NCBI RefSeq assembly: GCF_014903745.1
Contig: NZ_JACVXA010000008.1
Coordinates: 1-64,000, forward strand
Reading direction: 5' to 3'
From: Mangrovicoccus algicola
GTDB lineage: Bacteria > Pseudomonadota > Alphaproteobacteria > Rhodobacterales > Rhodobacteraceae
Length of the DNA: 64,000 bases
In this document: one piece after another, positions 1 to 64,000 of the stretch
How positions within the stretch are numbered: position 1 is the first letter of the stretch
Layout: each line of letters starts with the position of its first letter
The notes under the pieces: generated by a model
Told to the model about the DNA's origin: nothing
The model's input: the letters and a program-made list of their open reading frames with translations, nothing else
The model's database searches: none
Program-made: the position numbers and the translations under genes

Positions 1-48
1 GCCGATGTTCACGTGCGGCTTGTTACGCTCAAACTTTGCCTTTGCCAT
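1..48 (-). CDS. tuf: Elongation factor Tu, N-terminal 16 codons only (gene continues left of the window)
   Basis: EF-Tu is the GTPase that delivers aminoacyl-tRNA to the ribosome. Only the first 16 codons are present; they read MAKAKFERNKPHVNIG, the EF-Tu amino terminus that precedes the G1 loop. An AGGAGG ribosome site lies about 6 bases ahead of the ATG. It follows fusA in the same leftward operon, which is the usual str order (rpsL-rpsG-fusA-tuf). Nothing can be said about the rest of the gene. Confidence 0.93.
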   Translation of the reverse strand, partial: MAKAKFERNKPHVNIG

Positions 49-110
49 AATGGCCTCCTGTTTTCTTTCCTGGCGGTGAGCGCGCGGCTCACCCTACGGA
101 TGGGTGGCAG

Positions 111-130
111 GGCGGGCCGCAGGGCCCGCC
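111..130 (-). other. fusA-tuf intercistronic hairpin
   Basis: Perfect 8-bp stem GGCGGGCC/GGCCCGCC with a 4-base loop, just downstream of the fusA stop and ahead of tuf. No T-run follows on the transcribed strand, so it looks like an mRNA processing or stabilising element rather than a terminator. The same stem arms recur between rpoB and rpoC (56852-56871). Confidence 0.55.
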
Positions 131-136
131 GCCAGA

Positions 137-2260
137 TCAGGCGTATTTCGCCTGGATTTCGTCGGAGATGTTCGACGGCACCGGGTCGTAATGGTCGAAC
201 TGCATCGTGAACTGCGCGCGGCCCGAGGACATGGAACGCAGCGTGTTGATGTAGCCGAACATGTTCGCCAGCGGCACGAAGGCGTCGATCGCGATGGCGT
301 TGCCGCGGTTCTCCTGGCCGGAGACCTGTCCGCGCCGCGAGGTCAGGTCGCCGATGATCGAACCGGTATATTCCTCCGGCGTGATCACCTCGACCTTCAT
401 CATCGGCTCCAGCAGCTTCGCGCCGGCCTTGCGCAGACCTTCGCGCATCGCGGCACGGGCGGCGATTTCGAAGGCCAGGACCGAGGAGTCGACGTCATGG
501 AACGCACCGTCGATCAGCGAGACCTTGAAGTCGATCACCGGGAAGCCCGCCAGCGGACCGGAGTCCATGACCGACTTGATGCCCTTCTCGACGCCGGGGA
601 TGTATTCCTTCGGCACCGAGCCACCGACGATCTTGGATTCGAAGGAGAACCCTTCGCCGGCCTCGGTCGGGGTGATGACCATCTTGACGCGCGCGAACTG
701 GCCCGAACCGCCCGACTGCTTCTTGTGGGTGTAGTCCACTTCGGCTTCGTGGCTGATGGTTTCGCGATAGGCCACCTGCGGCGCACCGATATTCGCCTCG
801 ACCTTGAACTCCCGCTTGAGGCGGTCGACGAGGATGTCGAGGTGAAGTTCGCCCATGCCCTTCATGATGGTCTGGCCCGACTCCAGGTCGGTTTCGACGC
901 GGAAGGACGGGTCTTCGGCGGCCAGCCGCGCGAGGCCCTGGGACATCTTCTCCTGGTCGGCCTTGGTCTTCGGCTCGACGGCGATCTCGATCACCGGCTC
1001 GGGGAAGGTCATGGTTTCCAGGACGACCGGTTCCTTGGCGTCGCAGAGCGTGTCGCCGGTGGTGGTGTCCTTCAGGCCCGCCAGCGCGATGATGTCGCCG
1101 GCGAAGGCTTCCTCGATCTCCTCGCGGTTGTTCGAGTGCATCATCATCATGCGGCCGACGCGCTCGCGCTTGCCCTTGGTCGCATTGAGGATCTGGTCGC
1201 CCTTCTTCATCACGCCGGAATAGATCCGGGTGAAGGTCAGCGAGCCGACGAAGGGGTCGTTCATGATCTTGAAGGCCAGGCCGGCGAAAGGCATGTCGTC
1301 ATCGGCGCGGCGCGCGATGTTGCGGACTTCCTCTTCGTCACCGGGCTTGAAGCCCATGTAGTCGACCACGTCGAGCGGGCTCGGCAGGAAGTCGATCACG
1401 GCGTTCAGCAGCGGCTGCACACCCTTGTTCTTGAACGCGGAACCGCCCAGCATCGGGACGAATGCCATTTCGAGGCAGCCCTTGCGGAGCAGCTTGCGGA
1501 GGGTATCCACGTCGGGCTCTTCGCCCTCGAGATACTTCTCCATCCACTCGTCGTCCATTTCGACGGCGGCTTCGATCATCTTGCCGCGCCACTCGTCGGC
1601 CTGGTCCTGCAGCTCGGGACGGATGTCCTCGAGGGTCCAGGATGCGCCGAGGTCGTCGCCCTTCCAGAGCCACTCCTTCATCAGCACCAGGTCGAGCAGG
1701 CCTTCGAGCTCGTTCTCGGCGCCGATCGGGATGCCGACGGGAACGGCGCGCGCGCCGGTGCGGTCCTCGATCATCCGGTGGCAGTTGAAGAAGTCGGCGC
1801 CGATCTTGTCCATCTTGTTGACGAACACGATCCGCGGAACCTTGTAGCGGTCAGCCTGGCGCCAGACGGTCTCGGTCTGGGGCTCGACGCCTGCGTTGGC
1901 ATCGAGCACGCAGACAGCACCGTCGAGCACCGCCAGCGAACGCTCGACTTCGATGGTGAAGTCGACGTGGCCGGGGGTGTCGATGATGTTGAAGCGGTAC
2001 TTCGTGTCCGAAGTCCCTTCTGCGGTGGGTTCTTCCTGACGCTGCCAGAAGGTGGTCGTCGCAGCCGAGGTGATCGTGATCCCCCGTTCCTGCTCCTGCT
2101 CCATCCAGTCCATGGTCGCGGCACCGTCGTGCACTTCACCGATATTGTGGGACTTGCCGGTGTAGAACAGGATCCGTTCCGACGTCGTGGTCTTGCCCGC
2201 GTCGATATGGGCCATGATACCGAAGTTCCGGTACCGCTGAAGAGGGTAGTCGCGTGCCAT
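137..2260 (-). CDS. fusA: Translation elongation factor G
   Basis: 707 residues, the normal size for EF-G, the GTPase that drives ribosomal translocation. GTP-binding motifs are all visible: AHIDAGKTT (about residues 17-25), DTPGH and NKMDK. The translated sequence is collinear with bacterial EF-G throughout, including the C-terminal [15 protein letters not shown] segment near the end. The gene is third in the leftward str operon, about 30 bases after rpsG and 88 bases ahead of tuf. No truncation or odd residue was noticed. The long open frame on the opposite strand is a by-product of high GC. Confidence 0.98.
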
Positions 2261-2290
2261 GGGGGATGTCCTTCAGGCGGAGTCTATAGG

Positions 2291-2773
<483 letters not shown>

Positions 2774-3145
2774 TTATTTCGGGCGCTTCGCGCCATATTT
2801 CGAACGGCGCTGCCGACGGTCCTTGACACCCTGGGTATCCAGGACGCCGCGAAGGATGTGGTACCGGACGCCGGGAAGGTCCTTCACCCGGCCGCCACGG
2901 ATCAGGACCACGGAGTGTTCCTGCAGGTTGTGGCTTTCACCCGGGATGTAGCTGATCACCTCGTAGCCGTTGGTGAGACGCACCTTGGCCACCTTCCGCA
3001 TTGCCGAGTTCGGCTTCTTCGGCGTGGTGGTGTAGACGCGCGTGCAGACGCCGCGCTTCTGGGGGCACGACTCCAGGTGCTGCGACTTGGAGCGTTTCAC
3101 TTTGGGCTGCCGCGGTTTGCGGATCAGCTGTTGGATCGTTGGCAT
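2774..3145 (-). CDS. rpsL: 30S ribosomal protein S12
   Basis: 123 residues with the S12 start [12 protein letters not shown]. An in-frame upstream start at 3325 would add 60 residues unlike S12, so ATG at 3145 is chosen. S12 lies at the decoding centre and controls accuracy. The streptomycin-relevant lysines in TPKKPNSA (near residue 43) and [10 protein letters not shown] (near residue 88) are both lysine, so the protein looks wild type. First gene of the leftward str operon, served by the promoter at 3377-3405. Confidence 0.98.
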
Positions 3146-3376
3146 GCCGGGTATCTCTCCGCTTTGCACATTTTCTTCGTCTCTCGCGCACCTGCCGTGC
3201 GTAGGCCCCTGAGACGCCGAGCCCGGGACCCGGACAAAGCGCAAAAACCACGCCGTCCCAGCATGGGGTACGCCGTGGTGGGTCCTCAGAGGATCGGGGC
3301 TTTTCAGGGCCCGGATCTTGACCACTTAAGATCTTGAGATGCGTCAGGATACAGTTATCCCGTCGCGATTGGGCGG

Positions 3377-3405
3377 CGTATATGCAGAGTCGCAGGGGTT
3401 GTCAA
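3377..3405 (-). promoter_or_regulatory. Sigma-70-type promoter of the str operon
   Basis: On the minus strand TTGACA (3405-3400), a 17-base spacer and TATACG (3382-3377). This is a near-consensus housekeeping promoter pointing at rpsL and leaves a leader of about 225 bases. The stretch between rpsL and the next gene (3146-3459) shows no convincing gene. Confidence 0.75.
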
Positions 3406-3459
3406 CAGCAGCCCGCCGCCCTGCCCGGCCCTTGCCGCCGGCCGCCGGATGCGCCCGAT

Positions 3460-4362
3460 TCAGGGGCGCGGAATCACGGGTCTTGCCTGCAGACGCCGCA
3501 GCCGGATCTCGCGCCACAGCGAATACCCCCCCGCGGCGACCACGATGGCCGAGCCGGTGACTGTATAGATGTCGAGCCCCTCCCCCAGGAAGATCACGCC
3601 GATCGAGATTGCCCAGAGCAGCCCCGTATACCGGAAGGGTGCCACGAAGCTCAGCTCGCCCGCGCGCATCGACTGGATCGCCAGCAGGTAGGCCAGGACA
3701 AGGCTGACCCCCGCCACGGCCAGAACCGCCAGAACCCGCGGCGGCACCGGCTGCCAGTCGACGAAGCAGCCCCAGAGGACGGCCATCGCGGTGGTGGCCA
3801 GCGCGCCGCAGAAGGCCGGGATGGTCGGCGGGATGGCGGCGGGGATCTGCCGCGAGGCCAGGTCGCGCAGGGTCAGGAAGGCCACGGCCAGCAGCGCCAC
3901 CAGGCTCCAGGCCGAGAACCCGTCCGTGCCGGGGCGGATGATGACCAGCACCCCCAGGAAGCCCGCGAAGATCGCCGTCAGCCTGCGCCAGCCGATCGGC
4001 TCGCGCAGGAACAGCGCCCCGGCCAGGGTCACGCTCAGCGGCGCCGCCTGCCCCACCGCCGAGAACACCGCCAGCGGCATGTGATTGAGCGCGACCACCA
4101 CCGCGGTGCCGGTCCCGGCCTCCGCGGCCGAGCGCACCAGGATCGTGCGGCGCGCGTCCCTGCCGGGCAGGGGCAGCGACCGGCGCGTCACAAGGAGGAT
4201 GACCAGCAGCAGGATGCAGGCCACCGCGCCGCGCAGGAAGATCGCCTGGGACACCGGAAGCTCTCCGGCGACGGAGCGCATCAGCGCGTCATTGGTGGCG
4301 AAGGCGCCCATGCAGGCGGCCATCAGCACCGCACCGCGGATATTCTCGGAGGAACTCGTCAT
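3460..4362 (-). CDS. EamA/DMT-family transporter, about 10 membrane segments
   Basis: 300 residues from ATG 4362. A longer frame begins at 4473, but its first 37 residues are arginine- and proline-rich and lie partly over the end of the LysR gene, so the internal start [10 protein letters not shown] is preferred. The sequence is a run of about ten hydrophobic helices with the two-fold EamA organisation, for example [19 protein letters not shown] at the start and [16 protein letters not shown] at the end. EamA proteins are inner-membrane exporters of metabolites such as amino acids; the substrate cannot be told. It lies 97 bases downstream of a LysR gene on the same strand, so the regulator may control it. 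Confidence 0.85.
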
Positions 4363-4459
4363 CTGTCTGGAACTTTCACGGCGGCGCGGGGCGTCGGGTA
4401 GGGCCCGTGAAGCACATCTGCCCGCGCCCGGCAATGGGCCGCCCGGCATTTCGCCGGGC

Positions 4460-5374
4460 TCAGCGCGGCGCATCCGCCTCGTCGGCCACCACGCGCAGGA
4501 AATTCCGCAGCACCGGCGCCGGATCGTCGCGCCGCCAGATCAGGCCGGTTTCCAGATGCGGCGGATCCTCGCCCAGGTCCAGATAGCGCACGCCGGCCCG
4601 CGCCAGCGACCGCAGCGACCCGGGCACCAGCGCGATGCCCATCCCCGCCGAGACCAGGCTGATGATGGTCTGCATCTGGATCGCGTGCTGGACCACCCGC
4701 GGGCGGGCGCCGCGATCCTCGTAATAGCCGGTCACCAGATCGTGGAAATACGGCGCGGCCCGGCGCGGGAACAGGATCAGCGGCGCCGCGGTCACGGCGG
4801 CAGGGGCAAGCCGCCCCGCCGCGGGCACCAGCCGCCCCTGCGTGATCCATGTCTCGGGGACCGCCGCGATCAGCGGCTCGCGCAGCAGCCGCAGATAGCT
4901 GAACCCCTCCGGGAGCAGGCCGCCCCCCTGCAGGATGACGATCCCCGCCTGCCCCCTGCCCTCGGCCAGCGCCGCCACCTGCCGGTCGGTGGTCGCCTCG
5001 CTCAGCGCCAGCTCCACCTCCGGGTAGAGATCGCGGAACCGGTGCACCAGCCGCGGCAGGATGGAGTAGTCGGCGGTGGAGACGAAAGAGAGCTCCAGCC
5101 GCCCGGACTGCCCGCCGAGGATCCGCTCCGCCGCCGGTTCCAGCGCCTCCACCGCCGCCAGCGCCGCCTGCACCTGCGGCAGCCATGCCGCCCCGAAGGG
5201 CGTCAGCGCGACGCTCCGCCGGGTCCGCGCGAAAAGCGGTGCGCCCAGCCGCCGCTCCAGCGCCTGGATCGACTGGCTCAGGGGCGGCTGCGTCATGCCG
5301 AGACGGTCGGCGGCCCGGCCGAAATGCAGCTCCTCGGCGACGGCGGCGAAATGGCGGAGCGGCCGCAGATCCAT
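4460..5374 (-). CDS. LysR-family transcriptional regulator
   Basis: 304 residues, the standard LysR size. The N-terminal winged helix-turn-helix is clear ([20 protein letters not shown], then [20 protein letters not shown]), followed by a periplasmic-binding-like effector domain from about residue 90. LysR proteins are tetrameric DNA-binding regulators that often act on a divergent neighbour. Here the divergent neighbour is ilvD, with 99 bases between the starts, and the co-directional neighbour is an EamA transporter. Either or both may be targets; the inducer is unknown. Confidence 0.92.
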
Positions 5375-5383
5375 CAGTCATAT

Positions 5384-5401
5384 CCTTATCGACCCAATAG
5401 G
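5384..5401. promoter_or_regulatory. Possible LysR operator in the LysR-ilvD gap
   Basis: CCTTAT, 7 bases, then ATAGG: an imperfect inverted repeat of LysR-box type 10 bases upstream of the LysR start, in the 99-bp divergent gap. The call rests only on position and symmetry. Confidence 0.3.
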
Positions 5402-5473
5402 CGCACAATAATATATTTCACTCCGCTTTCACAGGCTGATACGGTCGCCCGACCATTTCCAAGGGAGGGTTCG

Positions 5474-7324
5474 ATGCCCCTGTATCGTTCGAGAACCAGT
5501 ACCCATGGCCGCAACATGGCAGGGGCCCGCGGCCTCTGGCGCGCCACGGGCATGACGGATGACGATTTCGGCAAGCCGATCATCGCCATCGTCAACAGCT
5601 TCACCCAGTTCGTGCCGGGCCATGTCCACCTGAAGGACCTTGGCCAGATGGTCGCCCGCGAGGTCGAGAAGGCCGGGGGCGTGGCCAAGGAATTCAACAC
5701 GATCGCGGTCGATGACGGCATCGCCATGGGTCATGACGGGATGCTGTATTCGCTGCCCTCGCGCGAGATCATCGCCGACAGCACGGAATACATGGTCAAC
5801 GCCCATTGCGCCGACGCGATGGTCTGCATCTCCAATTGCGACAAGATCACCCCCGGCATGCTGATGGCCGCGATGCGGCTGAACATCCCCGTGGTCTTCG
5901 TGTCGGGCGGGCCGATGGAGGCCGGCAAGGTCACCTGGGAAGACGGCCGCGAACAGGCGCTGGACCTCGTGGACGCGATGGTTGCCGCCGCCGATGACAG
6001 CTATACCGACGAGCAGGTGCAGACGATCGAGCGCTCTGCCTGCCCGACCTGCGGGTCCTGCTCGGGCATGTTCACGGCGAACTCGATGAACTGCCTGACC
6101 GAGGCGCTGGGACTTTCGCTGCCCGGCAACGGCTCGACCCTGGCCACCCATGCGGACCGCCAGAGGCTGTTCGTCGAGGCGGGCCACCTGATCGTCGACC
6201 TGGCCCGGCGCTATTACGAGCAGAATGACGCCTCGGTGCTGCCGCGCTCCATCGCCAGCCTGCCCGCGTTCAAGAACGCCATGACGCTGGACATCGCCAT
6301 GGGCGGATCCACCAACACCGTGCTGCACCTGCTGGCCGCCGCGGTCGAGGGCGAGGTCGATTTCGACATGTCCACCATCGACCAGCTCAGCCGCAACGTG
6401 CCGGTCCTGTGCAAGGTGGCGCCCGCCAAGGCCGATGTGCACATGGAAGATGTCCATCGCGCCGGCGGGATCATGTCGATCCTGGGCGAGCTGGACCGCG
6501 CCGGACTGCTGGACACCTCCGTCGGCTCCGTCCACGCGGAATCGCTTGCCCATGCGCTGGACCGCTGGGACGTGACGCGGACCAATTCCGAGACGGTGCA
6601 CGACTTCTACCGTGCCGCGCCGGGCGGGGTCCCGACACAGGTCGCCTTCTCGCAGAACCGCCGCTATGACACGCTGGACATGGACCGCCAGGGCGGCGTG
6701 ATCCGCGATGCCGAACACGCGTTTTCCAAGGATGGCGGGCTGGCGGTGCTCTACGGCAACCTCGCCGAGGATGGCTGCATCGTGAAGACGGCCGGCGTCG
6801 ACGAGTCGATCCTGGTCTTCAACGGCCCCGCGCGCATCTTCGAATCGCAGGACAGCGCCGTCTCGGCGATCCTGACCAACAAGGTGAAGGAAGGCGACGT
6901 GGTGCTGATCCGCTACGAGGGTCCGCGCGGCGGGCCGGGGATGCAGGAAATGCTGTACCCGACCTCCTACCTGAAATCGAAGGGGCTGGGGAAGGCCTGC
7001 GCGCTGGTCACGGACGGCCGCTTCTCGGGCGGATCCTCAGGGCTGTCCATCGGCCATGTCTCGCCCGAGGCGGCCGAGGGCGGCACGATCGGGCTTGTCG
7101 AGGAGGGCGACCGGATCGAGATCGACATCCCCAACCGGCGGATCCAGCTGGCCGTGGATGACGCGACCCTGGCCGCCCGCCGCCTGGCCCGCGACGAGAA
7201 GGGCTGGACGCCCGAGGAAAAGCGCACGCGCAAGGTCTCGGCCGCGCTGAAGGCCTATGCCGCGCTGACCACCTCCGCCGCGAAGGGCGCCGTCCGCGAC
7301 GTCACCCAGCTGGACCGGCGCTGA
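5474..7324 (+). CDS. ilvD: Dihydroxy-acid dehydratase
   Basis: 616 residues from ATG 5474, preceded by a strong AAGGGAGGG ribosome site; upstream in-frame codons belong to a shadow frame across the LysR gene. IlvD dehydrates 2,3-dihydroxy acids to 2-oxo acids in valine, leucine and isoleucine synthesis. Iron-sulfur cysteines are visible in NCDKITPGM (C122) and [10 protein letters not shown] (C190, C193, C196), and the Mg/lysine region in [11 protein letters not shown]. Length and C-terminus ([20 protein letters not shown]) match the E. coli-type enzyme. It is divergent from LysR and followed by a hairpin and tRNA-Trp. Confidence 0.96.
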
Positions 7325-7327
7325 CCC

Positions 7328-7380
7328 GGTGCCGCCGGCGCGCCCTGCCCGGCGGCACCCCCCGTGCGGGCGGATTTTTT
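7328..7380 (+). terminator. Terminator region after ilvD
   Basis: An 11-bp perfect stem GGTGCCGCCGG/CCGGCGGCACC (7328-7338 and 7349-7359), then a small CCCG-TG-CGGG hairpin and six T (7375-7380). Either hairpin could end ilvD transcription before tRNA-Trp. Confidence 0.5.
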
Positions 7381-7402
7381 CGGAAATCCCGGCAGAATCC
7401 GC

Positions 7403-7431
7403 TTGCACTCACCCGCCCTCTGCACCAGATA
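7403..7431 (+). promoter_or_regulatory. Candidate tRNA-Trp promoter
   Basis: TTGCAC (7403-7408), a 17-base spacer, CAGATA (7426-7431), about 70 bases before the tRNA. The -35 is good and the -10 only fair. Confidence 0.4.
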
Positions 7432-7502
7432 GGGCCACCGTAGGAGATGGCCCCGGCCATCGCCCGGATGCGGACCGGAGACAGGATCTCCCGGCCGCGC
7501 AC

Positions 7503-7578
7503 AGGGGTATAGCTCAGCTGGTAGAGCGACGGTCTCCAAAACCGTAGGTCGCGGGTTCGAACCCTGCTGCCCCTGCCA
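7503..7578 (+). tRNA. tRNA-Trp (anticodon CCA)
   Basis: A 76-base cloverleaf: acceptor AGGGGTA/TGCCCCT, D arm GCTC...GAGC, anticodon stem ACGGT/ACCGT with loop CTCCAAA (anticodon CCA), T arm with GGTTCGAACC, discriminator G and encoded CCA. In related bacteria this gene directly precedes secE-nusG; here the prophage lies between. The 3' half, from the anticodon loop onward, comes from the phage attachment site and is identical to the displaced copy at attR, so the gene stays functional. Confidence 0.96.
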
Positions 7579-7581
7579 CTT
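7534..7581 (+). repeat. attL, left copy of the 48-bp prophage attachment repeat
   Basis: 48 bases identical to 48762-48809. The repeat starts at the tRNA-Trp anticodon loop and ends three bases past the encoded CCA. Just outside, ACGGT here versus ACGGA at attR differ by one base. The integrase gene begins 120 bases further in, the usual layout for tRNA-targeting tyrosine recombinases. Confidence 0.95.
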
Positions 7582-7645
7582 CCAAGGCGCTGAAAAAAAA
7601 GCGAAAAACCTTCGGAAATTTTCTGTGGAGAACTTCTCTGGATCG

Positions 7646-7680
7646 CCGGTTTACAGCCCGGTTTACCAATCCGGTTTACA
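7646..7680 (+). repeat. Three direct CCGGTTTAC repeats beside attL (candidate integrase arm sites)
   Basis: CCGGTTTACA at 7646-7655, CCGGTTTACC at 7658-7667 and CCGGTTTACA at 7671-7680, spaced 12-13 bases. A further CGGTTTACA lies 87 bases inside attR (48667-48675). Short, evenly spaced repeats flanking both att cores resemble arm-type integrase sites; binding is inferred. Confidence 0.5.
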
Positions 7681-7701
7681 CCTCGGCCGGAATATCGCGC
7701 G

Positions 7702-8799
7702 TCACAGGCTCCTTGCCAGCTTGTCCAAAAGCCCATCCGCCGCGTCAGGCGACAGGGCCACATAGGTCTCGATCATCTTCGCAGCGTGCTGAATCGACCA
7801 ACCCATGTGCGTGGCGATCTCGCGCAGGCTCGCATCGGCCTCGAACAGCCGGGTGGCCGCCGTGCCGCGCGCATCGTAGAGCCGTGGCCTTTTTGCAACA
7901 TCCTCGGTTTCGCGGATCTTGCATTCATCCCGGCGGCGGCTGACCGCCTGCCCCATGTCGTTCTGGGATTTGTAGGGCTGGCCCCGCCCGTTGAGCAGGA
8001 TCCTGCCTTCGGGCGTGTCGCCGGGGGTCTCGTCCAGGATGGCCTGCATCCGGGGCGTGACCGGGATCGACACGATGCGCTTGCGCTTGGCCGTGCGGAT
8101 CACGATGCGCTGCCCCTTCCCCGTGGCCTGAAAATGGCTCAGGGAGAGCGTGTGCAAATCGCCGGGGCGAAGGCCCGTCTCCGTTGCCGTAATCATCAGG
8201 CGGGCCAGCCAGCGCGGCGCAGGGCCTATGGAGCGCTTGGCGTCGCCGTGCAGGAACAGGTCCAGCTCGGCAGGCGTCCAGATAATGTCGGACCGGTCGG
8301 CAGAGTACAGCTTGGACATGCCCGACAGGTGGTTCGCCTTGATCCAGCTCTTGTCCACCGCCCAATTGACGATGGCCACCAGATGGCCCGCGCGGGTGTC
8401 GGCAACCTTGGCGCTCTCGAAGCGATCGCGCCAGCCGTAGACCACGCGCCGGATCTGCGGCAGGTCGAACATCTCGATCACCGCATCCCCGAACTCGGCG
8501 TCAATCCCGCGCTCGTGGTAAATGCTGACCGAGTAATCCTTCTTGGTGCGTGGGGCCAGGGCCGCATATTCGCGGCTGGCAAGGAAGGCCCGGATCACCT
8601 CGCGGAACCGGCCGCGGGACGCGCTGCGGGTCTCGCACGCCTCCCGGTACGCCTTCCAGTAATCCGGCCCGTTAAGGGCCAGATCATCGGCGGAGGACCA
8701 GAAGCGCGGCCCCCCTCTCCATGCGTAGTGGTAGACCACGCTCGACCCGTCAGCGAGCCGCTTGCTTACGCGGTGAATGCCCTTCGCTGGACGTGTCAT
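7702..8799 (-). CDS. int: Phage integrase, tyrosine recombinase
   Basis: 365 residues. It catalyses site-specific recombination between phage and bacterial att sites. The N-terminal part (to about 150) fits a SAM-like core-binding domain; the catalytic domain follows. Visible active-site residues are R211 (TGLRPGDL), a lysine in TAKRKR (238-240), R311 (LYDARGTAAT), H331 (HMGWS) and the nucleophile Y346 (IETYVAL). The usual first histidine of the HxxR box is a tyrosine here (Y308), which some active recombinases tolerate. It lies next to attL and reads toward it. The upstream small gene overlaps its start by 50 bases, and a strong terminator sits ahead of both. Confidence 0.94.
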   Translation of the reverse strand: MTRPAKGIHRVSKRLADGSSVVYHYAWRGGPRFWSSADDLALNGPDYWKAYREACETRSASRGRFREVIRAFLASREYAALAPRTKKDYSVSIYHERGIDAEFGDAVIEMFDLPQIRRVVYGWRDRFESAKVADTRAGHLVAIVNWAVDKSWIKANHLSGMSKLYSADRSDIIWTPAELDLFLHGDAKRSIGPAPRWLARLMITATETGLRPGDLHTLSLSHFQATGKGQRIVIRTAKRKRIVSIPVTPRMQAILDETPGDTPEGRILLNGRGQPYKSQNDMGQAVSRRRDECKIRETEDVAKRPRLYDARGTAATRLFEADASLREIATHMGWSIQHAAKMIETYVALSPDAADGLLDKLARSL

Positions 8800-8971
8800 A
8801 CTTCTTCAGCCATGTGTTGATGTCAGCCTCCGCTGCGGAAGGTTTCGCGATAGCGGTCCCGTCACGCATATGGAAGACCACGGAGCAATCGCGGATCTCG
8901 ACCGTGTTCACGTGCTGCACCTGGGCATTCATGATCGCTTCTGTCACGACCTTGGCTATGGTGGATTTCAT
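8750..8971 (-). CDS. Small hypothetical protein overlapping the integrase start
   Basis: 73 residues, not recognised. ATG 8971 has an AAGGAA ribosome site 6 bases away, and the 3' end overlaps int by 50 bases, which suggests coupled translation. The middle (VEIRDCSVVFHMRDGTAIAK) looks like a small beta-rich fold and the end is basic. A small protein read together with int could be an excision or directionality factor, but there is no sequence support such as an HTH. Confidence 0.55.
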   Translation of the reverse strand: MKSTIAKVVTEAIMNAQVQHVNTVEIRDCSVVFHMRDGTAIAKPSAAEADINTWLKKYDTSSEGHSPRKQAAR

Positions 8972-8983
8972 GGATAGTTCCTT

Positions 8984-9050
8984 GGCAACGTCAAAGGGGG
9001 AGACCCCAGAAAAAAAGGGGGGCGACCGAAGTCTCCCCCTTTGAGTTGCC
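8984..9050 (-). repeat. Long inverted repeat in the leader of the int unit
   Basis: Arms 8984-9004 and 9031-9050 are complementary over 20 bp with one bulged G, around a 26-base interior. On the leftward transcript the second arm ends directly before the AAGGAA ribosome site of the 73-residue gene. The first arm also forms the 5' side of the nested terminator at 9010-9042, so the two structures exclude each other. Confidence 0.8.
9010..9042 (-). terminator. Intrinsic terminator with UUCG tetraloop upstream of the int unit
   Basis: Read leftward: AAAGGGGG, a mismatch, GAC-TTCG-GTC, a mismatch, CCCCCC, then seven T. This is a textbook rho-independent terminator 74 bases after the ParB-like gene stop. 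It should uncouple int from the genes upstream unless read through. Confidence 0.8.
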
Positions 9051-9115
9051 TAATAACCGTGAACATTCCACGATCATTGGCAACACCTAGGGTCATCTTA
9101 GAGCAGGCGCAAGTG

Positions 9116-10855
9116 TCAGAATCCCAACGGCAAGAATACCTTGCCGTTTTCGCACGCTTCGCACGCGCGGATGGCCAGTTGCTTCTTCGGCAACTTGTCC
9201 AAGGAGACATCGGCCAGCTTGTCGGCCGGAACATGCGCCTGGATCATCTCGATCAGATGGGGCTTTTTGTAGCCCTCGAAGAAATCCTCCGTAAACTGGG
9301 CAAAGCTCAGAAGCGCCTCCTGCGCTTCTGGAAGGCGGTTTACAGACGCAAGGGAAAGTCGGTCAAGGAGCTGTTTCGCGAGTATTTTCCGGTGGTTGGA
9401 AGGTGTCGTTGAGTCAACACTCTCTTTGGTTGCGTCGATTGAAGCAATTTTTACCCAGTCGGGGGACTGCCTTACATACTCCTGCACCCCATCAGCAGAG
9501 ACGATATCGCGGTCGTCCCGATGGAAAAGGGTCTGCGAATACGAGAAAGACGGGTTTGCGAGCTGTTCTGCAAACATCGCCAGCACCCGGTCGGGCTTCT
9601 TGGCCAGCAACATGCGGAGACAATGAACGCGTATTTCGCCGATTTGTTGCGCAACTTTTGCGGGAAGTTTCACATTTTCCGCTTCGTTGCCTTCCTGCAA
9701 CATATCGCTCACAGGTTCCGGGCGCATCAACCACCCGCCTTGATAAAGCGGCTCCAGGTCGTCAGGAAGGCAGTTTTCCCGCACATTCAGAGGCTTGTCA
9801 GCCGAGAAGCCGAAGGTCCAGCACACTCCCAGAAGCTCCACAAGCTCCGGCGGGTGGAACTTCTCTGCACGCTCGGACAGTTCCGAATATCGGGCAAACC
9901 ACTCGGGTTCAGCCTCTTCGTCGTGCCGGTAGCGATCCCAGCGGATCTCCGCCCACTCGGCCCGCTCGTCATCGGTCAGCCGATCAACGCCCGGGTGCAT
10001 TTGCGGGGATGCCGACCCATACAGATCGTCGCAATAGCGGATGAAGGCGGCATCGGGATAGTCCGCCTCGATGCGTTCCTCGCCAGCAATGTGGGCCAAG
10101 CTGTCCAGAACCGAGGGGGTCAGGATGAAGCTCGTATCGGCGAACAGGTCTTCCTGAAGGCGCCCGCCCGCCGCGAGATAGGCTTCCTTCGTCGTCAGCG
10201 CGGCCTTGGCCGACTTCGACCAGTCCGCCCGCGAGCGCTTGAAGGCATCGCGGATGTCGTTCAGGTCCATGCCGGGCCGGGACATGCAGACGGACACCAT
10301 TTCGCGCATGGCGTCTTCGTCTTCGTGGAAATAGGTCAGGCCATAGCCTTGATCGATGCTCAGCGATCCATCCAGGACCAGCGTAAGCACGTCCTCGGGC
10401 AGCTGGTGCACCGCGCGGCGCTGCTTCACCGCCGTCACGGACTTGCCCAGCCTGCGCGCGATCTCGCCATCCGACATCGAGCGGAACGCCGGGCTGTTGT
10501 AGACCATCAGTTCATCGCGATCCGACAGGCGCTGCTGGGTGATCTGCTCGGTGGCGCCCATGTCGCGGGCCTGATCCTGCGGGACCAGCCGCACCGGGAC
10601 CATGTGTCCGCCGTCGAAGACGCCAGTGTCCACCAGCTTGTGGAGCGCCCGGGCGCGCCGCCCGCCGGAGACGGCCAGGGCCTGCCCCTCATGCTCATAG
10701 GCGATCAGCGGCACCAGCACGCCGTTCTCGGCGATGCTGTCGGCCAACTGGTCGACCAGCACGGGATCTACCGTGTCGTCGCTGCGCGGGTTCTCGGGCG
10801 CGACGTGCAGCCGGGCGATGGGGAAGTGGGTGATGTCGAAAGCTTCGTGCTTCAT
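9116..10855 (-). CDS. ParB/RepB-like DNA-binding protein
   Basis: 579 residues. The first 110 fit a ParB N-terminal nuclease-like (CTPase/sulfiredoxin fold) domain: VDQLADSIAENGVLVPLIAY and SGGRRARALHKL. A helix-turn-helix follows near residues 150-170 (SDGEIARRLGKSVTAVKQRR). The long C-terminal half (from about 200) is helical and not recognised. ParB proteins load on parS-like sites in plasmid or chromosome partition. In an integrated phage the role is unclear: it could be a transcription regulator or help a plasmid-like state. No parA neighbour is present. ATG 10855 follows a GAGAG ribosome site. Confidence 0.8.
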   Translation of the reverse strand: MKHEAFDITHFPIARLHVAPENPRSDDTVDPVLVDQLADSIAENGVLVPLIAYEHEGQALAVSGGRRARALHKLVDTGVFDGGHMVPVRLVPQDQARDMGATEQITQQRLSDRDELMVYNSPAFRSMSDGEIARRLGKSVTAVKQRRAVHQLPEDVLTLVLDGSLSIDQGYGLTYFHEDEDAMREMVSVCMSRPGMDLNDIRDAFKRSRADWSKSAKAALTTKEAYLAAGGRLQEDLFADTSFILTPSVLDSLAHIAGEERIEADYPDAAFIRYCDDLYGSASPQMHPGVDRLTDDERAEWAEIRWDRYRHDEEAEPEWFARYSELSERAEKFHPPELVELLGVCWTFGFSADKPLNVRENCLPDDLEPLYQGGWLMRPEPVSDMLQEGNEAENVKLPAKVAQQIGEIRVHCLRMLLAKKPDRVLAMFAEQLANPSFSYSQTLFHRDDRDIVSADGVQEYVRQSPDWVKIASIDATKESVDSTTPSNHRKILAKQLLDRLSLASVNRLPEAQEALLSFAQFTEDFFEGYKKPHLIEMIQAHVPADKLADVSLDKLPKKQLAIRACEACENGKVFLPLGF

Positions 10856-10864
10856 GGCTCTCTC

Positions 10865-10936
10865 TCAGGATTGAAGGATCGCCGCCAGCACGAGGCAGGC
10901 GGCAAGCGGCAGGACATGGATCAGCGCGACGTTCAC
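10865..10936 (-). CDS. Possible 23-residue membrane micropeptide
   Basis: GTG start overlapping the previous stop by GTGA, then about 20 hydrophobic residues (NVALIHVLPLAACLVLAAIL) and a stop just before the ParB-like gene. The coupled start and the single membrane helix support a real micropeptide; nothing else does. Confidence 0.35.
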   Translation of the reverse strand: MNVALIHVLPLAACLVLAAILQS

Positions 10937-11283
10937 TCGGCCGCGGACATCATCATGCTGTTCGGGTCGATCCCGGCGGCGCGGGCATCGGCCACGGCAC
11001 GGGCGAACTTCGCAGCCGCTTTCGCCTCGGGGGTAGGCATTTCGGGCAGCGCATCGGCCCAGGCGGACATTTCGGCGAGAACCTCGTGCGGATCCTCGCC
11101 GAACACGTGATTGCTGTGCACGGGGAAGATCATGCGATCCGTGTCATGCGCGGCGGCATGAAGGGTCAGGGTGGCATGGTCCCACTTGCCGCTCGTCAGA
11201 CGGCACTCGGCGCGGGTCCAGCCCTTGGCCTCGATCTTGGCCGCGATCTCGTTGCAGGCGGTGATGATGTCTTGCAGGTTCAC
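10933..11283 (-). CDS. Hypothetical protein, 116 residues
   Basis: Not recognised. GTG 11283 is chosen because it overlaps the upstream stop as GTGA; the open frame extends upstream, but through the previous gene. The sequence is mixed helical (VNLQDIITACNEIAAKI at the start, an alanine-rich helix near the end) with a GKWDHATLTLHAAAHD stretch that looks like beta strands. It is part of the leftward accessory operon between the winged-helix and ParB-like genes. Confidence 0.65.
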   Translation of the reverse strand: MNLQDIITACNEIAAKIEAKGWTRAECRLTSGKWDHATLTLHAAAHDTDRMIFPVHSNHVFGEDPHEVLAEMSAWADALPEMPTPEAKAAAKFARAVADARAAGIDPNSMMMSAAE

Positions 11284-11603
11284 TTGGGAAGCTTCCGTTC
11301 TCTGGCGTTGTCCTTGGCGATCTGCCATTTGATGCTGGGTCGGCCGCTGCGGCTGGGGCCGCGCTCGCCGCTGTCGCGCACGCGCTTCTTGGCCTTCAGC
11401 TCGGTCAGGCGCGGGCGGATGGACATGAAGTCCACGCCGATGCGCTCGGCGATCTCGTCGGCGGTCAGCGGGCCCTCGGCTCTGCTCAGGGCCGCCATCA
11501 CCCGGTCGCGCAGGTGTGTGGGGCGCTGCTTTCCCAGCATCGCGGCGGTCGCGGCGCTGGTATCGGTCGGCGCGTGGCCGATCCCGTTGCGGTCATAGGG
11601 CAT
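11280..11603 (-). CDS. Winged-helix DNA-binding protein
   Basis: 107 residues. The middle (LRDRVMAALSRAEGPLTADE, then IAERIGVDFMSIRPRLTELK) is a classical winged helix, followed by a basic wing with RGPSRSGRPSIKWQI. Such small MarR/ArsR-like modules in phages often regulate early genes. It is the only clear classical repressor-like DNA-binding domain in the left arm, so it is a candidate lysogeny regulator, although it is not CI-like. It overlaps the next gene by 4 bases. Confidence 0.65.
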   Translation of the reverse strand: MPYDRNGIGHAPTDTSAATAAMLGKQRPTHLRDRVMAALSRAEGPLTADEIAERIGVDFMSIRPRLTELKAKKRVRDSGERGPSRSGRPSIKWQIAKDNARERKLPK

Positions 11604-11622
11604 CAGGTTTCCTCGGAGGGGT

Positions 11623-12933
11623 TCAGCCGCTCGGAGCGGTGTAGGTGTAGATCACGGTGTTCACGCCGGTTCCGGAGGCCCGGAAACTGCCAATGGGCAG
11701 ATCCTTCCAGGCATCATTCCAGCCGTAGCGGTTGCTCTTCGGCGCGGGCAGAAGGCCATGCTCGCGCGCCGTGTAAGGCAGGATTGCTCGCAGCACGCCG
11801 CCGGGCTTGAGGAACTTGATCGCGTGAAGCACGTGCTTGGCATAGTGCTTGCCCGCGAAGGGCGGGTTCATGACCACCGCGTCATAGCGATCGCTGTCCT
11901 TGTCGGGCGCAGGCACCTGAAGGAAGTTGGCCACATGCACGCGATGGCCCTTGGCCCGCGCCTCGGCCGCGCGGCCTGCATGGACCTCGATCCCGAGAAC
12001 CATGGCGCCCGTGGCCCGCATGGCGTCCATGATGTTGCCGGTGCCGCAGGACGGTTCCAGCACCCGACGGCCGGTCATGTCGCCATATTCGCGCATGAGG
12101 GTGTCGATCACAGGCTGCGGGGTCGGGTAGAATTGCAGGTCCTTCGAGACGGCCGTGCCGGTTGCCTTGGCCTTCTCGGCCGCTGCCTCGGGACTGTCCG
12201 CCAGCACCTCGCCGTAATACTCGGCCAGAGCGCGGTTGACGGTCAGCAGGGTCTCGGGCGCGAAATAGACATGCGCGTTGCCGTTCTGGTATTTCTTGCA
12301 CCAGATCCCGTGGATGGCATCCTCGGCCGTCGCGTGCTTGCCCTCGGCCAGCGCGCGCAGATCCTCGAAGCTCGGCTCCGGCTTGGCATCGAGCGCAGCC
12401 ATGGCGCGCAGGATGTCCTGGACCTTCTCCCGGCCGTAGCCGGACCACGTTCCGAAGCCCGAGAGGATCACGCGCTTGGGCAGGCCCTTGACGCCGACCT
12501 TCATCTTGTCATGCGATTTGAAGGCCGGATCCAGGTTGCAGAACACCTCGGCCAGCCCCTTCAGCACGGTGCCGCGGGGATCGGACACGGCATCGCCGAA
12601 TAGCTCGCGGACCTTTTCCAGCGTCAGCGCCGGGGCTTCCGCGATGATCCGGTCTGCCCGCTTGCGGTCATTGGACCCGGCCACGGTGTCGAAGTTCACG
12701 GCTTGGCGCATCTGGGCCCAAGCCGACAGCAACAGCGATTTCTCCATTTCGCGCGGGCCCGGCGCGCTCGGAGCGCGAAGCTCGCCATAATGCCCGCCGA
12801 TGGTTACGGCCATGCTCAGGTCTTTGATGGCCTGCTCGAACCCGGCGTGCACGGAGGCCAGCTTGACGCGCTTGGCCTCGTACTCGTCGATGATGTCGCT
12901 GGGAAGGCGACGGATTGCAACGTGCTGGTTCAA
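11623..12933 (-). CDS. Phage DNA methyltransferase with DUF4942-like N-terminus
   Basis: 436 residues from TTG 12933, which has an AAGGA site 8 bases away; the longer frame to 13200 runs over the zinc-finger gene and is rich in arginine and proline. The N-terminal half resembles DUF4942. The C-terminal half is an AdoMet methyltransferase with motif I RVLEPSCGTGN (about 290-300) and the N6-adenine/N4-cytosine motif NPPF (356-359). It probably methylates phage or host DNA to evade restriction. No partner nuclease is adjacent, so it looks like an orphan. Target sequence unknown. Confidence 0.8.
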   Translation of the reverse strand: MNQHVAIRRLPSDIIDEYEAKRVKLASVHAGFEQAIKDLSMAVTIGGHYGELRAPSAPGPREMEKSLLLSAWAQMRQAVNFDTVAGSNDRKRADRIIAEAPALTLEKVRELFGDAVSDPRGTVLKGLAEVFCNLDPAFKSHDKMKVGVKGLPKRVILSGFGTWSGYGREKVQDILRAMAALDAKPEPSFEDLRALAEGKHATAEDAIHGIWCKKYQNGNAHVYFAPETLLTVNRALAEYYGEVLADSPEAAAEKAKATGTAVSKDLQFYPTPQPVIDTLMREYGDMTGRRVLEPSCGTGNIMDAMRATGAMVLGIEVHAGRAAEARAKGHRVHVANFLQVPAPDKDSDRYDAVVMNPPFAGKHYAKHVLHAIKFLKPGGVLRAILPYTAREHGLLPAPKSNRYGWNDAWKDLPIGSFRASGTGVNTVIYTYTAPSG

Positions 12934-12968
12934 CGCGGCTTTCCTTCTGTGATCGTGGTGTGGGGCGC

Positions 12969-13193
12969 TCAGGCCGCCCAGGGCGGCGTGGGGAGCGTGA
13001 CGCGCAGCGCGGGGGCGTCCGGAGCGGACTTCCACAAGGCGCATCGCTCCGGGTGAACCTGAGCGAGTTCGCGCCCGTGGTCCCCCCGGCACGGCTCCGA
13101 GGTGTCCGATTTGCACACAGGGCACGGCACGCTGAGAGGTGCCGAGGCGTGCGCTTCCCGAAGGTCGCGCAACACATCGCGGGTCTTGGTCAT
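12969..13193 (-). CDS. Small zinc-finger protein
   Basis: 74 residues from ATG 13193 (AAAGGA site upstream); the frame continues to 13277 but without a good start. Cysteines C24, C27 and C35 plus H47 (CPVCKSDTSEPCRGDHG then VHPERC) make a zinc-binding CPxC...PC...H pattern common in small actinobacterial and alphaproteobacterial phage proteins. Likely nucleic-acid binding; the exact role is unknown. It lies 36 bases before the methyltransferase and reads with it. Confidence 0.7.
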   Translation of the reverse strand: MTKTRDVLRDLREAHASAPLSVPCPVCKSDTSEPCRGDHGRELAQVHPERCALWKSAPDAPALRVTLPTPPWAA

Positions 13194-13317
13194 TAGGCAT
13201 CCTTTCGGGGCTGGTCTGTCGCCGCCCTCGATTCCGCGCTGTTCTTTGCCGGGGTGAATCGTCAATTCCGCAATCATGCGGCAGGCTGACGCAGCCTGTA
13301 ATCAGGAGGGACGGGGT

Positions 13318-13449
13318 TCAGGCACCCGCCCGCGTGGCTATAGCCGCCCCAGCCCGTTCGATCCGGCTGGCGTTGATCCGTCCCGCTTCGGTGGGGGCGC
13401 AACCAATGCGGCAGTTGTTCGGGATGCCTGCCCCGCTCAATAATTTCAT
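13318..13449 (-). CDS. Micro-gene, 43-residue hypothetical protein
   Basis: ATG 13449 has a GGAG site 8 bases upstream. The product begins MKLLSGAGIPNNCRIGCA and continues with a short arginine/alanine-rich helix. Two cysteines could bind a metal or form a disulfide. The 21-bp repeat at 13462-13482 sits immediately upstream and probably carries its control element. Not recognised. Confidence 0.5.
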   Translation of the reverse strand: MKLLSGAGIPNNCRIGCAPTEAGRINASRIERAGAAIATRAGA

Positions 13450-13461
13450 GCTCAAATCTCC

Positions 13462-13699
13462 GCGTGTGGAGCGCTTTTTCCGTGGAAAACCGGCCCGGGG
13501 GTGGGCTCAGCTTCGCAGGATCCGGTTGATGGCCCGCAGCCCCAGGATCACCAGCGAGAGCAATGCGCTCGCAGCCATGATCCGCAGCCGCGATACCGGC
13601 GGCATCGGTGCCTTGATCGCAACGATGTCGGTCTTCATCTGCATTCACCTTCTGCGCTGTGGAGCGCTGTTCTGCTGTGCGTGTGGAGCGCTTTTTCCG
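13462..13699 (-). repeat. Repeated operator-like element upstream of two micro-genes
   Basis: The same 21 bases occur at 13462-13482 and 13679-13699 (core GTGTGGAGCGCTTTTTC), and a shorter copy, TGTGGAGCGCT, at 13659-13669. AGCGCT is self-complementary. The two full copies lie 13 and 35 bases upstream of the micro-genes starting at 13449 and 13644, so they may be shared operators or promoters. Confidence 0.55.
13507..13644 (-). CDS. Micro-gene, 45-residue single-pass membrane protein
   Basis: Starts at ATG 13644 or two codons later at 13638, with an AAGGTG site just upstream. After a basic N-terminus (MQMKTDIVAIKAPMPPVSRL) comes one hydrophobic helix (IMAASALLSLVILGL) and a basic tail. Likely an inner-membrane micropeptide; possible roles include superinfection exclusion or signalling, with no direct evidence. 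A second copy of the operator-like repeat lies 35 bases upstream. Confidence 0.5.
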   Translation of the reverse strand: MQMKTDIVAIKAPMPPVSRLRIMAASALLSLVILGLRAINRILRS

Positions 13700-13756
13700 A
13701 GGCCGCGAGGCCGGGCGCAGCCCGGCCGAGCGCGATTTTTTCGCGCGGCGCCAGGA

Positions 13757-13791
13757 CGAAAAGTGCCCCGCCTGATTGTGCCAGGCGGGGC
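13757..13791 (-). terminator. Terminator after the 220-residue gene
   Basis: A 10-bp perfect stem, GCCCCGCCTG/CAGGCGGGGC (13765-13774/13782-13791), followed leftward by CTTTTC. A second perfect hairpin GGCCGGGC-GCA-GCCCGGCC lies at 13709-13727 with six T on its right, so rightward transcription could also stop here. Confidence 0.6.
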
Positions 13792-13836
13792 AATGGGCGG
13801 GGGCCAGCCGCTGGGGCTGGCCGATCTGGCGGGGCC

Positions 13837-14499
13837 TCACGCGGCGGGCTTGCCGCGCAGGGCTTGCACGCGGGCAAGGATCGCCTCGCGGCTCTGGTCC
13901 TTGGCGTCCTTCGCGTTCTTGGCGTAGGGCGTCCATTTCTCGCCGATTACGCCTTCATAGGCGGATTTGGCGATTTCGAGGTATTCCTCGCACGCGGGAA
14001 TCTGGGTCTGCTCGGTCTGTTCGATCTGCGAGACCACGCGTTCCAGATTGCGCAAGGCGATTTCGCTGCCGTCCATCGTGGCTTCGACCTGATCGAATTT
14101 CTGCCACAGCTCGTCCCGGCGCTGCTGCGCGCTCTCAAGCATCCATTTGGCATTGTTGGCGATGTTGCCAAGCGCGCCCTTCTGCTGGAACGCAAGGGCG
14201 TTCGCCTCGCTCGCGTTCGGGGCGATGTAGTCGGTGTTCGGGTCGTAGAGGCACGCGGCCAGCACGGCGATAGCCTGCACGGCTTCATCGTTGCCGGCGT
14301 TGCGGTCCTTGGCGTCTTGGTACGCATCGGCGGCGATGGCCATGTAACGGCTGCGCTTGCGGGTGGTCGCGTCGTAGCTCTCGGCGCGGCGCTGGCGGTA
14401 TTCCTCCAGCCGGTCGGCCCGGTCCTGCTCGTCGCGGTGCCCGCCGGTCTCGGTGAAGCCGTGGGCGATGTCTTCGGGGTTGATGTGATCGTATGCCAT
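13837..14499 (-). CDS. Hypothetical helical protein, 220 residues
   Basis: Starts MAYDHINPEDIAHGFTETGG and is almost entirely charged alpha helix (AESYDATTRKRSRYMAIAAD, RRDELWQKFDQVEATMDGSE), so it is probably a coiled-coil protein. No catalytic motif is visible and I do not recognise the family. It is expressed leftward with the other early or accessory genes and is followed by a terminator. Codon use is like the phage structural genes. Confidence 0.75.
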   Translation of the reverse strand: MAYDHINPEDIAHGFTETGGHRDEQDRADRLEEYRQRRAESYDATTRKRSRYMAIAADAYQDAKDRNAGNDEAVQAIAVLAACLYDPNTDYIAPNASEANALAFQQKGALGNIANNAKWMLESAQQRRDELWQKFDQVEATMDGSEIALRNLERVVSQIEQTEQTQIPACEEYLEIAKSAYEGVIGEKWTPYAKNAKDAKDQSREAILARVQALRGKPAA

Positions 14500-14566
14500 G
14501 GGCTCGGTTCCTTGTGTCTCGGGTATCAGGTGGGGGCGGGGCGGCCTTGGTGGCCGCTCCCTTTGT

Positions 14567-14779
14567 TCAGTTCCGGCGGCTCGCCTTCTCGGCTTCCCAC
14601 GCCGCGCCGATCATGGCGCCGATCAGGAGGCCCGCGCCGATCAGGCCAAGGATTCCCTTTGTCCCGAGCCATGTCCCGATGGCTGCGCAGAGGATGGCAA
14701 AGGGAATGCCCAGGACAAGGATTGCAGCCACGGCGCGGCGCTCGTTGCGCTTCTGGCGGGTGATCTTGCGGCGGACCAT
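14567..14779 (-). CDS. Small membrane protein, two helices
   Basis: 70 residues from ATG 14779 (GGAG site 8 bases upstream). A basic N-terminus (MVRRKITRQKRNERR) leads into two closely spaced hydrophobic helices (AVAAILVLGIPFAILCAAIG and LGLIGAGLLIGAMIGAAW) and a charged tail. The stop of the preceding gene lies one base upstream, so the two are an operon. Function unknown; small early-gene membrane proteins often affect superinfection. Confidence 0.65.
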   Translation of the reverse strand: MVRRKITRQKRNERRAVAAILVLGIPFAILCAAIGTWLGTKGILGLIGAGLLIGAMIGAAWEAEKASRRN

Positions 14780-14780
14780 C

Positions 14781-14960
14781 TTAGAAGCTCCACTCTTCGG
14801 CGAGGTGGGGCGGCTGGCTGTTCTTGACCAGATACGAGACGGCAAGCCGGTCGTCGTAGTCGATCAAGCTTTCCTCGATCGGCAAAAAGTCTTCGCAGGA
14901 CAGGTCCATGCACAGGGGTTGATCCAGCGCGGGGGCGCTGATACGGGCATCAAAGGCCAT
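14781..14960 (-). CDS. Small acidic hypothetical protein, 59 residues
   Basis: ATG 14960 follows AAGGAACC about 8 bases upstream. The product is acidic (MDLSCEDFLPIEESLIDYDD) and ends PPHLAEEWSF. Not recognised. It is the first well-supported gene of the leftward accessory operon after the control region. Confidence 0.6.
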   Translation of the reverse strand: MAFDARISAPALDQPLCMDLSCEDFLPIEESLIDYDDRLAVSYLVKNSQPPHLAEEWSF

Positions 14961-15856
14961 GGGCTTAGGTTCCTTCTAAGCGTTTGGTTTAGGGCGAGGC
15001 GTGGGGTTGCAGCCCCTGCCTTGCCCGTCCTTTATATCCCTCGTTTCCGGTTTCTTATAGTGCGCATTCTGACGCGCGTTTTCTTAGCAGATGGCGTTTC
15101 ATTTCCATCTGCACGGCGATGCATTCTTTTCACGACATAGAAATGACGTGCTTCGCAAAGCCTATGCGAGTGATATGAAAAGCCTTGATCCATTGATGGC
15201 TATATCTCCTGAGCTTGGTTTCCATTCCTCATGAAATACCGTCAGGTTTTGTTTTTTCATTTTTTTATTATTCCCGCCATGCCCTGCATGGCCATGAAAT
15301 CATGCGCGATAGCGCATCTTTCCCGGCCTGCAAGGCGGGCAATCTCATGGCTCGATGGGCTGGCGCATCAAGAGGCTGAGAAGGCTTGTCCATGCCTTGT
15401 CCATAGGCGGAGCTGTTCAGGTGGCGGAGCCTGTGGGCAAGGTGTGGGCAAGCCGGGGTTGATCCTGGGCGAGCCTGTCGATCAGCGCGAGACGCAGATG
15501 CAGAAGGGATCGAAGCCCGAATGGGTGGAGACCCGCAAGGGGCTCCATGCTTGCACGAGAGCCCGGTCGGGCCGGGATCAAGGCACGATGATCTCGGCCC
15601 GATCTGCCCAAATCAGCCAGATCGTTGCAAGAGAGCAACAGGATGGAAGCAGATGAGGCTGTTGCACAATTGCCATATTGCAAGAGCCCAATTCTGGGAG
15701 TGTTCCCTACTACTCCGGGGGGCCGGGGGCATGGCAATGCCACACCATCGCGGGCATCCGCAGGCGCAGGACTGAGCAGAGCAAGTCCGAAGCAAGGATC
15801 GCCCGACTGACCAAAGCCATATCTCCGGTCCCGGCCATTCCTCATGCTTGACGCAC
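14961..15856. promoter_or_regulatory. Prophage control region between the leftward accessory and rightward late genes
   Basis: About 0.9 kb without a convincing large gene, AT-rich from about 15030 to 15300. It holds several inverted repeats: GCAGATGG/CCATCTGC (15087-15112), GCCATGC-CCT-GCATGGC (15276-15292) and ATGCGC-GATA-GCGCAT (15302-15317). This is where promoters and repressor operators for both directions would be expected. I could not assign exact promoters. The right part (15400-15850) is GC-rich and shows no gene I believe. Confidence 0.45.
15032..15193 (-). CDS. Possible 53-residue basic protein in the control region
   Basis: Open from ATG 15193 with an AGGAG 12 bases upstream, longer than ideal. 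The C-terminal half is very basic (TRVRMRTIRNRKRGI), compatible with nucleic-acid binding, but the region is AT-rich and such a frame could arise by chance. It overlaps the inverted repeat at 15087-15112. Confidence 0.28.
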   Translation of the reverse strand: MDQGFSYHSHRLCEARHFYVVKRMHRRADGNETPSAKKTRVRMRTIRNRKRGI

Positions 15857-16381
15857 ATGCGCGGCAAAGATCACGCGCAAGCCATGAAACAGCAGCACAA
15901 ATCCCCCGCCGTCATCGACCAGGCATCGCTCCCGACGCTCGATGAAATCACGCCGATCACCACCGCAAAGGGCGAAACGCTCGATGCTCGACAAAGCCTC
16001 GCATGTACGCTGCGCGCAACAACCGCGCTCAACATCGAGCAGATCGCAGAACAAGCAGGATACTCCGGCAGAGCCGCGTGCTCGCACTTCCTTCGCTCGG
16101 ATAGGGGCAGGATGGGGGTTCAAGCAGCAATCACACTGCACCTCACCGACGCAGGACGCATCGGCTTGCAGACGATGATCGCGCTTGCCCAGACGAGCAA
16201 GTCGGACACGGTAAGGCAGGCAGCAGCAGCAGACTTGATGGACCGTGCGGGCCTCAAGCTGGACCAGCCGGAGCAGCCAGCAGGCGGAGCCGGGCACGCA
16301 GCGCCCAGCATCACGATCAACATCGGTCAGCCTGAACAGCCGGTCACGCTGGATGTCACGCCAGACGAGGCAGGCAACTAG
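15857..16381 (+). CDS. terS: Probable terminase small subunit
   Basis: About 174 residues from ATG 15857; TTG 15848 and ATG 15884 are other possible starts, none with a good ribosome site. A helix-turn-helix near residues 60-80 (NIEQIAEQAGYSGRAACSHF) and the later DTVRQAAAADLMDRAGLKL segment match phage small terminases, which bind pac or cos DNA and recruit the large subunit. It is the first rightward late gene. Unusually, about 3.5 kb of cargo genes separate it from the large subunit at 19898. Confidence 0.6.
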   Translation: MRGKDHAQAMKQQHKSPAVIDQASLPTLDEITPITTAKGETLDARQSLACTLRATTALNIEQIAEQAGYSGRAACSHFLRSDRGRMGVQAAITLHLTDAGRIGLQTMIALAQTSKSDTVRQAAAADLMDRAGLKLDQPEQPAGGAGHAAPSITINIGQPEQPVTLDVTPDEAGN

Positions 16382-16500
16382 TACAGCAGAGCAGAATTGC
16401 TTGAGAACACAGGCAGGGGGGGGCGGGGCAAAAACGAAGTTAGGCTCGCCTAGTGACCCCAGTCCGGCGTATAAAATGCGGGAAACATAGGATCGTTTGC

Positions 16501-16785
16501 ATGCCGGACCTACACATCATCATCACAGGAAACTTCGGGGAGAGCTTGCGCCTGATAAATTCGGATATCATCAGCCTGGATGACGATGGCTTGGGTGGCC
16601 AGCTGATGCGAGCAGGCACAGCACAACGCTTCAGACTAATGTCGGTGGACCTCCCAGAGCATCTGACAGACATTGCTCTATCCAGCTTCGAGGTTCATCC
16701 TAGCTCACATCGAAATCCTGTAAGCCTCGTACGCTGCATCGCCATCTGCGAAGCACTGGAAGCGTCGAATGGCCGACCTGCTTGA
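16501..16785 (+). CDS. Hypothetical protein, 94 residues
   Basis: ATG 16501 has AGGA 9 bases upstream. The frame extends upstream to 16453 without a site. Product begins MPDLHIIITGNFGESLRLIN and ends near LVRCIAICEALEASNGRPA. Not recognised. It opens the lower-GC segment between the terminase subunits. It may be a small globular protein; the opposite frames are equally open here, so coding is only moderately sure. Confidence 0.45.
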   Translation: MPDLHIIITGNFGESLRLINSDIISLDDDGLGGQLMRAGTAQRFRLMSVDLPEHLTDIALSSFEVHPSSHRNPVSLVRCIAICEALEASNGRPA

Positions 16786-16975
16786 CGCCACCCGAACCTC
16801 TCATCCAAGGTCAACAAGGCACCTTAGCCTTGGGAGTGTGAATGGGCCGAACCTAGAGAACCAACCTCTTGATAATTTTTAAGCAAGCGCCCAGAACCCA
16901 CCGTCAGAACTAGGATCGCGGAAAAACATCTTCAACTGAAGACATTCCGCCCTCTAAAGAAAACCTAAGGCCACC

Positions 16976-18004
16976 ATGAAATCATTCACCGCTTGGAGCG
17001 AAACTGGAAAATCGAGAGCGCGGCAAGTAAGATCCTATCTTCTTCGCAGAACCCCCTTGGGTGGACCGACAGGAAAACTCGACACACTCATTCTTCATAT
17101 TGGCAGCCCCAAAACGGCCACTTCCACATTTCAAGACTGGCTAGGGGAAAACCGCTGGACCTTGCGCAGAGACGGCGTGGATCTGCGAATCCCATCCGAC
17201 ATTCGCGGCAAAAGCTACATCGCATCCGCGATGGAATATATAAATGGAAAAGAACAGGATATTGATACCTCGGGCTTCTCCAGGTTGTTCGAATCCGTTT
17301 CGACGAGAAACCTACTTGTGAGCGAAGAATCGCTGACGAACACATTCATTCCCGGCCCCAAGAGAAACCGGAACGGGTTTGACTCGATTGATAGGTTGAT
17401 AAAGTTCATTGAGGCACTGGAGACTCCAAACAAGAAAATTTTGTTGACTGTCAGGAGGCAAGATAAGTTCTTAGCTTCGAGTTATGCGCATCGCCTTCAA
17501 AGATCAGGAGAGACGGCTGCATTCTCTGGCTGGACGAGAGCCAAAGTCGACTTCAGAAAACTCTCATGGCTTCGAGTTGTAGACAAGCTAGAATCGGCCT
17601 TTGGAGAAGAGAATGTATCCGTCGTTCCCTTTGAGATGATTCAAACTACTAATTTCAGGGCATACTATGAAAGATCCCTTTCGTCGTTGAACATTTCAAC
17701 CCAGAACCATACCGAACCCACTGATCCGATTAAGAACCCGTCACTCACTGAGGTTTCGGAGGAGATTGCAAGAATAATAAATAGGCTGCCAACTAAAGAC
17801 GTTGCGCAAAAGTCTAAACGAACCGGCGTAATCGAACGGATTAATAATTTCACTTATGCAATCGGCGACCGCACGTCGAGGCCTGACAACGGTGAAGTAG
17901 CCCAAGCGTGTCAAGCTTACTATCAGTCCGAGAACATTGAACTAGCAAAACGAAAGTTCCCGGACCTGAAGACCTCATTCACATTCGAAAAATTAAGTAG
18001 ATAA
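16976..18004 (+). CDS. Sulfotransferase-like protein 1 (phage cargo gene)
   Basis: 342 residues. The N-terminal part carries the 5'-phosphosulfate-binding loop, LILHIGSPKTATSTFQDWL (motif about 43-53), matching PKTGTT-type loops of PAPS-dependent sulfotransferases. ILLTVRRQDKFLASSYAH (about 155-172) matches the 3'-phosphate-binding arginine/serine segment. These enzymes move sulfate from PAPS to carbohydrates, lipids or proteins. Codons are richer in A and T than in neighbouring phage genes, pointing to separate acquisition. It lies between the terminase genes with a second, distinct sulfotransferase-like gene, suggesting modification of host surface glycans during lysogeny. Substrate unknown. 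Confidence 0.75.
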   Translation: MKSFTAWSETGKSRARQVRSYLLRRTPLGGPTGKLDTLILHIGSPKTATSTFQDWLGENRWTLRRDGVDLRIPSDIRGKSYIASAMEYINGKEQDIDTSGFSRLFESVSTRNLLVSEESLTNTFIPGPKRNRNGFDSIDRLIKFIEALETPNKKILLTVRRQDKFLASSYAHRLQRSGETAAFSGWTRAKVDFRKLSWLRVVDKLESAFGEENVSVVPFEMIQTTNFRAYYERSLSSLNISTQNHTEPTDPIKNPSLTEVSEEIARIINRLPTKDVAQKSKRTGVIERINNFTYAIGDRTSRPDNGEVAQACQAYYQSENIELAKRKFPDLKTSFTFEKLSR

Positions 18005-18077
18005 CCCACACCGATTGCATGAGTGTCCAGAAGAAGGTTAGCGCACCATATGAAGAAATTCAGATCGGAGCAATCTC

Positions 18078-18452
18078 ATGACCTTCTTCCAAAAGCCTGC
18101 GTTAAAATATCTGGAAGGTGAAAGAAATCACACTTCAGGAAATCCGATCAACTCCAACCTTCGTGGTGACAGAGTAGCTCCACCCTCTACGGCTTCTCCG
18201 CCACCAAGAGAAATATCCGCGCGGGAGTTCGGCCTTTCAAACCAATACATACTAAGAGTTGAACCCAACGGCGCCCTATTCAAAATCGGAACAGGATGGT
18301 TCGACTTGCACGGGTTTTGGTGCGTTGAACGAAATGGGCGAGTAGAGGTTCGACGTGGCGCAACGAAGAAATTAATGAGAAAACTAACTCCGATGCAACG
18401 GCACGAGCTGGCTCGTGTGAGACTAAACGCACGGAGAAACGGCTTGCGTTAG
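18078..18452 (+). CDS. Hypothetical protein between two sulfotransferase-like genes
   Basis: 124 residues; ATG 18078 has GGAG 7 bases upstream. The first 60 residues are low-complexity (SNLRGDRVAPPSTASPPPRE). The rest looks folded: YILRVEPNGALFKIGTGWFD, then a basic helical end (KKLMRKLTPMQRHELARVRL). Not recognised. The position within the cargo island suggests a shared role or simply co-acquisition. Confidence 0.6.
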   Translation: MTFFQKPALKYLEGERNHTSGNPINSNLRGDRVAPPSTASPPPREISAREFGLSNQYILRVEPNGALFKIGTGWFDLHGFWCVERNGRVEVRRGATKKLMRKLTPMQRHELARVRLNARRNGLR

Positions 18453-18544
18453 TGTGTATTGGTGCGATAGGCCCTAAACTGTAGTGTGCTTGCTGCCACT
18501 GACAGCCAACTTTTCTGTTCCTTATAAGATCAACGCTGCCTCTT

Positions 18545-19210
18545 ATGGATTCACCATCTCCTACGCTATCACTTTACGACAACGCAGAATCCCGAAACAG
18601 CGCCGAGCAGACATATGTTATTTTTGGCGGGCGCCGCGGAGGGACTACTGCTATCGCAGGTGTGTGCCAACGCCTCGGCCTTTTCTTAGGGGACGACCTG
18701 GGAATCAACCTCGAAGATCTAGACTTCCGCCATTCGCGCGGCAAACAAGCGATCCTTCGATCCATCGAGCAACGAAACAAGGATCGTGGCATCTGGGGTT
18801 GGAAGCATCCTGTTCCCCACGCATATCTCTCCAAAATCACACCCCAGCTACGAAATCCGCGTTTTATCTTGGTAACACGCGACACTACAGCACACGCCTC
18901 AGGTATGCTTGAGCGGGAAAATCGTGACGTAGAAGAAAGCCTCAGAATCCACATAAGAAACGAAAGAAACAATTTCGATTTCATTTTCAAACAGGAACTC
19001 CCCACACTGCTGGTAAGTTATGAGAAGTTAATATCAAAACCAAATGATGTAATTCGAGATACTTCACACTTTCTTAACAGAAAGTTAACCAGACAAAAGC
19101 TTAGAGAAATTAAGAAGTTTATACATCCGGGGTATTACGAACCTGTAAGTAGAATAGAAAAGGCTAAGAACGCGATAAGTCAGGTACTTGGAACATCCTC
19201 TTCAGAATAA
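18545..19210 (+). CDS. Sulfotransferase-like protein 2 (phage cargo gene)
   Basis: 221 residues. YVIFGGRRGGTTAIAGVCQR (about 24-43) is a GGxRxGTT phosphosulfate-binding loop, WGWKHP follows near 84, FILVTRDTTAHASGM (107-121) fits the second PAPS-binding segment, and TLLVSYEKLISKP matches the end of the fold. It is only distantly like protein 1, so this is not a recent duplication. The start has no strong ribosome site. Low-GC codon use continues. It probably modifies a sugar or lipid at the cell envelope. Confidence 0.7.
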   Translation: MDSPSPTLSLYDNAESRNSAEQTYVIFGGRRGGTTAIAGVCQRLGLFLGDDLGINLEDLDFRHSRGKQAILRSIEQRNKDRGIWGWKHPVPHAYLSKITPQLRNPRFILVTRDTTAHASGMLERENRDVEESLRIHIRNERNNFDFIFKQELPTLLVSYEKLISKPNDVIRDTSHFLNRKLTRQKLREIKKFIHPGYYEPVSRIEKAKNAISQVLGTSSSE

Positions 19211-19543
19211 GGTAAATCCAAGTAGTTGAGACGGTCGGTCCGTCTTGACATTCAATACTGAAAGCACTTGAGCGAACAATATTAGACAGGCGCCGCCACG
19301 AGAGCGATGGCGACGCCAGGAAGAGCTTAATCGTTACTCAGCCTCGCAGGCAACTTTGAGCGAGGGATGTCATCCAAGCACCTGCGAGCAATCGCTACGA
19401 CGGGGCGATGAAAACTCTTCACGATGAATCCTCCAGATTGATCCATATCTGTCAACAGTAATATTTAACATTCGCAATAAGTTAACTACTAAAGTAATTA
19501 TCTTTCAATTGGCGAATCCGCGAAGAGCGGTTACACTCAAATC
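19211..19543. other. Intergenic stretch in the cargo island
   Basis: Contains a short hairpin AGACGG-TCGGT-CCGTCT (19229-19245), followed by TTGACA without a good -10. AT-rich toward 19500. No gene seen. Confidence 0.4.
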
Positions 19544-19747
19544 ATGATGAAGCGCCCTGAGCATCTCGAACACATGGAATCTCCGGACATGTTCGACGAC
19601 GAGTATCATGACGATGTGGTGCAGTACCGGGAACCATCCGATGAGCCAGAGTGGCAAGATGACGAATACCATGACGGCAGCGATGAACTGAGAACTTCTA
19701 TTTTCTCCAAGATACTATCGGCCTTTCAGTTCAAGCGTCTTGGCTAG
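19544..19747 (+). CDS. Very acidic small protein, 67 residues
   Basis: MMKRPEHLEHMESPDMFDDE, then alternating D/E/Y/H residues including two DDEYHD repeats, ending in a basic-hydrophobic tail (IFSKILSAFQFKRLG). The central 40 residues are strongly negative, similar in composition to DNA-mimic anti-restriction proteins, but composition alone is weak evidence. The amphipathic tail might contact a membrane or partner. No strong ribosome site; start at 19544 or the next codon. Confidence 0.5.
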   Translation: MMKRPEHLEHMESPDMFDDEYHDDVVQYREPSDEPEWQDDEYHDGSDELRTSIFSKILSAFQFKRLG

Positions 19748-19897
19748 CGGGCTGCCCATTCGTTTCTCCGGATGTCCGGCGGCACGTGGATTGCTGTAAA
19801 ATTAAGCGACCTAAGTTGGTTCCTCATCCTGACTGAACAGGATTGCTCTGTCATAGCGAGAAGTACAGCGTCCCTCTGATTTTCGGAGGGTACGCGA

Positions 19898-21481
19898 ATG
19901 ACAATCAACTACACCGCCGACGGCCGGGTGATGGGCGACTTCTTCCGCTCGCCTGCCTTCGTGCGCGGGCTGCAAGGCCCCATCGGCTCAGGCAAGTCCG
20001 TCGCCTGCGTGATGGAGTGCCTGCGCCTCATGCTGTCGCAGGAGCCTTGCTTCGACCCTGCCACGGTGCGGGAGGTCGAGCGCGGCGTCTTCGACGGCCA
20101 GCGCACCGGCAAGCGCCGCTGCCGCATCGGGATCATCCGCAACACTACCCCGCAGCTTGAGACCACGACCATGAAGACGTGGCTCGAATGGCTTCCCGAG
20201 CATCTGTATGGCCGGGTGCGCTGGCGCGCGCCGTACCGGCAGGACATCCACATCACCATGCCTGACGGCTTCGACGTGGAAGCCGAGGTCTGGTTCCTCG
20301 CCCTGGATCGGCCCGAGGACGTGAAGAAGCTGCTCTCCTTCGAGTTCACCTTCATCTGGCTCAACGAGGCGCGCGAGCTTCCCCGCGAGATCATCACCGC
20401 GGCAATCTCCCGCGTGAAGCGCTTCCCGCGCCTGATCGACGGCGGCTGCACCCGCGCCTGCATCATCATGGACACCAACGCGCCCGACGAGGAACACTGG
20501 TGGGCCATCATGTCGGGCCAGGTCGATGCGCCGGACTGGCTGTCCGAAGAGGATCGCCTGACGCTGCTCAAGCCCGACGATTGGGAGTTCTTCGCCCAGC
20601 CGCCTGCGGTTCTCGATGTCTGGAAGAACGGCAAGCTGGATGGCTACGAGCTGAACCCCCACCGCGAGAACGGCCGGTTCACCGACAAGACCTATTACAT
20701 GGGGCTGATCCAGGGGCAGACCCGCGACTGGATCATGAACATGCTTCAGAACAAGGTCGGCCGGATCTTCGCCGGGCGCCCGGTCTATTCGGGCTTCAAC
20801 GAGCTGACGCATCTGGTCGACGACATCGAGCCGGATCCGGAATACGTGATCGACGTGGGCGCCGACTTCGGCCTGACCCCGGCCGCGGCCTTCGGGCAGG
20901 ACGTGCGCGGACAGGTGCGCGTCTTCGACGAGGTGGTGACGCGCGACACCCAGACGGAGCAATTCGCAATCCTGCTCGCACGGCACATCCGCGAGAAGTA
21001 TCCGGGCTACCGCTTCCGCTTCACGGGCGACCCGCGCGGCGATGACCGCCAGCCCAACCAGCAGGACGCGGCCTATACCGCCTTCAAGATCCTCAAGAAG
21101 CACGGGATCGACATCGAGCCCGCCTGGTCGAACGATCCGGTGATCCGAACCGGCGCGGTGCAGACCCAGCTCAACACGATGGTCGAGGGCCGGCCCGGCT
21201 ATATCCTGAGCCGCAAGTGCACGTACCTGATGAACGCCAAGAAGGGCGGGTACTGCTACCTCAAGGACGGGCACGCGATCGACAAGAACTCGATCTACAG
21301 CCACGTCTCGGATGCCGAGCAATACATGTTCCTGCGCATGGGCTACGGGCGCAAGCTGATCCGCTCCGAGGGCGGCCAGCGCGCTGTCTCGGTGCAGGCC
21401 GGGACCGGCGGGAATGTCCATCGCCACAGGCAGGGCGCCCGCGCCCGGCGCACCTCCCGCATCCTCAGCATTGGCCGTTGA
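19898..21481 (+). CDS. terL: Terminase large subunit
   Basis: 527 residues; ATG 19898 follows GGAGGG. It is the ATP-driven DNA-packaging motor with headful or cos nuclease. Walker A is GPIGSGKS (27-34); Walker B is TFIWLNEARE (151-160) with E157 as the catalytic glutamate and an asparagine in place of the usual aspartate. The RNase H-like nuclease begins at DVGADFG (D319), followed by FTGDPRGDDR and a late DAEQY segment, giving three acidic positions. The last 35 residues are basic and may be a tail. It heads the T7-like structural operon. Confidence 0.93.
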   Translation: MTINYTADGRVMGDFFRSPAFVRGLQGPIGSGKSVACVMECLRLMLSQEPCFDPATVREVERGVFDGQRTGKRRCRIGIIRNTTPQLETTTMKTWLEWLPEHLYGRVRWRAPYRQDIHITMPDGFDVEAEVWFLALDRPEDVKKLLSFEFTFIWLNEARELPREIITAAISRVKRFPRLIDGGCTRACIIMDTNAPDEEHWWAIMSGQVDAPDWLSEEDRLTLLKPDDWEFFAQPPAVLDVWKNGKLDGYELNPHRENGRFTDKTYYMGLIQGQTRDWIMNMLQNKVGRIFAGRPVYSGFNELTHLVDDIEPDPEYVIDVGADFGLTPAAAFGQDVRGQVRVFDEVVTRDTQTEQFAILLARHIREKYPGYRFRFTGDPRGDDRQPNQQDAAYTAFKILKKHGIDIEPAWSNDPVIRTGAVQTQLNTMVEGRPGYILSRKCTYLMNAKKGGYCYLKDGHAIDKNSIYSHVSDAEQYMFLRMGYGRKLIRSEGGQRAVSVQAGTGGNVHRHRQGARARRTSRILSIGR

Positions 21482-21526
21482 CAAGCACCGACCCCGAAGA
21501 ACAGCCGGCAGAAAAGGAGGCTCGAC

Positions 21527-21805
21527 ATGTGCGGCGGAGCAATCAAGAGCGTATCGAAGGCGGTCAAGGGCGCCGTTGACACCGTGACCGGGGCCAGCGC
21601 GCGCCGGGCGCAGAAGAAAGCGGCCAAGGAGGCCAAGCAAGCGGCGCAGGCTCAGGCCCGGCAGGCCAAGGAGCAGCGCACGCAGGAGGCCTCGGCCGCC
21701 TATGCCGAGCGCCGCCGGACGATGGGCACGAATGCCCGCTCCGGCTCGCGCACCTCCTACAGCGCCTATTCGGGCGGCATGGGATCGCGGAGCTTCTTCC
21801 AGTGA
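21527..21805 (+). CDS. Small virion-associated hypothetical protein
   Basis: 92 residues starting MCGGAIKSVSKAVKGAVD, a long Ala/Gln/Lys helix, and a C-terminus GGMGSRSFFQ. The MC start and SFF end resemble the gp14-like protein at 28884 (MCDV...RSFFHAGA), so the two may share targeting or processing signals. Its stop overlaps the portal start as GTGA. Probably an internal or connector component; not proven. Confidence 0.6.
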   Translation: MCGGAIKSVSKAVKGAVDTVTGASARRAQKKAAKEAKQAAQAQARQAKEQRTQEASAAYAERRRTMGTNARSGSRTSYSAYSGGMGSRSFFQ

Positions 21806-23352
21806 GGGATGCAGGCGATATCCTGAAGCGCATGGACAAGGCGCAGGCCGAGCGCTCGCGCCTCGAACCCATGTTCGACGATGCTATCCGGCTGACCATG
21901 CCGGGGCGGCGCGGCTTCAACATGACCGATTGGGACCCGGCCTGGGCCGACATCTACGACGAGACCGGCGCCAACGCGGTGGAGGAATTTGCCAGCCGGA
22001 TGCAGGCCGGATTCTTCCCCAGCTTCTCGCGGTTCATCCAGCTTGAGGCGTCGAGCCTGATCGCCCCGAAGGACCGGGCGGCGGTGAACCGTGACCTTGA
22101 GGAAATCTGCCAGTATCTGTTCGAGGAAATCTGGGTCTCCAACTTCGCCACCGAGGCGGCCGAAAGCCTGACGGACCTTGCGCTGTCGACCGGCACGCTC
22201 TGCGTGGAGGAAGGCTTCGGCGGCAACCGGCTGCACCACCAGTCGATCCCGCTGACGGAGCTTCTGCTTGAGACCGGCCCCGCGGGCCAGATCGGCGGGC
22301 AGTTCCGTGAACAGCGCGACGTGCCGGTGACGGACGTGCCCGCCATCCTGGGCCAGCATTACGACGACAGCGCGGCCCCGGTGCTGGCGGCAGACATCCG
22401 CCAGAACGTGGATCGCAAGGTCACGCTGGTGACGCACACCTATCGCGACTTCACCAGCCGCGACACCGAGCGCAGCTGGCATATCGTGCTGGTCAAGGAG
22501 ACGAAGGAGATCGTCTGCAAGCGCGAGTTGACCGGGCGCGGCTCCAATCCGTTCCTCAGTTTCCGCATGGGCAAGATCGAAGGCGGCACCTGGGGGCGCG
22601 GCCCGCTGATGCGCAGCCTCGGCGCGGTGCGCACCACGAACCTGATGGTGGAGCTGGTGCTGGAAAACGCGGCCATGGCCATCACCGGGATCTACCAGAC
22701 CGATAATGACGGCACGGTCAACGCCGACAATATCAGCCTGTTGCCGGGCACGATCCTGTCGCGCGAGATCGGGACGCGCGGGCTTGAGCCGATCGCGGCC
22801 GCGACGGGCAGCTTCCAGATGCAGGATGTGGTGCTTGGCGATCAGCGCACGAACATCAAGCGCGCGATGTACAACGATATGCTGTCGGATCCCAACCGGA
22901 CCCCGGCGACCGCCTACGAGGTCTCCGAGCGCATGGCCGATCTGGCCCACCGCACCGCGGCGGGCTTCTCGCGCATCTTCTACGAGTTCGTCCAGCCCTA
23001 CATCTGGCGGGCGCTCTACCTGCTCGAAAAGCGCGGCGACATCCAGCTTCCCACCCAGAACGGGCGGGCGCTGAACTTCCGGCCCACCTCCCCGCTGGCG
23101 CGAGCGCAGTCCGGCCGCGACCTTCAGGCGCTCATTCAGGACTTCTCGCTGCGCGCGCAGATCTACGGCCCGCAGGCGGCGGCCATGTCCTACGAGACCG
23201 AGGAACTGGAAACCTGGCTCCAAGCCCGCAACGGGCTGGATGAGCGGATCTTCAAGACGCCCGCCGACATGGCGCGCTCGATGCAGGAGATGCAGCAGCA
23301 GATGATGCAGATGCAGGCCCAGATGCAGCAGATGGGGGCGACCGGCAAATGA
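21802..23352 (+). CDS. Portal (head-tail connector) protein
   Basis: 516 residues from GTG 21802, coupled to the previous stop. The sequence fits the podovirus head-to-tail connecting family (T7 gp8-like): RLTMPGRRGFN, ANAVEEFASRMQAGFFPSFS, and a C-terminal Met/Gln-rich coil (MQQQMMQMQAQMQQM). The dodecameric portal forms the packaging vertex. Position directly after terL agrees. The methionine/glutamine tail is unusually regular and probably forms the barrel helix. Confidence 0.9.
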   Translation: MRDAGDILKRMDKAQAERSRLEPMFDDAIRLTMPGRRGFNMTDWDPAWADIYDETGANAVEEFASRMQAGFFPSFSRFIQLEASSLIAPKDRAAVNRDLEEICQYLFEEIWVSNFATEAAESLTDLALSTGTLCVEEGFGGNRLHHQSIPLTELLLETGPAGQIGGQFREQRDVPVTDVPAILGQHYDDSAAPVLAADIRQNVDRKVTLVTHTYRDFTSRDTERSWHIVLVKETKEIVCKRELTGRGSNPFLSFRMGKIEGGTWGRGPLMRSLGAVRTTNLMVELVLENAAMAITGIYQTDNDGTVNADNISLLPGTILSREIGTRGLEPIAAATGSFQMQDVVLGDQRTNIKRAMYNDMLSDPNRTPATAYEVSERMADLAHRTAAGFSRIFYEFVQPYIWRALYLLEKRGDIQLPTQNGRALNFRPTSPLARAQSGRDLQALIQDFSLRAQIYGPQAAAMSYETEELETWLQARNGLDERIFKTPADMARSMQEMQQQMMQMQAQMQQMGATGK

Positions 23353-23606
23353 GGGAGCGCCCCCAGAAGCCCGTCAACATCGACGGCATTCCACGCAGCC
23401 CCGCGCAGGATGAGCAGATCAACGACACCTGCCGCGCCGCGCTGAACACCCCGGCCGGCGAACGGCTCATGGATTACCTGCGCTCGATCACCGCGAGCGT
23501 GGTGATGCCTCCCTCCGCCTCGGATGCGGAGCTTCGCGACCTGGAAGGCATGCGCCGCCTTCACGGGATCCTCGACTACCGGCGCAAGACCACCCCCAAG
23601 GAGTAG
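23349..23606 (+). CDS. Bbp19-like small phage protein
   Basis: 85 residues, coupled to the portal stop by ATGA. AALNTPAGERLMDYLRSITA and LEGMRRLHGILDYR match the short Bbp19-type proteins found after portal genes in podoviruses. Function unknown; possibly assembly. Recognition is from memory of the pattern, so moderately sure. Confidence 0.55.
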   Translation: MRERPQKPVNIDGIPRSPAQDEQINDTCRAALNTPAGERLMDYLRSITASVVMPPSASDAELRDLEGMRRLHGILDYRRKTTPKE

Positions 23607-23612
23607 CAGCCC

Positions 23613-24458
23613 ATGCTCAAAGAAACCCTGTTCGGCGCCATCATGCGCGCCATTGTCTTCGCTCCCGCCGATGATGCGGGCGGCGGCAGCTTCTTCACCC
23701 CGCCCGCCGATGATGCGGGCGCGGGCGCAGGCGACGATGGCACGCCCCCGCAGGGCGATGGGGGCGCGCCCGAGGGTGAAGGCACCGGCGACGACGGGAC
23801 CCCTCCCAGCGGCGACGGGAGCGCCCCTGAGCGCCCCGAGTGGCTGTTGCAGAAATACAACAGCGTCGAGGATCAGGCCAAAGCCTATCGCGACCTCTAC
23901 GGACGCTTCTCCAAGAAGACCGAGGATCTGCGCGCCGAGATCGCCGCAGAGCGCGCGGAAGGCGTGCCGGAGGCGCTGGACGGCTATGCCTATCCCGAGG
24001 GTTGGGAAGCCCCCGGCGAGGACGTGGACGGCGCGCTGCGCGCCTGGGCGCACGAGAACGGCATCAAGGGCGAGGCCTTCCAGTCGCTCATCAACGATGT
24101 CTGGGCCAAGACCATGCCCGATCCCGACACCGAGCTGAAGGTGCTGGGCGACAACGCGCAGGAGCGCATCGCCGATGTGAACCAGTGGGTGCACAAGAAC
24201 GTCGAGAAGGATCACTTCCCCGTCGTGCAGGGCATCATGACCTCCGCTGCGGGCGTGGCCTTCATCGAAAGCCTCGCCGGGCGCGGGGCGGCGGCGGGCT
24301 TCGCGCCCAAGGGCGGCGATGCCGGCGCCAAGCCGATCACCCGCGAAAGCCTGCGCGAAATGCAGTTCGATCCGCGCTACGGCGTCGATGACAAGTACAC
24401 GGCCGAAGTGACCGCGGCGTGGGATAAATGGGGCGCGCAGCAGGAGCGGCAGCGGTGA
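23613..24458 (+). CDS. Scaffolding protein
   Basis: 281 residues. An acidic, Gly/Pro/Asp-rich N-terminal third (three related GDDG/TPP units) is followed by a helical region (PEWLLQKYNSVEDQAKAYRD; VEKDHFPVVQGIMTSAAGVA) and a charged C-terminus. This composition and the position just upstream of the capsid gene are typical of podovirus scaffolds (T7 gp9-like), which shape the procapsid and then leave. The start at 23613 might be internal at MRAIVFAP. Confidence 0.8.
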   Translation: MLKETLFGAIMRAIVFAPADDAGGGSFFTPPADDAGAGAGDDGTPPQGDGGAPEGEGTGDDGTPPSGDGSAPERPEWLLQKYNSVEDQAKAYRDLYGRFSKKTEDLRAEIAAERAEGVPEALDGYAYPEGWEAPGEDVDGALRAWAHENGIKGEAFQSLINDVWAKTMPDPDTELKVLGDNAQERIADVNQWVHKNVEKDHFPVVQGIMTSAAGVAFIESLAGRGAAAGFAPKGGDAGAKPITRESLREMQFDPRYGVDDKYTAEVTAAWDKWGAQQERQR

Positions 24459-24970
24459 GAACCGCGCCCGCCACCCCCGAAGACATGGAAGAGCTGGCCC
24501 TCAATATGAGGGCCATCGACCGCTGGGAGTTGCGCCACGTCGCCCGCGTCACGGGCCGGGGCCATATCTCCATCCTGGGCGACCTGATGTCGACCTACCG
24601 CGCCGCGCCGCTGACCGCGCTGCATTGCCCCGAGGGGCTGGTCGGCGTCGTCGGCGTCCTGCCCATGCCGGGGATGCCCGGCGGCGGGGCGATCTTCTTC
24701 CTGGGCACCGATCTGGCCGACCTGCACAGCCTGCCCATGGACCGCGCCCTGCGCCGCTGGCTGGATGCCGAGCTTGAGGCTGCGCGCTGGCCGCGCGGCT
24801 TCGGCAACGTGATCCCCAAGGACTTGCGGTTCCGGCACGTCTGGCTGCAACATTTGGGGTTTGACTTCCCTGTGGCCGAAGTACAACACCTCCCCGACGA
24901 GCTTGAAGTCTTCTGGATGCAGGCCCGTTGCGATGTCGGCCCCAATGACGCCACAGCGGCCTGCGCCTAG
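24455..24970 (+). CDS. GNAT-like phage protein (T7 gp13/DUF2833-like)
   Basis: 171 residues from GTG 24455, which overlaps the scaffold stop as GTGA. RTAPATPEDMEELALNMRAI, a strand pattern VGVVGVLPMPGMPGGGAIFF and the end HVWLQHLGFDF are like the acetyltransferase-fold internal proteins of T7-like phages. In T7 the counterpart aids assembly or ejection. In this phage it sits between scaffold and capsid. No proof of enzymatic activity. Confidence 0.55.
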   Translation: MRTAPATPEDMEELALNMRAIDRWELRHVARVTGRGHISILGDLMSTYRAAPLTALHCPEGLVGVVGVLPMPGMPGGGAIFFLGTDLADLHSLPMDRALRRWLDAELEAARWPRGFGNVIPKDLRFRHVWLQHLGFDFPVAEVQHLPDELEVFWMQARCDVGPNDATAACA

Positions 24971-25040
24971 CAGAACACCCGCGCCCCGGTGATCGGCGGA
25001 ATACCCGGACCCCCGATCAACTGTTTGCGTGGAGGCTAAG

Positions 25041-25892
25041 ATGCCCAACGATATTCCCGTCAGCTTCATCGAGCAGTATCAGGCTGACGTGCACCTCAAG
25101 TTCCGCCAGATGGGGTCGCGCCTGATGAACACCACCCGCAAGGGCACGGTGCAGGGCTCGACCGTCCACTGGCAAATCTTCGGCACCGTCGTCGCGCAGG
25201 CCATGCCGGCCCGTGGCGAACGCCATACCTTCCAGGAGCCCGGCCACGACCGCGTGTCGGCCACCATGGAGGATTTCGTGGTGCCGACCTACGTCCGCAA
25301 GCTCGACCTGCTGAAGCAGAACATTTCCGAGCGTCAGGCCCACGCTGCCGCGCACACCTCCGCCCTGGGCATCAAGACCGATGATGCGCTCTTCGCCATC
25401 ATGAGCGCGGGCAAGGAGAAAGAGGCAGGCGATGCGGCCTATGGCTTCGGCTACAACCACGCCATGTCCATCGTCACCGGGTTCAACAACTCGTATGTGC
25501 CCGACGACGGCAACCGCTTCTGCGCGCTGCACCCCAACTCCTGGGCGCAGTTCCTGAAGGTGCCGCAGTTCGCCAATGCCGATTGGGTCGGCGCCGACAA
25601 CCTGCCCTTCAAGGGCGGCATGTCGGCCAAGATGTGGATGGGCGTGCTTTGGATGCCGCTGCCGAACACCCCGTTCGACGACGAGACCAACGTGGCCACC
25701 AACTATGCATGGCACCGCTCCGTGGTGGGTCATGGCGTGAACCAGGAGCCCCAGACCAACTGGCAATGGCACAACGACTACAGCCATTACTCGTGCGTCT
25801 CCGACATGAGCTTCGGCGGCGCCGTGATCGAGGACAAGGGCTGCTACTCGGTCCAGTCCCTCTCCCCGCCCCCGGATCCCTCCGCGGGCTGA
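25041..25892 (+). CDS. Major capsid protein
   Basis: 283 residues from ATG 25041, with GGAGG 5 bases upstream. The sequence MPNDIPVSFIEQYQADVHLK, the acidic-basic N-arm and the FGYNHAMSIVTGFNNSYVPD segment fit a podovirus HK97-fold capsid protein. Position after scaffold and before a strong terminator is as expected, and the ribosome site is the best in the cluster, consistent with the highest expression. The C-terminus is proline-rich (LSPPPDPSAG). Confidence 0.88.
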   Translation: MPNDIPVSFIEQYQADVHLKFRQMGSRLMNTTRKGTVQGSTVHWQIFGTVVAQAMPARGERHTFQEPGHDRVSATMEDFVVPTYVRKLDLLKQNISERQAHAAAHTSALGIKTDDALFAIMSAGKEKEAGDAAYGFGYNHAMSIVTGFNNSYVPDDGNRFCALHPNSWAQFLKVPQFANADWVGADNLPFKGGMSAKMWMGVLWMPLPNTPFDDETNVATNYAWHRSVVGHGVNQEPQTNWQWHNDYSHYSCVSDMSFGGAVIEDKGCYSVQSLSPPPDPSAG

Positions 25893-25940
25893 GCCCCGCC
25901 GGGACAGATCGCCCGCTGACGGGCTGACAGCGGGCTGACT

Positions 25941-25971
25941 GGCCGGGCGTCCCAAGGCGCCCGGCCCTTTT
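25941..25971 (+). terminator. Intrinsic terminator after the capsid gene
   Basis: 9-bp perfect stem GGCCGGGCG/CGCCCGGCC with an 8-base loop, then C and TTTT. As in T7, it would lower expression of tail genes relative to capsid. Confidence 0.8.
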
Positions 25972-25984
25972 CATTGAGGGCACC

Positions 25985-26590
25985 ATGGCTATCCTTTCCG
26001 TCTCCAACAGCACGATCAAGGTGATGAACGCCGCGCTCGCCGAGCTTGGCGTGCCGCCGATTTCGAGCTTCACCGAAAACTCGATCAGCGCGCGCACCGG
26101 CAACGCGAAGTTCCTCGACACGCTCGAAGGCGCCATCAGCGCCTATCGCTGGCGCTTCGCGCAGGAGGTGTTCACGCTTCAGCAATCCGGCGACGTGCAG
26201 CTTCCGCCGGACTTCCATTCCGCATGGCGCATCCCGCGCGAGGCCGTCGCCGTGCATGTCGCCTATGCCAACGGGCGCCGCGTGCGCTGGGATGTGCTGG
26301 GCGAAGACGTGATTATCGAATGGCCCAGCCAGACCACCCCGGCCGTCACGGTGGAGGCCAGCGCCGTGAAGGCGCCCGAGGGCTGGCCCGGCCACTTCCG
26401 CCGCTACTTCATCCCGCTGCTGGCCGCCGAGCTGGCCATGCCCATCACGCAGGACGAAAGCCGCGCCGTCGGGCTGTTCCAGCTTGCCGAGCAACGCTTC
26501 GCCCTGGCCAAGAGCCGAGACGCGCAATCGCGCAGCCCGCGCCGCATCGACACCGGCGCCTTCGTGCGCGCCCGCCGGGGAGGCCGCTGA
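25985..26590 (+). CDS. Tail tubular protein A (gp11-like)
   Basis: 201 residues; ATG 25985 has GAGGG upstream. MAILSVSNSTIKVMNAALAE and the FPISQ-type end (LLAAELAMPITQDESRAVGL) match the gp11 family, which forms the ring between portal and nozzle. It ends in a basic tail (ARRGGR). The next gene overlaps its stop by one base. Confidence 0.85.
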   Translation: MAILSVSNSTIKVMNAALAELGVPPISSFTENSISARTGNAKFLDTLEGAISAYRWRFAQEVFTLQQSGDVQLPPDFHSAWRIPREAVAVHVAYANGRRVRWDVLGEDVIIEWPSQTTPAVTVEASAVKAPEGWPGHFRRYFIPLLAAELAMPITQDESRAVGLFQLAEQRFALAKSRDAQSRSPRRIDTGAFVRARRGGR

Positions 26591-28884
26591 TGCCCAGCCT
26601 GAGAGACTTCCGCTCGAACTTCGCCGCCGGTCGCACCGGCGAGGCCCTGGCCGCGCGCCCCGATGCCGGGGCCTACCAGATGTCGGTCTACGATGCCCGA
26701 AACATCATGGTCACGTCCGACAACAAGCTGGCGCGGCGCTGGGGGACCGAGCTTGCGCAATGGCGCGATGCGCCCGAGCGGCTGGAAACGTGGGTCGTGG
26801 CCGAAAGCGAGGAAATGCGCTTCCTGCTCGCCTTCTCGCCGGGCCGACTGGAAATCCTCGACGGCACGCTGACCCGGCGCGCGCTGTTCGAGGACATGCC
26901 TTGGACCGACAGCACCGTCTGGTTCATGACGATCGCGGCCGAGCGCTATACCGCCGTCATCGCCGATGCCAGCTTCCGCACGCGGATCCTGCGCTTCGAC
27001 ACCGCGACCGGCGACTTCGCGCTCGATCCCTTCGACTTCGACATGAGCCTCGACGAGCGGCACTATCTCGCCCCGTTCTTCGCCTTCGACAAGAAGGTGA
27101 AATGCAGCTTCACCACCCTGACCGCGCCCGGCGTGGATCCCGCAATCTCGGCCGCGCTCTCCACCATCCTGGGTGTGGAGGAAACCGAGTTCGACGTGGC
27201 CTCGGGCACCGGGCAGATCACCACCGATGCCGACGTGTTCACCGATACCCATGTCGGGCTGCGGATGCGCATCGCCGATGGCGAGTTCGTGGTCGATGCC
27301 GTCACCGATGCCCGCACCGCGCAAATCTCCGTCATCCGCGACATCGCCGTGACGCTGGACGAAAACCCGTTCTGGCTCACCGATGACAGCAAGATCGTCG
27401 AAGTCACCTGCGAGGGCCACGGGCTGAAGGTGGGCGATCAGGTCGTGTTCTCCAACGTGCAGAAGGGCGCGGGCACCAACGTGCTGCGCGGCGCGCTCTG
27501 GCTGGAATACAGCACCACCACCGCGCGATCCGAAGGCGATCCCACCGCCTATGCCGTCAAGCGGATCATCGACGAGAATATCTTCCAGGTCGAAGGCGAA
27601 AGCGCGGCAGGAAGCACCAATCTGGTGGGCGGCAACAGCGTCAAGATGATGCGCTTCTGGGATCTGCAAGGACTCAAGGAGCCGGTCTATTCGGCGGCGC
27701 GCGGCTGGCCGCAGGCGGCGGGCTTCCACGAAACCCGGCTCTGGCTGGGCGGCTCCGCGCAGCTGCCCGATGCCGCCTTCGCCTCCGCCCCCGGCGCGAC
27801 GTTCGACTTCGACCCGGGCACCGGCGAGGCCGATGATGCCGTGACCATGTACGGGATCGGCGACCAGTCCCGCGTGCGCCACTTCATCAGCAGCTTCGAC
27901 CTTGCGATCCTCACCGACCGGGGCGCCTATTACGTGCCCGGCTCGACCGAGCGCGCCATCACGCAGGAGACCGTGCGCGCGCCCAAGGCGGCCGACGGCG
28001 GGGCGGCCTATACCAAGCCGTTCCTGTTCGACACCGCGTTCCTCTATGTCGATGCCAACGGTGCCAGCGTGCGGGAAATGTCCATCCAGGGCGATGACAG
28101 CCAGTATTACATCGCCCCGATCTCCACCGTCGTCTCGGACTGGATCAACGAGCCGCGCCACGCAGCGCGCTATGACGGGGCCGCGGATGTGGTCACACCC
28201 TACCTGATCTGGTCCAACAGCGACGATGGCGGCGCGGTGGTGATGCACTCCAACCGCGCCGATCAGGCCATGGGCTTCATGCGATGGGACATCGAGGACG
28301 GGCGTTTCGTCAGCTTCGCGGGCCTCTCGCGCGAGCTTTATGCCTCCGTCTCCATGGATGACGGGCGCCACGCTCTCGTGCGCTTCGACACCGCGCGGCG
28401 CACCTCGCTCGATCTGGCCGAGCGGCTGACCGGCTCCGGCGACGAGGAATGGCAGGCCACCATGCACGCGGATCAGACCCTCTCCGCGCATTCGGGCTAT
28501 CTGCGCCTGAGCGACGTGACGCTCGACGAGACCGGCGCCTTCCGCACCGCCGACATGCTCGACGAACTCTGGATCGGCAGCGCGATGCCGTGGCGGATCG
28601 AGGCACACGCGCCCATCGCCGCCTCCGGGCAAGGCCCCCAGCTTGGCAACATGGTCCGGCTGGTCTCGGCCGACATCCTCTGGGACGGCACCTGGACGGG
28701 AACCGTTGCCGGGCAGGAAGCCCTTTCCGCGCTTGACTTCCCGGCGCTGGAAGTGCCGACGCCGATTAGAGAATGGCGCAAATACATGGTCGGCGAATGG
28801 GGCACCGCGCCCCGTCTGGTGATCGAGGGCAGCGCCGTGGGGGACGTGTCAGTCAAGGCGATGGTGCTGAAGGTCTATTTCTGA
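26590..28884 (+). CDS. Tail tubular protein B / nozzle (gp12-like)
   Basis: 764 residues from ATG 26590, coupled to the stop of tube A. Conserved features of the gp12 nozzle family include the start MPSLRDFRSNFAAGRTGEAL, NIMVTSDNKLARRWGTEL, and RLWLGGSAQLPDAAFAS in mid-protein. It forms the tip of the short tail and the attachment point for fibres. Intact, of normal length. Confidence 0.85.
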   Translation: MPSLRDFRSNFAAGRTGEALAARPDAGAYQMSVYDARNIMVTSDNKLARRWGTELAQWRDAPERLETWVVAESEEMRFLLAFSPGRLEILDGTLTRRALFEDMPWTDSTVWFMTIAAERYTAVIADASFRTRILRFDTATGDFALDPFDFDMSLDERHYLAPFFAFDKKVKCSFTTLTAPGVDPAISAALSTILGVEETEFDVASGTGQITTDADVFTDTHVGLRMRIADGEFVVDAVTDARTAQISVIRDIAVTLDENPFWLTDDSKIVEVTCEGHGLKVGDQVVFSNVQKGAGTNVLRGALWLEYSTTTARSEGDPTAYAVKRIIDENIFQVEGESAAGSTNLVGGNSVKMMRFWDLQGLKEPVYSAARGWPQAAGFHETRLWLGGSAQLPDAAFASAPGATFDFDPGTGEADDAVTMYGIGDQSRVRHFISSFDLAILTDRGAYYVPGSTERAITQETVRAPKAADGGAAYTKPFLFDTAFLYVDANGASVREMSIQGDDSQYYIAPISTVVSDWINEPRHAARYDGAADVVTPYLIWSNSDDGGAVVMHSNRADQAMGFMRWDIEDGRFVSFAGLSRELYASVSMDDGRHALVRFDTARRTSLDLAERLTGSGDEEWQATMHADQTLSAHSGYLRLSDVTLDETGAFRTADMLDELWIGSAMPWRIEAHAPIAASGQGPQLGNMVRLVSADILWDGTWTGTVAGQEALSALDFPALEVPTPIREWRKYMVGEWGTAPRLVIEGSAVGDVSVKAMVLKVYF

Positions 28885-29453
28885 TGTGCGATGTGCAATC
28901 CTTCCTGAGCATGGGCCAATCCCTTGTCGGCGGGCAGCTCAATGCCGCCGACGCCCGCCTGCAAGGCGACCTGCAAGCGATGAACGCCCAGACCGCCACG
29001 GTGCTGGCCGGGACGCAGGCAATCCGCCAGCGCGGCCAGCTGCGCCGCGACTTCGACCGGCAGGCAGGCCAGAACCGCGCGGCAATGGCCGTCTCCGGGC
29101 TGGCCACCGAAAGCTTTGCCGGCGTGGAGGCGGGCAACCGCGAAGACCTCGCCCGCGCCATGGGCCAGATCGACAGCGATCTGGCGACCGAGACCGCCAG
29201 CAATGACGCGCAGGCCCGCATCGCCCAGGCGCAGGCGCGCCGCGATGCCTCCCTCGCCCTCTGGTCGGGCCGCATGGACGCGATCCAGACCGGCGTGCAG
29301 GCGGCGCAGAACTTCGCCGCCGCAGGCATGGGATCCTCCGGCGCGGGCGGCGGGCTGGGGTCGGACCTCTGGACCTACAACACCGGCGGCGCGGGCGCGC
29401 GCGGCCAGCAGAACCGCAATCGGATCAGGAGCTTTTTCCATGCCGGTGCTTAG
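28884..29453 (+). CDS. Internal virion protein (gp14-like)
   Basis: 189 residues from ATG 28884, overlapping the previous stop by one base. Start MCDVQSFLSMGQSLVGGQLN, a long alanine/glutamine-rich helix and a glycine-rich end are typical of T7 gp14-like ejection proteins, which form an outer-membrane pore at infection. It overlaps the next gene by 14 bases, a sign of translational coupling. Confidence 0.7.
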   Translation: MCDVQSFLSMGQSLVGGQLNAADARLQGDLQAMNAQTATVLAGTQAIRQRGQLRRDFDRQAGQNRAAMAVSGLATESFAGVEAGNREDLARAMGQIDSDLATETASNDAQARIAQAQARRDASLALWSGRMDAIQTGVQAAQNFAAAGMGSSGAGGGLGSDLWTYNTGGAGARGQQNRNRIRSFFHAGA

Positions 29454-31716
29454 GAAGCCCATCGAAATCAACAGCGGCGCCAACGTGCGCCCGCTGGCCA
29501 TGTCCCGCTCGGCGGCGGGCGACCTCATGACCCGCGAGGCCGGTCGCATGGCGCAGCGCGCCGCGCAGTACGGGCAGGCCATGGCCGCCGCATCGCAGGA
29601 GGAAGGCCAGGCGCTCGCGCGCGCTGCGACCTTCTCCACCTCCGAGAGCGGGATGCCGCAGATGCCCGATGCCTCCGCGCAGCGCATGAGCGCGATCGCG
29701 CGGCAGACCTATGACGGCGCCATGCAGGAGCGCATGGGGCACGCCATGGCGACCTCGATCCGCGGCAGGATCTCGGCCATCGAGAACCTGCATCCCTACG
29801 ACCTCGATGCGTTTCAGGAAGAAGCGGCCTCCGCCATCGCCGACATGCGCGGCGACATCCCCGAGGGCTTCGAGGGCTTTTTCGAGGATACCATCGCCGG
29901 GGCCATGGTCTCCACCGGAGCCAGCATCGGCCAGCGGCAGGGCCAGCTTGAAATCCGCAATGCCGCCTCCCGCGCCCCGGTCATGGTCGATGACCAGATC
30001 CGGTCGGTGCGCGATGCCGTCATGGCCGGAGACGACGCGCGCGCCGCCGCCATGGCCGCAAACACGCAATGGATCGACGAGCTTTCCCCCGCGATCATGA
30101 CCGATGGCGACAAGGCAGAGCTGAAGCAGCGCATCCGGGTCGCGGCCGGGATGGCCCGCATGACCCGCGACCTGGGCGTGGAAGAGCTTTCCCCCGGCGC
30201 GCTGATGGATCTGCAAGCGCGCCTGCTCTCGGGCGGCGACGAGGAACTGAACGAATACTTCACGCTCGACGACGGCACGGTTGACCGCGATGCCATGCGC
30301 ACCGCCTCCGGCGTGGTCACGCAATTCATCGGCAACGCCAACCGGCGGCAGGCGGCGGTAGAGGCGGCCGCGCAGAAGGCTTATGACCTCTCGATCCTGC
30401 GCCGGGGCGGCGCGACCTCCAACCCTAAGAACCGGGGCCTGCTCGACGAGGATCTGGCAAACGCGCTGGAACTGCGCACCGAGGACGGGCTGCGGCGCGG
30501 GATCGACATGGCCGACTGGCTGACCATGGAGGGCGAGGACCGCAAGAACGCCGTCGCGCTGGTCAAGGATGCGGGCTTCCTGCCCGACAGCATGCGCCAG
30601 CTTTTCGACCGCATGAACACCAATCCCGACCCGGCCGAGCTTGCCGCGGGCTTCGAGCTGATCCGCGACGTGATCGAGGGGCCCAACAGCGCGGGGCGCA
30701 CCACGAACCTGGGCGACCAGCTTCCCGACGATCTGGCCGCGGTCTACGGGCTGGTCTCCGACCTGCACGGCGATGGCAGCTTCTCGCAGGAGGGCGTCGA
30801 GCGGGCCGTGGCCAAGGTCTGGGCGCTGCGCGACGAGCCTTGGGATGAAACCCAGCTTGCCCGGCTGATGAACGCGCAGAACCGCCGGTGGGAAGGGCGC
30901 GGGCAGGTCGATGCCGATACCGCCCCCGAGATCCTGGCGCGCGATCTGCGCAGCACGCTCTACGAGGGCGAGGACATCCAGCCCACGCCGGAGGAAGAAC
31001 GGCAGGCCGCCTCCGTCTTCACCACCTACATGCGCCTGGGCCGCAACTACGACGATGCCCTCGACATGACCCGGCAGAGCATGGAGGGGCGCTATGTCAC
31101 CAGCGACTACATGGGCGGGGTCCGCTCCGCCTATTCGCCGGAGAAGTTCTACGAGGTGCCTTATCAGGGGATCGGCGACATGCTGGCGCAGCTTGGCGGC
31201 GAGGCCGCGGGCTGGGTCGTCGGCGGGCTGGGCTTCCCGCGCGCGGGCGCCAATATCGCCGCCTCTCCCTTCGAGGCCGTGGCCGACCAGCGCATCCGCG
31301 AAATGATCGGCGGGCTGGAAGACAGCCTCGGGCGCGAGGCGTTCGAGAGCGGGGCAAGCGGCGACCGGGCGCTGATCGACGATGCCGACTTCCTGCGCCC
31401 GGGCGAGGATTACTATCTCGTGGCCGATACCGGGCGGGGCACGCCGCCAGTCTACACCGTGATGATGAACGACGAGACCGGCAGGCCCTACCCCGTCGGC
31501 ACGCTCGACGTGCGCGAGGACATGGCCGCGCTGCAACAGGCCGACCAGTCCCTTGCCGCGCTGATGAAGGCCGGGAACCTGGGCGAACGGGAATGGAAGA
31601 TCATCGGCGACGAGATCGTGCGCGCCGCTGAGGCCGGGGAAAGCCCGCGCCCGCCGCAGGAGATCCTGCGCGAACACTTCGAGAAAATGCGTGGCACGCA
31701 GGGGCCGAGGGGCTGA
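29440..31716 (+). CDS. Internal virion protein (gp15-like)
   Basis: 758 residues from ATG 29440, inside the end of the gp14-like gene. It is a long, mainly helical protein (MPVLRKPIEINSGANVRPLA at the start). Length and position match gp15, part of the ejected trans-periplasmic channel in T7-like phages. No enzymatic motif seen. The stop overlaps the next start by one base. Confidence 0.7.
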   Translation: MPVLRKPIEINSGANVRPLAMSRSAAGDLMTREAGRMAQRAAQYGQAMAAASQEEGQALARAATFSTSESGMPQMPDASAQRMSAIARQTYDGAMQERMGHAMATSIRGRISAIENLHPYDLDAFQEEAASAIADMRGDIPEGFEGFFEDTIAGAMVSTGASIGQRQGQLEIRNAASRAPVMVDDQIRSVRDAVMAGDDARAAAMAANTQWIDELSPAIMTDGDKAELKQRIRVAAGMARMTRDLGVEELSPGALMDLQARLLSGGDEELNEYFTLDDGTVDRDAMRTASGVVTQFIGNANRRQAAVEAAAQKAYDLSILRRGGATSNPKNRGLLDEDLANALELRTEDGLRRGIDMADWLTMEGEDRKNAVALVKDAGFLPDSMRQLFDRMNTNPDPAELAAGFELIRDVIEGPNSAGRTTNLGDQLPDDLAAVYGLVSDLHGDGSFSQEGVERAVAKVWALRDEPWDETQLARLMNAQNRRWEGRGQVDADTAPEILARDLRSTLYEGEDIQPTPEEERQAASVFTTYMRLGRNYDDALDMTRQSMEGRYVTSDYMGGVRSAYSPEKFYEVPYQGIGDMLAQLGGEAAGWVVGGLGFPRAGANIAASPFEAVADQRIREMIGGLEDSLGREAFESGASGDRALIDDADFLRPGEDYYLVADTGRGTPPVYTVMMNDETGRPYPVGTLDVREDMAALQQADQSLAALMKAGNLGEREWKIIGDEIVRAAEAGESPRPPQEILREHFEKMRGTQGPRG

Positions 31717-34700
31717 TGGAAGAATATCGCGATCTACTGAACTTCATCTACCGCGCCGAGAATGGCGGGCGGGTGAATTACGACGTGGTTTATGGCGGGA
31801 TCCGCGCGGAGCATCGCCCGCCCAAGCCGATCACCGGCATGAGCGTGCGCGAGCTGCTGGCCTGGCAGGAGAAGGTGAACCCGCATTACAACTCCGAGGC
31901 CGCGGGCGCGCTGCAACTGATGCCCGCCACGCTGCGCTCTCTGCTGCGCGACGGCACCGCCAAGCTGGATGACACCTTCTCGCCCGAGACGCAGGACCGC
32001 TATGCCGTGGCCCTGATGCGCCGCCGGGGCCTCGACAAGTGGCAGGGCGGGCGCATGTCCACCGAAGAGTTCGGCAACTCGCTGGCCAAGGAATGGGCCT
32101 CCCTGCCGGTGCTGGCCCCGACCTTCCGGGGGAACCGGCGCATCGAGCGCGGGCAAGCCTATTACGGCGGCGTGGGGGCGAACCATAGCCGGGCGCTGGT
32201 GGGTGTGGAGGACTTCGAGGCGCTGCTGTCGGGGCGGCCCAGGGCGCGCAAATCGACCTCCGGCGGGCCGGATGCGCCTGCCGTGCCGGGGCGCACGCCG
32301 GGCGTGCAGGACCCGCCCCCGCCTTCGCAAAGCTGGGGCGAGGCATTCGAAGCGGCCTATCGCACCGAGCGGCCGGACGCGGCGCCGGTCGATGTCTGGG
32401 ACAAGCCCGACGTGGACCTGACCCCGCCGGGCGAGCTCCTGCCCCCGCAGGAGCTTCCGGACGTGGATTACAGCACCCGCACCGGCAAGGGCGGCGGGCC
32501 GGTCGCGCCGCTGAGCGCCGGGCAGGTCTTCGTCGAGAGCGCCACGGATAGCGCGATCGTTCGTTCCGCGCAGATGCAATGGCTGGCCCGTCAGCATGAG
32601 TTCGATCCCGACTTCGACGTTGCCGCCGCCATCGGCAGCGACGGCATGGCGGGCTTCGCGCGGTATCTCTCCAAGGCGCAGAACGCCGAGCATTACGAGG
32701 CGCTGAAGAAGCAGATCCGGCGCGAGGAAATCCGCACGCGCCGCGCCGATCAGTATGACGGCTGGATGGTCCCGCTGGCAGGCGGGATCTTCAACCCCGA
32801 CAACATCCCCGCCATGCTGGTGCCCGGCGGGCTGGCCCTGCGCGGCGGGGGCGCGGCGCTGCGCGGGGCTGGCGTGGCCGCCGCATCCTCCTTCGCCCTG
32901 GATGCGCCCATGGAGGCGGTGCGGGCCGAGAATGACCCGCTGTCCTCGCGGCTGGAAAGCCAGCTCAATGTCGGGCTGTCCATGGCCATCAGCGCCGGGA
33001 TCGGCGGCTATCTCAACCGCAACGGCCGACGCGCGACCGCCCGGCAGGTAAATCTGGAATGGCGCGACTATGCCGGTTCCCATCCGCAGGCCGAACGGCT
33101 GGGGCTGGATGTCGAGGATGCGCCCGCCCTGCCCGGCCCTGCGCAGGCCCGCCTGAGCGCGCCGCAGGATGCCGAGGGCGCAGCCGCCTATGACCGGATC
33201 GGCGAGACCCGGCGCGAAATGCACCGCTCCGAGGCCAACTTCTCCACCGACAAGCCCGAGGACGGGCAGGCCATGCTGACCCGGCGCGGCCGGATGCTGG
33301 CGCGCATGGTGGATGGGCCCTTCAAGCGGCTCAACATGACCTCCATGACCCGCGCGGTGAAAGGCATGGCCGACGATCTGGCCAATGACGGCGGCATGGC
33401 GCGCGCCGACGGCACACCCAACGGGCCGTCTGTCTGGATGCGCTCGCGGGTCTGGCACGGCGAGGTGGATGGGATCTACCGGCGCGAGACCGAAATCTTC
33501 GAGCGCTACCTAGGCTTCGAGAAGAACCCCGAGGTGGCCGGCATCCATCTCAACAAGAGCTTCCGGCGCAAGCGCGCCAGCGGCGAGGAAGCGCTGTCGA
33601 TCGAGGATTTCCGCCGCCGCGCCTCCCGCGCGCTCATCACCGGGCAGCAAGACGAGATCCCCGAGGTGAACGAAATGGCCGGGCACCTGCGCGATAGCTG
33701 GAAACGCTACGAGCGCGATGGCGTCGATGCTGGCGTGCTGTCCACCCGCGCCTCGATCCAGGCCCGCATGGACAAGATCCGCGACCGCATCGAGCGGCTG
33801 GACAAGAAGGAGGCCGAGGGCAAGGAGCTTTCCGAGAAGCAGCGCCAGGACCGCGCCGTGTTTCGCAACCGGCTGCGCCAGTTCGATGCCCGCCGCGAGG
33901 CCGAGGACGTGCCGGAGGATTACTTCACCCGCGTCTGGCGTCCCGCCGCGATCCGCGACAACCGCGAGGCGTTCCTGAAATACGTGCTGATCCCGCACCT
34001 TGAGAAGAACCCCGAGAGCTGGACGTGGGTGCCCTCCAAGGATCACCTGCACCGCGAGCTGAACGCGCTGATGGCGCGCAACCCGACGCAAGCGCAGATC
34101 GACGCGATGCACGACCGGATCAAACAGGCCCCCGACGAGGGCGGCTGGCAGAAGTTCACCTATTCGCAGGAGGAAGGCGCGGTTCGGGCGCGGGCCGAGG
34201 AAATCGTCGAGACGCTGCTGGGCGATACCGACAATGACCTTGCCCACCTGGGCGCGCTGACCGAGGAAGCCCGGCCCAGCTTCGGCCGGATGCGCCAGTT
34301 GAACATGCCCAACGCGCATCTGCTGAAAGAGCATAACGGGATCGCTGACTTCATCGAGACCGATTACATGCACGTCGCCAAGGCCTATGCCGACCGCATG
34401 GGACCGGCCATTGAGATGGCCCGCCGCTACGGCGCCCCCAACGAGGGGATCAGCGCGGCCGAGGGCTTCCACGCGGCGCTCAGCCGGGCGCAGCGCGACG
34501 AGTTCCGCGCCTTCCTGCGCGCCGAGAAGGGCGATGCGCCGCTGTCGCGCACCGAGGCCATGGACCTGATCGAGTACCTGCGCGGGCAGCGCCCGGCATG
34601 GGTGCAGCTTCACACGGCCATGGGCCGGATGCAGAAGGAGGCCAAGCAGGCGATCAGGGATGCGGGGCTGGACTGGACCGACTTTGCGCACATGCTCTAC

Positions 34701-36410
34701 ACGGATCCCGCGCAGGCGGGCTCTTTCCGCGCAGGCAATGCGGCTGATCCGGTCAGCGTGATCGGGGTCGATCCCTTCGGCGCGACCCCCATCGAGACCT
34801 TCAACCACGAGTTCATCCACGCGCTGAAAGCGGCAGGCAAGTTCAGCACCGGCGAGTGGAACGCCATGGTGGATCTTGGCCGCCGCCTCTCGCCGCTGTT
34901 CGACCTGTCTCGCTACACCAGCGCGGACGCAGACGAGGAAGCCGTCGCCAACCTCTTCCCGATGTGGGCCGCCCTGGGCGGGGATCAGCGGGCAATCTCG
35001 CTGATGGAGGAAGCCGCGGGCGTGAAGCCTGCCTTCTCCACGCTGCTGGGTTCGGGCGATGCCGGGATGGCCCTGCAAGCGCTCAAGGCGTTCAGGCCCT
35101 TGGGCACGGCGCTGCGCACGGAGGCGCGCTTCAACACGCATTGGGCGCCGATGGAGCGCGACATCCTGCACCTGCGCGACCGGGTGCAGAACCGGGTGAT
35201 CCGTAACCCCGACCGCTGGGACAACCGCGCGGCCACGTTCCTGCGCAACTATGCCAACCTCGCCTTCATGGGCCAGTCGGCCCTGCCGGCGGTGCAGGAT
35301 CTCGGCACGCTGGTCATGCGCCACGGTCTCGGCCGCACCTTCCAGCACGCTTTCGGCAAGCTCGATGACGAGCTAGCCCAAGTCGTGAAGGCAGGCGGGG
35401 AGGAAATGCGCAAGGCGGGCGGGATCCTCGACGTGATCGAGGGCGTGGCGCTGTCGAAGTTCTCCGATCCGGGCATGGACGCCTCGGGCCTGACCGCTCC
35501 GGAGCGCTGGTCGCGCGTGCTGTCCAACCGCTACTTCGCGTGGAACGGGCTGGCCAGCCTGACGGCGCGCGTCAAGGAGATCGACGCCGGGATGCGCGTG
35601 ACCGACACGCTCGACCGCATCCACCGCGTTGCGGGCGGCTTCGGCACCGAGGCCGATCTGCGCGAGCTGGGCCGCTACGGGATCACGCCCGACGACGCCA
35701 AGCGCATCGCGACCGAGCCTGCCGCGCGCCAAGAGGGCGGGCACTGGCTGGCCAACACCGACGCCTGGAAGGACCGCGAGAACGTGATGAAGTTCCGCGC
35801 GCTGATCCGGCAGGGATCCGAAAACGCGGTGCTGATGGCCACGGCCGCCGACAAGCCGATCATTGCCGACGGCACGGTCTACCTGCGGCGCGGCCCGCGC
35901 ATCGACCCGCTGGCGCGCAAGGCTGGCCTTGAGGTGTCGGGCGACTATTGGCAGGTCCAGTCGGGCCTGCTGACGCTGCCCTTCTCCTTCTGGTCCTTCG
36001 CCTTCGCCGCGCACACCAAGATCCTGTCGCACGCGGTTGATGATCCCACGGCGCGCAACATGGCGGGCGTGGCCTCGCTGGTGGGGCTGGGCTACATGGT
36101 GGCCAGCTTCCGTGACGGGGATAGCTGGGACCGCCGCGAGCCGGAGGAAAAGCTGTTCCGCGCAATCAACCAGTCCGGCGTGCTGGGCGTGCTGCCGCAG
36201 GTCCTTGCCATCGGCGAGCAGCCCACCGGCTATGACATGGCCATGCGCGCCGCCGGGGCCGGGCCCGACGCAGCATCCAATCTGGTGCACGGGATCGGCA
36301 CGGGCGACATGATGGAGACAAGCTGGGGCCTGCCGTTCCGCAATCACCTGCTCATCAAGGATTGGGTGGATCAGATGGTAGACCGGAACGAGCGGGGAAT
36401 AATGCCCTAG
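31716..36410 (+). CDS. Giant internal virion protein (gp16-like) with lysozyme-like and metallopeptidase-like motifs
   Basis: 1564 residues, the largest phage gene. The N-terminus has a lysozyme-like fold: FIYRAENGG with E15 as candidate acid, and SEAAGALQLMPAT (60-72), so it can open peptidoglycan during DNA ejection as T7 gp16 does. About residue 1031 the sequence NHEFIHAL gives an HExxH zinc motif (H1031, E1032, H1035), with acidic residues 39-40 positions later in DADEEAVANLF as a possible third ligand. This looks like a gluzincin-type peptidase. Near the C-terminus are hydrophobic stretches (TLPFSFWSFAFAAHTKIL, MAGVASLVGLGYMVASF) suited to membrane insertion. Confidence 0.85.
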   Translation: MEEYRDLLNFIYRAENGGRVNYDVVYGGIRAEHRPPKPITGMSVRELLAWQEKVNPHYNSEAAGALQLMPATLRSLLRDGTAKLDDTFSPETQDRYAVALMRRRGLDKWQGGRMSTEEFGNSLAKEWASLPVLAPTFRGNRRIERGQAYYGGVGANHSRALVGVEDFEALLSGRPRARKSTSGGPDAPAVPGRTPGVQDPPPPSQSWGEAFEAAYRTERPDAAPVDVWDKPDVDLTPPGELLPPQELPDVDYSTRTGKGGGPVAPLSAGQVFVESATDSAIVRSAQMQWLARQHEFDPDFDVAAAIGSDGMAGFARYLSKAQNAEHYEALKKQIRREEIRTRRADQYDGWMVPLAGGIFNPDNIPAMLVPGGLALRGGGAALRGAGVAAASSFALDAPMEAVRAENDPLSSRLESQLNVGLSMAISAGIGGYLNRNGRRATARQVNLEWRDYAGSHPQAERLGLDVEDAPALPGPAQARLSAPQDAEGAAAYDRIGETRREMHRSEANFSTDKPEDGQAMLTRRGRMLARMVDGPFKRLNMTSMTRAVKGMADDLANDGGMARADGTPNGPSVWMRSRVWHGEVDGIYRRETEIFERYLGFEKNPEVAGIHLNKSFRRKRASGEEALSIEDFRRRASRALITGQQDEIPEVNEMAGHLRDSWKRYERDGVDAGVLSTRASIQARMDKIRDRIERLDKKEAEGKELSEKQRQDRAVFRNRLRQFDARREAEDVPEDYFTRVWRPAAIRDNREAFLKYVLIPHLEKNPESWTWVPSKDHLHRELNALMARNPTQAQIDAMHDRIKQAPDEGGWQKFTYSQEEGAVRARAEEIVETLLGDTDNDLAHLGALTEEARPSFGRMRQLNMPNAHLLKEHNGIADFIETDYMHVAKAYADRMGPAIEMARRYGAPNEGISAAEGFHAALSRAQRDEFRAFLRAEKGDAPLSRTEAMDLIEYLRGQRPAWVQLHTAMGRMQKEAKQAIRDAGLDWTDFAHMLYTDPAQAGSFRAGNAADPVSVIGVDPFGATPIETFNHEFIHALKAAGKFSTGEWNAMVDLGRRLSPLFDLSRYTSADADEEAVANLFPMWAALGGDQRAISLMEEAAGVKPAFSTLLGSGDAGMALQALKAFRPLGTALRTEARFNTHWAPMERDILHLRDRVQNRVIRNPDRWDNRAATFLRNYANLAFMGQSALPAVQDLGTLVMRHGLGRTFQHAFGKLDDELAQVVKAGGEEMRKAGGILDVIEGVALSKFSDPGMDASGLTAPERWSRVLSNRYFAWNGLASLTARVKEIDAGMRVTDTLDRIHRVAGGFGTEADLRELGRYGITPDDAKRIATEPAARQEGGHWLANTDAWKDRENVMKFRALIRQGSENAVLMATAADKPIIADGTVYLRRGPRIDPLARKAGLEVSGDYWQVQSGLLTLPFSFWSFAFAAHTKILSHAVDDPTARNMAGVASLVGLGYMVASFRDGDSWDRREPEEKLFRAINQSGVLGVLPQVLAIGEQPTGYDMAMRAAGAGPDAASNLVHGIGTGDMMETSWGLPFRNHLLIKDWVDQMVDRNERGIMP

Positions 36411-36431
36411 ACAGGCCCCGTGGCAAAAGAA

Positions 36432-36461
36432 CAACACCGGTCGAATCAACGACTGGTGTTG
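36432..36461 (+). promoter_or_regulatory. Hairpin abutting the tail-fibre start codon
   Basis: 12-position stem CAACACCGGTCG/CGACTGGTGTTG (one G-T wobble) with loop AATCAA, ending two bases before ATG 36464. No separate ribosome site is seen, so the hairpin probably limits or regulates fibre translation. There is no T-run, so it is not a good terminator. Confidence 0.65.
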
Positions 36462-36463
36462 CA

Positions 36464-38668
36464 ATGGCTGAGACGATCTATCCGCGGAGCGCAACCTACG
36501 TGGTCGGGTCGACTGCGAGTGCTGGCCCGTTTGAAATCCCCTTCCCCTTTGCCGACGAGGACGAGGTTGCCGTCCACGTCAACGGCGTGCGGATCACCGC
36601 CTATTCGGTCACGGTTGCCAGCCGGTACGGCACCGAGGGCAACAAGGTCACGCTCGAAGCCCCGGTATCGAATGCCGGGGTGGTCGTGTCGTCCAGCGTG
36701 CTCCCCGCGCGAGCCATCGGCGACACCTTCACCCAGCAAGAGCTGTCGCGCGAGCTCGACCGGCTGTTCTATCTCTCGCAGGAGGCCGCCGAGCGCGCCG
36801 TGAGCGTCGATCCCGGCAGCGGCGTGGCCGACATCGGCAGCGGGCGCATCCGCACCAGTGCCGATCCTGTCGAGGCGCAGGATCTCGTGACGCTGGGTTA
36901 CGCTGAGCGTGTCCTCTCCGGCGATGCAGCCAGCGCCCTGCAAATCGAGGCAGGCGTTATCCTCGGGCACCCTTGGCGCTACGAGCGCGACGAGGCGGCC
37001 CCGCCCGCCGCCTCCTACCTGGACACGGCCGGGCGGCGCTATCGGCTTCTCAACGACGAGATCGGGCTGCGCTACTTCGACCGCACGCTGCGCGACGGGG
37101 GCCAGATCGGCACCGCGCTGCTGGGCTTCATCGACTATGCCCGCGAGACCGGCCGCGCCGCCGCCGTGATCCCGCCGGGCCTCTACGAGCTTGAACAGGC
37201 CATCGCCGCCAGCCTCGACGGCGACGGCACCAGCGGCGTGCAGATCAGCCTGCGCGGCGCGGGGCGCCGGGCGACGGGCCTGTGGTGCGACGCGGCCAGC
37301 GTGCCGGGCACCGCGATCAGCCTGCAATCCGGGCACCGGCTGTCCAGCTTCGAGCTTGGCGGCTTCTCGCTGGGCTATCGCGGCACGCAGGAAGCCGGAA
37401 GCTGGGCGCTCGATCTGGGTGCGGCCGGGGGCGCGGGGCAGAACCATCGCTCGCTGGTGCTGGATGGGCTGGACCTTGCCCCGTTCGAGTTCCTGACCGG
37501 GCAGGCCGATGGCACGGTGCAATCGTCCTGGGCGAACATGATCCGCGCCGATGGGCACCTCAACGCCCTGCTGCGCGAGGTCCGCCTTCAAGGCGTGGAT
37601 GCCCCCGCTGCCGACTGGTCCGATGACGGGCCGATGTGGGCAACGCTGGTCGGCGTGCAGCTCGACGACTGCGCGGGCGCGGATCTGCTGAAGGTCTCGG
37701 CCGCCGGGATCGGCACGGCCATCCGCAGCCACGGCACGGCATCCGGCGGCAGGCTGGCGATGGATGGCTGCGACCTGCGCGCCGTGCGCACCGGGCTGTC
37801 CTGGCTGCGCCTCGGCGCGCAGGCGGATCTGCGCGTGACCGGCTGCCGGATCCAGCACCGCGATGCGGGCCTGGTCTTCGACGGCGCGGGCCTCGCGGAT
37901 GTGAGCGGCAACACCTTCCGGCAGGAGGCGGCAGACGCGGATTATGCCGATCGCGTCATTCCCGTGGATGTGCTGGCGCAGAACGTCACCAGCATGACCG
38001 CGCAGGGCAACACCCATGCCGGGACCGGCGACCCCCGCCGGATCGGCCTGCGGGTCTCCGGCGCGGGCGGACAGGCGCGCGTGACCGGCGGGACGATCCC
38101 CGCCGGGGCCGTGCTGGCAAGCTGGCTCGACATTCCCGCCGATGCCGGGCTGACGCAGTTCGACCTGCCCGCCACGGCCGAAGGCGCCGAGCCGGCGCTG
38201 TTCATCGCCAATCCCGATGCCGCCCCCGTGCGCCGGATCGGCGGTGCCATGCTGGAAATCTCGCTGCTCGAAAGCACCGATTACGACACCATCCAGCATG
38301 GCGCGTGGGTGACGATCAGCTTCGAGACCCATGACGGACACCCGTTCCTTGATGGAGCCTTCGGCCCCGAGGGCGTGACCGTGCCCGATGGGCTGGGCGT
38401 CACACGCGCCCGCGCCGTGGCGAATGTGGAGTTCGACACCAACAGCAGCGGCAATCGCGGCCTGGCCATCAACCTCAATGGCTCCACCCGCCTGACCGGC
38501 GCGCAATCCACGGCGAATGGCGTGGCAAACCGCCCGACCTCGCTGAGCGTCCAGACGCCATGGTTCGATGTGACGCCCGGCGACGTGATCTCTGTCCAGG
38601 TCGTGCAGACCACCGGCAGCGCGCTCGCAATCTCTTCCCCGACCAACATGAGCGTGGAGTTCATCTGA
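36464..38668 (+). CDS. Tail fibre protein
   Basis: 734 residues from ATG 36464; an upstream in-frame start at 36362 would lie in the gp16-like gene. The N-terminus (MAETIYPRSATYVVGSTASA and FEIPFPFADEDEVAVHVNG) matches the T7 gp17-type virion-binding domain. A helical stalk (LDRLFYLSQEAAERAVSV) and a long beta-rich, glycine/asparagine-containing distal part follow. It should recognise the host surface. Its stop overlaps the next start by one base. Confidence 0.8.
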   Translation: MAETIYPRSATYVVGSTASAGPFEIPFPFADEDEVAVHVNGVRITAYSVTVASRYGTEGNKVTLEAPVSNAGVVVSSSVLPARAIGDTFTQQELSRELDRLFYLSQEAAERAVSVDPGSGVADIGSGRIRTSADPVEAQDLVTLGYAERVLSGDAASALQIEAGVILGHPWRYERDEAAPPAASYLDTAGRRYRLLNDEIGLRYFDRTLRDGGQIGTALLGFIDYARETGRAAAVIPPGLYELEQAIAASLDGDGTSGVQISLRGAGRRATGLWCDAASVPGTAISLQSGHRLSSFELGGFSLGYRGTQEAGSWALDLGAAGGAGQNHRSLVLDGLDLAPFEFLTGQADGTVQSSWANMIRADGHLNALLREVRLQGVDAPAADWSDDGPMWATLVGVQLDDCAGADLLKVSAAGIGTAIRSHGTASGGRLAMDGCDLRAVRTGLSWLRLGAQADLRVTGCRIQHRDAGLVFDGAGLADVSGNTFRQEAADADYADRVIPVDVLAQNVTSMTAQGNTHAGTGDPRRIGLRVSGAGGQARVTGGTIPAGAVLASWLDIPADAGLTQFDLPATAEGAEPALFIANPDAAPVRRIGGAMLEISLLESTDYDTIQHGAWVTISFETHDGHPFLDGAFGPEGVTVPDGLGVTRARAVANVEFDTNSSGNRGLAINLNGSTRLTGAQSTANGVANRPTSLSVQTPWFDVTPGDVISVQVVQTTGSALAISSPTNMSVEFI

Positions 38669-38907
38669 TGTCTGAAAAGATCACCAGCCTCCGCGATTAC
38701 CTGCCGGTGATCGCGGCCGTCGTGGCAATGGCCTCCGCCTTTGCCGTGGCCGACCGGCGCGGTGAGGCAAATTCCGTCCGGATCAACGACATCGAGGCGC
38801 GCGTGCGTGTCCTCGAAGCCCGCTCGATCCGGCTCGACGAGCGGCTGCAAACCATCCTCGACGTGCAGATCGAAATCCGTGAACAGATCAAGGACCTTCA
38901 GCGATGA
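38668..38907 (+). CDS. Small membrane-anchored coiled-coil protein (possible holin or spanin)
   Basis: 79 residues: one hydrophobic helix near the N-terminus (LPVIAAVVAMASAFAVADRR), then a heptad-rich charged helix to the end (IEARVRVLEARSIRLDERLQ). The position between fibre and amidase and this layout suit an i-spanin (Rz-like) or a pinholin-type lysis protein. It overlaps the amidase start by ATGA. No motif settles which. Confidence 0.6.
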   Translation: MSEKITSLRDYLPVIAAVVAMASAFAVADRRGEANSVRINDIEARVRVLEARSIRLDERLQTILDVQIEIREQIKDLQR

Positions 38908-39461
38908 CCTACATTCCCGACAGCGCCGTGAAGTTCATCTTCGTGCACTACTCGGCGACCTATGACGATCAGGTCGTGACCGCCGCCGACATCGAGCGGA
39001 TGCACCTGAAGCGGGGTTTCAACAAGATCGGCTATCACGCCTTCATCCGCCGCACCGGCACCGTCGAGCCCGGCCGCGACATGACCCGGCCCGGCAAGGT
39101 CGAACAGGGCGCGCAGGTCTCGGGGCACAATCACCACAGCGTCGGCGTGTGCTTCGCAGGCGGGCTCAAGCGCGGACATGGCGTGAACAAGGGCTTCGAC
39201 ACCCGCACGCCGGAACAGACCGAGGCGCTTATCGCATGGATCGATGCGCAGCTCGCGCGCTTCGGCGGCGACGGGATGGATCCCGCCAAGGGGCCGCTCG
39301 TGGTCGGGCACCGCGATGCCAAAGGTGCCGCCACGCAATGCCCCGGATTTGATGTTGCGCCCTGGTGGGCAGAAGTACAGGCCAATCGACGCGCGGCGAA
39401 GCGGCCCCGCATTGGCCTTCTCGCAGCCATCGTCAACCTGCTCAAAGGAGCCCGCGCATGA
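38904..39461 (+). CDS. N-acetylmuramoyl-L-alanine amidase (endolysin)
   Basis: 185 residues, T7 lysozyme-like amidase_2 fold. Zinc ligands are H15 (FVHYSAT), H136 (VVGHRDA) and C146 (TQCPGF); Y44 (GYHAF) is the catalytic tyrosine. T7 has a lysine two residues before the cysteine, here a threonine. It cuts the amide bond between muramic acid and the stem peptide for lysis. No signal peptide; a hydrophobic C-terminal stretch IGLLAAIVNLLKG might aid membrane contact. T7's enzyme also inhibits its own RNA polymerase; no such polymerase exists here. Confidence 0.9.
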   Translation: MTYIPDSAVKFIFVHYSATYDDQVVTAADIERMHLKRGFNKIGYHAFIRRTGTVEPGRDMTRPGKVEQGAQVSGHNHHSVGVCFAGGLKRGHGVNKGFDTRTPEQTEALIAWIDAQLARFGGDGMDPAKGPLVVGHRDAKGAATQCPGFDVAPWWAEVQANRRAAKRPRIGLLAAIVNLLKGARA

Positions 39462-39715
39462 AGCCTCTGAACAAGTCCAAGACCCTCAAGGCCAACGTCC
39501 TGGGCGCCGTGGGCGGCGCCATTGCCGCGGTCGATCCGTCCCTTGTCCTCGACGCCATGACCATCGCCTCCTCGGCGACGGGCGGCACCGGGGAAATCGT
39601 CATTCCGTCCGGCCAGATCACGACCTCCGGCGTCGTCATGCTGATCTGGTCGGTGGTCAACGCGCTCCTGCGCCTCAAGACCGGCCAGCCGGTTTCGATG
39701 CGCATCGGCAAATAA
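39458..39715 (+). CDS. Small membrane protein in the lysis cluster (holin candidate)
   Basis: 85 residues; ATG 39458 follows AAAGGAG. It has a weakly hydrophobic N-terminal half (VLGAVGGAIAAVDPSLVLDA) and a clear membrane helix later (TTSGVVMLIWSVVNALLRL), ending basic. Position just after the endolysin fits a holin; sequence alone does not prove it. Coupled with the amidase stop. Confidence 0.55.
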   Translation: MKPLNKSKTLKANVLGAVGGAIAAVDPSLVLDAMTIASSATGGTGEIVIPSGQITTSGVVMLIWSVVNALLRLKTGQPVSMRIGK

Positions 39716-39742
39716 CCCAAGTCAAGAAAAAAAGGCTACCTA

Positions 39743-41092
39743 ATGACCCAAACCACCCTCCAAGCAGAAGCGGCGATGCCGCTTTCCCATTTCGACCCGA
39801 CCCTGAACGATAGCGTCGATGGCGCGCAGGATATCGGGCCGGCAATCGTCGCGGCCGTCCGCCACGCGCAGGAACATGGCGCCGCAACGCTGGTCATCCC
39901 GCCGGGTGAATGGGAAATGCGCAGCGTGATCGACATCGATCTGGACTTCGACGCGCAAGGCAATGAGGTTTCCTGCCACTTCAAGATTGTCGGCGCGGGC
40001 ATGAACCTGTCGAAGATCATCATGCGCCCATGGATGTACCCGGCCAAGGACCGCATCCGGCTGGACACCTCCAAGCGCAACTCGACGCTGGAAATCTCCG
40101 ACCTCGCATTCCTCGCCATTGGCCAGGGCATGCAGGAAGACACCTTCCTCCTGCGCTCGCGCGCCGTTCGCCGCGGTGGCCAGATGCAGCGCACCGCCGT
40201 CATCCGCAACGTGCTGGTCATGGGCTATGACGACTACCACGGCGGCGGGAGCCGGGAGTATTTCCGCAACCTGTTCGACCTGAGCTGCCACAACCGGCCG
40301 CTGATCGAGAACCTGGTGACGGATGCAGGCACCAACGAGAACGTGTACACCGGCTCCGACTGGTCGGATGACAGCGATCTCTGGACCGTGGATCGCGCGC
40401 TTGTCCTCGACGGCGCCTATGCTCCCGAGGTCGATCAGTGCATCTTCTCGCGTGCGCGCTACGGGATCATCTGCCGGGGCAATATCCCCGAGACCGAAAC
40501 CTCCCCGATCGACTTCACCTATGCGGCGGACGACGAAGGCGGGCAGCCCGAGGTCGGCGTGTTCACCAACAACCGCTTCCCGACCTGCATCCTGGGCCTT
40601 GTCTGGCATCGCGACGGTCAGGAGCCGGGCCTGTCGGTCCGCGGGAACTTCTTCGATTTCCGCGACTACGGCGCCTATGTGAAAGGCGCCCGCATGGGCG
40701 AGATCCTGAACAACACCTTCGTGCAGAAGGTGGTCGACGAGGCAGAGTATCCGACCCGGACCAACCCGAAGGACATCCTGCTCAATGACGTGGATGGCCT
40801 GCTGATCGAGCACAACTTCTTCCAGGGCGGCAACCCCGTTCAGGGAACGCCGGACCCGATGCGCATTGCCATCGACATCCATTGCGACGACCCTGCCACC
40901 GAGCAGACGCAGGATGTGATCGTGGGCACGAACTATGTCGCCCAGGCCGCGGTGCTGGAACGCTACTGCCGCAAGATGGCCAATACCGGCGCCCTTTACT
41001 ACAAGGATCCGGTGGTCGCGGGAAGCGCCACCGTCGGCCAGCCGATGCTGCTGGAAGCTGCCGCAACCATCAAGCACACGCCTTACGCCTGA
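39743..41092 (+). CDS. Tailspike with right-handed beta-helix (putative depolymerase)
   Basis: 449 residues. After a short head (MTQTTLQAEAAMPLSHFDPT) the sequence shows pectate-lyase-like coil repeats (TLVIPPGEWEMRSVIDID, EILNNTFVQKVVDEA, GLLIEHNFFQGG). Such proteins trimerise and often cut or bind capsular or O-antigen polysaccharide. It lacks an obvious virion-anchor domain, so it may dock on the gp17-like fibre. Last gene of the late operon, before a strong terminator. Confidence 0.7.
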   Translation: MTQTTLQAEAAMPLSHFDPTLNDSVDGAQDIGPAIVAAVRHAQEHGAATLVIPPGEWEMRSVIDIDLDFDAQGNEVSCHFKIVGAGMNLSKIIMRPWMYPAKDRIRLDTSKRNSTLEISDLAFLAIGQGMQEDTFLLRSRAVRRGGQMQRTAVIRNVLVMGYDDYHGGGSREYFRNLFDLSCHNRPLIENLVTDAGTNENVYTGSDWSDDSDLWTVDRALVLDGAYAPEVDQCIFSRARYGIICRGNIPETETSPIDFTYAADDEGGQPEVGVFTNNRFPTCILGLVWHRDGQEPGLSVRGNFFDFRDYGAYVKGARMGEILNNTFVQKVVDEAEYPTRTNPKDILLNDVDGLLIEHNFFQGGNPVQGTPDPMRIAIDIHCDDPATEQTQDVIVGTNYVAQAAVLERYCRKMANTGALYYKDPVVAGSATVGQPMLLEAAATIKHTPYA

Positions 41093-41115
41093 CCCGTCAG
41101 CAATCATGAAAAACG

Positions 41116-41150
41116 CCCCGCCGGAGTGATCCGGCGGGGTTACTCTTTCC
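41116..41150 (+). terminator. Bidirectional terminator at the end of the late operon
   Basis: Perfect 10-bp stem CCCCGCCGGA/TCCGGCGGGG with a GTGA loop, then TTACTCTTTCC on the right and A-rich DNA (GAAAAACG) on the left, which reads as T on the minus strand. It separates late genes from the opposing right arm. Confidence 0.75.
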
Positions 41151-41391
41151 GGTCTCGCCCATGGGAAAGGGCACAAGCTTCCGCAATACCGTTGCGAGGA
41201 GAGTTCCCGGGCCCAAGCAGCGGATCGCAGCCCTATCGCAACATCCGCGCCATTGGTAACGTCACGTTAGGCACCCACAGGAGGGGCGGGGAAGCCTACT
41301 TCCGATACGTGCGCACATTGATCGAAGCCAGCCTGCCGTAGTGGTCCTTGACCACCAAATTTGCCCGGGACCTTGTTCCATGCGGAGGGGA

Positions 41392-42489
41392 TCAATCACT
41401 AACGCTTATCCAGCCACGAATGCTGGCGATATTTCGCCGCCAAGCATCTTCGAAAGTTACCCGCTCAATAGAGTTCTGCCCTGGAAACTCGAATTTTTGG
41501 ATTTTTACCCTCATCATCTCAACGTGAAAATCACCAACACTGGACGGCGACGGAACCAAAAAGACAGATCCAGTTAGAGAAACCACTTCTTCGCCGCGCT
41601 CAATTTCAGCGCCTATGAATTGATCCCTATATGTCCCTATGACTGCAACTTCCCTGTCGCGATAGTCAAAAATCATGAAGTCTCCTTCCCTGGAAGCGGC
41701 CCGGTTCCCCGCCCAGTTTCCGAGCAAGTTCACAGAAGCAAAAACCGCCACAGCCACAACGAAGAAACTGCCATAGCGGCTATCAACACCCACAGGCCCA
41801 AGAAACCACGAGCGGACTTCACGATCTTGATCCATTGACTCTTGAACAATGTCCCGCCAAAGAGTGCCGCTTCGCATCCTCCTGCGAAGCGCAATCCCAT
41901 TCCAGCCCCCCACGATTAGGAGATAAAAAACTATGGCTTGCGAGATGTAAGAAAACCCTGTAAGCGCCATTGAAAACATTAACAATACCAATGGAAATAA
42001 AACATGTGGGGAAACAAAACTATAATCCGCGAGTATTTCTAGAGCTCGCATAGGAAATGCGTATACAGTATTATATATCATGATGGAGAGTAGCGCCACG
42101 CCGCCTGCAGCCACGATAATTTTCGACACCTCAAGATCGACAAATACCTCGTCGACACCAAAGTATCTCAAATAAGACGATTGGAACTCATAGGTCAAAT
42201 AATAGCCAATACCCGTGATTAAGGCGATAAGAGCTGCCTCTTTCCCTACGATTTCTGAAAGTGAGTACGGAATGAAGCCGGGTGGCTGTTCCTGCTTTTT
42301 ATTCTGGGCATCCAGATCGTTTTCTTGCCGCACGGAAATATATCCTCTCAATTCACTGTTTAAGCGACATTCCCAAAATGGTATGTTGCTCGAAGACAAG
42401 ATCTCTTGGCTGGGCAAGTGGTTCAAGTCTTTTCCCTGTCGATTACAGGCGGCGACGAAAGCGCCAAGAGTTGCGGGGGATTCGTCCAC
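41392..42489 (-). CDS. Five-helix membrane protein (cargo gene at the end of the right arm)
   Basis: 365 residues from GTG 42489 with GGAGG only about 3 bases upstream. A 75-residue soluble N-terminus precedes five predicted membrane helices at about 84-104, 121-143, 160-182, 185-201 and 240-260, then a soluble C-terminal domain of about 100 residues with beta character (VAVIGTYRDQFIGAEIERGE). Codons are more AT-rich than adjacent phage genes. I do not recognise the family. Its gene is read leftward, 450 bases after the helicase. Position and codon bias suggest a moron, perhaps for superinfection exclusion or defence, without direct evidence. Confidence 0.7.
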   Translation of the reverse strand: MDESPATLGAFVAACNRQGKDLNHLPSQEILSSSNIPFWECRLNSELRGYISVRQENDLDAQNKKQEQPPGFIPYSLSEIVGKEAALIALITGIGYYLTYEFQSSYLRYFGVDEVFVDLEVSKIIVAAGGVALLSIMIYNTVYAFPMRALEILADYSFVSPHVLFPLVLLMFSMALTGFSYISQAIVFYLLIVGGWNGIALRRRMRSGTLWRDIVQESMDQDREVRSWFLGPVGVDSRYGSFFVVAVAVFASVNLLGNWAGNRAASREGDFMIFDYRDREVAVIGTYRDQFIGAEIERGEEVVSLTGSVFLVPSPSSVGDFHVEMMRVKIQKFEFPGQNSIERVTFEDAWRRNIASIRGWISVSD

Positions 42490-42941
42490 CTGCCTCCAAG
42501 ATATCAGCCTTGCGGCAACCCTTGTCAGCGCGGTGGATCTTCTTGTCTTGCCGCTCTTTTTGAGTTCAGGCTTGGATAGCTGTGATCCGCATACTGCTGG
42601 CGCTCGAAGGCAGCGAATGGTCGTGACTTAACCGTCGCTGTAGCATCCATAATAGGAGCAATCCGCCACTCAGCCTTGCACCTCTATAAAGCGCCAAGAA
42701 CAAATGCTTTGGTGGTGCCAAGCACCTGGATTTCGCGCTAAAGGCGACTGTCCGGAAATCTGGCTGCAATCGCAGCATTCAAAGACAGCGCTGAGAGCCC
42801 GATGATGGCCGGAAGCGTTAGTGGGCGACGGGCGTCCGAGAGGCTGAAAACTGCGCCCAGCAGACCGTCGCGATTGCGCACGTCCCTGGGGTGCTGTATA
42901 TACCTCCCTCCACCTTCCTCTCCGGTGGCAACCGGAGGCAT
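42490..42941. other. Gap between helicase and membrane-protein genes
   Basis: 450 bases without a convincing gene. Just after the helicase stop is a hairpin CTCCGGT-GGCA-ACCGGAG (42920-42937) with no T-run. Short open frames here have neither good starts nor protein-like composition. The membrane-protein promoter is expected here but I cannot place it. Confidence 0.4.
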
Positions 42942-44087
42942 CTAATCCGCCACCAACGTAAGGCGTTTCTGTGCGCGGGTGACTGCGGTATAGAGCCAGC
43001 GGTGGGCGTCATCGCGGAACAGGTCGCTCTCATCGTAGACGATGACGTGCCGCCACTGGCTGCCCTGAGCCTTGTGGCAGGTCATCGCGTAGCCGTAATC
43101 GAACTGCTGGCTGTGCTTGAGGTCTTTCCAGTGCAGGTCCTCGGCCCCGCCAAGAAAGAACTCCTGGCGCACGGAGGTGATGAAGGCCCCGCGCTTGGCG
43201 TTGTCGTCGTCGACCAGCTTCATGCGGAACTTGTTCGAGCCGCGCTTGCGGTGCAGCATTTCGCGCACGCTGAACAAGCCGCCGTTGAAGATCCCCATGC
43301 TCTTGTCATTCTTCAGGCAAAGGAGCCTGTCGCCGATCTCCGGGGCGGGACCGGAGCGGCCCAGCGTGCGCCGGATCCGTTTGTTGAAGCCGTTGCGCAG
43401 GGTGTGGGTGCCAACGATCACCTGATCCGCCTGCACCACCTCCTGCGCGGTCAGCGTGCCGCGCGGAACCATGCGCACCGCGCCGCCGCGATCCCATGTC
43501 TGCGGCACGTCACCTTGCCGGATCATGGTGGCCAGGGCGATGATCGGGTTGCCCTCGGCCTGCCGGTGGATCTCGGTCAGCATCGCATCCGGGTCGGCCT
43601 CGGTGAAATAGCCCGCGCTCGACACGGGCGGAAGCTGCGCGGGATCGCCCAGCACGAGGACCGGCCTGCCGAAAGAAAGGATGTCCTTGGCCAGTTCTTC
43701 GCCGACCATGGAGCATTCGTCGATCACGATGAGCGAGGCGCCCACGCAATCGCTCTCCTTGTTGATGACATAGGTGACAGACCCATCCTTGCCGTCGACC
43801 GGCTGGTAGATCGTCGAGTGGATCGTCGCGGCGCCGTGGCATCCGGAGCGGCGCATTTGCAGCGCGGCCTTGCCGGTGAAGGCCATGAACACGACATGCC
43901 CCCGGCACGCCGCGGCGATGGTTTTGGCGATCGTCGTCTTGCCGGTTCCGGCATAGCCGAACAGCCGGAAAATCTGCGGGCGGCGTTCCTCGGGGGTGGC
44001 CAGCCAATCCATCACGCTTTCGAGCGCGACAACCTGGCCGGGGGAATAGTTCTGGGTCTGGGGGGAAAGCAGGGCTGCGCCGTCCAT
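42942..44087 (-). CDS. RecD/Dda-like superfamily 1 DNA helicase
   Basis: 381 residues. Walker A GYAGTGKT (44-51), Walker B VIDECSM (121-127), motif III GDPAQLPPV (147-155), and a C-terminal UvrD_C_2-type motif TCHKAQGSQW (near 335-345). It unwinds DNA during phage replication or recombination, like T4 Dda. ATG 44087 has AGGTAAG upstream. It reads leftward with ssb and the recombination genes, and is the last conserved gene of that operon. Confidence 0.92.
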   Translation of the reverse strand: MDGAALLSPQTQNYSPGQVVALESVMDWLATPEERRPQIFRLFGYAGTGKTTIAKTIAAACRGHVVFMAFTGKAALQMRRSGCHGAATIHSTIYQPVDGKDGSVTYVINKESDCVGASLIVIDECSMVGEELAKDILSFGRPVLVLGDPAQLPPVSSAGYFTEADPDAMLTEIHRQAEGNPIIALATMIRQGDVPQTWDRGGAVRMVPRGTLTAQEVVQADQVIVGTHTLRNGFNKRIRRTLGRSGPAPEIGDRLLCLKNDKSMGIFNGGLFSVREMLHRKRGSNKFRMKLVDDDNAKRGAFITSVRQEFFLGGAEDLHWKDLKHSQQFDYGYAMTCHKAQGSQWRHVIVYDESDLFRDDAHRWLYTAVTRAQKRLTLVAD

Positions 44088-44091
44088 GGTC

Positions 44092-44250
44092 TTACCTTTT
44101 CATGAGCGGGACGAGTGCCACCGCTGATGCAATGGCCAGAACGATCCCGAGGGCTGGGGAAGCCATGAGCGCGGCCCCGAGGACCACGCCCAGGCAGAAG
44201 GCGCGCGCTTGGGGCTTCAAGCGCGCCAGGGCGTCAGAACGGGATTTCAT
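44092..44250 (-). CDS. Small membrane protein between ssb and helicase
   Basis: 52 residues from ATG 44250, inside the end of the SSB-like gene (17-base overlap) and stopping 4 bases before the helicase start. A basic N-terminus (MKSRSDALARLKPQ) is followed by two short hydrophobic helices (AFCLGVVLGAALMASPA, LGIVLAIASAVALVPL). Tight packing supports a real gene. Function unknown. Confidence 0.5.
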   Translation of the reverse strand: MKSRSDALARLKPQARAFCLGVVLGAALMASPALGIVLAIASAVALVPLMKR

Positions 44251-44785
44251 CGTCGGAATATCCGCCGCCTCCGCCGCGCTGGTTGCCATAGCCCTGCTGG
44301 CCGCCATGGTTCTGCTGGCCGCCATGCGCGGTCCCGCCTCCATAGCCGCCGCCCTGCTGGTTGCCGTAGCCGCCGCCCTGCGGGCCTTGCTGGTTGCCGC
44401 CCCAGCCGTTGCCGCCCTGCTGGCCGCCACCGCCACCGCCTCCGCCCTGCTGCTGGCGCTCGCTGATCTTAAGGGACAGGAAGTCCCGGCCGTCCTTGCT
44501 GCGCTTCCACGCCGCGATGCGCATGTGCGACAGCGGACCATCGCAGGGGCCGGAGAATTGCGGGGCCTTCTCGTTGTCCTGCCGGTCGTTCGGGAACAGC
44601 GGGCCGACGCGCTGGTAGAGCACCAGCTCGCGCTTGCCGTCCCGGCTGACCTGCTCGAACAGCATCACGACGCGCGTCTCCTGCCCGTTGATGTTGAGCT
44701 TGCCCGAGCCGGACAGGATCTGATCGTCATGCGGCTTGAAGACGATGCCGCTGTTGGTGTTGTCGTAACCGCTGCCATCTGCCAT
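44234..44785 (-). CDS. Single-stranded DNA-binding-like protein
   Basis: 183 residues. An N-terminal domain of about 110 (GIVFKPHDDQILSGSGKLNI; RVVMLFEQVSRDGKRELVLY) may be an OB fold. Then come about 55 residues of glycine/glutamine repeats and the tip DDEIPF, which matches the SSB C-terminal peptide that recruits replication and repair proteins. The N-terminal domain is divergent from bacterial SSB. It lies between a RecD-like helicase and an annealing-protein candidate, as expected for a phage replication module. Confidence 0.7.
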   Translation of the reverse strand: MADGSGYDNTNSGIVFKPHDDQILSGSGKLNINGQETRVVMLFEQVSRDGKRELVLYQRVGPLFPNDRQDNEKAPQFSGPCDGPLSHMRIAAWKRSKDGRDFLSLKISERQQQGGGGGGGGQQGGNGWGGNQQGPQGGGYGNQQGGGYGGGTAHGGQQNHGGQQGYGNQRGGGGGYSDDEIPF

Positions 44786-44803
44786 GGGAGTTTTCCTTTC
44801 CTG

Positions 44804-45556
44804 TTACCAGCCGCTCGGGGCGCTGTTCTGGCGTTGCGTGTCGGGGGTGCGGGGGTTCTGCTGGGTGCCCTGCTGGGGCTGCTGCTCGCCGCGCAGCGGG
44901 GCGTCGGGGTTTCCGTCCCATTCCCAGCCGCCATCCTGCTTGGGCTGCTGCTGCTGGGCAGACGGGCCATCCATGCCGGGGGCATTGTGCGGCTGGCTGG
45001 TGTACTTGTCGTCGAAGATGCCGAGGAAGATGTCGGCGCAGGCCCCGAGCCAGCTTGCCGCCTTGGTATAGGCGTCGGTCAGGCTCTTCTTGGCCGCATC
45101 CTCGTCCACGATCCACTTGCCCGACTTGGCCATGTAGACCATGGGCGTGCCGCCGAAGGCCGAGAAGGTGCGCCGCTCGCCGCTTTCCTTGTCGACCAGC
45201 CAGAACTCGATCTCCAGCTGGTGGTGCTGCTCGCGGATGATCTCGAAGCGCTGCTTGCGGCTCATCAGGCGCGGCGGGGCATCGGGCGGCCCGTCGCGCA
45301 TGACTTCCTCGATCTCGACGGGGATCTGGTGGGGCACGCCTTCGCGGATCGTCTCGCGCACGACGTTGAAGCCCCAGCGCCCGCCGATAGGGCCCAGCAC
45401 CTCCGTCAGCTTCATGATGATGTAGGTCGGGTTCGGGCTGTCGCCCTTGTAGCTCTTGCCGGTGATCGGCTTCGTGAACCGCTTGTCCACCGGACGGAGC
45501 GTTTCCCACAGCGCGATATTGGACGTGAACTGGTTGTGCATCGAGCCATCGGGCAT
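44804..45556 (-). CDS. Probable single-strand annealing protein (Rad52/ERF-like)
   Basis: 250 residues. KPITGKSYKGDSPNPTYIIM then LTEVLGPIGGRWGFNVV and, later, DAAKKSLTDAYTKAASWLGA resemble Rad52-type or ERF-like phage annealases that pair complementary single strands. The C-terminal 55 residues are Gln/Pro-rich and disordered. It sits beside ssb and two genes from a YqaJ exonuclease, the classical two-component phage recombination set. The exact family is inferred. Confidence 0.55.
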   Translation of the reverse strand: MPDGSMHNQFTSNIALWETLRPVDKRFTKPITGKSYKGDSPNPTYIIMKLTEVLGPIGGRWGFNVVRETIREGVPHQIPVEIEEVMRDGPPDAPPRLMSRKQRFEIIREQHHQLEIEFWLVDKESGERRTFSAFGGTPMVYMAKSGKWIVDEDAAKKSLTDAYTKAASWLGACADIFLGIFDDKYTSQPHNAPGMDGPSAQQQQPKQDGGWEWDGNPDAPLRGEQQPQQGTQQNPRTPDTQRQNSAPSGW

Positions 45557-45568
45557 CGGCTTGTCTCC

Positions 45569-45922
45569 TTAGCGGTCAGCTTGCCGGGCTTCGGCCAGAA
45601 GCTCGGACATGAATGCCTCGCGCGCCGCCGGGCCTTGGGCCTGACTGCCAAGCTCGCCGCGCAGCGCGTCAATCAGCGGGTTGATGATCCAGTGATCGGC
45701 CGTCTCGATGGTCCAGCGGTTTTCAGGCTCCCCGGCGAACACGCCGGAGAACTTGACGGTGGCCAGCCCGAGCCGGGGATTGGGCCGGGCCGAGACATAG
45801 CAGAGCCGGGGGTCGAGCCGGTCGCCGCCGCGGATGCGGGCAACCACACGATCCTCAACCGGCGTGGCCGCGCTCTCGATGAAGCCCAGGGCTTCAAGCT
45901 CGTGCAGGTTCGCCCCGTCCAT
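45569..45922 (-). CDS. Hypothetical protein in the recombination cluster
   Basis: 117 residues from ATG 45922, coupled by ATGA to the exonuclease stop, with GGAGG about 7 bases upstream. Mixed fold: ARIRGGDRLDPRLCYVSARP, a strand-rich middle (GLATVKFSGVFAGEPENRW) and a helical end. Not recognised. Context suggests an accessory of the exonuclease/annealase pair. Confidence 0.65.
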   Translation of the reverse strand: MDGANLHELEALGFIESAATPVEDRVVARIRGGDRLDPRLCYVSARPNPRLGLATVKFSGVFAGEPENRWTIETADHWIINPLIDALRGELGSQAQGPAAREAFMSELLAEARQADR

Positions 45923-46797
45923 CAGGCCGCCTCCTTCTTCTCGTCGTGGATGGTGATGTTGATGGCGCCGCGCTTGTTGCGCTTCATGGTGATCCGGGGA
46001 TGGGTCACTTCGCTGTCGGTGTCGCGGACGAACTCCTTCAGCTCCGCCTTGAGCTCTTCGTGGCGCTTGGCCGCCAGCTTGGTGGTCACGAACTCGTCGA
46101 CCAGCGCGGGGATCTGGTTGTTGTCGCTCAGGTCGCGCCGCATCATGCCGTTGAACGGCACGGTGTTCTTGATCGAGGCCGGAACGATGGGCTTGGGCTT
46201 CACGGCGCCGTCGAAGAAGCGCGGGCTCGGCGGGGTCGCGGACTTGATGTGCCCCCAGAACGCATCGCAGCGCTCGACGTAATGGTCCTGCCATTCCTTG
46301 CTGGCCCCGATCCAGACGTATTCCGGCGCGGCCGCGCCGACGATGACCGAGAACAGCAGCATGTCCGAGCCGAGCGCGAGCATGTGGTGCTGAAGCTGGG
46401 GCATATAGTAGTCGGCGGCTTCCTCGGGGTTTGCCCAGCGACCCGTGTGCTTGGCCTCCATCGGATAGATCAGCCCGTCGGGCGTGCGGATCAGCGCATC
46501 GGGATGCGAGCCGATCACCGGGCGGTGGAAGGTGCCATCGGGGGTGAAGATCGCCTCGTGCTGGGTGCCGTCTTCCTTGTGCTTGGAGTGCTTGAAGCCC
46601 GCGCCGTGTTCCTCGCACAGCCGCGCGATGGTCCAATCCAGGTGCGCATCCTCCGTGGCGAGGCCCAGCTGCACCGGCCAGGATTTGGACAGATCCTCGC
46701 GCTCTTGCAGGCCCATCTTCTCGCGGTACATGCGGTTCCAGTCGCCAGACAGGATGTCCCGGGCATCGGACGAGCCGATATAGGTGTTGCGGTCCAT
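45922..46797 (-). CDS. YqaJ-type viral recombinase exonuclease
   Basis: 291 residues from ATG 46797; the open frame continues to 46881 without a good start. MDRNTYIGSSDARDILSGDW (start), a long helical part, IGSHPDALIRTPDGLIYPME AKHTGRW (the D...ExK-like nuclease core, about residues 95-120) and YYMPQLQHHMLALG are classic for YqaJ/lambda-exonuclease proteins. It digests one strand of a double-strand end so the annealase can act. Reads leftward with SSB and annealase. Confidence 0.85.
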   Translation of the reverse strand: MDRNTYIGSSDARDILSGDWNRMYREKMGLQEREDLSKSWPVQLGLATEDAHLDWTIARLCEEHGAGFKHSKHKEDGTQHEAIFTPDGTFHRPVIGSHPDALIRTPDGLIYPMEAKHTGRWANPEEAADYYMPQLQHHMLALGSDMLLFSVIVGAAAPEYVWIGASKEWQDHYVERCDAFWGHIKSATPPSPRFFDGAVKPKPIVPASIKNTVPFNGMMRRDLSDNNQIPALVDEFVTTKLAAKRHEELKAELKEFVRDTDSEVTHPRITMKRNKRGAINITIHDEKKEAA

Positions 46798-46798
46798 G

Positions 46799-47119
46799 TC
46801 AGTGTTCTCCGAAGGGCGCCTGATAGATGGCGTCGTGGTGGACGATGGTGGCTTGGTTGGGGCTGGGGCCGTAGCGTTCATCGCAGTCCGCCTTGACCGC
46901 GCTGAACAGCCCGGCCAGATCCTCCTGCCCGAAGCCCAGCCAGACGAGCGGGATCAGCGCGGCGCAGGCGTTGTAGAGCACAGCGTCGATCAGCGCGGGT
47001 GTCTGGGCGTCGTAGGGCAGCAGCTTGTTCTGCTCGGCTACGAATGCGCGCTGGCGCTTATCGTCGAGCGAGAAGGCGAAGTAGTGGGCGCCGTTGACCG
47101 GCTGGGATCCATCAGGCAT
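46799..47119 (-). CDS. Hypothetical protein, 106 residues
   Basis: ATG 47119 (or 47125) overlaps the upstream stop by 8 bases; the gene ends one base before the exonuclease start. MPDGSQPVNGAHYFAFSLDD, a helical middle (LIDAVLYNACAALIPLVWLG) and an acidic end. Unrecognised. The tight spacing shows it is part of the replication/recombination operon. Confidence 0.65.
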   Translation of the reverse strand: MPDGSQPVNGAHYFAFSLDDKRQRAFVAEQNKLLPYDAQTPALIDAVLYNACAALIPLVWLGFGQEDLAGLFSAVKADCDERYGPSPNQATIVHHDAIYQAPFGEH

Positions 47120-47738
47120 TGGCATTCTCGATCTTAGTGCACAGGACGCGCAGCCCGGCCGTGAGCGCCGCGCGGGCGATGGACAGGCCCGACAGGCGGG
47201 TGTGAAGCTCTGCCCAGGACGGCCAGAACTTCTCCTTCTCGGCGTACTCGGCCAGCACCAGCCGGACCTGCTCGGCCGGGTAGATCGCGAGGTTGCGCGC
47301 ATAGATGGTGAGCATCGCGTTGCGATCTTCCTCGGCCATCTTCTCGTGCTTGGTGGACAGCCACAGCTGGTAGAGGGCGACACGCAGCGCGGCGGTGTCT
47401 GCGGGCTGGTCGATCAGCGCGGCAGCCGCGGCGGCGACCTGATCCTTCGTCACCGCCTTGGGCACGAACCACGAGCGCCTGTGCAGCCGGCAGAGATACA
47501 TGCCGTCAGAATTGCGCTCGATGTCTTTGATGTTGGCCCAGGTCGGCTCTTCGTCAGAGGGCCATGCCCCCAGCGAGGAAAGCGCGGACCGAACCCGGTT
47601 GATCTCCGCGTCCTCGATCTGCAAACGCAACTCGGCCGGGCGGGCGACGCTCAAGGATCCGCGCGATGTTTGCGACGAAATCGCCGTCGGCGTCTCGGTG
47701 GAGCCGCCCGGCACGATGGGACCAGGATGCGAAGTCAT
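47112..47738 (-). CDS. Replication-associated hypothetical protein (possible helicase loader)
   Basis: 208 residues from ATG 47738, though a later start near TTG 47636 is possible because the first 35 residues overlap the upstream gene and look disordered. The core is helical: LRLQIEDAEINRVRSALSSL; ALRVALYQLWLSTKHEKMAE; then EKFWPSWAELHTRL. Pro-Ser-Trp-Ala-Glu-Leu motifs of this type occur in phage helicase-loader or replisome proteins, but I am not sure. Part of the leftward replication operon. Confidence 0.6.
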   Translation of the reverse strand: MTSHPGPIVPGGSTETPTAISSQTSRGSLSVARPAELRLQIEDAEINRVRSALSSLGAWPSDEEPTWANIKDIERNSDGMYLCRLHRRSWFVPKAVTKDQVAAAAAALIDQPADTAALRVALYQLWLSTKHEKMAEEDRNAMLTIYARNLAIYPAEQVRLVLAEYAEKEKFWPSWAELHTRLSGLSIARAALTAGLRVLCTKIENANA

Positions 47739-48006
47739 GGATTGCCTCTTCCTCGTTGAAATCGTGGTGGGGGAAGCGCGCCCTGAGTTCTGACAGGGCA
47801 CGCTTGGAGGGCCGCCAGTTGGCAGCCAGCATGGTGGCGCGGGCGGGAGGTCCGCCCGAGCCGGTTTGAGGGGGCCATGGGGTCTGCTGTTGCAGAGCCG
47901 CGCTCAGGGCTGCGATGATCTGGTTGACGCTCAGGCCGGTTGCATCGGCGATGGCGTCGAGGGGACCAGCAAGACCGGTGAACGCGGATGTTGCGGGTAA
48001 AGACAC
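47554..48006 (-). CDS. Putative replication protein, GTG start
   Basis: 150 residues from GTG 48006, which has GAGGA 8 bases upstream. VSLPATSAFTGLAGPLDAIA, then a helical segment and RPSKRALSELRARFPHHDFN. The last 60 residues overlap the next gene in another frame, and the final 25 look less protein-like, so the true functional part may end earlier. Possibly a phage replication initiator or DnaT-like helper. Low certainty. Confidence 0.45.
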   Translation of the reverse strand: MSLPATSAFTGLAGPLDAIADATGLSVNQIIAALSAALQQQTPWPPQTGSGGPPARATMLAANWRPSKRALSELRARFPHHDFNEEEAIHDFASWSHRAGRLHRDADGDFVANIARILERRPPGRVAFADRGRGDQPGSVRAFLAGGMAL

Positions 48007-48353
48007 AGATTGAAGTCCTCGGCGTTGACCGGGACGATACGCGGCTCCCATCGCATGGCTTTGCCGCCGCGCTTGACCTTCACCTTGCGCCAGCCATGCA
48101 CGACGATCTCGAACCCGCCCAAGAGGGCTATGAGGGCGCGAGGCTCTTCGAGGATCTTGCTGACGCGGGCGGAGGCATTCGACCCGGATGTGACTTGGAC
48201 CAGCCGGGGCACGAACCCCGGCTGCACGGCTATTAGGTCTGCAAAACCGAACAGGTCTTGCCTTATGCGGGCGTGAGGGTTCCACCGTTCTACGACGGCG
48301 GTTGTCCATCCCTCAGCCTTCAGGAGCGCGAGGCTCCGCTGGGAGGGTGTCAC
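47931..48353 (-). CDS. Phage nuclease-like protein (PD-(D/E)xK candidate)
   Basis: 140 residues. SQRSLALLKAEGWTTAVVER, ARIRQDLFGFADLIAVQPGF and PRLVQVTSGSNASARVSKIL form the D...QxT-like core of small VRR/endonuclease-type phage proteins; VVHGWRKVKVKRGG follows. Likely resolves or trims DNA in replication. It overlaps the preceding gene by 4 bases and the next by 76. Confidence 0.6.
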   Translation of the reverse strand: MTPSQRSLALLKAEGWTTAVVERWNPHARIRQDLFGFADLIAVQPGFVPRLVQVTSGSNASARVSKILEEPRALIALLGGFEIVVHGWRKVKVKRGGKAMRWEPRIVPVNAEDFNLCLYPQHPRSPVLLVPSTPSPMQPA

Positions 48354-48622
48354 GGGGTGCTGGCGTGCAGGGTCCGGGTGACTTTCGCGACCTGGCCGAA
48401 CACATCGCGCAGGAGCGCAAGTTCATTCAGGGCGCTGGCGAGCTGGTTTTCCAGGTGGCCATTGGTCTGGCGAGCGAGCGCCAGTTCCTTCTTCAAGCGA
48501 TCTGCCTCGGAGGATCCGGGCGTTTCCCAATCAGGTGTTGACAGGGTGATGCGGGACTTTGCGAGCTTCTGCGCTTGCCGTAGGGTGGCCCCCTTCGGCA
48601 GTAACGGTCGGTTATCAGGCAT
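48350..48622 (-). CDS. Coiled-coil hypothetical protein, first gene of the right-arm operon
   Basis: 90 residues. The second half is a heptad-rich helix (SSEADRLKKELALARQTNGH; NQLASALNELALLRDVFG). Coupled by ATGA to the nuclease-like gene. Not recognised; possibly an early regulator. The region between it and attR (48623-48761) must hold the operon promoter; no clear -35/-10 pair was fixed. Confidence 0.6.
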   Translation of the reverse strand: MPDNRPLLPKGATLRQAQKLAKSRITLSTPDWETPGSSEADRLKKELALARQTNGHLENQLASALNELALLRDVFGQVAKVTRTLHASTP

Positions 48623-48761
48623 GTCATTCCACTTTGTGCGGACTTTTGAGTTTGAGCACCGTCCTGCGGTTTACAGTTCGCTTGTAAGCCATTGACTTTA
48701 GGTGCCCGGTTCCTTGCCTATTCTACAAAAATATCCAATTCAATCAGCGATTTGATACGGA

Positions 48762-48809
48762 CTCCAAAACCGTAGGTCGCGGGTTCGAACCCTGCTGCCC
48801 CTGCCACTT
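48762..48809 (+). repeat. attR, displaced tRNA-Trp 3' part
   Basis: Identical for 48 bases to 7534-7581: the anticodon loop onward, TTCGAACC T arm and CCA. Left of it ACGGA replaces ACGGT, so the phage side keeps the anticodon-stem symmetry around the core. It is not a functional tRNA because the 5' half is missing. A CGGTTTACA copy (48667-48675) and an inverted TGTAAGCC (48683-48690) nearby may be arm sites. Confidence 0.95.
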
Positions 48810-48857
48810 TCCAGACGCAGACCGACGACACCCGCAACGCGGCATGCGGCGCGGGGC

Positions 48858-48886
48858 TTGAACAACCGGCCCGCAGGCGGTATCTG
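48858..48886 (+). promoter_or_regulatory. Promoter between attR and secE
   Basis: TTGAAC (48858-48863), 17-base spacer, TATCTG (48881-48886). The start site would be near 48893, 19 bases before the secE ATG. It lies on the bacterial side of attR, so it allows secE-nusG to be transcribed without the tRNA-Trp promoter. Confidence 0.6.
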
Positions 48887-48911
48887 CCCCGGCATTCAGA
48901 GAGGGCAGACC

Positions 48912-49112
48912 ATGGCGACAACCAACCCCGTTCAGTTCATCCAGCAGGTGCGCGGCGAGATCTCCAAGATCGCCTGGCCCACCCGCCGCGAGGTCCTGAT
49001 CACAAGCCTGATGGTCATCGTCCTGACGGCGATCTTCGCGCTGTTCTTCACGGTCGTGGACATGGGCATCCGCTTCGGGCTGCAATCGGTCCTGACGGCT
49101 TTCGGCAGCTGA
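48912..49112 (+). CDS. secE: Preprotein translocase subunit SecE
   Basis: 66 residues from ATG 48912 (GAGGG upstream), the short single-helix SecE of alphaproteobacteria. QFIQQVRGEISKIAWPTRRE is the conserved amphipathic hinge; one membrane helix follows (LITSLMVIVLTAIFALFFTV). It stabilises SecY in the translocon. Normally next to tRNA-Trp; here directly after attR. Confidence 0.96.
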   Translation: MATTNPVQFIQQVRGEISKIAWPTRREVLITSLMVIVLTAIFALFFTVVDMGIRFGLQSVLTAFGS

Positions 49113-49141
49113 CCGGCCGCTTCCGGGGCGGAAAACGGCTC

Positions 49142-49170
49142 TTGCCATTTCCCGGCTCGGGGTCTAGCAC
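49142..49170 (+). promoter_or_regulatory. Candidate nusG promoter
   Basis: TTGCCA (49142-49147), 17-base spacer, TAGCAC (49165-49170). A near-perfect 10-bp hairpin, GCATGCCGCG-ATT-CGCGGCGTGC (49191-49213), lies downstream in the nusG leader. Confidence 0.45.
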
Positions 49171-49267
49171 GCACTCTCACTCAAAACGTGGCATGCCGCG
49201 ATTCGCGGCGTGCTTGTCTGTTCCACAAGGGGACGAGCCGCCACGGGCGGGACAAGGATAAGGCAAC

Positions 49268-49801
49268 ATGGCGAAACGGTGGTACTCGGTCAGCGTCCTC
49301 TCGAACTTCGAGAAGAAGATCGCGGAACAGATCCGCCACGAGGTCGCCGAGAAGGGACTTGAGGACCAGATCGAAGAGGTTCTCGTCCCCGAGGAAGAGG
49401 TGATCGAGATCCGCCGCGGCAAGAAGGTCTCGGTCCCGCGCCGCTTCATGCCCGGCTACGTTCTGGTGCGGATGGAAATGACCGATCAGGGCTATCACCT
49501 GATCAACTCGATCAACCGGGTCACGGGGTTCCTGGGGCCGCAGGGCAAGCCGATGCCGATGCGCGACGCCGAGGTGAACCAGATCCTGAACCGGGTCGAG
49601 GAAGGGGTGGAGCAGCCCCGCACGCTGATCCATTTCGAGATCGGCGAGAAGGTCAAGGTCGCCGACGGCCCGTTCGAGGATTTCGAAGGGCTCGTGGGCG
49701 AGGTGGACGAGGACAACCAGCGCCTGAAGGTGACGGTGTCGATCTTCGGCCGGGAAACCCCGGTCGAGCTGGAATATACCCAGGTCACCAAGATGATCTG
49801 A
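49268..49801 (+). CDS. nusG: Transcription termination/antitermination factor NusG
   Basis: 177 residues. WYSVSVLSNFEKKIAEQIRH is the NGN domain start, RRFMPGYVLVRMEMTD follows, and the KOW domain holds VADGPFEDFEGLVGEVDEDN. NusG binds RNA polymerase, limits pausing, and links it to Rho or the ribosome. It lies after secE and ahead of rplK in the usual order. Intact. Confidence 0.97.
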   Translation: MAKRWYSVSVLSNFEKKIAEQIRHEVAEKGLEDQIEEVLVPEEEVIEIRRGKKVSVPRRFMPGYVLVRMEMTDQGYHLINSINRVTGFLGPQGKPMPMRDAEVNQILNRVEEGVEQPRTLIHFEIGEKVKVADGPFEDFEGLVGEVDEDNQRLKVTVSIFGRETPVELEYTQVTKMI

Positions 49802-49947
49802 GTCCGTGCCTGCCTCCGGGCAGGCGCACGAGGCGTGGGAGGCTCCCCGGACGCGTCCGGGACCAGACCACGGCAACGAAGGGCCACCGACGCGTCGGCG
49901 GCCGTTGAAGGCGGAGCGATCCGCCGCTTGTCAGAAGGAGAGGCCAG

Positions 49948-50400
49948 ATGGCCAAGAAACTGATCGGCACCCTGAAGCTTCAGGTGAAAGCCGGCCAAGC
50001 GAACCCGTCCCCTCCCGTGGGCCCCGCCCTGGGTCAGCGCGGCATCAACATCATGGAATTCTGCAAGGCGTTCAACGCCAAGACGCAGGACATGGAGCCG
50101 GGCGCGCCCTGCCCGACCGTGATCAGCTACTATCAGGACAAGTCCTTCACGATGGACATCAAGACGCCCCCCGCGTCTTACTACCTGAAGAAAGCTGCCG
50201 GTCTGAAGCCCGTCGGCAAGCGCAACCGCCCGAAAGGGTCGGAGAAGCCGGGCCGCAGCATCATCGCGACCGTCACCGTCGCCCAGGTCCGCGAGATCGC
50301 CGAGTCCAAGATGAAGGACCTCAACGCGAACGACGTGGATGCGGCAATGCAGATCATCCTGGGCTCCGCGAAGTCCATGGGCATCGAGGTGAAAGGCTAA
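49948..50400 (+). CDS. rplK: 50S ribosomal protein L11
   Basis: 150 residues, slightly longer than E. coli L11 at the C-terminus. [20 protein letters not shown] and [15 protein letters not shown] are the conserved N-terminal segments. L11 binds the GTPase-associated centre of 23S rRNA. GGAG-type ribosome site before ATG 49948. Three bases separate it from rplA. Confidence 0.98.
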
Positions 50401-50403
50401 GTC

Positions 50404-51105
50404 ATGGCAAAGCTCGGTAAACGCACCAAGACCGCCCGCGAAGCCTTCGTCGGCAAGGAAAACCTGTCCGTCGAGGATGCCGTCTCCCTGATCAAGGGCG
50501 CCGCTTCCGCGAAATTCGACGAGACGCTGGAAATCGCGATGAACCTGGGCGTCGACCCGCGCCACGCGGACCAGATGGTCCGCGGCGTGGTCACGCTGCC
50601 CAACGGCACCGGCAAGACCGTCCGCGTCGCCGTCTTCGCCCGCGGCGCCAAGGCTGACGAAGCCAAGGCCGCAGGCGCGGACATCGTCGGCGCAGAGGAC
50701 CTGATGGAAATCATCCAGGGCGGCACGATCGAGTTCGATCGCTGCATCGCGACCCCGGACATGATGCCGGTCGTCGGCCGACTGGGCAAGATCCTGGGCC
50801 CGCGCAACCTGATGCCGAACCCCAAGGTCGGCACCGTGACCATGGATGTCGCGCAGGCCGTGTCGAACGCCAAGGGCGGCGAGGTCCAGTTCAAGGTCGA
50901 GAAGGCCGGCGTCATCCACGCGGGCGTGGGCAAATGCTCCTTCGACGATGCAAAGCTGGCCGAGAACATCCGCGCCTTCGTCGAGGCGGTGTCCCGCGCC
51001 AAGCCCTCGGGCGCCAAAGGGGCGTACCTGAAGAAGATCTCGCTCAGCTCCACCATGGGGCCGGGCGTGTCGGTGGCGGTCGAGAACGCGGCAACCGCGG
51101 TCTGA
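50404..51105 (+). CDS. rplA: 50S ribosomal protein L1
   Basis: 233 residues, standard length. [14 protein letters not shown] start, [20 protein letters not shown] near residue 120-140, and [16 protein letters not shown] at the end. L1 forms the mobile stalk at the tRNA exit site and in many bacteria represses rplKA translation. A strong terminator follows. Confidence 0.98.
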
Positions 51106-51127
51106 TCCAGCCACGCAGGCTTGCGGA

Positions 51128-51157
51128 GGGACGGCATCGCCAGATGCCGTCCCTTTT
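51128..51157 (+). terminator. Terminator after rplKA
   Basis: Perfect 11-bp stem GGGACGGCATC/GATGCCGTCCC, 4-base loop, then TTTT. It separates the rplKA unit from rplJL-rpoBC. Confidence 0.85.
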
Positions 51158-51490
51158 GCGTGACCGCCCGGCGGCAATCCGGGGAAAGGAAAGATTACCC
51201 CTTTCCTTTCCCTGCGTTCGCCGCTAGGGAACGGTCTCCCGCATGAAATGTCCCACAAGACGATTCGTGCGGTCTGTCCGAGACGGAGGGTGCGTCGAGG
51301 GAAGCCGCCAGGGGCTGACCGAAGGCGCTTAATGTCCTTCCCGAGATGGGGATCGAGACGTTTCTCTGGGATCAGGCCCTGCCTGCTCTCTGGCGATCTG
51401 GCCTCGGGACCATCACCGGACCCGAACGTCGGGCCCCGTGCCCGGCAGACATGAGCCGAGGGGGAAACTCCTCAAACTTGGAGCAAAACT
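51158..51490 (+). promoter_or_regulatory. rplJL-rpoBC leader region (L10 leader)
   Basis: 330 bases without a gene before rplJ. They contain a perfect 12-bp hairpin GGGAAAGGAAAG/CTTTCCTTTCCC (51182-51212) and further structured, GC-rich RNA up to the rplJ ribosome site GGAG. In bacteria this leader binds the L10-L7/L12 complex for feedback control; here that role is inferred from position. The operon promoter should be inside but no clear one was found. Confidence 0.5.
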
Positions 51491-52009
51491 GTGGATAGAG
51501 CCCAGAAAGAGAAAGTGGTCGAGGAACTCGGCCAGATCTTCGAAAGCTCTGGCGTCGTGGTGGTTGCACACTACGCGGGTCTCACGGTTGCCGAAATGCA
51601 GGATCTGCGGGCGCGCATGCGCGATGCCGGCGGGTCTGTGCGTGTTGCCAAGAACAGGCTCGCCAAGATCGCCCTGAAAGGCCACCCGGCGGAAGCCATG
51701 GGGGACCTGCTGACGGGCATGACCGTACTGTCCTATTCCGAGGATCCCGTGGCAGCAGCCAAGGCGTCCGAGGACTTCGCCAAGGGGAACGAGAAGTTCC
51801 AGATCCTGGGCGGGGCAATGGGAGATACGGTTCTGGACCGGAACGGTGTGAAGACCGTGTCCCAGATGCCGTCGCGCGAGGAGCTCATCGCTTCCATCGT
51901 CGGCTGCATCGGTGCACCTGCGTCGAACATCGCCGGGGCCATTGGCGCGCCTGCAAGCAACATCGCAAGCATCCTTTCGACGATCGAGGAGCGCGGCGAG
52001 GCCGCGTGA
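51491..52009 (+). CDS. rplJ: 50S ribosomal protein L10
   Basis: 172 residues from GTG 51491, with GGAG 7 bases upstream. [20 protein letters not shown] and [20 protein letters not shown] identify L10, the base of the L7/L12 stalk and an autoregulator. It is followed after 67 bases by rplL. Confidence 0.97.
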
Positions 52010-52076
52010 CATGGGAACCGCGTGGGGCCGCAAGAACCTCGCGTTGGAACACATCTAGATATACGGAACCAGAGAA

Positions 52077-52457
52077 ATGGCTGATCTGAAAGCACTCGCA
52101 GAGCAAATCGTCAACCTGACCCTGCTCGAAGCACAAGAACTGAAAACCATCCTGAAGGATGAGTACGGCATCGAACCCGCAGCGGGCGGCGCCGTCATGA
52201 TGGCCGGCCCGGCCGGCGGCGAAGCAGCCGCTGCTGCCGAAGAGCAGACCGAATTCGACGTGATCCTCAAGGCCGCAGGCGCCGAGAAGATCAAGGTCAT
52301 CAAAGAAGTCCGCGGCATCACCGGCCTGGGCCTCAAAGAAGCCAAGGAACTGGTCGAAGCCGGCGGCAAGCCCGTCAAGGAAGGCGTCGACAAGGCCGAA
52401 GCAGAAGACATCAAGGCGAAGCTGGAAGCAGTCGGCGCCGAGATCGAGCTCAAGTAA
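52077..52457 (+). CDS. rplL: 50S ribosomal protein L7/L12
   Basis: 126 residues: an N-terminal dimerisation helix ([20 protein letters not shown]), an Ala/Gly hinge, and a C-terminal domain ([40 protein letters not shown]) that recruits translation factors. Normal in every respect. Confidence 0.98.
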
Positions 52458-52500
52458 TCGCCTGCGCGCATGTCGCGTGGCTGATTGCATCATTCGGTGG

Positions 52501-52567
52501 CTGGATCCGGATTTTCCGGGTCCAGCTATCCGCGTCTTGGAGAGGGGCATTCCCCTGCCCCTCTCCA
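52501..52567 (+). other. Two hairpins in the rplL-rpoB spacer
   Basis: CTGGATCCGG/CCGGGTCCAG (52501-52525, one mismatch) and the perfect 10-bp stem TGGAGAGGGG/CCCCTCTCCA (52538-52567). In E. coli this spacer holds an attenuator and an RNase III site; these hairpins are likely equivalents. No T-run, so partial termination or processing is more likely than full stop. Confidence 0.6.
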
Positions 52568-52699
52568 GGGTGCGGACCGGTCGAGCGGCTCCCCTTGGGA
52601 CGGGAGCCAGGAATGGACCGATCCCCCTGATTTCATCGGCGTGCAACCGGCCACCCCACCGGGCCGCACGTTGACGAAACACGAAAGGTGACGACGCGC

Positions 52700-56836
<4,137 letters not shown>

Positions 56837-56851
56837 CCGGGGTCGCCCCCG

Positions 56852-56881
56852 GGCGGGCCTCCGGGCCCGCCGCTCCTTTTT
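56852..56881 (+). other. rpoB-rpoC intercistronic hairpin with short T-run
   Basis: Perfect 8-bp stem GGCGGGCC-TCCG-GGCCCGCC (56852-56871), then GCTCC and five T. Possible partial terminator. The stem arms are the same as at fusA-tuf (111-130). Confidence 0.55.
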
Positions 56882-56905
56882 CCGCGCAATTTCAAGGATA
56901 GCCCA

Positions 56906-61189
<4,284 letters not shown>

Positions 61190-61213
61190 TCCCGCTCCGG
61201 CTGCCGACAGCCA

Positions 61214-61247
61214 GGGCCCCCCGCCATGCGGGGGGCCCTTTTCTTTT
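61214..61247 (+). terminator. Terminator after rpoC
   Basis: Perfect 11-bp stem GGGCCCCCCGC/GCGGGGGGCCC with a CAT loop, then TTTTCTTTT. The following 300 bases (to 61546) hold no convincing gene. Confidence 0.9.
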
Positions 61248-61546
61248 GCCCGCGCAGGTTCCGGTTGCGAGGCGGACCGCACCGAAGCTCCGGCGGGACG
61301 ACATGTATATGATTGCGCCTGCCCGGCGACATGGTACCGTCAAACCGAAACGTGCTTGCACAGCCTCCGGAGGGGTGACTGGAAATTGGCAACCAGACAG
61401 GGCGCATCAACATGACCGAAACCTCCGCCCGCCCTCTTTCCGCGACGGAGCCATCCCGCCGGAGTTAGGATCCCGCAGGTGAGCCGCCGCAGGCCCCGCA
61501 GTCGACCCGGGCCGGGCCCGCTGCCCGCAGGCGGACCGGACCTGCC

Positions 61547-62287
61547 GTGAAGGTTCATGTATACGGCGACAGCCATTCCTACCTGTTCTACGGCAGGCGC
61601 CACTACCGGCACCGGCTGGAACTCGGCCGCCCGCTGCGCTTCACGGTCACCGGCGGGTCGATCCGGGCAGCCTCCCTCTCGGGGTTCCGCAGCAGCAATT
61701 CCACGCTGGGCGTGCGAGAGAAGATCCTCTCCGTCCTGCCCGATGCCAGGCACCTCGCCCTGTGCTTCGGCCAGGTCGATCTGGAACTCGGGTATTGCTA
61801 TCGCGCCGCGATCAAGGGCGAACCGGTCGATCCCGGCACCTATCCCGCCTGGCTGCTCGACATCTACGACGGCTTCATCGACCATCTGCTTCCCTCCGGC
61901 TGCGAGATCGCCCTGAAGGGCGTCAATCTCACGGCGCTTCAGTCCGACATCTTTGCCGCCGCCTATGTCAGCCGCCTGATCCTGGAGACGGGCAATGTGC
62001 AGCTGGACGACGCGATGGCGCAGATCAAACCGCATATCCTGGGGCATGATGCGCAGAACGCCATGCATCTGGCCTTCAATGCCGGGCTTCGGGACCTCGC
62101 CGCATCCCGCGGGCTGCGGTATTTCGACATCAATGACGAGATTTCCCAGCCCCCCGCGGGCTCCGGCAAGGCCCCGCGCATCGCGGGCCACCATATGCCC
62201 GGCGCGCCGGACCACCACCTGGCCGATACCAAGGCCACGCGGCTGATCCATTACAACGCGCTCGGCCGCTGCTTCGGATTGCTTTAG
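61547..62287 (+). CDS. SGNH/GDSL-like protein
   Basis: 246 residues from GTG 61547. The N-terminus MKVHVYGDSHSYLFYG contains a GDSH nucleophile block (S9); G37 lies in GGSIRAASLSG, and LALCFGQVDLELGY may be the third block. A late PDHHLAD provides a possible D/H pair. SGNH enzymes cut or transfer acyl groups, often on polysaccharides; the exact substrate is unknown. No signal peptide, so it is cytoplasmic as read. In related genomes rpsL follows rpoC; here this gene does. Confidence 0.6.
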   Translation: MKVHVYGDSHSYLFYGRRHYRHRLELGRPLRFTVTGGSIRAASLSGFRSSNSTLGVREKILSVLPDARHLALCFGQVDLELGYCYRAAIKGEPVDPGTYPAWLLDIYDGFIDHLLPSGCEIALKGVNLTALQSDIFAAAYVSRLILETGNVQLDDAMAQIKPHILGHDAQNAMHLAFNAGLRDLAASRGLRYFDINDEISQPPAGSGKAPRIAGHHMPGAPDHHLADTKATRLIHYNALGRCFGLL

Positions 62288-62591
62288 CCCCTGCCCGCGG
62301 GGATCGCGGCGCCGAGGAGCCTTCGAACCGGACCGGAGGAAATCCACCCCGCGCTGCCGCCCCGGGCCCCTTCGCGATGGCCCGCGACCGGACGGAAAGA
62401 CGGGGCCAATGGTCGGGAACAGGGCGATGCGGCGGCGCGAGGGCGCCCGGCGCCAACCGACGGACCGCCGCCTAGCCGCGGCGCAGACCATAGAATTCGA
62501 TGCAGTTTCCGCGGGGCGCCCCGCCCGGATTAACGGTTGAATGACCCCTGCCTCCTAGTCTGGCTCCGACAGCTAGGATGGACGACGAAAG
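62288..62591. other. Gap between the SGNH gene and the EAL gene
   Basis: 300 bases, GC-rich in the first part. No gene or clear promoter was seen. Confidence 0.4.
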
Positions 62592-64000
62592 ATGAGATGG
62601 CATTTCCCCGGCTGGCACCCGACCCGCCGCGACGGCCTTTTCGGCGCTCCGGGGATGCTGGGCGCCATGCCCGCCCTGATGATCGCGGCCTTCTGGCTTT
62701 TCGGCGAGGCCGGGCTCTATGCCGCGGCGGTCGGCCTGCCGCCTGCCATCTGGATCCTGTGGGCCCTGCGGGCCCGCGGCACCGATCCCGGCCGATGGCG
62801 CACGCCCTTCGACATCCGGCGGAGCCAGCTGGAAGACCGGGCAGGCGCCATGCTGCAGGACAGCCGCGTGACCGGGCGAAGCACCGCCTGCATCCTGATC
62901 GCGATCGATGATTTCGCGCTTCTCGCCAGTCGGTTGGGCTTGCGCGCGGCGGACACCATCCAGCTGCAGATTGCCCGCCGGATGCAGGCCGCAATCCGCC
63001 GCAACGACATGCTGGGCAGTTTCGGCAACGGCATCTTCGCCATCGTCCTGTCCCCCGTGCCGGGCCCCGACCTGGAAACCCTGCTCTCCATCTGCGGCCG
63101 GTTGCAGGCATCGGCGGCGGAACCGATCCTTCTGGACGGGGCCAGCGCGCAGATCTCCGTCTCGGCCGGGTTCGCCCTGCCCGACCGGGTGCCCGAGGCC
63201 ACGGGCCGGTCCCTGCTGGATTGCGCCGAGGCCGCGCTGGCGGAGGCTCAGCGTCACGGGCCCGGCTCCATCCGAACCTATTCGGTCGAACTGCATCAAC
63301 GCCTCACATCCCGGGCGCGCCTGGTGACGGATGTGCGCGAGGCCCTGGAAACAGGGCAGATCCGCCCGTGGTTCCAGCCCCAGGTCAGCACGGATACCGG
63401 ACGCGTGACCGGCTTCGAGGCGCTGGCGCGCTGGTCGCATCCCGAAGGCGGCCTGATCCCCCCGGCCGATTTCCTGCCGGCGATAGAGGCTGCGGGCCTG
63501 ATGGAACGCCTGGGGGAGATAATCCTGCATCACGGCCTTTCGGCGCTGAAGGCGTGGGACCGTGCCCAGACCGCCGTCCCGACCGTCGGCGTGAATTTCT
63601 CGCTGCAGGAACTGCGCAACCCGACGCTGGTCGATCGCATCGCCTGGGAACTGGACCGGTTCGGCCTGGCCCCCGACCGCCTGACCATCGAAGTGCTGGA
63701 GAATGTCATTTCCGACGGAACCGAAGACGCCGTCAGCCGCAACATCGTCGCGCTTTCGAAGCTGGGCTGCCGCATCGACCTGGATGATTTCGGCACCGGC
63801 CATTCCTCCATCACGAATATCCGCCGCTTCACCGTCAGCCGGTTGAAGATCGACCGCAGTTTCGTCCTGGGCGTCCATGAGGACCGGGAACAGCAGAGGA
63901 TGGTCGCCGCGATCCTGACCATGGCCGAACGGCTGGATCTCGACACGATCGCCGAAGGGGTGGAAAGCGTCGGGGAACACACGATGCTGGCCCAGCTGGG
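62592..64000 (+). CDS. Cyclic-di-GMP phosphodiesterase: degenerate GGDEF plus EAL, cut by the window end
   Basis: 469 codons present, gene open at the edge. Two membrane helices (about 22-60) precede a GGDEF-like domain whose signature is FGNGIF (144-149), not GGDEF, so it is probably not a cyclase. The EAL domain is intact so far: EALARW (276), the NFS...ELRNP segment, IEVLENV, LDDFGTGHSS, LKIDRSFV and AEGVES, all metal or substrate residues of an active phosphodiesterase. It likely lowers c-di-GMP and so affects motility or biofilm. ATG 62592. Confidence 0.9.
   Translation, partial: MRWHFPGWHPTRRDGLFGAPGMLGAMPALMIAAFWLFGEAGLYAAAVGLPPAIWILWALRARGTDPGRWRTPFDIRRSQLEDRAGAMLQDSRVTGRSTACILIAIDDFALLASRLGLRAADTIQLQIARRMQAAIRRNDMLGSFGNGIFAIVLSPVPGPDLETLLSICGRLQASAAEPILLDGASAQISVSAGFALPDRVPEATGRSLLDCAEAALAEAQRHGPGSIRTYSVELHQRLTSRARLVTDVREALETGQIRPWFQPQVSTDTGRVTGFEALARWSHPEGGLIPPADFLPAIEAAGLMERLGEIILHHGLSALKAWDRAQTAVPTVGVNFSLQELRNPTLVDRIAWELDRFGLAPDRLTIEVLENVISDGTEDAVSRNIVALSKLGCRIDLDDFGTGHSSITNIRRFTVSRLKIDRSFVLGVHEDREQQRMVAAILTMAERLDLDTIAEGVESVGEHTMLAQL

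Follow-up and report, generated by a model that had tools for sequence, protein, structure and literature searches.

A putative sulfotransferase cassette between the terminase genes of a prophage and its possible role in surface sulfation

We found two sulfotransferase-type genes, ST1 and ST2, between the terminase genes (terS and terL) of a prophage in Mangrovicoccus algicola. Together with o110 and o67 they surround the core phage gene o124, an arrangement that is best explained as a moron cassette at a terS-terL hot spot. In our leading interpretation, to which we give slightly less than an even chance, this cassette is swappable, and its two enzymes would sulfate a surface glycan using host PAPS, thereby changing phage adsorption or the surface chemistry of the lysogen. 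The window below denotes the whole stretch of DNA that was analysed (64,000 nucleotides).

The prophage and the gap between its terminase genes

The window holds an intact- and complete-looking, podovirus-type prophage, integrated in the tRNA-Trp gene of a marine-type bacterium. This tRNA-Trp(cca) (7503-7578, plus strand; ARAGORN) is the attachment site, and its 3' part forms the att repeat, which recurs in attR (48762-48806, plus strand) with an exact match of at least 39 bp (7534-7572 = 48762-48800). A tyrosine integrase is encoded on the minus strand at 7702-8799 (PF00589, 5.5e-9; phrog_1, 1.4e-28), while terS (15848-16381; phrog_2538, 5.1e-6), terL (19898-21481; phrog_2, 2.8e-18) and a head-tail connector (portal) gene (21802-23352; PF12236, 9.3e-59) lie on the plus strand. 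The terminase proteins show 80% (terS) and 90% (terL) identity to those of a sister prophage in Poseidonocella sp. HB161398, a strain of the same genus, which is integrated at the same tRNA. The prophage location that the initial annotation had assigned to both sulfotransferase genes is supported.

Its premise that terminase genes are normally adjacent proved wrong for this lineage, in which they usually lie apart: among the 72 sequences that showed both genes by our profiles (of 117 examined), the median gap was 1303 bp, and 11 gaps were shorter than 300 bp. The proposed insertion hot spot is nevertheless real, as the two sister prophages carry differing cassettes at the same place, the presence or swap between related phages that marks a moron. 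The 124-residue protein between ST1 and ST2 (o124; 18078-18452, plus strand), previously described as an unknown protein, is a core phage gene present in 26 of 26 rows that had a terL at least 59% identical and DNA upstream of it (window included, with some duplicates). The product of o110 (16453-16785, plus strand) belongs to no Pfam family; it accompanies the cassette in all three genomes that carry one, with 52% identity to HB161398 and 57% to G199, a third genome of the genus.

GC3 is indeed lower in the gap genes (0.44-0.60) than in terS (0.72) and the five measured downstream genes (0.85-0.91). Since the core gene o124 is also low in GC, low GC alone is no marker of cargo. We likewise dropped the reading of low GC as recent foreign DNA: the HB161398 cassette has largely high GC3, with 0.84-0.87 in ST2, o124, o67 and a Sulfotransfer_2 gene, and 0.49-0.54 in a membrane ORF and a glycosyltransferase gene.

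The two sulfotransferase candidates and their relatives

Both reading frames, with their PAPS-type loops, are present as first described; the second segment, described as RxxxxxS, is in fact spaced R160-x7-S168 in ST1 and R112-x6-S119 in ST2. The two proteins are no close copies of each other, and a profile-to-profile comparison detected no homology between them (hhalign probability 0.1%).

ST2 (221 aa; 18545-19210, plus strand) is firmly identified as a sulfotransferase by its predicted fold and by its homologues. The window protein itself scores below the Pfam cut-off (18.6 versus 22 bits), but the HB161398 homologue passes those for Sulfotransfer_3 (PF13469, 2.2e-6) and Sulfotransfer_1 (PF00685, 8.4e-6), and the G199 homologue that for PF00685. 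The predicted model (pLDDT 73.2, pTM 0.73) has a sulfotransferase fold: the best 50 of 114 Foldseek matches (E <= 0.001) are sulfotransferases or have that fold, including retinol dehydratase, which we take to share it. TPST leads the list, and VIA-align superposes the model on TPST1 with a Z-score of 13.1 over 193 residues, a value that ties with those of other sulfotransferases. In the 5'-PSB loop R31, G33 and T34 are invariant, which provides the expected basic residue and G-T pair. In the 3'-PB, S119 of the window is replaced by Ala in HB161398 and G199, so that the invariant Ser of TPST and RaxST is not conserved. A marginal PADLOC match of ST2 to CARF_HEPN (0.0023) was taken as chance.

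Two lines of evidence, a widened profile and the conservation of residues in the PAPS site, support the assignment of ST1 (342 aa; 16976-18004, plus strand) as sulfotransferase-like. Profile A7 matches the solved sulfotransferase 3rnl_A with an E-value of 1.7e-7, and other ST1 profiles gave weaker matches (A3, 0.07; A6, 0.62). The basic 5'-PSB residue K46 is found in nine of ten aligned ST1-like proteins, and R160 and S168 are invariant in all ten, at the R-x7-S spacing that is canonical for the 3'-PB. Neither ST1 itself nor the ST1-like set A6 (from the 19 family loci, the 10 whose frame was clean) matched any Pfam family, and the single-sequence model of ST1 reached a pLDDT of 34.9.

Relatives of ST1 occur in 76 of 198 family genomes (counting our own), and many of these relatives match over no more than the N-terminal 200 residues. 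Identities in other family genomes amount to about 22-63% for ST1-like proteins (63% in G199) and 26-58% for ST2-like proteins, which belong to the same sequence families as the window enzymes and sit mostly in chromosomal-looking loci. Direct searches found no ST1 relatives in IMG/VR and no relatives of either enzyme in GenBank phages; PHROGs held no match for ST1 or ST2, NCBIfam none for 10 proteins and PADLOC nothing for ST1 or o110. An initial ST2 scan of IMG/VR yielded no confirmed relative, and a profile scan found four loci, one of which is HB161398 itself.

Within the 117 sequences, ST1 and ST2 profiles matched ORFs of the window and HB161398 (listed twice) only. The gaps with both terminase genes held 151 ORFs of at least 70 aa, reduced to 84 representatives; four on the minus strand were left out by hand (L044:2909-3181, L044:4107-4328, L044:5765-6001 and L143:6711-6926). 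Among the 80 scanned with Pfam, the sulfotransferase families had one member each, fitting the HB161398 proteins.

Proposed exchange and apparent persistence of the cassette

The terS-terL gap of HB161398 encodes an ST2 of 61% identity, and in place of ST1 it has an enzyme of the Sulfotransfer_2 family (4.9e-9) together with a glycosyltransferase of PF13704 (3.6e-7). Between window and HB161398, pS is 0.34-0.37 for terS and terL versus 0.85-0.88 for ST2 and o124, whose pN is 0.27-0.29. Judged by these rates, ST2/o124 is a replaced, constrained allele, and en bloc swapping of the cassette between related prophages is the best explanation for the pattern. As o124 diverges together with the cassette, the exchanged block would take in a core gene.

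G199 has a third copy of the block, in a place where no prophage is recognisable. The frames of o110, ST1, ST2 and o67 are open there, and we found no terL in the genome and no terS on the contig of the block. The o124 of G199 looks degenerate: the start lacks ATG, and of the 28 residues that do not vary among six phage copies it keeps 17, whereas each of these copies, left out in turn, retains 28 of 28-32. The frame is free of stops and aligns to the window protein without frameshift. Its pN/pS of 0.47 equals or nearly equals the values for o67 (0.42-0.51) and o110 (0.39-0.43), and selective retention of the cargo is therefore something we infer; ST1 and ST2 have values of 0.26-0.33, with pS near saturation. 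In this related bacterium, where the main packaging gene is no longer seen, the sulfotransferase set apparently persists, and open enzyme genes beside a degenerate-looking o124 suggest a host-level trait.

Relatives of terL were found in 2 of 198 family, 2 of 4 genus and 9 of 390 order genomes (own included). In eight such loci, five of them with distant terminases, the stretch examined near terL contained no ST1 or ST2 match. Among 14 genus loci, the G199 block and the prophage locus of HB161398 were the sole ones to give a match to o110, o124 or o67 at E 0.01. Points against the leading interpretation include the core gene in the exchanged block and the unconserved 3'-PB Ser of ST2; in addition, the known carriers, two prophages and one remnant, all belong to one genus, and most of the ST1 and ST2 relatives that we found lie outside this prophage lineage.

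Possible surface sulfation and alternative functions

If the cassette serves lysogenic conversion, ST1 and ST2 would draw sulfate from PAPS made by the host and pass it on to a molecule of the host, for which a polysaccharide of the surface or a lipid-linked glycan is the likeliest candidate. The modified surface could then alter phage adsorption or the surface chemistry of the lysogen, and the cassette would be traded as a block between related prophages in the manner of serotype-conversion modules. An APS kinase gene is present in all four genus genomes, including the host, and, being common, in 11 of 14 control genomes. The conversion proposed initially gains indirect support from the en bloc difference between sister prophages and from the open enzyme genes in G199. 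Sulfation of a surface glycan is plausible from context, namely the glycosyltransferase in the HB161398 gap and the neighbours of chromosomal ST2 relatives (glycosyltransferase- or export-like, read by eye), with the substrate itself a presumed one.

Prophage serotype-conversion modules such as gtr, for O-antigen glucosylation, consist of moron genes whose products modify a surface glycan, and related prophages exchange them. The cassette differs from them in its predicted chemistry, sulfation rather than glucosylation or acetylation, in its position between terminase genes and in having no recognised flippase. The initial annotation knew of no well-described phage system of this kind; PMC10580990 already reports sulfotransferase auxiliary genes in phages, with a function described as unclear. 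Among them is a PF13469 gene that two metagenomic genomes of OM43 phages carry and that resembles one of Synechococcus phage S-SRM01. Like the window genes, these are sulfotransferase genes in marine phage genomes; the window differs in its integrated prophage, its two unrelated enzymes and a terS-terL cassette that varies between sister prophages. The label 'PAPS reductase/sulfotransferase' was given to a moron of a Burkholderia prophage (PMC2920897) that is likewise sulfur-related and variable between related prophages. In Burkholderia phage CSP3 a label of this kind stands for a CysH-type PAPS reductase (PMC10269572), not this sulfotransferase fold. Among the literature matches listed, none gave an account of this terS-terL sulfotransferase cassette. 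The complete-looking prophage, its named and sequenced relative, two alternative cassettes and a terL-less genome that keeps the enzymes make a test possible, and glycan sulfation, if true, would be a new chemistry in phage-driven surface variation.

Alternatively, the enzymes may act in the lytic phase and modify virion glycans or the dying-cell surface (superinfection exclusion, release) rather than the lysogen, which we consider unlikely. The cassette reads in the same direction as the late genes, and sigma-70-like consensus sites showed no excess in it (1 found versus a mean of 3.0 in shuffles), which leaves an independent promoter unsupported; its expression in lysogeny is therefore one that we infer. 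ST2 relatives on the viral contigs L189 and L190 also lie in clusters with methyltransferases, sugar enzymes and glycosyltransferases, read by eye. The open cargo of G199, with no terL and a degenerate-looking o124, rather favours a non-lytic role.

We regard it as improbable that ST2 is a tyrosylprotein sulfotransferase with its neighbour o67 (19544-19747, plus strand) as substrate, a RaxST/RaxX-like pair whose sulfated product would act in the lysogen or neighbouring cells. A temperate phage would then carry ST2 with a dedicated acidic substrate (DDEYHDD), a pair that would outlast the recognisable phage in a host genome. The gene follows ST2 in all three members of the close clade (window, HB161398, G199), and the small protein has two acidic repeats, DDEYHDDV and DDEYHDG, of which the first resembles a tyrosine-sulfation site and is invariant in copies only 39-45% identical to that of the window. 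Under a criterion chosen once o67 had been seen, no other of the 230 window ORFs has two acidic-Tyr sites, and DDE.HD was absent from every other gene in a six-frame search of 222 overlapping records (2.1 Mb). TPST also heads the Foldseek list, but its Z-scores are tied with those of other sulfotransferases. The second repeat retains DDE-x-HD with Tyr replaced by Phe or Ile, and the motif may therefore be a matter of D/E/H, for binding a metal or a protein. The 48% ST2 relative in G007 had no visible o67 next to it, and the pN/pS of o67 given above is not low. In Xanthomonas, according to PMC6637879, RaxST adjoins the gene of a small Tyr-containing protein and uses PAPS from host assimilation, two traits that ST2 and o67 would share. 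The 3'-PB Ser described there as essential, also in RaxST, is not conserved in ST2, and the phage-borne cassette has an acidic repeat motif and no recognised raxA/raxB-like or other secretion gene. The literature matches listed contained no phage protein-sulfation pair, which a sulfated o67 would represent.

Equally improbable to us are passenger genes shuffled by recombination and without any role for phage or lysogen. In favour of this reading, sulfotransferase-like genes are common in the family (the 76 genomes with ST1 relatives) and pN/pS of o67 and o110 is just moderately low; against it, ST1 and ST2 have the lower ratios reported above (pS near saturation), the shared genes keep the same order at three places, and their frames are open beside a degenerate-looking neighbour.

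The prophage and its terS-terL gap

The window belongs to a contig of 103,958 bp in a 4.39-Mb genome, and its prophage looks intact. It starts in a tRNA-Trp gene (7503-7578), its ends are marked by two exact copies of a sequence of at least 39 bp, one at 7534 and one at 48762, an integrase gene adjoins the tRNA-Trp/repeat end, and it encodes terS, terL, a connector, a major head protein, an internal virion protein, a T7-type tail fibre and an amidase. A reverse-strand protein (11623-13200) combines DUF4942 with a methyltransferase and also has mad2 and MTase_II matches from PADLOC. A second low-GC stretch (41126-42951), for which a DNA match in Poseidonocella sp. HB161398 is absent, holds a 365-aa reverse ORF (41392-42489) with no match in Pfam, PHROGs or PADLOC.

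The initial annotation had assumed that terminase genes are normally adjacent, but in this lineage they are usually apart: both were detected in 72 of 117 surveyed sequences, a set that contains the window and some duplicates. The gap has a median of 1303 bp and is below 300 bp in 11 of the 72. Gaps of at least 3 kb occur in five, namely the window, HB161398 (twice), L149 and L154. In all 26 rows in which terL is at least 59% identical and the contig extends far enough, a gene for a 124-aa protein (o124; 18078-18452 in the window) precedes terL. The survey of this gap in related prophages, which the initial annotation had proposed, applied ST1 and ST2 profiles to the 117 sequences and Pfam to 80 gap ORFs, and it found sulfotransferases in the window and HB161398 only. 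In locus L059 (6990-9491), an 833-aa terL ORF carries an insertion after about residue 39, beginning 'CLAGDAVVLTENG', which appears intein-like by eye.

Two versions of the cassette and a third copy without terL

The window's GTDB genus is represented by four genomes. HB161398, of a genus that NCBI places in the Roseobacteraceae, carries its prophage at the same tRNA (NZ_VATA01000041.1; the same prophage contig is found in G198, which is probably HB161398 itself, and the named locus fully covers the IMG/VR locus). Its terS and terL are 80% and 90% identical to those of the window (15848-16381 and 19898-21481), and the genes between them show 61% (ST2, 18545-19210), 57% (o124), 52% (o110, 16453-16785) and 37% (o67, 19544-19747). 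ST1 (16976-18004) is absent from the HB161398 gap, which instead carries a 218-aa ORF, a reverse-strand glycosyltransferase and a 371-aa Sulfotransfer_2 protein. In 60-column bins, nucleotide identity is 0.73-0.95 inside terS (15870-16349), then 0.53, 0.75, 0.60 and 0.53, then 0.2-0.67 up to 16990, and is back at 0.82-0.97 from 19906 in terL, save for the final partial bin. Synonymous divergence (pS) doubles over the border, from 0.34-0.37 in terS and terL to 0.85-0.88 in ST2 and o124, with a pN of 0.27-0.29 in the latter two. Together, the drop in identity and the doubling of pS fit a replacement en bloc of a constrained cassette between the sister prophages.

In the third genome, G199, the tRNA-Trp site is empty of prophage; a search found no match to terL in the genome and none to terS on the 18.2-kb cassette contig. 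This contig retains, in the window's order, o110 (57%), ST1 (63%), o124 (43%), ST2 (58%) and o67 (45%). Immediately after this block comes a gene for an RTX-repeat sulfatase (PF00884, 2.2e-39; L179 767-3724, G199:C319). The frames of o110, ST1, ST2 and o67 are open. The o124 frame has no start ATG; TTG and GTG codons lie upstream, and the first in-frame ATG lies far inside. It keeps 17 of 28 residues invariant across six phage o124 proteins, which themselves, each left out in turn, retain 28 of 28-32, and its alignment score drops to 161, where the HB161398 protein aligned to window DNA reaches 357. The frame is free of stops, needs no frameshift to align to the window protein (two for the HB161398 protein) and has a pN/pS of 0.47, which counts against full decay; the ratio is 0.26-0.33 for ST1 and ST2, 0.42-0.51 for o67 and 0.39-0.43 for o110. 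We read o124 in this one draft genome as a putative degenerating phage gene amid retained enzymes.

ST1, ST2 and the acidic protein o67

The two sulfotransferase-like proteins had been described as no close copies of each other, and profile comparison indeed revealed no relationship between ST1 and ST2. ST1 has no Pfam match and its single-sequence structure model was of no use. A six-member profile reached the sulfotransferase 3rnl at just E 0.07, and a profile enlarged to ten relatives, in which K46, R160 and S168 are conserved, at E 1.7e-7. ST2 of the window stays under the Pfam cut-offs; its homologues clear them for Sulfotransfer_3 and Sulfotransfer_1 (HB161398) and for Sulfotransfer_1 (G199). 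The AlphaFold model of ST2, built from five sequences (pLDDT 73.2, pTM 0.73), has tyrosylprotein and cytosolic sulfotransferases as top Foldseek matches (E 2e-6). VIA-align gave a Z of 13.1 (193 aligned, 4.3 A), and since the top-row Z values tie, the fold names no substrate. 

An acidic context is the rule for TPST substrate sites. The small protein o67 contains the motifs DDEYHDDV, invariant in all three members (window, HB161398, G199), and DDEYHDG, of which DDE-x-HD is retained and the tyrosine is not. It alone among 230 window ORFs has two acidic-tyrosine sites, by a criterion picked post hoc, and no other gene with DDE.HD occurs in 222 overlapping records. Its profile clearly matched only genomes G000 and G199 among 394 (HB161398 apparently not sampled) and only HB161398 in IMG/VR; two further rows (E 0.003-0.006) were taken as chance. 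The protein o67 may be a TPST-type substrate or the carrier of a D/E/H-based binding motif. Among the systems compared, the nearest enzyme-peptide pair to ST2-o67 is RaxST/RaxX (PMC6637879).

Putative function and host context

PAPS should be available in the host because an APS kinase gene is present in all four genomes of the genus; it also occurs in 11 of 14 control genomes. Relatives of ST2 turned up in 8 of the 198 genomes of the family (E 0.001) and in 13 of 394 genomes (E 1e-10), own genome counted in both. Within the genus they adjoin a glycosyltransferase-like gene, and in G126 and G246 they lie in glycan- or export-like clusters, with neighbours named by eye from translations, except for a Stf0 match. 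The expected PAPS supply and these glycan-like settings make sulfation of a surface glycan the likeliest role of the putative enzymes ST1 and ST2, which would be expressed in the lysogen. Two results count against this reading: ST2 does not conserve the 3'-PB serine, and a scan of the cassette revealed no conspicuous promoter.

Published work already lists sulfotransferases among the auxiliary genes of phages, with an unclear function (PMC10580990; also PMC12285232, PMC11309003), and a Burkholderia prophage moron bears the label PAPS reductase/sulfotransferase (PMC2920897). A published account of this sulfotransferase cassette was not found among the matches listed.

Some ST2 relatives are solitary. 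In two other genera (L234 4522-5232, L235 7852-8565) they are seemingly inserted in a ribosomal-protein gene cluster, next to rplD, rplW and rpsC by eye. In L237 (7712-8365) a SulP-like sulfate permease, also named by eye, adjoins the ST2-like gene. On other viral contigs (L189 4599-12569, L190 3254-10414) ST2 relatives stand amid long runs of methyltransferase-, sugar-enzyme- and glycosyltransferase-like genes, by eye.

ST1 relatives are more widespread, with 76 of the 198 genomes of the family (own counted) giving a match at E 0.001, many of them in the N-terminal part only. Next to attR, the window (48811-48852) has no room for an ST1-like host gene; such a gene lies directly downstream of tRNA-Trp/att in G198 (L161 14822-15661) and G199 (L187 8385-9254), and genome G200 has about 0.9 kb at this spot. 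Elsewhere in G198 (L180), two tandem ST1-like genes (359-2323) show high GC3, and a nearby low-GC pair (7745-9884) joins a PF13704 glycosyltransferase to a gene that has no Pfam match and weak BLAST similarity to ST1.
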